IMG/VR virus record: IMGVR_UViG_3300000117_000187
Span: 1 to 27,080 of that record
From: a virus
Direction: 5' to 3' (one strand)
DNA length: 27,080 nucleotides
The notes beneath the pieces were generated by a model that searched no databases, was not told where the DNA came from, and saw only the letters and a program-made list of their open reading frames with translations. This document shows, one piece after another, positions 1 to 27,080 of this stretch; position 1 is the stretch's first letter; each line of letters begins with the position of its first letter. A program made the translations under genes and the position numbers.

Positions 1-442
1 GGTCGGAATTCATAATATCCTCTCCATATGCATTTTCCCAAGCATCAATAATGTCCTTTGCATTATACTTTTTAGCTTCACTCACTTGTTGGCTATTTAA
101 TCCACCTATAAATTTTTTGAAGTTTGACATCTTCTTTTTCTTTTTTTTATATTCTTTTTTAGCATCTCCTTTACCAGCAGGTACATCTCCAGATCCAAGT
201 AAACCGTCAGCTGGTAATTCAATTGGTCCCATACCGTTAATTTGACCTACCTGAATATTTTCAGGTACTGTTTCTGGTAACCCTTCGTGTTTAGTTGCTG
301 CGAATTTCTTAAGTTGTACAAGAGTCATAGAATCTGCAAGATCTTTAACCTCTTGACTAGCTTCTTTAGAATCAAGTTCACCCTTCTTATAAGCGTAAGC
401 CATTCCCATTAATCTTTGTTGTACTTTACTAAGAGCAGGCAT
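1..442 (-). CDS. DUF3008-like protein fused to a capsid-targeting-like segment (3'-truncated)
   Basis: The gene starts at ATG 442 and runs off the window, so 147 codons are visible and the C-terminus is missing. Residues 1-62 (MPALSKVQQRLMGMAYAYKK, then KFAATKHEGLPE) match what I know of the DUF3008 family, a small protein of phages and bacteria with no established function. A low-complexity region with a poly-lysine tract (about residues 94-104) follows. A new segment then begins with Met105, MSNFKKFIGG, followed by VSEA at 120-123 and an acidic helix. That segment resembles a T4 capsid-targeting peptide followed by a gp21-type cleavage site, here internal rather than N-terminal. ATG 130, which encodes Met105, sits behind a purine-rich AAGAAAAAGAAG and could be an internal start. 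The gene begins 1 base past the stop of the 698-residue gene. Reading frame is sure, family likely, function unknown. Confidence 0.8.
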   Translation of the reverse strand, partial: MPALSKVQQRLMGMAYAYKKGELDSKEASQEVKDLADSMTLVQLKKFAATKHEGLPETVPENIQVGQINGMGPIELPADGLLGSGDVPAGKGDAKKEYKKKKKKMSNFKKFIGGLNSQQVSEAKKYNAKDIIDAWENAYGEDIMNSD

Positions 443-443
443 T

Positions 444-2540
444 TTACCAAACGTAATCCATTTTTTCAACCTTTGCTATTCTATCTTTAAGTGATTTAGC
501 CTCTTGTTTGATTCTTTCTTCATAATAATGAGAACTTGTTAAACCAGACTGTGCTTCATTAGAATAACGTACATAATCTTCGAAGTCACTTAAAATATTA
601 GACATATGATTAGAAGCATCTCTCATTTTAACACCTCTGCCCCTAGGATCTCTACCAATAATAGGAGAACCATTTTCTATCTCATTTTTAGCTATACCTT
701 GCTTAATTTGCTCAGCCATTGTATCAATTGCATCTTTAACCATTTGATCTAATGGAAGTTTTGATGCCTTATCAGCTAAAATTCCTTTATATCGGCTTAT
801 ATTTTCTTTTTTAAAGTCCCTATCTGATTTAAAAGCAATTGCACCTTTCTTGGCAGCTGCCCTATCAGCCATCTTTCCAGCAGTTGAATACTTATCTCTA
901 AGTACTGAGATATCTAAAACAATCGCTCTATCTGCAACCTCTGAAATTCTCTTAGGATTATAAAGGCCTGTTGAATCCCAACCTTTATATTTTTTACTAA
1001 TGCCTACGCTATCAACTGGTTCGCTAGACGCTAAAGTTCTTCCTCGACCACTCGAAGTACGCCCCCATGCCATACCTTGGAAATTATTGCCTTTAACAAT
1101 AGACAATATACCAGCTGGGATAGTTTTTTGCCCTTCGTAATCTGCGTAAGGGTTTTCTTTTTGTTGATCTACTATATAGAATATAACATAGCGATTATCT
1201 TTATCTTTTCTAGTTATTGCATGTGCCTCAGCTGCACCCATATCGATTAGATCTTCGTCCTCTACTTTATCTAAAGCAACATTTGCCATATTATAAAATG
1301 CGCTAGGTAGTTCCTTTAAGCCCCTAGAAGACCAGTTACTAGAAATTTTAGTATTAAAAAGTTGAGCTAATTTGGCTGACTTAAAAGCCTCGTTAACATC
1401 TTCTCCTACTTCGATAGAATTTGATTCAACTGGCTCAAACATTCTTTGTGCTGATTTAAATTCTTCTCTATGAAAATGTCTTAAGTAAGTTCTAACCGCA
1501 TCGTCTACTAAACCATCATAATTAGTTTTATATTCAGGCCATTCTTCCCAATATCTATCAACTGCGCTTTCAGCTGCATCTCTTAATTTTTTATCAAACG
1601 GAGATGGCATATTTTTAGGCTTTCTAATCATATGGTGAATTACTTCACTCATAGCATAGTTATCAGAAGACCCCCATTCATTAACTGCCTCTTCATTTAG
1701 AGAAGCAATAAACTCTCCGAACGATTCTAATGTCGGTTGCGGTTTTGTGCTATCTTCGGTTTCTTTTATGACATTTTCATTTATTATTTCAGACTCTAAA
1801 ACCTGAAGTCCCAATTCTCTACCGTCTTTGGTTTTAGCAATTGCGTATTTCCACTCTTTTTCTTTTTCATCCCAAAGATATACATACTCTGCTCCATCAT
1901 TTGCTACATCTTGTAAATAATCGTATAAGTCTTCTAAACTTCTTTTTTGAATCATATTATAAGTTTTCTCACCTCTGTCTCTACCATAAAATACAGTTTG
2001 ACCGTCTATTGGAGAATTAAAATGATGGCCTTTACCGCCTTCAATACCAGGCTCTAAATATGAAATACCGTTCTTTCCAAGCTTTAATAGCTCTTTCATC
2101 TTTTTAGTATCAGAAAAATGGTCTTTTGCTATTTGACCTACGCCTTCTGGATAACCATCGCTATGGACATATGTAGATTGAATAACTCCTCTTCTATCAA
2201 TTATGCCAATTTGTGAACGTGTTGACTCTAAAATAAAACTTTCATTTTCATTTATTGCAAAAGTTTTAAGAACTCTTTTACCGAATCTTGATAATGTAAC
2301 ACCTTCTTCAGATACATTAAAGTACTTTGCGTTTCTAGTCATCCATCTTTTAGAGTCATTACTAAATTCAGACAAGATAGTATTAAATTCCTCTTGTGTT
2401 AATTTGCCATCGGCAAGAGCTTCTATCATTTTGTTTCTAACAGATGCGGTTAAACCCGCTGTAATAGAAGGATGATTTTCAGTGTATTGTCTTTTTAAGA
2501 CTATACCTTTCTTTTCGTTTAGGAAATCTTCGAATTTCAT
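444..2540 (-). CDS. Multidomain 698-residue protein, likely internal virion protein
   Basis: I do not know its function. The N-terminus MKFEDFLNEKKG resembles T4 capsid-targeting peptides, and LNE at 7-9 fits the [LI]xE site of the gp21 prohead protease. Residues about 108-192 (HSDGYPEGVG at 127-136, YGRDRGE at 185-191) match a domain I recognise from many phage and bacterial hypothetical proteins. A second targeting-like peptide, ESFGEFIASLNEEAVNE, lies at 272-288 between domains. VNEA at 382-385 precedes a third region (383-590) containing FKSAKL, a beta-strand-rich core and a helical basic segment. The C-terminus (590-698) is helical and charged, ending MDYVW. ATG 2540 is preceded, 18 bases upstream, by the 14-base element also found before the gene at 6319. 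It probably sits in the head with its neighbours (inference); an ADP-ribosyltransferase-like role, as in T4 Alt, is not supported by any motif I could find. Confidence 0.85.
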   Translation of the reverse strand: MKFEDFLNEKKGIVLKRQYTENHPSITAGLTASVRNKMIEALADGKLTQEEFNTILSEFSNDSKRWMTRNAKYFNVSEEGVTLSRFGKRVLKTFAINENESFILESTRSQIGIIDRRGVIQSTYVHSDGYPEGVGQIAKDHFSDTKKMKELLKLGKNGISYLEPGIEGGKGHHFNSPIDGQTVFYGRDRGEKTYNMIQKRSLEDLYDYLQDVANDGAEYVYLWDEKEKEWKYAIAKTKDGRELGLQVLESEIINENVIKETEDSTKPQPTLESFGEFIASLNEEAVNEWGSSDNYAMSEVIHHMIRKPKNMPSPFDKKLRDAAESAVDRYWEEWPEYKTNYDGLVDDAVRTYLRHFHREEFKSAQRMFEPVESNSIEVGEDVNEAFKSAKLAQLFNTKISSNWSSRGLKELPSAFYNMANVALDKVEDEDLIDMGAAEAHAITRKDKDNRYVIFYIVDQQKENPYADYEGQKTIPAGILSIVKGNNFQGMAWGRTSSGRGRTLASSEPVDSVGISKKYKGWDSTGLYNPKRISEVADRAIVLDISVLRDKYSTAGKMADRAAAKKGAIAFKSDRDFKKENISRYKGILADKASKLPLDQMVKDAIDTMAEQIKQGIAKNEIENGSPIIGRDPRGRGVKMRDASNHMSNILSDFEDYVRYSNEAQSGLTSSHYYEERIKQEAKSLKDRIAKVEKMDYVW

Positions 2541-2558
2541 GTTTATGTGGTTTATTTT

Positions 2559-2572
2559 CTTTTTCTATATAT
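2559..2572 (-). promoter_or_regulatory. 14-base element ATATATAGAAAAAG upstream of the 698-residue gene
   Basis: On the minus strand ATATATAGAAAAAG ends exactly 18 bases before ATG 2540. The same 14 bases occur 18 bases before ATG 6319. It overlaps the end of the preceding gene's TAA stop. The AT-rich first half could be a phage late -10 type promoter (T4 late consensus is TATAAATA, so not identical), and the purine run could aid ribosome binding. Which of the two it is cannot be told from sequence. Confidence 0.45.
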
Positions 2573-4413
2573 TAAGATTTTAAAAATTGGCTAAACGTCA
2601 TTAAATCAGAAACTGACTCTACAGTTGACATTGATTGTTCTAGCGTATTTTTAAGTACAGGATACATTGAATGTATCTCTTTAGGTGTTAGCTTTTTAAA
2701 TAATTTTTCATCATCATCTAACATTGCGTTTCTAACTTGAGTAGCTGATATATTCTTGCCAGTTCTTGGAATTTCAAATAATCCAAAGTCTTCTCTGACC
2801 CCTAAATCATCCCTATATTCTTGTTTATCTACTTGATATCCATAAACCTTCATTCTATCTGAGCCAGTTCCCCAAAGAACCGGTTCATATTTAGGTCTCA
2901 TCATATTAAACATTTTATCTATTGCTGCTGTTGGAACAACAAATACTTCTTGAATAGGATATTTTTTCTTTAAGTTTTGTAGCATCTCAATTTGAAGTTC
3001 TTCAGAGTAAGGTCTTTTAAATGCATCTTCTTTCTTTTTATTCTTAGACTTAACTAGGAATATGACAATAGGATGACCATTTTGCTTATGTATAGTTTCT
3101 ATAACTTTAGCATGACCTAACGTGAAAGGCTGAAATCTACCAACAAACATATTGACCGGCATTTTACCTTGATTTGGATATTCAACGTTTAACGCTTCTG
3201 TTATAGGGCTAATTTGAGTATTTAACTTTTCTTGCTTTAAATATGTATTAAATGTCATAATCTCTGATTCATTCTTTTTTGCGAAAACAGTAGCTTCTAT
3301 TCTTTTAACAATAGAATTCATCTGTAACATTAGATCTTGATTAATAATCTTAGTTTCCTTTATTCTCTTTTTTCTAAATGAGCCTAACATAATCTTATAC
3401 AATTCGGATAAATCTTTATTTTGTATAATTTTTATTGTATTTTCGTTTTTAATAAAATCTCTATTTAGTTCAAACCCAGGTTTACTAGAAAAACTAGCAG
3501 AATCAAATTCTGCACCGACATATTTTACTGCGTTCTTGTTAATATATTTATTAAATATTTCAGAAATCAATTCAATATATCTTAAATCAGTTTCTTCTTC
3601 AACTAACTCTATTTTATCTAAGTTAACTTGAGTTAAATACTCAACAAGATCTAATATAGCAATTTGATACATGTCAGAAGACTCTCTATTGGTTTCTTCT
3701 ACTTTATCAAATCGGCCTAACTTAAAGTTTTTAATATTCTTCTTATCAATAAATGACAATATAAGAGAGTCTATGTCCCCGTCAAGACTTTCATTTAAAG
3801 CTGACTTATTCAACATATTGTTAAATATAGTATAAACCTTTCTAGTAAATGAATTTGATTTAAATGCGTTTTCAAACGCTTGATCATTCATTTCTAATAA
3901 TTCAACAAGCTGATCTTTTTGATTAGAGTCTAAAACTCCATCAAATATAATAGGCGGAGATTGAACTTCAAGTATATTTGCCCATTTTTCTAATATCTTA
4001 GGATCTCTAATAACTTTCTTGATTTGAGACTGATCAGCTGGATTTAAAACCTGAATGTGTGTAAGGATAAGATTATTTTTAGGAAGTAAATCATATTTAA
4101 TGTCTATAGTCTTAACATCGGTCATATAATCAAACCCAAACTTCCAGTTCGTAGGCATATCTTTCCTAGATTCATTAGAAATAGATTTAAAATAATCAAT
4201 TGCATTCTCATAATATTTTACAATTGTTCTATCTACCTTATTCATTGGCGTTTTAGAACCACTCTTATAATAGTCGTATTCTTTATCTGTTTTTCTAACA
4301 TGAAAAGAAGATGCTTGAATCTTTTCAGTAACCAAACACCTTTGTTTTAATAAAGACGTAAACTCGTTTCTATTAGTCGAGTTAAAGTAAGTTCTTAGAT
4401 CTTGTAATGCCAT
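2572..4413 (-). CDS. Ligase-like domain fused to NMNAT-type nucleotidyltransferase
   Basis: The C-terminal domain (about 420-600) is an adenylyl/cytidylyltransferase of the NMNAT/NadM type. GRFQPFTLGH at 425-434 is the GRFxPxHxGH signature with Thr for the first His, and ISATQVR at 555-561 is the ISxTxxR motif. This fold transfers a nucleotide from NTP, typically making NAD from NMN. The N-terminal half looks like a degenerate nucleotidyltransferase of the ligase fold: EKIQASSF at 30-37 in place of KxDG, then YKSGSK (49-54), KFGFDYM (91-97) and LILTHI (115-120). Between the domains lies MTFNTYLKQE (386-395) followed by ITEA (404-407), a capsid-targeting-like peptide plus gp21-like site. A sister copy, MTFSQFLKS, is the extreme C-terminus (605-613). 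The start overlaps the upstream stop as TAATG. NMNAT fold is confident; ligase relation, substrate and packaging are inferred. Confidence 0.8.
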   Translation of the reverse strand: MALQDLRTYFNSTNRNEFTSLLKQRCLVTEKIQASSFHVRKTDKEYDYYKSGSKTPMNKVDRTIVKYYENAIDYFKSISNESRKDMPTNWKFGFDYMTDVKTIDIKYDLLPKNNLILTHIQVLNPADQSQIKKVIRDPKILEKWANILEVQSPPIIFDGVLDSNQKDQLVELLEMNDQAFENAFKSNSFTRKVYTIFNNMLNKSALNESLDGDIDSLILSFIDKKNIKNFKLGRFDKVEETNRESSDMYQIAILDLVEYLTQVNLDKIELVEEETDLRYIELISEIFNKYINKNAVKYVGAEFDSASFSSKPGFELNRDFIKNENTIKIIQNKDLSELYKIMLGSFRKKRIKETKIINQDLMLQMNSIVKRIEATVFAKKNESEIMTFNTYLKQEKLNTQISPITEALNVEYPNQGKMPVNMFVGRFQPFTLGHAKVIETIHKQNGHPIVIFLVKSKNKKKEDAFKRPYSEELQIEMLQNLKKKYPIQEVFVVPTAAIDKMFNMMRPKYEPVLWGTGSDRMKVYGYQVDKQEYRDDLGVREDFGLFEIPRTGKNISATQVRNAMLDDDEKLFKKLTPKEIHSMYPVLKNTLEQSMSTVESVSDLMTFSQFLKS

Positions 4414-5690
4414 TATCTACCGTATTTTATTATCCCCATTAATTGATTAATTGCAGCAAAAGTACCTGTTAATTTCATAGTCTTTCCTTTATACACAAAA
4501 ACTATTCCTTCAGTTGGTATGATAGATTCTACTCCTCCGATTCTTTCTAATCTTTCTAACTCTTTCATTACTTTTTCAATTTGAGCAACGCTTCCGTCTT
4601 TTTTGATCTTTTCAGACTCTAATCTAATTTGATTATGTAGTCTTTGCATTTCTTTGTCTGGATTTGCTGCTACAAAATTAGAAGCGTTCTTAAGAATTAT
4701 AGATCCTAGTTCTAAGAATAAATCTTCAAACGGTCTAATGTTTTCTTTATATTTCTTTTTAACATCTTCTTTGTCAAATTTCTTAACAGAAGCCGCTTCA
4801 TCTTTTCCTATCTCTTTTGCAAGGCTTCTCATATTTAAAGACTTTTTATCTCCATAAGCCCATCTTAATAGTAAACCTTCTTTATAGTCTTGTTGTAAAT
4901 CTGGAAAATTTGCATCTATTGTTTCTCTCCACCACATTTCGTGATATCTAGAAACTTCGTCGCCATCTGTTAAGCTATAACGGTCTCTTAATTTTTCAAT
5001 CTGCTTTATAAATTTAGCTTGATTTTTATCAAAATTAATATCTTTACCTAGTTTTAAAACCTGAGGGGGAATTATTGTAAATGTTTTTTGAACATCCGCA
5101 TCTACTTCTTTTAAAGCTTTAACTAATTCCCCTGCTATTTTTCTACTACCTGTAATATTACCATTTCCATCAGTTTCTTGAATATCATGGAATTGAAGGA
5201 CATCTCTTTCATAATATATTACGTTCGGGTTTTTAGAATAGATTAATTCTATATTTATAAAGTCTTTACCGTCGTTAAATACGGATTGATCTTTTATTTT
5301 TGGTAAGGCATCTGCTAAATCAGTTGCTGCAAAAATATATGTTTCTTCTACTAATTTAGAAGCATGACCTGTAAACATATCAATAATTCCTTGTAAATCT
5401 ACAGGGCTAATCAATTGACCTTTATTTCTAGAAAACATTGTCACTCCATCCTTTACAGTTGCAAGAAGATTTTGACCATCTGTTTTTTCAGTGGCTACCT
5501 CTTCGAAGTTTAACTCTCCTTGAAGGCCTGATGTTACTATCTTTTTAAAATCTGCAAATGTTAAATCTTTTTCATCAAAGGGATGAGACATGTGACCAGC
5601 TGCACCACCCTCCATAACAAGAGAATAGCCTATTTCAATAGGCTTACTTTTCTCTAATAAGAATTTTTTATATGATGCTATTTGTTTCAT
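4413..5690 (-). CDS. KxDG ligase-fold nucleotidyltransferase (RNA-ligase-like)
   Basis: The protein carries the ordered motifs of the covalent nucleotidyltransferase superfamily (ATP RNA/DNA ligases and capping enzymes). Motif I is EKTDGQN with K69 as the presumed AMP-accepting lysine, Ia is SRNKG (87-91), III is NIELIY with E148, IIIa is LQFHDI (165-170), IV is TEGIVF (393-398) and V is KTMKLTG (403-409). About 220 helical residues, including an EGLLLR that could compete as motif IV (271-276), separate IIIa from IV; this is longer than in compact ligases. The first 14 residues, MKQIASYKKFLLEK, resemble a capsid-targeting peptide with LLE at 11-13 as a gp21-like site, followed by a Gly-rich MEGGAAGHMSHP. 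Both ends are TAATG junctions with neighbours, so it is co-translated with the NMNAT fusion downstream. Nick sealing of RNA, as in tRNA repair, is plausible but the substrate is unknown. Confidence 0.75.
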   Translation of the reverse strand: MKQIASYKKFLLEKSKPIEIGYSLVMEGGAAGHMSHPFDEKDLTFADFKKIVTSGLQGELNFEEVATEKTDGQNLLATVKDGVTMFSRNKGQLISPVDLQGIIDMFTGHASKLVEETYIFAATDLADALPKIKDQSVFNDGKDFINIELIYSKNPNVIYYERDVLQFHDIQETDGNGNITGSRKIAGELVKALKEVDADVQKTFTIIPPQVLKLGKDINFDKNQAKFIKQIEKLRDRYSLTDGDEVSRYHEMWWRETIDANFPDLQQDYKEGLLLRWAYGDKKSLNMRSLAKEIGKDEAASVKKFDKEDVKKKYKENIRPFEDLFLELGSIILKNASNFVAANPDKEMQRLHNQIRLESEKIKKDGSVAQIEKVMKELERLERIGGVESIIPTEGIVFVYKGKTMKLTGTFAAINQLMGIIKYGR

Positions 5691-6319
5691 TATCCTAATG
5701 AGCTTTGTAGCATACCTACAGCTTCACCAAAGTCTCCATCTACTTTACCAATTATACCGTCTATGACTTCACCCGCTTTGGCTTCATCATATTCGTCGCC
5801 AAACGCATTTTTTAAAACGGTTTCAGCATATTCTCTAAACTCTTCTTCAGAATTTACTTCCGCTTCATTTACGTCAACAGACTCGCCTAGTCCAGTGGTT
5901 AACATACCGATTGCAGCGCCATAATCTCCATCGACTTTGCTTAAAATACCGTCTACTGTTTCCTGTGCTTTGGCTTCATCAAAATTATCTCCAAATGCTT
6001 TTTGTAAAACTGAAAAGGCATATTCTTTAAACTCTTCATCTGAAGTGACTTCAGCCTCATTTACAGAATATACATCCTTTAGTTTATTAATTATATAATC
6101 GATGTCTTCATTTACTTCTGTACCTTTTAATTTATCAAAGAATGAAATTCTTTGCTCCTCATCGAGTTCATTTAGGTCAGTGACACCGTATTCTGCAAGA
6201 AGAGATTTAAATGTTTCAGCGCTAGAAGATCTTTTAGCGTCTTGTGCCTGTTCTAGTTCAAGTTGAACTTGTTGTTTTCTAGCAGCAGCGAAGCTGTTAA
6301 AGTCTTGTAATTTATCCAT
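5690..6319 (-). CDS. Acidic repeat protein, candidate prohead core or internal head protein
   Basis: Function is not established. The N-terminus MDKLQDFNSFAAARKQQ is amphipathic and resembles a capsid-targeting or scaffold leader. Residues 35-75 form a helical acidic module (FKSLLAEYGV). Two tandem 60-64 residue repeats follow, at 86-149 and 150-209. Each opens with VNEAEV, continues EEFxEYAxxVLxxAFGD, DEAKA and KVDGD, and closes with a GML hydrophobic turn. The VNE/A at each repeat start fits the (I/L/V)xE type of site cut by T4 gp21 protease, so the protein may be cut into repeat-sized pieces during head maturation (inference). It is highly acidic, as T4 core proteins often are. The start is ATG 6319, behind an A-rich leader carrying the shared 14-base element. 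The stop overlaps the next start as TAATG. Confidence 0.75.
   Translation of the reverse strand: MDKLQDFNSFAAARKQQVQLELEQAQDAKRSSSAETFKSLLAEYGVTDLNELDEEQRISFFDKLKGTEVNEDIDYIINKLKDVYSVNEAEVTSDEEFKEYAFSVLQKAFGDNFDEAKAQETVDGILSKVDGDYGAAIGMLTTGLGESVDVNEAEVNSEEEFREYAETVLKNAFGDEYDEAKAGEVIDGIIGKVDGDFGEAVGMLQSSLG
5693..6064 (-). repeat. Two tandem about 64-residue protein repeats
   Basis: Within the acidic protein, residues 86-149 and 150-209 align along almost their whole length (VNEAEV, FGD, DEAKA, DGI, KVDGD, GML). The period is 64 residues, or 192 bases. The DNA copies have diverged, so this is an old duplication kept at protein level rather than a recent one. Confidence 0.85.
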
Positions 6320-6337
6320 AATATTGTAAATTTTTTG

Positions 6338-6351
6338 CTTTTTCTATATAT
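6338..6351 (-). promoter_or_regulatory. 14-base element ATATATAGAAAAAG upstream of the acidic repeat gene
   Basis: This is identical to the element at 2559-2572, and its last base is again separated from the start codon (6319) by 18 bases. Here it overlaps the end of uvsW, including its TAG stop at 6344-6346. It may be a promoter for the head-protein cluster or a translation enhancer; I cannot decide from sequence. Confidence 0.45.
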
Positions 6352-7852
6352 CTCCTTCAAATTGAACCTTTTTCACACTATAACTAAACTTTTGTTCCTT
6401 ATAAATACTTTGTCTAGCTCTAGCATGTCTCATTAGGTAATTAAACCATTCTTCAGATGATAGATCATCAACAAAATCTACAATAATAACTTCGTCCTTT
6501 GACTTGTGTTGTCTAAGTCCTCGACCTATTGATTGTCTAATTATCACCTCTGATTTAAAGGATTCGGTAAAGAAGATATTGTGTATTTTCTTGATAGAAA
6601 TTCCGGTTGAAAAAGTACCATATGATGCTACAATAACTACTTCCTCTCCATCCTCCATCTTTTTCTTGTATTCTTCTCTTATATCTTTATCAGTACCGCC
6701 GTCTACATAATAAACAACTTTATCGCTATCTTGTCTAAGCTTTTCATAAATCTTTTTGCCATGTTCTATGCGATGAAATAAAACAAGGGAGTTTCTAGGA
6801 ATTTTGGAAATAACGTTTGTGATAAAGTTTAGTCTACCGGGGGAATTTATTACGTAGTTTTGTTCAAACTTAAATACATCCTTACTTTCGTATTTATTCA
6901 TAGCCATTTCCATGAAAGCTTGTTTTGTAGAATCAGGTGCATAATCCATCTCAATGACTTTAACCTTACATCCTGCAATGTGACCTTGTTTCTGTAAGAA
7001 GTTAGCGCTAACTTCTGTAATAACCGGGCCTGTGTAAGCCATTAACGTTAGCCTATCTAACTTGCCTCTTTTAGGAATAGTTCCTGACAAACCAAAACGA
7101 TATTTAGCTGATATACATTTTTGTAAGATAGTCTTAATAGAGTTAGACTTAGCTTTGTGTGTCTCGTCAATAACAACAGCATCAAACTGTTCAAAATACT
7201 CTTTATTTTTTTTAACAAGTGACTGATATGTTCCTATGACTACATTTCTACCTGATCTTATTTTTTGACCAGAATATATTTGTTGTATCTTAACGTTAAC
7301 TTGATTTCTATAGTTATAATCCATAAAGTCTTCACTTGCTTGAACTACGAGAGAAACGTTAGGCACTATAAATAAAATCTTATTTGCTTTTTTCTTTTCA
7401 AGCATATAAGCAACTACTAAAAAACTAATAAGCGTCTTACCTGCAGATGTCGCAAGCTCAGCTAAACATCTTCTAAATTTAAGGATATTATATGCCGCTT
7501 CTATTTGATAGTCTCTTGGCGTAATATCAGATTTTTCAAAGAAATCTAATGCCCATTTTTCAAATTCATCAACGTCGACACTTTTATCAAAAAGTTCTGT
7601 AACGCCATTAAGTTTAAGATCATATGAATATTCTTTACACATATCCATGATCTCTTTCCAAAGGCCAGATGGGATCCATTTGTCATCTTTAATATATGAC
7701 ACGTAACCATCCCATATGCCCTTCTTAACTAAAGGATTAAATCTCCACGATTCGATCCTTTTAGTAAGCGATATGTTCAGTTGCTCGATTTCTAATTCAG
7801 TAGCTGAATCTACTCTGAGAAACTGATTATTTTCTGTTAAACTGAGCTCCAT
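6344..7852 (-). CDS. uvsW: UvsW-type DNA/RNA helicase (superfamily 2)
   Basis: The protein is a superfamily 2 helicase matching T4 UvsW in length (502 residues here, about 500 in T4) and layout. A small N-terminal DNA-binding domain of about 105 residues comes first. Then come the Q-motif region TPRDYQ (111-116), Walker A ATSAGKT (134-140), DETH box (229-232), motif III LSGT (255-258) and motif VI QSIGRGLR (440-447). T4 UvsW unwinds R-loops, reverses stalled forks and drives branch migration, shutting off origin-dependent initiation and favouring recombination-dependent replication. It lies directly after the UvsY-like gene, as uvsY and uvsW are neighbours in T4, which supports both calls. 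ATG 7852 begins MELSL; another ATG at 7856 is out of frame. No Shine-Dalgarno sequence is visible in the A-rich leader. The TAG stop is embedded in the 14-base element for the next gene. Confidence 0.93.
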   Translation of the reverse strand: MELSLTENNQFLRVDSATELEIEQLNISLTKRIESWRFNPLVKKGIWDGYVSYIKDDKWIPSGLWKEIMDMCKEYSYDLKLNGVTELFDKSVDVDEFEKWALDFFEKSDITPRDYQIEAAYNILKFRRCLAELATSAGKTLISFLVVAYMLEKKKANKILFIVPNVSLVVQASEDFMDYNYRNQVNVKIQQIYSGQKIRSGRNVVIGTYQSLVKKNKEYFEQFDAVVIDETHKAKSNSIKTILQKCISAKYRFGLSGTIPKRGKLDRLTLMAYTGPVITEVSANFLQKQGHIAGCKVKVIEMDYAPDSTKQAFMEMAMNKYESKDVFKFEQNYVINSPGRLNFITNVISKIPRNSLVLFHRIEHGKKIYEKLRQDSDKVVYYVDGGTDKDIREEYKKKMEDGEEVVIVASYGTFSTGISIKKIHNIFFTESFKSEVIIRQSIGRGLRQHKSKDEVIIVDFVDDLSSEEWFNYLMRHARARQSIYKEQKFSYSVKKVQFEGDI

Positions 7853-7877
7853 TCATGGCACAGTTTTTTTATTTACC

Positions 7878-8303
7878 TTACAGATCCTTTAATGCTAATC
7901 TGTTTCGGATGGCAAATCCCATATTATCTAGGGTTTTTACCGATTCTTTTAAGAATTCAAGTTGATTCTCTAAGTGTGCAAGTATTGTGTTTTCGTCAGC
8001 AAGGTCTGCTTCCATAAACATTATTTTTTGTTTTTCACCTAATTTGTAATCATATTCATAGTATTTAATATAAGCCTCTCTGCTTCTATTAGCTAACCTA
8101 GCTTTTTGATCTCTAATTTTGGTGTTTATATATGCAACTTGATCAATTAATTGTTGTCTAGAAGAAAGCACGTTTGCTATAGTTTCTTCCATACCATTAA
8201 TATATTTCAAACTAGCTGCAAGCTCTTTGATGTTATTGGACCATTCGGCTCTTTGCTTACCCAATCTCTCGTCTATTTCTAATATTTTAGATTTACTACT
8301 CAT
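7878..8303 (-). CDS. uvsY: UvsY-like recombination mediator
   Basis: At 141 residues this is close to T4 UvsY (137). It is predicted almost entirely helical and charged. The C-terminal DNMGFAIRNRLAL (126-138) resembles the T4 UvsY end, which reads SRGFAIKH. The central RSREAYIKYYEYDYKLGE (73-90) parallels the basic, Tyr-rich stretch of T4 UvsY before its acidic linker. UvsY is a ring-forming mediator that helps load UvsX recombinase on gp32-coated single-stranded DNA. Position between a gp32/primase block and uvsW is what a UvsY should have. The ATG directly abuts the stop of the 73-residue gene (TAAATG), so translation is probably coupled. Identity overall is low, so the call rests on length, the two segments and context. 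Confidence 0.65.
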   Translation of the reverse strand: MSSKSKILEIDERLGKQRAEWSNNIKELAASLKYINGMEETIANVLSSRQQLIDQVAYINTKIRDQKARLANRSREAYIKYYEYDYKLGEKQKIMFMEADLADENTILAHLENQLEFLKESVKTLDNMGFAIRNRLALKDL

Positions 8304-8525
8304 TTAGAATAATGATTTTTTATTTGAATTTGGTTTTACAAAAACGCTTGCCTTCTTTTTCTTTTTAAACTTAGGTTCAATTTTTTTAGTTTCAGGTAAC
8401 TCAACGTCATATTCGGCGCTTTCAAAGTCAAGTAATAACTTATGTCCTTTAAATCTCTTGCCATCTTCGTAGAAATTATCTAAATCTTCTTCAACCATTC
8501 TAGTTATATCTTCTATACGTACCAT
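8304..8525 (-). CDS. Small basic protein of unknown function
   Basis: At 73 residues I do not recognise it with confidence. The first half is acidic (EDITRMVEEDLDNFYED) and the second strongly basic (KFKKKKK at about 52-58), ending NKKSLF. The first residues faintly recall the UvsY N-terminus (MRLEDL in T4), but the real UvsY candidate is the next gene. A gp33-like late transcription role is a position-based alternative: in T4 gene 33 lies downstream of 32 and its product contacts the sliding clamp through a hydrophobic C-terminal peptide, which SLF could mimic. Neither idea is proven. The start overlaps the primase gene by 13 bases and the stop abuts the UvsY start, so the frame is well placed inside the operon. 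Confidence 0.65.
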   Translation of the reverse strand: MVRIEDITRMVEEDLDNFYEDGKRFKGHKLLLDFESAEYDVELPETKKIEPKFKKKKKASVFVKPNSNKKSLF

Positions 8526-9583
8526 AGATCTAATTGGCTTGTAGTGAAATATTCATTTATACGCTTATAAGCCCTAGATCCCTCTCGGTAACAAACAATC
8601 ATAAGATCGTTTAAATCTTTTATGTTATATGTATCTAACTCATTTTCTTTAAGGAATTTAGACCACATAAAAACTGGTCTGCCCTTTTTAAGTTTTTCTG
8701 CCATCTTTTCTTTTCCAGTTTTATCATTATCAAACATATACCTAACTGTGGCCATTTCATCAAACTCATTAGTTGACCGACCTGCTGTTGCTAACGCTAA
8801 AGAGTTAGTCATAAACTTAGAATCTAGTGGACCTTCAAATATAGTTACATCTCTTTGAAAATTAACTTGCATAATACCGAATAAAGTTGATACTTTACTT
8901 ATGCTTACTAAAACGTCTTCATCTATATTAATCTCTATATTCATTTCTTGGTACAGTTTAGGTAGATCATATGTCAAATACCTAGATCCTTTACCTTTCA
9001 TTCTTCTACTTTGTACAGATAAAATATTACCAGTTGGCGTCAAATTTAATATCCAAAGTTTTTGATCTCTTTCAGAATACAGAAATTGATCTGACATATG
9101 GTGTAATAATCTTTCTTTTAGCTTGAACCAAATCCAATCGCCCGGTGTAATTTCTTTTGCTTTAAAGAAAGATTTAAATTTATCTATAGGAATAGCCAAT
9201 TCATCTGCCTTAGAAAATACACTATGTTTAATTGTTTCTATTTTCTTAACACTTCGTTCATTAGTTTTTATATAATCTATAACATCGAATGAATCGCCAG
9301 TATTAGGCAGCCTAACATCATGATCTCTTAAGAAAGAATATAAATTAGTGTGATGACTACAATTATAGCAATGATATTGAAGAGTGTCCCAATAAATGTT
9401 ACCTCTCTTTTTAGTATCATCAGTATGTGAATCACCACAATAAGGACATGCAAGGGTTATTCGCCCATGCATGTCCCGTAGTGTTTGCTTATTAGAAGCC
9501 GAGTGCTCTTGTACTACTACTTCTTTAAGCGCTGACTTTATCTTGTGTTTTAGATCCTCTGTAAGATTAGATATCGAGGTCAT
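8513..9583 (-). CDS. DnaG-type DNA primase (T4 gp61-like)
   Basis: At 356 residues it is close to T4 gp61 (342). The N-terminal zinc ribbon is complete: ACPYCGDS with C46 and C49, then YHCYNC with C72 and C75. A TOPRIM-type catalytic region follows, with IFEGPLDSKF (about 248-257) supplying the first acidic residue and MFDNDKTG (about 284-291) the DxD metal site. It would lay down RNA primers for lagging-strand synthesis with the replicative helicase, which is not in this window. The gene overlaps the end of the gp32 gene by 17 bases and the next gene by 13, so SSB, primase and recombination factors form one operon. No Shine-Dalgarno sequence is visible, and initiation may depend on translational coupling. 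Confidence 0.92.
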   Translation of the reverse strand: MTSISNLTEDLKHKIKSALKEVVVQEHSASNKQTLRDMHGRITLACPYCGDSHTDDTKKRGNIYWDTLQYHCYNCSHHTNLYSFLRDHDVRLPNTGDSFDVIDYIKTNERSVKKIETIKHSVFSKADELAIPIDKFKSFFKAKEITPGDWIWFKLKERLLHHMSDQFLYSERDQKLWILNLTPTGNILSVQSRRMKGKGSRYLTYDLPKLYQEMNIEINIDEDVLVSISKVSTLFGIMQVNFQRDVTIFEGPLDSKFMTNSLALATAGRSTNEFDEMATVRYMFDNDKTGKEKMAEKLKKGRPVFMWSKFLKENELDTYNIKDLNDLMIVCYREGSRAYKRINEYFTTSQLDLWYV

Positions 9584-10487
9584 TCAAGAAAGAGTCAAGG
9601 TCATCATCTGTGTTGACAGCTGCTGTGTCTGTAGATGCTGACTCGGTTTTAGTAGCTTCAGCTGTGACTGGAGCAGGAGTCGTCTTCTTAGCTTCTTTCT
9701 TAGGTGCTGCAGAAGGGGTAACATGCTCGATAGAATCTCCTGGATTCAAATACATACGAAGTACGTTGTTAACGAATTCTCGAGTATCTTCGTCCCATGC
9801 GTTGTAGTCATACATAGAAAGATCAGGTGCAGACTCTAATTCTGTCTTGATGGTTTCCATTGTTTCTTTACTACGTTCAGCTGGTTCACCTGCCACGATG
9901 ATTGAAGAACGAGAAGCAGAGAACTTAGACTTGTCATAGTTGTTATATTCACCTTGACGTGTAATAATCAACTCGAAGTTTTTGCCTTCGAACAAATCAA
10001 ATACCTGTGTTGGTTCGCCAAAGTCTGGCTTCAACTCTGCATCGATCTTTTCCTTGATCTTGTATCCGAATTTGAATACTTTGTATTGACCTTCAAGATC
10101 TGGATTCTGAGGATCCTTAATGATCTTGATTAGTGCGTAGTACTGTTGACGGCGCTTAAGCTTATCTGACGCTTTACGTTCGACAGCTGAATCGGATTTA
10201 CGAAGCTTCCAAAATACATCTGCAATTGGGCACTTTTCTCCGACTGAAGATGGTGAGTCTACGATCTTACCATCGCCGTTTGAATCAACCAACCAGTGTA
10301 CATACTTCTGAACCAGAGAGTTACGTGGGTTAGTTGGATTTGGAACAAAGCGAACTAGTGCTTTATACGTTCCGTCCTTACCGTCATCTGCGGTAGGCTT
10401 GTAAACCTCATTAGCTGAGGTGCTTACTTGTTGTGTGTGAGTTTCTACGTCCTCTACACCGAGATTGAAAATGTCAAAATCTGCCAT
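9567..10487 (-). CDS. gp32-like single-stranded DNA-binding protein
   Basis: At 306 residues it matches T4 gp32 in size (301) and order. The OB-fold core aligns with T4 over LVRFVPN, KRRQQYYALIKIIKDPQNP, EGQYKVFKFGYKIKEKI and NNYDKSKF. A low-complexity linker and the acidic tail DDDLDSFLNDLDI follow; that tail recruits other replication proteins in T4. Two features differ. Of the T4 zinc ligands (one His, three Cys) only H64 and C86 have counterparts, so zinc binding is probably lost. The N-terminus is acidic and lacks the basic KRKST-type motif that T4 uses for cooperative binding. The gene is richer in G+C than its neighbours, with Arg CGT and C-ending codons, as expected for a very highly expressed protein. 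An 80-base unstructured leader precedes it, and primase overlaps its end. Confidence 0.92.
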   Translation of the reverse strand: MADFDIFNLGVEDVETHTQQVSTSANEVYKPTADDGKDGTYKALVRFVPNPTNPRNSLVQKYVHWLVDSNGDGKIVDSPSSVGEKCPIADVFWKLRKSDSAVERKASDKLKRRQQYYALIKIIKDPQNPDLEGQYKVFKFGYKIKEKIDAELKPDFGEPTQVFDLFEGKNFELIITRQGEYNNYDKSKFSASRSSIIVAGEPAERSKETMETIKTELESAPDLSMYDYNAWDEDTREFVNNVLRMYLNPGDSIEHVTPSAAPKKEAKKTTPAPVTAEATKTESASTDTAAVNTDDDLDSFLNDLDI

Positions 10488-10567
10488 AATAATTAAACCT
10501 TTTAATTTGTTAATACCTTAAAATTATCTTTAAGTTGTCTGTTATACCTTTAATACTTTAAAGTGTT
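10488..10567 (-). promoter_or_regulatory. AU-rich gp32 leader with three AAGG boxes
   Basis: This 80-base leader separates the 71-residue gene from the SSB gene and has almost no potential to fold. On the minus strand it holds AAAGGTATAACA (GG at 10548), TTAAGGTATTAACA (GG at 10517) and TTAAAAGGTTTAA (GG at 10499). The last sits at ribosome-binding distance from ATG 10487. T4 gp32 represses its own mRNA by coating an unstructured A/U-rich leader; this leader could serve the same purpose (inference). A promoter may also lie here, but no clear consensus is visible. Confidence 0.4.
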
Positions 10568-10783
10568 TCAGAAAAATAATCTAGATTCTCCATGTCCATT
10601 TGTACTTACTTGTTTCCAGCTGCTATCCTCTAGCTTAATCAGCCCTGATTTGTGTAGTAATTCTTCTTTATCTTCAAGAGATATAGCGTTACTTGACACC
10701 ATTTTATTGAGGATCTTATTGAGCTGAAAGAACTCATAAGTACATAAGTCCATGTCAAAATTGTTATAACTTTTCATCAACAT
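10568..10783 (-). CDS. Small protein of unknown function
   Basis: It is 71 residues from ATG 10783, or 69 if the second in-frame ATG at 10777 (MKSYNNF) is used. It is mixed alpha-helical with no signal or membrane segment, and I do not recognise it. The C-terminus GESRLFF is a short hydrophobic tail on a polar background, reminiscent of sliding-clamp-binding peptides in T4-type proteins such as gp33 and gp55. That is only a resemblance. It lies just upstream of the gp32 leader and downstream of the RuvC-like gene, with intergenic gaps on both sides, so it may belong to the replication gene group. Confidence 0.6.
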   Translation of the reverse strand: MLMKSYNNFDMDLCTYEFFQLNKILNKMVSSNAISLEDKEELLHKSGLIKLEDSSWKQVSTNGHGESRLFF

Positions 10784-10807
10784 ATATTATATATCCATAT
10801 TTAAATA

Positions 10808-10824
10808 AGTTTCTAAATGAAACT
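10808..10824 (-). other. Weak hairpin in the ruvC-71 aa intergenic gap
   Basis: On the minus strand AGTTTC and GAAACT pair over a five-base loop (ATTTA), followed by TTATTT. With six base pairs, two of them G-C, it could be a weak terminator for the structural operon. It could equally be chance in AT-rich DNA. The rest of the 72-base gap (10784-10855) is AT-rich and holds nothing else I can support. Confidence 0.25.
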
Positions 10825-10855
10825 AAATGTGGAAACTAGCATACAATAATTGGTT

Positions 10856-11554
10856 TTAGGTTGAAGGAGAAGAATTGGTTCTTTCCTTAAATGCTAAAAG
10901 GGCTGAAAGAAAGTAAGCATCTATCAAATCATCCACTGGTTTAGGAATCTTTTTCTCTGCATCTATATCTTTGCATGCATGAAAGAAATTTCCTTTAAGT
11001 AGATATTTATCATTATTTACATTTGCTAAAAAGGCCTGACATAATTGAACTTTATTCATATTACCTTTACCTGCAAATTTCTTAATTGTAGTAGGTGCTA
11101 TAGTCTGAATATCTTCTGGCTTAAGGGCTTTTAATATTTTAAGTTTAAGTATAGAAGCTCCGGAGGCCATGTCAATAATATTATTAGTACTTCTTTTAGA
11201 TCCATAAGAAGACCCCTCAAAAGCTACTACATAGCCATCACTTTGATGAGAGTCTTGTAAAATAAGATTAATGATATCATCGGCCATTTTATCATATCTC
11301 TTTATCTTTTGTAATTCTTGACTAGAATACTCGCTACTTAAAGTAAAGTCAGGCTGATAAATTAACGTTACATCTTTCAGTGTAGATATCTCTTCTTGAA
11401 ATGCTTGCTCAGCTTTAGTTCCAGTCTTAGGTTTAATGTAACTTATAAAATGATATCTTTTGCTTTTATCATTATAAATACAAATGCCTGGAGAATTAAG
11501 AGAAAAGTCTATTGCTACGTAATTCACTTTAGAACTTTTTACCAATTGCAGCAC
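10856..11554 (-). CDS. RuvC-like Holliday junction resolvase
   Basis: The protein has the RNase H-like fold signature of RuvC resolvases. The first strand is YVAIDFSLNSPG with D16, the second acidic residue is in VVAFEGSSYGS (E113), TTIKKFAGKGNMNKVQL (155-171) parallels the RuvC P..vKk..G.G.a.K stretch, and the last motif PVDDLIDAYFLS supplies D208/D209 and D212. It would cleave four-way junctions or branched DNA before packaging, a job T4 gives to the unrelated gp49. The start is GTG at 11554, supported by AGGAG nine bases upstream. A later GTG (11527) would remove nine residues before the first strand. The start lies 26 bases inside the upstream gene's end. The C-terminus is short and polar. 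Fold call is good; exact substrate is inferred. Confidence 0.82.
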   Translation of the reverse strand: MLQLVKSSKVNYVAIDFSLNSPGICIYNDKSKRYHFISYIKPKTGTKAEQAFQEEISTLKDVTLIYQPDFTLSSEYSSQELQKIKRYDKMADDIINLILQDSHQSDGYVVAFEGSSYGSKRSTNNIIDMASGASILKLKILKALKPEDIQTIAPTTIKKFAGKGNMNKVQLCQAFLANVNNDKYLLKGNFFHACKDIDAEKKIPKPVDDLIDAYFLSALLAFKERTNSSPST

Positions 11555-11897
11555 CTAACGCAGCTCCTACTAATCTAGAAGTTAGTAGATCATATAAAAT
11601 ACCTTTATTTATACCTAATACTCTAGCTATAACTTTACCAACTGATTTACCTAATGCAAATCCAGTTAAACCGCCTAGAATACTTCCAAGTATACCTTCA
11701 TTAGTCATTTCTTCATTGAATCTATCAATGTCATAACTACCATCTTCTAATTTATATTCAGAAACAAAATCTTCTATAGCTTCATCTACTTTAGATTCTA
11801 ATTCATCTGACCATTCGCTTTGAAGACCTTCATTTAGTATCTTCATTTCTTCAACAGTAATGTTCTGTTCTTTAAGGTATTCTAAAAATGTTTTCAT
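11529..11897 (-). CDS. Small glycine-zipper protein with capsid-targeting-like N-terminus
   Basis: At 122 residues this belongs to no family I recognise. It starts MKTFLEYLKEQ, strikingly like T4 internal proteins (MKTYQEFIAE in T4 IPs), with gp21-like sites at LKE (8-10), LNE/G (21-24) and NE/G (67-68). The middle (25-66) is strongly acidic. The last 55 residues are two Gly-rich hydrophobic segments (about 69-95 and 105-119: ILGSILGGLTGFALGK and LVGAALGAAIGK) with GxxxG spacing typical of helices packing in membranes. One reading is a packaged, processed membrane-active peptide delivered at infection; another is a holin-like or tail-associated protein. It sits 10 bases after the tube-like gene and overlaps the RuvC-like gene by 26 bases. 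Confidence 0.75.
   Translation of the reverse strand: MKTFLEYLKEQNITVEEMKILNEGLQSEWSDELESKVDEAIEDFVSEYKLEDGSYDIDRFNEEMTNEGILGSILGGLTGFALGKSVGKVIARVLGINKGILYDLLTSRLVGAALGAAIGKKF
11564..11568 (-). promoter_or_regulatory. Shine-Dalgarno AGGAG deciding the GTG start of the resolvase
   Basis: AGGAG on the minus strand lies nine bases before GTG 11554, inside the coding sequence of the preceding gene. Clear Shine-Dalgarno sites are rare in this window, so this one supports the non-ATG start. Confidence 0.5.
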
Positions 11898-11907
11898 GTC
11901 TTATATA

Positions 11908-12459
11908 TCAATCTATTTCAATCTTGAGATTTAACTTATTATAAAAGAAAGTAACCTCAAATGTACTAAATTCTGCTACGTTTTCTGCAAAATTTAAATT
12001 AAGTTCGTTAATTGAATTCATAATAGGTTGTTCGAATACCATCGATGCCATACCTATTCCTTCAGCATCCATAATCCTCATAGTTAAATTATCTGTAAAT
12101 GGATCTTCCGTTGATCTAGCATAATAATATAATAGAGTATCCATCATTATCCAATAATTTACATAACCATCTAAAAGTTGCATAGTAACTGTAAATTGTC
12201 GTTCAACCGTATTTTGTATTGGAACAGCTCCTCTATGATATCTAGTAGTACCATCATTATCCGCCTGAGATATAGGATCAAATGAAACACCTGGAACATT
12301 AAGACCTTGAATAGAGTAATTTACAAAATCTATAGGCCTTTGCATTAAATTACCTGGCATTCTATTTAAATACTTAACGTATTTGTTAGCAACTTCTTCA
12401 GGTATAAAATTCCTAGGAAACCTAAAAGAAAATAAATTATTTCTAGAATTTAAAATCAT
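11908..12459 (-). CDS. T4 gp19-like tail tube / tube-baseplate junction protein
   Basis: At 183 residues it is near the size of T4 gp19 (163). The clearest link is the C-terminus: INELNLNFAENVAEFSTFEV parallels the T4 gp19 stretch in which GELQLDW is followed by IQTFEVT. Upstream, VERQFTVTMQLLDGY followed by an aromatic helix (WIMMDTLLYYYA) fits the strand-helix layout of the tube fold, and YSIQGLNVPGVSF fits the loop before it. Proteins of this fold form the inner tube of contractile tails or its first ring on the baseplate (gp48/gp54). I cannot say which; location after large tail and baseplate genes rather than beside a sheath gene favours a junction or completion role. The start overlaps the previous stop as TAATG. 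Confidence 0.6.
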   Translation of the reverse strand: MILNSRNNLFSFRFPRNFIPEEVANKYVKYLNRMPGNLMQRPIDFVNYSIQGLNVPGVSFDPISQADNDGTTRYHRGAVPIQNTVERQFTVTMQLLDGYVNYWIMMDTLLYYYARSTEDPFTDNLTMRIMDAEGIGMASMVFEQPIMNSINELNLNFAENVAEFSTFEVTFFYNKLNLKIEID

Positions 12460-14549
12460 TATTCAATGGTAAATTTTCCGTGAGCAATAACAGTATCATC
12501 GGAACCACTCTTAGACGAAATGTAAAATTGCTTATTTTGCATACCTCTAATAGAAATAGCATTAGCTGAATCTATTTTAAACAACACTTCACCTTTACCT
12601 AAATCTATATCTTTACTTCTTTGATGATTAAAGATCTTTTTAGAACCTCCGTCTTCGAATGATAATACAATGTCGTCAGATCCAGTTAAAGACACTTGAT
12701 CTAGTTCGTCTCCATTTTGTTTAGCTACATAAAATTTAAAATATGTTGTAAAAGGAGGAACATATATTTCAGCGTCTCCACTTGCTTCATACTTAGGAGT
12801 TTCTAAATCTTCTACTTCGTCTGGCGGCAATTCAGTATTATCATTACTCGTAATTGACACGGGTACATTTGCTACCACTATATTAGAAGTTTCTATAAAC
12901 GTAGGTACATATCTAGTTGATTTAGGTAAAGAATTATTGATTAATCCCCTAACTGCTCTATTAGCTGATAAATTAGGTAAAGTATTATATACTTCTGTTA
13001 ATTTAGTAGCTGAGTTTATATTAACACTTTGCATTCGCTTTGCATATTTAGCAGCTCTGTCAAATGTTAAACTAGCTCTTTTTACTATTTGAGTGTTATC
13101 AGTCTCGTTGATAATTTTCATAACAACGTCTATTGAAAAGTTAACAGCTACATTACCATTAACAATAACAGGCCTAAACCAGATAGGAGTATCAAAATCA
13201 AAAACTTGAGTAAACGTAGTATCGTATGTTTTAATTTGAGAAACACCGACCTGTTCATACACTTCTACATCATATGAAACTATAATATCGTCAGACGAAG
13301 TATTTATTCTATTTAAAATATAAGCTTCAAATGCAGCAGCATTATTGTCTTTTTCTCCGTATATCTTAAAATAATCTCCATCTTCTGCTTCTTCTACAAC
13401 TACTGTAAAATCAGTATATTCGTCTTCTCTACTAATACTAAATGTATTAGTTTCAGCTACATAAAAATAATTATAGTCATCTATATTCTCTAGTCTATCA
13501 ATAAGCTTAAAACTAATTTCATAATTAGACGTTGAACTTAAGTTAGAAGTTTGGTTAGAAGGACTATCAACTGTACCGTTTCCATAGAAGAAATCTTCAA
13601 ACTCATAATTTTGATCTACTAAAGTCGGTACTTTTAAATTTACAAACTTGGTAAATAACGTTTCACCTAAAAGGAAAGGCTTAGGATTAGAAACTTCATA
13701 GTTACTTTGATTTAAATAAACCAATTGAGTTAGGTAGTTTTTAATACCATTATCTCGTTCTGTCTTAACTTCGAATAAGAAACCTTCATAACCTCTAGAT
13801 GCAAAAGAAAAACCAGATCTTAAATGTAACCTAATAGAATCATATTTAATTTTATTAATTTCAGCAGTTGCGTATGTTTGTGAAGATAATAAATCAGCCT
13901 CATTGGATCCGCTCCAGCCTGAATAAGAATTAATATAATTTAATGGTTGATCGTATAAGCCAGTAACGTCATATCCTAAAAGAGCATACTTAACAGAATC
14001 GTCCACGTGTGGTATAGCATGAAATCTACCTATTAGGTGATTAATATCATTTCCAGTATCTTCATCTGGTGTTGAAAACAAGGGATTGGCCTTATCTGCT
14101 ATTACTATTTTTCCGCCTATTAAATCTTGATATGAATAATTTATAGTGCCATATATAGTTGGAATAAATGTACCAATACCTACAGTACTTAAACTATATG
14201 TTCCAAAGTTAGAATCAATAGTAAATAGAGAAGGATCTGGTAAATTAGAAAGATTAAACTTATATGTTTTGCCAGCTTCTAATAATAATGTTCTACCTGC
14301 AAAGTTTTCAACTGAAAGATATGCGCCTGTAATAGTAACATCAAAGTTAACAACATCGCTACCTAATTCACATATTAAATGATTAATATGTTCTCCATAT
14401 TGGTCGTTTGGGTTTACAGTTAGTTTTTTGATTTCACTACCATTATCATCAACTTCTATCTCATAATCAGAGGGGTTACTTTGATCGTGGTAGATAAACT
14501 CTAACAATACATCGTCATCTATTCTAAAATATCTAGAAGATTGAGCCAT
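12459..14549 (-). CDS. Beta-rich tail/baseplate structural protein, unidentified
   Basis: I choose ATG 14549, giving 696 residues starting MAQSSRYFRIDDDVL. It forms a TAATG overlap with the preceding stop, like three other junctions here. An in-frame ATG at 14579 would add ten basic residues and overlap the previous gene by 31 bases. The protein is beta-rich, acidic and without signal or membrane segments, as expected for a virion part. Residues about 76-151 (AGKTYKFNLSNLPDPSLF, then GTY and a TINYSY strand) form a module that recurs in the giant tail protein. The middle contains long strand-rich segments such as IRLHLRSGFSFASRGYEGF, and the C-terminal 100 residues look like a separate small beta domain. 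Its position between the fibre-type genes and a tube-like gene suggests tail or baseplate; no T4 counterpart is recognisable to me. Confidence 0.8.
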   Translation of the reverse strand: MAQSSRYFRIDDDVLLEFIYHDQSNPSDYEIEVDDNGSEIKKLTVNPNDQYGEHINHLICELGSDVVNFDVTITGAYLSVENFAGRTLLLEAGKTYKFNLSNLPDPSLFTIDSNFGTYSLSTVGIGTFIPTIYGTINYSYQDLIGGKIVIADKANPLFSTPDEDTGNDINHLIGRFHAIPHVDDSVKYALLGYDVTGLYDQPLNYINSYSGWSGSNEADLLSSQTYATAEINKIKYDSIRLHLRSGFSFASRGYEGFLFEVKTERDNGIKNYLTQLVYLNQSNYEVSNPKPFLLGETLFTKFVNLKVPTLVDQNYEFEDFFYGNGTVDSPSNQTSNLSSTSNYEISFKLIDRLENIDDYNYFYVAETNTFSISREDEYTDFTVVVEEAEDGDYFKIYGEKDNNAAAFEAYILNRINTSSDDIIVSYDVEVYEQVGVSQIKTYDTTFTQVFDFDTPIWFRPVIVNGNVAVNFSIDVVMKIINETDNTQIVKRASLTFDRAAKYAKRMQSVNINSATKLTEVYNTLPNLSANRAVRGLINNSLPKSTRYVPTFIETSNIVVANVPVSITSNDNTELPPDEVEDLETPKYEASGDAEIYVPPFTTYFKFYVAKQNGDELDQVSLTGSDDIVLSFEDGGSKKIFNHQRSKDIDLGKGEVLFKIDSANAISIRGMQNKQFYISSKSGSDDTVIAHGKFTIE
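14097..14324 (-). repeat. Module shared with the giant tail protein (copy 1)
   Basis: This codes for residues 76-151 of the 696-residue protein. It shares the pattern G-x-TY-x-FNL-xx-L-[DE]x?PSLF-x-I...GTY...YSY..I..G.I.I with bases 19561-19803. The two copies have diverged at DNA level. Gly-TY-x-F openings resemble cupredoxin-like or carbohydrate-binding beta modules common in phage fibres, but no ligand residues are evident. Confidence 0.7.
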
Positions 14550-15355
14550 TACTTTAGTCTTAATTTTTTTGGTGTCCAATACATACCTACACTTAGAGTT
14601 GGTCCAGCTCTAAAAGTTCCTTCGCCTACATAATTTAAGCCATATCCTAAACCTAATCCAAATCCTAAAGATCCGCTATTAGATACATAACTATCTATTT
14701 CTTTAGCTCTTAATTTTGAATTTATTAGGTTTATATTTTCTATATCTGATATTGTAATACCTGGATATTCTGTAGAAATAAGTAAACTTGGACCTTCTCC
14801 ATCTATATCATCTAATATTGCCCGCAATCTAATAGTTTGATCTAAATTGATTTCGGTATCAGTGACTTTAGGTTTACCTTCTCCTATAAATAGAGTATTT
14901 TTACCTGATATAAACCTTGAGTTACCTTCACTATATAAATTATATTTAGCAAAACTAACTTCAAATGTAGTATCGTTAAGTTGTTTAGCTTCTGATCTTG
15001 CCAATAAATCTTCGGTTAAATCTAAATCAGCCTTTAGAATAGAGTTAATACCCCTTAATTTCTTATAGTTAGTAGTCAGATCTTCATACTTTTTAAGAAG
15101 CTCACGTTCGACTTCTTTTAAGTTTCTAATATCAAACTCATATGATCTTACAGTAGATACTAAAGTACCATTATCAAATTTAATAGTTCTTAAACTATCT
15201 TCAGAAGCCTGTCTGTTATTAATTTCTCTTTCTACCTTTTCTTTTTCAAGTTGAAGATCTCTTTTTAAACGACGAGATGAATTACACTGTAACATTAACA
15301 TTACAATAAGAGCTAATATAGCCAATAAACCATATTTGTCCTTTTTTTTATTCAT
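14549..15355 (-). CDS. Membrane-anchored coiled-coil protein, possible spanin-like
   Basis: Of 268 residues, the first eight are basic and are followed by one hydrophobic segment (GLLAILALIVMLMLQC, 9-24). This is either an uncleaved anchor or a lipoprotein signal with C24 as acylation site; LQC is an imperfect lipobox. Residues 29-118 form a long charged coiled coil. Then comes a beta-rich stretch, and the end is a Gly-rich alternating hydrophobic pair of strands (SLGFGLGLGYGLNYVGEG and AGPTLSVGMYW). Anchor plus periplasmic coiled coil is the layout of phage spanins, which fuse inner and outer membranes at lysis, and such proteins are common in phages of Bacteroidota. No holin or endolysin is beside it, so the role is uncertain. 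It follows the collagen-type fibre gene by 34 bases; its stop overlaps the next start as TAATG. Confidence 0.75.
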   Translation of the reverse strand: MNKKKDKYGLLAILALIVMLMLQCNSSRRLKRDLQLEKEKVEREINNRQASEDSLRTIKFDNGTLVSTVRSYEFDIRNLKEVERELLKKYEDLTTNYKKLRGINSILKADLDLTEDLLARSEAKQLNDTTFEVSFAKYNLYSEGNSRFISGKNTLFIGEGKPKVTDTEINLDQTIRLRAILDDIDGEGPSLLISTEYPGITISDIENINLINSKLRAKEIDSYVSNSGSLGFGLGLGYGLNYVGEGTFRAGPTLSVGMYWTPKKLRLK

Positions 15356-15389
15356 TAGTTATTTAAAATATCTATTATATTTGTAGTAT

Positions 15390-17462
15390 TTATCCTCCAA
15401 TTAACCCTCCAGGAATTACACCGCCTCCGTCAGATGACGCATTTTCATTAAATGGAATATTAGCTTGCCAAGTTTTTTTATCTTCACATAAATAAGTAAA
15501 ATTAAAATTAGAATATATCCAATTTCCAATAGTAGGCGTATTATCTACAACATCACTTACTTTTATTTCAGTACCTCCACCTGTAATAGGTCTACTTAAT
15601 ATTTGACAATATCCATTACCCCCTTTAAGACTAATTTTAGTTTGTCGATCAGTAGTGCCTGAAATATTAGATAAATCTAATCCAGCATGTAAAAAATCGC
15701 TGATGACTTCGCTATTAGCGGAAGGTAATCTTCTATACATTTCGGGTATATTTAAATAAATAGAAGCATCTTGTATATTGGAATCATTCCAATATTTTGA
15801 CTGGTTTTCGGAAACGTCAAATGTATTTTGGAAATAAGTACCAGGATAAGGACTGTAATTACTACCGTCTGACTGGGCGTCAAATATAAAAGGTTTCCAA
15901 ACTAACTTAACATTTACATGAACCATATTTCCTACTTTTTGATAAGAAACTTCAGATGATCTATTTATTACGGTTATTAGTCTGCCAGCAGGGTCACTAG
16001 ATGCCGCACCAACACCTGCGAATGAAGCAGCTAGCTGTAATCCAGACGTTTCATCTCCGCCTTCTACTAAACCAGAAATGTCATCAATATCATACATAAA
16101 AATTTCATTAGTTAGAATAGGATCATCGTCTAATGTAATATTTGGAAATTGGGTTTGATCATTAACATTATCCGTTAAAATATCACCAGGTTCTACAACA
16201 TTCTCTAATTCAAAAAATCCAGGAGCTCTATAAAAGAAGTCACTCATTGTTCTATCAGAGATAGGAGTGTCAAAATTAATAGCAGATCCTCCAGTGCTAC
16301 TAGTAGCATTAGTAACCGCAGGCCCTTCTTTAAATGAAAGACCTTTACCATCTCCTATGATATGTAAATTTTCTTTAGTAAAAATAGTTTTATCAGCTTC
16401 AATAGTAGGTACTGTTGTACTAGCATCCGATTGTGCCTTTAAAGAAAGTTGATCACCTCCTATTCTTAAAAATCTAATATCTTTGGAAACAAATTCGATT
16501 GAATCATTATCATTATTCAGCGGTAAAGAGATATAAGTATCTTCATCTGCGTCTGTAATCCTTCTAAGATCTAACCATTTTGAGCCGTCTGCTGTATTTT
16601 CATAATATACTTCGTATTGATTTGTAGTAGAATTATATCTTATATTACCTCCTGATAAATCTGACTCGGCTATATTATCTTTATCATCTGTAGTTCCTCT
16701 AGAAATTCTAGTAAATCCAGAACCATTTACTAATAAATCAGCTTCTATAACTTCTACTCTATCGTTAAAATAAGACTTTGTCCCCACATCTGTATTAAAA
16801 CCTAAATCTGGAGCAACGATTAACGTTTTATTAGAAGACATTGTTATTATTCCACTTGCATTATTATTTGAAGTAGCGTTTATATCAACATCATCAAAAC
16901 TAACTTCTAGTTTAGTACGCAAAGAATCTGTTATGTCTCCTTTTTGTATATGATAAATTGTTCCTCCGTATATAGTGTTTTCATCACCTCTTATAACTAG
17001 TGTATGTGGACTACCGTCGGTGGTAAGCTTAATGTTATTTTCGAATGGGTCACTTTTACCTACAACTAACGAAGCTCTAGTTGTATCGTCACCATCAGTA
17101 GGCGTAGCATCATTAAATACAGGATCTCCTATATATACAGAAGTAGGCTGATCTTTACCAAATAAGTTAGGCTTAATTATTTTAACATCATAATCGTTAA
17201 CTTCTCCAGTTACTGCTGCGTGATCAATAGCAGTCCATTGTCCAGGTGCGGCCTGTCCATCTGCACCATTAGAACCCGAAGGCCCGATAGGTCCTTGAAC
17301 TCCTTGTGCACCAGTTGGTCCAGCAGGTCCTATAACACCTTGAACCCCAATTGGTCCCTTTTGACCGCCCAATGCTATAATTTGATCAAAATTATAGTTA
17401 ATCTTGTCTATCCTAATTTGATTAGTATCGTTTACTAATATTTCCTTTAAATTTATAGGCAT
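15390..17462 (-). CDS. Tail fibre-type protein with collagen-like repeat
   Basis: At 690 residues it starts MPINLKEILVND, and the short segment INYNFDQIIALGG precedes 13 uninterrupted Gly-X-Y triplets (residues 33-71), which should form a collagen-like trimeric stalk. The remaining 600 residues are beta-rich with many Asp, Asn, Thr and Ser, typical of receptor-contacting fibres. Near the C-terminus, KLVWKPF and ASIYLNIPEMYRRLP look like a compact terminal domain, and the protein ends in a Gly-rich tail (GGGVIPGGLIGG). The N-terminal block probably attaches it to the virion and the distal part faces the host. ATG 17462 is 1 base after the stop of the giant tail gene (TGAAATG), so the two are co-translated. 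Confidence 0.85.
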   Translation of the reverse strand: MPINLKEILVNDTNQIRIDKINYNFDQIIALGGQKGPIGVQGVIGPAGPTGAQGVQGPIGPSGSNGADGQAAPGQWTAIDHAAVTGEVNDYDVKIIKPNLFGKDQPTSVYIGDPVFNDATPTDGDDTTRASLVVGKSDPFENNIKLTTDGSPHTLVIRGDENTIYGGTIYHIQKGDITDSLRTKLEVSFDDVDINATSNNNASGIITMSSNKTLIVAPDLGFNTDVGTKSYFNDRVEVIEADLLVNGSGFTRISRGTTDDKDNIAESDLSGGNIRYNSTTNQYEVYYENTADGSKWLDLRRITDADEDTYISLPLNNDNDSIEFVSKDIRFLRIGGDQLSLKAQSDASTTVPTIEADKTIFTKENLHIIGDGKGLSFKEGPAVTNATSSTGGSAINFDTPISDRTMSDFFYRAPGFFELENVVEPGDILTDNVNDQTQFPNITLDDDPILTNEIFMYDIDDISGLVEGGDETSGLQLAASFAGVGAASSDPAGRLITVINRSSEVSYQKVGNMVHVNVKLVWKPFIFDAQSDGSNYSPYPGTYFQNTFDVSENQSKYWNDSNIQDASIYLNIPEMYRRLPSANSEVISDFLHAGLDLSNISGTTDRQTKISLKGGNGYCQILSRPITGGGTEIKVSDVVDNTPTIGNWIYSNFNFTYLCEDKKTWQANIPFNENASSDGGGVIPGGLIGG
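17250..17366 (-). repeat. Collagen-like Gly-X-Y repeat
   Basis: Thirteen consecutive Gly-X-Y triplets (residues 33-71 of the fibre protein, for example GPIGVQGVIGPAGPT) have Pro mostly at X. The DNA here is visibly more G+C-rich than around it because of Gly and Pro codons. Confidence 0.95.
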
Positions 17463-17463
17463 T

Positions 17464-20400
17464 TCACTGTTTTATTTTTATAACTGGTCTCATAACATAA
17501 GAATATCCTAAACCCTTGTTATATATCAATCTAAAATTAATAGGTCTTTTTCTGTGAGGTTCCAATGTATAATTTATATCTAGTTTAAAACCACCATTAT
17601 CTATTTGATCTAAAGATTCAACTGGGTTTATTTGAGTAGATTCACTTTGTGTCTTTCTAACATAAAGTTCTACCTCATCTACTGAAAACAAATTTACTAA
17701 ATTATTCTCTATATATGATCTTACATCATCTAATAAATCAGTCTTATCCTGAAATGAAATATCTGCAGAAACATATTTTTTAATTTCATCTGCAACTCCA
17801 GAGTTTGATAGTACATCTACTATAATATCAGACATGTAAAAATCTACATAAATTTTATTTTTATCTTCAGAAAAAACAACATTTTTTTTCTTAGAATCAG
17901 AATTTAGTTTTAAGATATTATTTAGATTTTCAACAGTATTAGCATTTCTAACATCAAATAACGTAATAGTGTATGATTCTTTTAATTTCATAACAGTAGA
18001 AGCTAAATATGATCTTGATTCAACAGTGGATAAAGTTCCAGGCGCAGATATAAATTCTCCACCAGCCAAAGATGTTCTATAATAATCTTTTTCCCATGAA
18101 GACCTAAATACATTAACATCTCTTTTATCAATAGCCGTTTCGCCTATTAATGGATATTTTGGTAAGAATTCACTACTTTCACTAAGTTTAGTTACTCCTG
18201 TTGAATTATCTTCATTTACTTTATGATAAAAATGATTTTTAATCATTCCCCATTTAGCGTCGTGTGTGTCATCATCTGATATAAAACCTAAATTAAAGGC
18301 TACGTTAGTTCTATTATATTTATTATAATATGACTCAGCTTTATGTACGATACGAGGCCCAAACATAGAGAATTCATCGGATTCAGAAGAAGGATGCCTA
18401 TAAAATTTATTCTTAAATAATTTCTCATCTAAAAATGCATTTTTTACATAATTTCTATCAACTTTAAAATGAGTATATACGTCAGTAAACGTAATTACAG
18501 GGGTAAGATCATATTCATATTCACCGGAGTGTCTAATTAAGAAAGGATAATAAGAATTACCTTTTTCTAAAACATACCCTATATTCTCATTAAATAACCT
18601 ATAACTTTTAGGTTTTTTAGTATCGGCTTTAGTTATTAACTCGGACTTTCTAATTATTTCTTTTCCGTCGTCGATTGTCATAGCGAACCTATTGTTTAGT
18701 ATTTGACCATCTTCCGTTATAGTGACATACTTAACCAATGGGCTGTATTCATTAACTAAATCAACTATATTATTAATAGATAGATTTGAAAGTAAAACAT
18801 TATGATTATTAGATCCTCCTCCAACATATACATATGTCGCTATTTCTTGTAAAGAAAGAGGCAAGTATATTGGATTTATAGGATCTCCTTGTGCATCTAC
18901 AGGAGGTCCTTCTACTATTATTTGACTATTAGATAATATACTAATTGGTTGTAAATAATAAATCACTGGATCTCCGTTGGAATCTTCTACTTGATAATCT
19001 ATTTCTAATTGTCCAAATGTACCGTCCAGTCCTGGAACAATTTGAGTTATAAAATTAGGAGAAGTACCATCAAAATGATTTATACCAGATACAACATATG
19101 GCCCCAATTGATTAAAATCAATATTACTAAGATCCAATGCTCCGTTTATTTTAACGTCATCTGCGATATACTCTTCTCCGGATAACTGTACTTGATTTGA
19201 AAGCAAATACGCTAGTTTTCTATTTAAAGTATTGCCAACATATACTTCATCTAAATTAATAGTAATATAAAAAATAATAAATTCAAATTTATCGTTTTTT
19301 ATGACCTCATAATCTATAGAATTATTATTTTGTCCAGTAACAAAGTCTACTATTGTTGAAAATTTATAATTATTAAAAGAACCGTCCTTTACAAATTTAG
19401 AAGGTATATTTTCTTCAAACTCCTTTCTATTCTTAAATGTAAATTTAAGGCCTTTGAATATAGTAGAAGAGAATCTTTTTTCGTTACCGTTACGACTGAT
19501 AGTGTATTTAATATTACGATTAGTTTTTATAAATGCCTCGAATTTGTTTAGGTCTTCATTGGATATAGATATATTTCCATATTCTATAGAATCATATGAA
19601 TATTGTACAAAACCAGACGAGATAGTAGTATATTTACCATATGGTACTCCACCTATAACTTCGTAAACATACGTACCAACTGTGCCTTCGCTAATGTTAA
19701 ATAGTGAAGGATTTTCTAAATCTGCTAAATTAAATAAATAGGTATTACCTACTACTAAACTTAAAGAAGCTCCTGGTTCATCATTGATAAACAATACGTT
19801 TAAAGATTTAGTAACTACATATTCTTTCAACTCATCTGGATCTACAACCACATCAAATCCTTCGCTAACCATAAAGCTATTAAAATAATCGTCATCTATT
19901 GATTTAAATAAATCCTTATCTAGTTTAAATCCATTTATATAATTAATATAACTAAACGTTTCATTTAGCATATAATGTTTTAGATACTCTGGTTTATTAG
20001 CTATATAAAACCATTCATGCGTAAACGCAACCACGTCCCTACCTTCTATTGTGATATCTGGTGAGAAGTTAGTTCTACCAAAAGCTTCGTTTACATTTAA
20101 ATAATATGGTTGGTCCCTGACTGTTTTAGTATCTTTTAATACCCACTTATTTATATTTGGTACTATTCTAGATTCGGTAGAAAATTCTTTAAGTTGATTT
20201 TCTTTCAATCTATCATACTCTGAATAAATCTTAAGTTGGCTCTCTTCCGTTGGAGATTCAGGGTTTAGTACCGGTATTAAATTAGTAAAAAATTCATCAG
20301 GTGTAAGATAATAATCATATTCTATGATACCTTCTAACGCATTTGTAATAGATTCTTCGTCAGACGTTGAGTTAAATATAGCTTCGTTAGCTGGAACATA

Positions 20401-23400
20401 ATTAGTATTTTCATAAGTTTCATATTTAAGTTCTTTAAGATCAGAATTAGAAGTATCATAAAAATCATAACCCATATCATACATATCATATGCAGATAAA
20501 AGGCCTATCTCTGCTTCATATTCTGAAAAGACTTTAAATTCTCCACTTCCTAAATTATGCCTATTTTTAAGAACTATTTTTAAATAATCGCCTGTTATAT
20601 CATCTATATTTTCTACTATATCTATGACTTCGTTATATGTAGAGGTAGATTTTGTATTAATGTACTCACCTGCTTTTATTCCGCCTAATGAATCTTTAGA
20701 AATCAAAACAGATTTACCATCTGAATGACCTCCAATCATATAATGGACATTCCAATCATTTTTTATATCATCTATTATGTCTAATCTGTTGGATTCATCT
20801 AAATTATCTATATCACAGAACACATTAGGATTATCTTTCTTTATTAATACGCCAAATTGTCTTCTATCATATCCTATGTTATTTTTAGAATATACATAAA
20901 TCACACCTTTAGAATTAACAACACCTAAACCATCTTTATTCTTAATTGCAGAAGATAAAGCTATTAATACATCGTTTATATTACCTACGTTTGAGAATCT
21001 AGAACCGCTAAATCTACCCTTAGGTATAGAATCATCAGCCGTTAATATATTCTCTAATAAATTAAAATGTGAATAGTTTTCAATAACTTTAACAACACAA
21101 GCCGGATTGGATGTCGTAATATTTATATCGTGATTTGAAATTGCTCTGTTTCGTTCTTTTATAAACGCAACATTATTTTCTATATCAACTATAAAATAAG
21201 TAGAGTTATTAAGTACTGGTTCACCTGTGCTTTGATCAAAAAGATTAGGATGAAGAACATTCTTTATATTATTCAATGCTTCTTCAGCGTTTGATCCTGT
21301 AGAAACAGCTATGGTTTGAACAGTAGGATATGAAATATTAATAAATATTGTAGTATTCGGTATATGATTAATAAATTCTACACAATATGATTGTTGTTTT
21401 ATTTCTGGAAATGCTATTCTAGATCCGTTTTCAGGTATATCATTAATGCTTACTTTTACAAAGTCATATCCTATACCCTGTTTTTCTAATAGACCGACCG
21501 TACGGTTAGTGTCTTTTATACCCACATAACGATTTATTGAATCGTTATTATCACTTATTTTTAAAGTATAATTTTCAGCGTCCCATGAAGCTCCATTTAA
21601 TATATTGTGATAATGTGAATCACACTTAACATATCCTAATACAGGTATGTCACTCATCATTTGACTAGAAGGTATAGCAAATGTATTTTTATCAAACAAA
21701 GATCCTTCTAAATTGTCATAGTACATGTTAGAAGTTAAATCCTTGAACTTAATTAAACCTTTACTAACTCTTTCTATTTTACCCTTTCCTGAAGGAATTT
21801 CATCCACGTAAAGACCAAAGTATCTATTTACGGAATAATCTTCAGCTTCTATATCATCAAACATAAATTCTAAATTGATAATATCACCTGATATAACTCT
21901 ATTCCTCTTAAAGCCATCAGTAATAAAATCATTAGCTTCAATAAGCGGCTTATCAGTTGCTACATAATCATCATAAATATACTCACCCTTATTGGTAAAA
22001 CCTCCCTTTACGAGATCTATTCCATTATAAAACGTTTGTTCATTTTTTTCAAAAGATACAGTAAGAGGAGAGCTATTAAAATCTTCACTAAATACATGAT
22101 GTCTTATGTATGTTCCTAATTTTGAAGTCTCGCTTAAATCAAATGTTTTAATTATAGTTGCATTAGATAACATATCGCTAATTCTATCTCGTTTATCAGA
22201 TGCACTGTCGTTTAAACTACGATTCTGTTTAGGAGAAGATATTCGATATATTACAAATGATTTAGGTATGTTTAAATCTAGTTTAATAGGTGCAAATATT
22301 CTAAAATTTTCATCATACAATTTTGATTTATTAAATCTTACGCCATATTGATATTCATCTTCAAACTGTAAATCATAAGACTCTAAAACAGAGAAATCAG
22401 AAGCGGTTCTTTTAGTTTCATAAACCATATCATATGGTGTTCTATTATCGTTAAAGAATCTAGAAACATCATACACATATGAACTATCTGAACTTACACC
22501 ATATCGTTTATATCTAGAATCTGCTAACTCTTTATTAGCATTTATAGACTCTAAATATATTTCTCCAACTGATGAAGTAACTAGTTTTACATTTCCAGTA
22601 AGCCTAGGATTAGTCCTTAATAGTGGTTTAGATACGTTATGTAAATTGTAGTTTTCTTCTAAATTAAATTTAGGTAAAGGATCTGCATTTTGAGATTCTT
22701 CAGTAAATGAAGAGAATGTATAAGGGTTACTGTTAGTAAAATCTATACAGTCTTGGCAATATGGCTCATCGTTAAAATAATATACAGTACCTTCGCTTAG
22801 TATACCAATAGTATTTGTGCTAACGTATTGTGTATTTCCTTGAAAATAACCTAAAGTAGCCATTGAAACTGCAGCTTCAGCTGGAGAAGACGCATATATT
22901 CTACCTAATAACTTTTTACAACCATATTTTAAGTCTGTTGAATCAAAACTAAAGAATGTAGAGTTAAACCCTATTTCTTCAGCAAATTCAAACATGTGGC
23001 CCGACGTGACTTGATTAGTATGCGAACCGAACACTATATAGTTAGAATAAACTCCATTTATCGGTATACATGATGTAAATACATAAAAAGCTAATAGTTC
23101 TCCATCGTTACTTATGCCCGTTTGATTAATAATTTCAAAACTAGGATCAGGAAATAAATTAGAATTAGGTGTTAAATTACATTCAATATAATCAGTTATA
23201 AACGCAGATGATTCTTGGCCTTCTTCATTAAGACCTATCCAGTTTCCACCTGTTTCATCTACATTATTTAACCACTTATAATAATAAGACGTATCATCTG
23301 AATATGAATCATTACTTATTGGTATTGACAGATTAATGTCTTTATATAAAGTTATGCCATATTGAACAATTTGATGTATATCAAAATTTAAGTCAGCATG

Positions 23401-25236
23401 TAAGCTATAGTAATAATTTATAGAATTTGCTTTTTGTCTAAAACACCATTCATCACTAAAGTCATACTCTGGATATAAAATATTCCAAATACCTAAAGAG
23501 TTGTTGACAGTTTGTCCTCCTATACTAATTAAAGAAATTTGAGATAAGGTGCCTTCACATACAAATGGTAAACTATATTCACTAGAAGTAGTCACCATGT
23601 CTTTTCCTTTCCATGGGCTTCCATTTTCTTCAGCTATATTGTTATTAAAATTATAACATATACCTAGTTGTTCTCCATAAAACCCCGAGTCTAATAAAAG
23701 ATTATTTATTTCGTAATATGATGCGTATTCAATAGAATCAGTGTAAATAAAAATTTGATTCTCAATTATTTGATCTAATGTTAAGTCATATGCACCTAAT
23801 GGATTATAATATTGACAAACTATTTCTGAATTACTAGAATTAGTAGACGTAATGTTGCAATAATTAGATAAACTATCGGCATATTTTAAAGTAATAGTTC
23901 TTATGCCATTTACGTCTAGCCCCTCAATACTACAACTATAAGGATCAGTATCCGAACCTATATTTATATATGAATTAAAAGCACCTATAGAAGTTACTCT
24001 ATACCACCCTGGACCATCCCATGTATTAGCTATTGTCGTGCCAGATAACTCTTGTTGTAAAAAATAAAAATAACTATTTTCATTAATACCATAAGAAGCT
24101 GAATTTGCGTCGACAAGCTGCCAATATTGTGGAATCACGTTAGCTGGTAAATTTACATTACTAAAGTAAATTGTCTCATTTGCCAGCACAAGATCATAAA
24201 AACTTGCATATTCAGTAGAATTGTTACAGTAAAATATTCTTTTATTTGTATTACTAGAACAATATAAACTTGAATCTATAAACTCTCCATAATCAGTGGT
24301 GTTTAGCGGCTGTGCTATTGCTTCTTCCGCAAAAGGCACCGTAAATTCTCTAACAGTTTCATTAGGAGCAACGACTTGTGTACATATAAAGCTTTCCCAA
24401 TTAGTAGAAGAGATGGTAATACTTAAGGCTTTATAAACGGTAACGTCATTGAGATTGCTTGGAAAACTAGATGTTGCAAAAAAGCCTGATAATGTTTCTC
24501 CATCAGAATTTAAAATAGAAATACCAGCTTCTGCAATCTCGGATAGCGAAGATCCAGCTGGGACATCTTCGGTCGGAAAATAAGAAACTCCAGACAAAAT
24601 ACTAGTAGGAACTGAAAAATTACAAGGTTCTACATCATACTGTTTGTACCTTACTTGGCCCAATGTTGGTAAAAAATCGACCAATACTGGAAATATAGGA
24701 GAAACTACAAGTTGTTGCAAAACATTTTGATTTCCTCCACCTGGCGCTGGAATTGTATAAGTTTCCCAGTCAAATAAAATATTATGAAAATTTACAGAAG
24801 ACGGTGGTTTATAACTATAAACTATACTATCTTCAGCGTCGTTTGGGTCAAATATTTTAGCAGGGAATGCATTACTGCTATATTTACCAGGATCTGCTTC
24901 ATCAGTACATGCACTATTATAATATAATATTATGCCTGCAGTTACAAGTTGACTTAAACTGTATATTGGATTAGAACATCCAGGTCCACCTGGACCTCCA
25001 TCTGCATCTAACGGGGCAGGCATTTCTATACCAGCTGTAGTAGAAAAATTTAAAATAGTAGTATACGTAGTAGAGCAATCTACATCGTTAGGGTTAACAT
25101 TACCCGTATCTAATTTATAGTAATACGAAATTGGACCTACTGATGTAGGTAATTGATTCGCATTTCCCTGGTTTAAACCCAAGCCATCGTGAGGCTTGTA
25201 ATAAAGTGATATACTTTTAGTAACGAAATTTGGCAT
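17464..25236 (-). CDS. Giant tail structural protein (2590 residues)
   Basis: This is the largest gene of the window; I do not know a T4 counterpart. Residues 54-830 are Cys-rich (18 Cys by hand count, against about four in the other 1760 residues) and contain five copies of a Cys plus LxQIVxxGIxLYxD unit at roughly 130-residue spacing. Residues from about 860 (RTNPRLTGNVKL, then ELADSRYKRYGV) to 1800 form a long alpha/beta region. Residues 1812-1892 are a module shared with the 696-residue protein. The last 600 residues include PLIGETAIDKRDVNVF, then SSWEKDYYRTSL, a block I associate with giant tail proteins of phages of Bacteroidota, and a final beta domain. No signal peptide or membrane segment is present. 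Size and position just before the fibre gene suggest a baseplate-peripheral or adhesin component. The start is ATG 25236, preceded by a 54-base AT-rich gap. Confidence 0.88.
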   Translation of the reverse strand: MPNFVTKSISLYYKPHDGLGLNQGNANQLPTSVGPISYYYKLDTGNVNPNDVDCSTTYTTILNFSTTAGIEMPAPLDADGGPGGPGCSNPIYSLSQLVTAGIILYYNSACTDEADPGKYSSNAFPAKIFDPNDAEDSIVYSYKPPSSVNFHNILFDWETYTIPAPGGGNQNVLQQLVVSPIFPVLVDFLPTLGQVRYKQYDVEPCNFSVPTSILSGVSYFPTEDVPAGSSLSEIAEAGISILNSDGETLSGFFATSSFPSNLNDVTVYKALSITISSTNWESFICTQVVAPNETVREFTVPFAEEAIAQPLNTTDYGEFIDSSLYCSSNTNKRIFYCNNSTEYASFYDLVLANETIYFSNVNLPANVIPQYWQLVDANSASYGINENSYFYFLQQELSGTTIANTWDGPGWYRVTSIGAFNSYINIGSDTDPYSCSIEGLDVNGIRTITLKYADSLSNYCNITSTNSSNSEIVCQYYNPLGAYDLTLDQIIENQIFIYTDSIEYASYYEINNLLLDSGFYGEQLGICYNFNNNIAEENGSPWKGKDMVTTSSEYSLPFVCEGTLSQISLISIGGQTVNNSLGIWNILYPEYDFSDEWCFRQKANSINYYYSLHADLNFDIHQIVQYGITLYKDINLSIPISNDSYSDDTSYYYKWLNNVDETGGNWIGLNEEGQESSAFITDYIECNLTPNSNLFPDPSFEIINQTGISNDGELLAFYVFTSCIPINGVYSNYIVFGSHTNQVTSGHMFEFAEEIGFNSTFFSFDSTDLKYGCKKLLGRIYASSPAEAAVSMATLGYFQGNTQYVSTNTIGILSEGTVYYFNDEPYCQDCIDFTNSNPYTFSSFTEESQNADPLPKFNLEENYNLHNVSKPLLRTNPRLTGNVKLVTSSVGEIYLESINANKELADSRYKRYGVSSDSSYVYDVSRFFNDNRTPYDMVYETKRTASDFSVLESYDLQFEDEYQYGVRFNKSKLYDENFRIFAPIKLDLNIPKSFVIYRISSPKQNRSLNDSASDKRDRISDMLSNATIIKTFDLSETSKLGTYIRHHVFSEDFNSSPLTVSFEKNEQTFYNGIDLVKGGFTNKGEYIYDDYVATDKPLIEANDFITDGFKRNRVISGDIINLEFMFDDIEAEDYSVNRYFGLYVDEIPSGKGKIERVSKGLIKFKDLTSNMYYDNLEGSLFDKNTFAIPSSQMMSDIPVLGYVKCDSHYHNILNGASWDAENYTLKISDNNDSINRYVGIKDTNRTVGLLEKQGIGYDFVKVSINDIPENGSRIAFPEIKQQSYCVEFINHIPNTTIFINISYPTVQTIAVSTGSNAEEALNNIKNVLHPNLFDQSTGEPVLNNSTYFIVDIENNVAFIKERNRAISNHDINITTSNPACVVKVIENYSHFNLLENILTADDSIPKGRFSGSRFSNVGNINDVLIALSSAIKNKDGLGVVNSKGVIYVYSKNNIGYDRRQFGVLIKKDNPNVFCDIDNLDESNRLDIIDDIKNDWNVHYMIGGHSDGKSVLISKDSLGGIKAGEYINTKSTSTYNEVIDIVENIDDITGDYLKIVLKNRHNLGSGEFKVFSEYEAEIGLLSAYDMYDMGYDFYDTSNSDLKELKYETYENTNYVPANEAIFNSTSDEESITNALEGIIEYDYYLTPDEFFTNLIPVLNPESPTEESQLKIYSEYDRLKENQLKEFSTESRIVPNINKWVLKDTKTVRDQPYYLNVNEAFGRTNFSPDITIEGRDVVAFTHEWFYIANKPEYLKHYMLNETFSYINYINGFKLDKDLFKSIDDDYFNSFMVSEGFDVVVDPDELKEYVVTKSLNVLFINDEPGASLSLVVGNTYLFNLADLENPSLFNISEGTVGTYVYEVIGGVPYGKYTTISSGFVQYSYDSIEYGNISISNEDLNKFEAFIKTNRNIKYTISRNGNEKRFSSTIFKGLKFTFKNRKEFEENIPSKFVKDGSFNNYKFSTIVDFVTGQNNNSIDYEVIKNDKFEFIIFYITINLDEVYVGNTLNRKLAYLLSNQVQLSGEEYIADDVKINGALDLSNIDFNQLGPYVVSGINHFDGTSPNFITQIVPGLDGTFGQLEIDYQVEDSNGDPVIYYLQPISILSNSQIIVEGPPVDAQGDPINPIYLPLSLQEIATYVYVGGGSNNHNVLLSNLSINNIVDLVNEYSPLVKYVTITEDGQILNNRFAMTIDDGKEIIRKSELITKADTKKPKSYRLFNENIGYVLEKGNSYYPFLIRHSGEYEYDLTPVITFTDVYTHFKVDRNYVKNAFLDEKLFKNKFYRHPSSESDEFSMFGPRIVHKAESYYNKYNRTNVAFNLGFISDDDTHDAKWGMIKNHFYHKVNEDNSTGVTKLSESSEFLPKYPLIGETAIDKRDVNVFRSSWEKDYYRTSLAGGEFISAPGTLSTVESRSYLASTVMKLKESYTITLFDVRNANTVENLNNILKLNSDSKKKNVVFSEDKNKIYVDFYMSDIIVDVLSNSGVADEIKKYVSADISFQDKTDLLDDVRSYIENNLVNLFSVDEVELYVRKTQSESTQINPVESLDQIDNGGFKLDINYTLEPHRKRPINFRLIYNKGLGYSYVMRPVIKIKQ
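19561..19803 (-). repeat. Module shared with the 696-residue structural protein (copy 2)
   Basis: This codes for residues 1812-1892 of the giant protein. VVGNTYLFNLADLENPSLF followed by GTY, a VQYSYDSI strand and GNISIS parallels copy 1 at 14097-14324 in order and spacing. Confidence 0.7.
23317..24960 (-). repeat. Five about 130-residue repeats in the giant tail protein
   Basis: The signature hydrophobic block occurs at residues 93-115 (SLSQLVTAGIILYYNS), 229-250 (SLSEIAEAGISILNSD), 345-367 (SFYDLVLANETIYFSN), 486-508 (TLDQIIENQIFIYTDS) and 618-640 (DIHQIVQYGITLYKDI). Each is preceded by a Cys. Spacing is 136, 116, 141 and 132 residues. Divergence is high, so detection rests on the pattern rather than identity. 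Confidence 0.6.
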
Positions 25237-25290
25237 CCTGTAAATAGACTATTTTAATATACTAATCTCATAGTATATATCTAACCTATT
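25237..25290 (-). promoter_or_regulatory. AT-rich gap before the giant tail gene, possible promoter
   Basis: This 54-base gap reads AGATATATACTATGAG and then TATATTAAAATAG on the minus strand. The AGATATATA core resembles the GATATATAG of the 14-base element elsewhere, but the following purine run is absent. A late promoter is possible, not shown. Confidence 0.25.
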
Positions 25291-27080
25291 TTACGAGGAT
25301 AGAGTAACCGCTTTTGAAGAATTTTGATTAGTACCTTGTGCTTTATATTTAGCAAAAACTTCTAGGTCAAACGAAAATTGATTATCATTAGAATCAAAGA
25401 TATCTAAGCCTATCTTTTTAGAATAAGTTAAGTTAGTTACATTTTGAGTTAAAATTCCACCTATTCTGCCAATGTCACTATTTGGGTTATTACCAGCATA
25501 GTCGGTCATTCTATATTGAAAAACAATATCAATCGATATTGCATTATTTTCACCTTCAAAAACTCTAGCAGCTCCAAATTTATTATCTCCGTCTACCATA
25601 AGAGACTGCGAGTTTATAGGAGACATGAACAAGAAAGACCCACATGATTTACCACCCAGCGTAAATTGATCATTAGCATCAAATGACATTTTAATAGTTC
25701 TATCTACCTCTTCATCGTATCTGTATGCTAATTGTTTTAAGTTATTTACATTAGCGTCATTTAATATAGCAGTTTTAGGCATAGAATATGTCATATTATC
25801 AACCAAAGTAGTGATAGCTGATTTTAAATTAGTATCAGTAACTGTAATAAAAGTAGCATTTAGGTCTAGACCTTCCATATTAGAAATATAACCGCTAAAT
25901 AAATTAGGTAAATCAGGATGAGATTTATGTAAAAATAAACCGTTATCATATAAACTAGGATCAATGCTATCTGTTTCAGTTACATCAATGTGTTCTGTGC
26001 TTTGTTCACCTGCTGCGATGTTATTAGTCGTAAACACAGCTTCAACTCCTGGTATTTGAACATCTCCATTAATCTTAATAAATCTTCCAAACGTACCTGA
26101 CCAAATAAATCCATTCGAACCTGCATTTCCGTTTACTTGCATAAAACTAACATTATCTACACCGGAGTCATATGTGGAATAACCTAACTCATATTCATAA
26201 TCGGAAAATTTATCGTTTGTTTCATTTCCTATAACTGACTCTTTTAGATACAGTGGAGACTCATTGGCTACGTCCATATAGCGTGAGTAAATGAATTGGC
26301 CTTTTCTTTGAATAGATTGATATGGTGCAGCACTGGTGAATTGCGTAGCATTTTCTTCACCTAAAGACTGATATTGAATCGGTGACATATCATATTTACC
26401 TTCTGTTCTATAATAATTATCATCGAGAACCTTAGCGTCTATTTCTCCAGAAGGATTAAATCCAAACCCGTTATCTCCAAGTGAATCAGTAGATTTATAT
26501 GCTGGTAAAGTTCTATCCCCTATTATTCTGGCAATAAGTTCCAATGTGGTAGAACGTGTATTGTTAAGAACTAGTTTAAATGTCTTGGTAACAATATGAC
26601 CCTTCTTTATAGATAAATCTGCTACTTCATCTTTATAGTAACCTGCAAATACTTGATTATTAGTATTCTTCTTAATTTCAGTTGTTGTACCATCTTCGGC
26701 AACTAAGTTTACCGATAAATCCCCTCGTATATTAGCTATAGTTTCTTCTAATCCACTTAATTTGGATTGCATTTCACTTAGTTTATCAAATAATGAAACC
26801 GGATTTTGTTCAGGCGATAAGAACCCTGAAGCAATAGTATTTGAAGTATGTGCAAAGTATTTTTCATTAGATGAGAAAGCATCTGTAATATGAGAGTAAA
26901 CTCCAGCGGCCTCAAGTTCTTCAAGTAGTTTTACTCTTGCGACTTCATTTGCGTTTTCTTCTACTAAATTCGTTATACTAACATCGTCAAGTTCTCCTTC
27001 TGGAAAAGAAACTCTAATAATATCTGACCAATCCGATTCTAGTGGATTGCTTGGCCATCCTGCTTCTGAAATAGATTTAA
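25291..27080 (-). CDS. Virion structural protein, 5'-truncated by window edge
   Basis: The frame is open to base 27080, so about 595 residues are visible and the N-terminus lies outside. Met at 26772 would begin a 493-residue version, but the 102 residues before it read as continuous protein, including VEENANEVARVKLLEELEAA. I therefore treat that Met as internal. A short coiled coil (about residues 88-117, KLSEMQSKLSGLEETIANI) leads into a beta-rich body: VAEDGTTTEIKK, KTFKLVLNN, a central FIWSGTFGRFIKINGD and a C-terminal QFSFDLEVFAKYK. There is no signal or membrane segment. I do not recognise the family; being immediately upstream of the giant tail gene, a baseplate or tail role is likely. 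The stop is 54 bases before that gene. Confidence 0.8.
   Translation of the reverse strand, partial: KSISEAGWPSNPLESDWSDIIRVSFPEGELDDVSITNLVEENANEVARVKLLEELEAAGVYSHITDAFSSNEKYFAHTSNTIASGFLSPEQNPVSLFDKLSEMQSKLSGLEETIANIRGDLSVNLVAEDGTTTEIKKNTNNQVFAGYYKDEVADLSIKKGHIVTKTFKLVLNNTRSTTLELIARIIGDRTLPAYKSTDSLGDNGFGFNPSGEIDAKVLDDNYYRTEGKYDMSPIQYQSLGEENATQFTSAAPYQSIQRKGQFIYSRYMDVANESPLYLKESVIGNETNDKFSDYEYELGYSTYDSGVDNVSFMQVNGNAGSNGFIWSGTFGRFIKINGDVQIPGVEAVFTTNNIAAGEQSTEHIDVTETDSIDPSLYDNGLFLHKSHPDLPNLFSGYISNMEGLDLNATFITVTDTNLKSAITTLVDNMTYSMPKTAILNDANVNNLKQLAYRYDEEVDRTIKMSFDANDQFTLGGKSCGSFLFMSPINSQSLMVDGDNKFGAARVFEGENNAISIDIVFQYRMTDYAGNNPNSDIGRIGGILTQNVTNLTYSKKIGLDIFDSNDNQFSFDLEVFAKYKAQGTNQNSSKAVTLSS

Follow-up and report, generated by a model that had tools for sequence, protein, structure and literature searches.

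The window analysed here, a virus fragment of 27,080 bases, carries on its minus strand an open reading frame for a protein of 698 amino acids, which was confirmed at 444-2540. We describe the product as a leader followed by four modules (A1, the DGYPE domain, C and D). The features of this gene and its neighbours are as follows; an arrow marks a join or predicted cut, and all lie on the minus strand.

444..2540, minus: predicted head-cargo polyprotein, 698 aa, with homologues in related loci
2514..2540, minus: N-terminal leader MKFEDFLNE (residues 1-9), predicted to target the capsid and to be cut after E9, from the positional motif test and the T4 IPIII leader form and L/I-X-E rule (available text of PMC9026906)
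2226..2513, minus: module A1 (residues 10-105, LKRQYTENHP type), placed in other chains at the N-terminus, in the middle (L127) or at the C-terminus (L117, L118)
2226..2234, minus: predicted cleavage site ILE↓S (residues 103-105), with [IL]xE in 16/16 distinct fused DGYPE domains
1794..2225, minus: DGYPE/YGRDRGE domain (phrog_1987, residues 106-249), from profile match, alignments and a model with pLDDT 91
1677..1724, minus: SFGEFIASLNEEAVNE, a second leader-like peptide that spans residues 273-288 and includes LNE and VNE sites, from sequence and shuffle test
1389..1676, minus: module C (residues 289-384, opening WGSSDNYAMS), common to L002-L004, L105 and L106 and missing from other homologues
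1386..1397, minus: VNE↓A site (residues 382-385) ahead of module D, with [LIV]xE in 9/10 distinct module D contexts and varying codons
447..1388, minus: module D (residues 385-698, opening AFKSAKL), present twice in L002; L117-L119, L121-L123 and L127 have it as a leader-tagged gene of its own
2..442, minus: DUF3008 gene, downstream and cut by the window end (PF11450, E 3.2e-10), holding a leader-like peptide MSNFKKFIGGLN and a VSEA site
2572..4413, minus: 613-aa protein with a C-terminal adenylyl/cytidylyltransferase domain (PF01467, E 1.4e-9)
4413..5690, minus: 425-aa leader-tagged protein with a VME↓GGAAGHM join; 11/12 distinct joins fit [LIV]xE, the twelfth having M there
5690..6319, minus: leader-like gene for 209 aa, whose two repeats begin at VNE↓A, from sequence

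A sequence-only reading of this DNA had already pointed to the leader, the second leader-like peptide and the VNEA motif, and all three are present where it placed them. In the 698-aa protein no Pfam family scored above its cut-off and Pfam detected no embedded peptidase domain, while NCBIfam gave nothing up to E 0.1; divergent forms of the domains catalogued for polyvalent proteins may still be present. The full-length model was poor (pLDDT 58.7), structure searches returned nothing at E 0.001 and sequence matches in the PDB were weak only. Module D had no INPHARED match at E 0.01, and none of the defence-system models matched.

The polyprotein gene stands beside replication and recombination genes, not head genes; the T4-like genes adjoining in the window encode a UvsW helicase and a protein with a weak UvsY match. 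The adenylyltransferase-type domain of the 613-aa protein is encoded in one related locus (L002, 5196-6676) by a separate leader-tagged gene, beside another leader-tagged gene, and the 613-aa neighbour is likely to be a second fused cargo gene. The 425-aa protein has a GG[AS]xGHxxHPF core and three INPHARED relatives, one of them annotated as cytidylyltransferase-like, and gave no family match; its EKTDGQN stretch we take to resemble a nucleotidyltransferase motif.

A protein search revealed four loci with homologues of 956, 831, 830 and 956 aa that have the same two ends. The four modules of the window protein are distributed separately in relatives, where modules are duplicated, lost, split into genes of their own or shifted to the neighbouring gene. 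Module D is duplicated in L002. The TRFYAIFQ module lies inside the polyprotein in L005, L105 and L106 and in the downstream DUF3008 gene in L002, L003 and L004, the DUF3008 gene and the polyprotein trading modules among relatives. In L110-L115 the leader is followed by other modules and DGYPE is absent; in L117, L118, L121 and L123 module A1 ends the first gene and the next one opens with a leader, then D; in L127 A1 is found mid-chain in a 925-aa protein and another D forms a separate leader-tagged gene.

The DGYPE domain, alone and fused

The sequence-only reading had described a widespread domain at about residues 108-192, and this is borne out by the searches. Residues 106-239 match phrog_1987 (E 5.3e-20, profile positions 2-121 of 128) and the domain also matches phrog_23089. 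It occurs in 33 INPHARED records, in at least 436 confirmed stretches of viral contigs, the best 80 of which were used, and at 34 loci of genome contigs from bacteria or archaea, some of which may be prophage. The best 80 viral loci together with the other sources gave 78 distinct domains, of which 62 are stand-alone and leaderless and 16 are fused; the leader is therefore not a general property of the DGYPE domain. All seven distinct DGYPE polyproteins (the window, L002, L003, L004, L005, L105 and L106), on the other hand, open with MxFxDFLNE, so that the sequence outcome which would have counted against the earlier reading, close homologues lacking targeting-like peptides, did not occur.

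Stand-alone DGYPE proteins open with M-[A/S/G]-T-[R/N], typically M-[A/S/G]-TRS, and the fused window domain begins (ILE↓STRS) where they begin. Cleavage at this join would produce the same N-terminus as Met removal does in a stand-alone protein. The stand-alone phrog_1987 proteins (T4-like cyanophages GC 66, GAP32_348, CcrPW gp089) have the same domain by profile and alignment, but they are encoded by their own gene, with an M-[ASG]-TRS start and no leader, whereas the window domain is fused behind one. In the records inspected the stand-alone copies sit among small hypothetical genes, and in GAP32 and XbC2 they are a few genes from NAD-salvage genes.

The fused domains form one clade (SH-aLRT 96, on few alignment columns). 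The fusion therefore probably arose once, the join site being retained while the upstream sequence changed, and the 16 joins do not represent 16 events; a reading with several independent fusions was rejected on account of the single clade. AlphaFold2 predicted an alpha/beta fold for the domain (pLDDT 91 on 51 sequences), ordered from the TRS start. The model had no match, the best Foldseek hit having E 0.21 and the best VIA hit Z 3.8, with none at Z >=5, and no sequence relative was found in the PDB. T-R and H-x-D-G-Y-P are conserved and R-D-R-G-E is present in the majority, which suggests a putative binding or active site.

The leader peptide

The leader was examined in genes called on the window, on two related records (G001, G003) and on 114 further loci, 1195 genes in total, of which 444 were non-redundant and 420 of those not cut at the 5' end. 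The motif [FY]xxF[LIV]x(1-2)E lies within residues 1-18 of 62 of these 420 genes, compared with 0-3 genes per later 18-residue window (six windows). Beyond residue 20 the 62 tagged proteins belong to 27 families, unrelated otherwise at E 1e-4; family size contributes to the count because two of the 27 are large (17 and 11). The leader is an N-terminal motif common to otherwise unrelated proteins, and its commonest form resembles MKHVKLFEQFINEA.

The key residues of MKFEDFLNE (F3, F6, L7 and E9) have the spacing of residues 4/7/8/10 of T4 IPIII, and LNE at residues 7-9 closes the leader in the form of an L/I-x-E site. According to the available text of PMC9026906, residues 4 and 7 of IPIII are important in targeting, residues 8 and 10 in processing; T4 gp21 cleaves after L/I-X-E.

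Leader-like peptides are found internally as well. There are 15 in 23 window-type proteins compared with 3.1 in shuffles (maximum 9, 200 shuffles), these proteins being related and so not independent, and 11 in 21 DUF3008-type proteins compared with 1.0 (maximum 5). Some of them, for example KKMKHLKNFESFVNES, look like former gene starts. Similar leaders are present in a 462-kb phage record (LR756500.1), in which the same ILE↓GG join is present in one tagged gene. Another family of leaders, of the M-x-KLKDLLxE type, opens 14/106 non-redundant N-termini (0-1 in later windows); the tagged proteins belong to 10 families and lie near T4-like head genes (L221-L229). No leader of the window type was seen among the head-region ORFs listed for Tenacibaculum phage PTm1, whose capsid protein is ~35% identical.

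Joins between modules and a proposed head-cargo polyprotein

We propose that the gene probably belongs to a T4-like phage and encodes a polyprotein of head cargo, cut at its joins by the prohead protease, with modules that are injected. The leader would carry the polyprotein into the prohead core, where a gp21-type protease would remove it after FLNE and would cut the [L/I/V]-x-E joins, namely ILE↓S (105), the VLE/INE/IKE cluster (249-260), LNE/VNE (283-288) and VNE↓A (384). These cuts would release module A1, the DGYPE domain, module C and module D, the DGYPE domain bearing the same N-terminus as its stand-alone relatives. The pieces would stay with the DNA and then be injected into the next cell, and a DGYPE domain injected in this way would therefore act before phage gene expression; we infer the packaging, cleavage, injection and early action of the modules from sequence. 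More generally, we lean slightly towards the view that such genes are cassette polyproteins, that is, extendable chains of effectors which share a single head-targeting tag and are cleaved in trans by the head-maturation protease, and whose modules are gained, lost and traded at protease sites, so that proteins made post-infection elsewhere would become virion-delivered.

The 698-aa protein holds 14 [LIV]xE motifs, and since a lone [LIV]xE is common it is no proof taken alone. Its density is not raised in leader-tagged proteins (15.6 per 1000 residues vs 21.3 in others). An unlikely but not negligible alternative is that the protein is packaged by its leader and loses only this leader, as T4 internal proteins do, the remainder entering the cell undivided, as a multidomain protein comparable to the polyvalent proteins, with [LIV]xE at the joins belonging to ordinary linkers. 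Large multidomain proteins have indeed been proposed to be packaged whole or freed by embedded peptidase domains (available text of PMC5512222). It also agrees with this alternative that a mirror motif is enriched at module boundaries, as seen in a test with BLAST-defined ends (pairs sharing <=60% of the shorter protein, >=38% identical). This was a second design, replacing one with all BLAST ends that was swamped by split alignments between full-length homologues. [LIV]xE was found at -2 to +6 of 59/99 left ends, compared with 20.4 at random (s.d. 4.2, maximum 32, 500 draws), and at 80/126 right ends, compared with 34.1 (maximum 52); the mirror motif was found at 35/99 left ends (19.6 at random, maximum 32) and 59/126 right ends (32.6, maximum 45), and E-rich joins therefore account for part of the signal.

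The exact placement of the sites, however, argues against simple linkers. In a table anchored on 16 modules the site lies exactly at the join in 66/95 listed contexts, the next best offset having 20 and the mirror motif 0/95. The module starts of this table were picked after the joins had been seen; one of its 17 seeds (A1) found nothing, one module (NAF/RAF) was counted under two seeds, and the 29 misses include 8 stand-alone DGYPE ORFs extended upstream beyond their start and 17 of the NAF/RAF module, mostly one-residue shifts. In all 16 distinct fused DGYPE domains [IL]xE (ILE, ITE, LNE, INE or LTE) stands directly ahead of [GS]TR, with E at P1 and I/L at P3 constant while P2 and the residues upstream vary. 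Loss of the leader only is also hard to reconcile with modules that occur as separate leader-tagged genes, their leader closed by the same site. Recombination at the DNA level on a repeat was considered as the cause of the conserved joins and is disfavoured by the synonymous codons, which vary at the module D join.

We regard as quite improbable that the chain is a core or scaffold component, entering the prohead and being cut into pieces that mostly exit like T4 gp22, gp67 and gp68, making room for DNA, with modules that are merely spacers. T4 gp21 does degrade core proteins, most fragments of which exit (available text of PMC9026906 and PMC9958956), and several leader-tagged proteins lie within a head cluster, but the DGYPE domain is conserved, confidently folded (pLDDT 91) and retained by other phages as a stand-alone gene, and other leader-tagged proteins have enzyme-like domains (adenylyltransferase and ATP-grasp, with GNAT below cut-off).

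The NAF/RAF module (NAFGAARAKAIADG... type), present at L005, L028, L111, L112, L128, L166 and L212, is small and appears repeatedly in cargo chains; it is also part of a protease fusion (L212) and of a protein encoded behind the capsid gene (L166). Its start often follows an [LIV]xE site.

Head genes, the protease and known systems

A relative of 123 kb (G001), whose polyprotein is 83-87% identical to that of the window, has a Peptidase_S77 protein with a long C-terminal part between the portal and the major head protein. Three leader-type genes lie within this portal/protease/head-protein cluster, two by the strict motif and the third with FxxFT. Peptidase_S77 (gp21) was found in 14/23 other records, the remaining 9/23 being related fragments with none; among window-type relatives it was present in 4/13 records, the 9 without it being fragments of 20-60 kb. 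In a second phage group, which has the M-x-KLKDLLxE leader as its own, a tagged DGYPE ORF lies 0.08-4.3 kb from gp21 in 10/10 records searched, which cover 10 of 14 loci (L026-L032, L034, L037 and L039; not L033, L035, L036 and L038). Its product has 151-173 aa in 7/10 loci and 322-455 aa in 3, one of them cut by the contig end. Two of these records, followed gene by gene, have large terminase, T4-type portal, gp21 and DGYPE, with a DUF3008 gene adjoining DGYPE as in the window. By contrast, gp21 was present in 4/20 chosen contigs with a stand-alone DGYPE, twice ~5 kb off and twice >70 kb (linear coordinates), a loose comparison, since many of these contigs may come from phages that are not T4-like. 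It is very improbable that the window protein is not head cargo, its leader being another N-terminal signal or the shared start of cytoplasmic proteins and its modules shuffled by ordinary recombination: the gene does adjoin replication and recombination genes (UvsW and the weak UvsY match), but the leader is present among the head genes of G001, tagged DGYPE lies near gp21 throughout the second-group records searched, and leader spacing and site agree with the T4 rules (available text of PMC9026906).

The sequence-only reading had tied the DGYPE domain to a packaging signal. This is upheld in so far as leader and join resemble targeting and processing signals and the second-group gene is near gp21; it has to be revised in that we see not a single protein with one domain but a chain of interchangeable modules, which in L110-L115 lacks DGYPE.

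Protease fusions of the group have [ILV]xE[SAGT] at residues 156-185 in 61/61 distinct sequences (56 VNES, one VNET, 60 [ILV]xE[SAG]), and PTm1 has an annotated scaffold-protease fusion. HKLYE is found in 65/65 distinct capsid proteins of the group, a motif which we take to lie near the end of the T4 propeptide. This suggests that V, I or L at P3 may be accepted by the protease of this group; the T4 rule, as given in the available text of PMC9026906, names L/I at P3, and V falls outside it. In the C-terminal parts of the protease fusions sites were no more frequent than the mirror motif (5.55 vs 5.30 per 100), and scaffold-like repeats there were dropped as evidence, the mirror motif being equally frequent. 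The host is possibly a member of Bacteroidota, judging only from relatives of the capsid protein.

The proposed polyprotein resembles T4 Ip1-Ip3 and Alt in its short leader with IPIII spacing and its L/I-x-E cut, and in that unrelated proteins are joined only by the leader (available text of PMC9026906 and PMC12373910). The T4 internal proteins are single proteins, Alt being cleaved near both ends (available text of PMC5694885), whereas here several modules stand behind one leader, with sites at their joins, and are traded between genes. Polyvalent proteins are likewise multidomain, are believed to accompany the DNA into the host and are likened by their authors to RNA-virus polyproteins, but in the available text of PMC5512222 their release is ascribed to embedded peptidase domains, while the cutter proposed here would be the head protease in trans. 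In giant phages, phiKZ gp175 and SPN3US gp245 cut head and ejected proteins behind a short motif that ends in E, AXE in SPN3US; these cuts remove propeptides, and the available text of PMC10052503 and PMC5694885 describes no chain of separate cargo. The T4 precedent thus already covers the leader, gp21 and injected cargo, and what would be new is a single chain of several exchangeable cargo modules whose joins carry sites for the head protease. Our searches of the open-access literature listed no description of such a cassette polyprotein or of this leader.

Should the proposed reading hold, a single gene would let a tailed phage deliver several proteins by means of a virus-style polyprotein, and phages would seem to recruit new injected proteins through the addition of modules at protease sites. 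Leader and [LIV]xE would then serve as a rule for reading predicted virion cargo from metagenomic sequence (27 families behind one leader type among the genes covered here), and the widespread, uncharacterised DGYPE domain would gain a testable time and place of action.

Other leader-type genes of G001 are those at 3237-4181, 10668-11312, 11312-11881, 22872-23585 and 100195-101568, where domain searches gave ATP-grasp (PF14243, above cut-off) and GNAT and AAA matches below cut-off. Visual inspection alone suggests an ADP-ribosyltransferase for the gene starting at 10668 and a metallopeptidase for the one at 22872, neither having a Pfam or PHROG match; also by eye, 7920-8255, 8267-10123 and 12071-12895 could encode a small heat-shock protein, a DnaK and a DnaJ. 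At L042 and L053, in each case ~5 kb from gp21, the DGYPE protein lacks a leader and has a long C-terminal part, for a total of 311 and 290 aa; these may be genes of the head region that do without this leader, or early genes placed there by accident.
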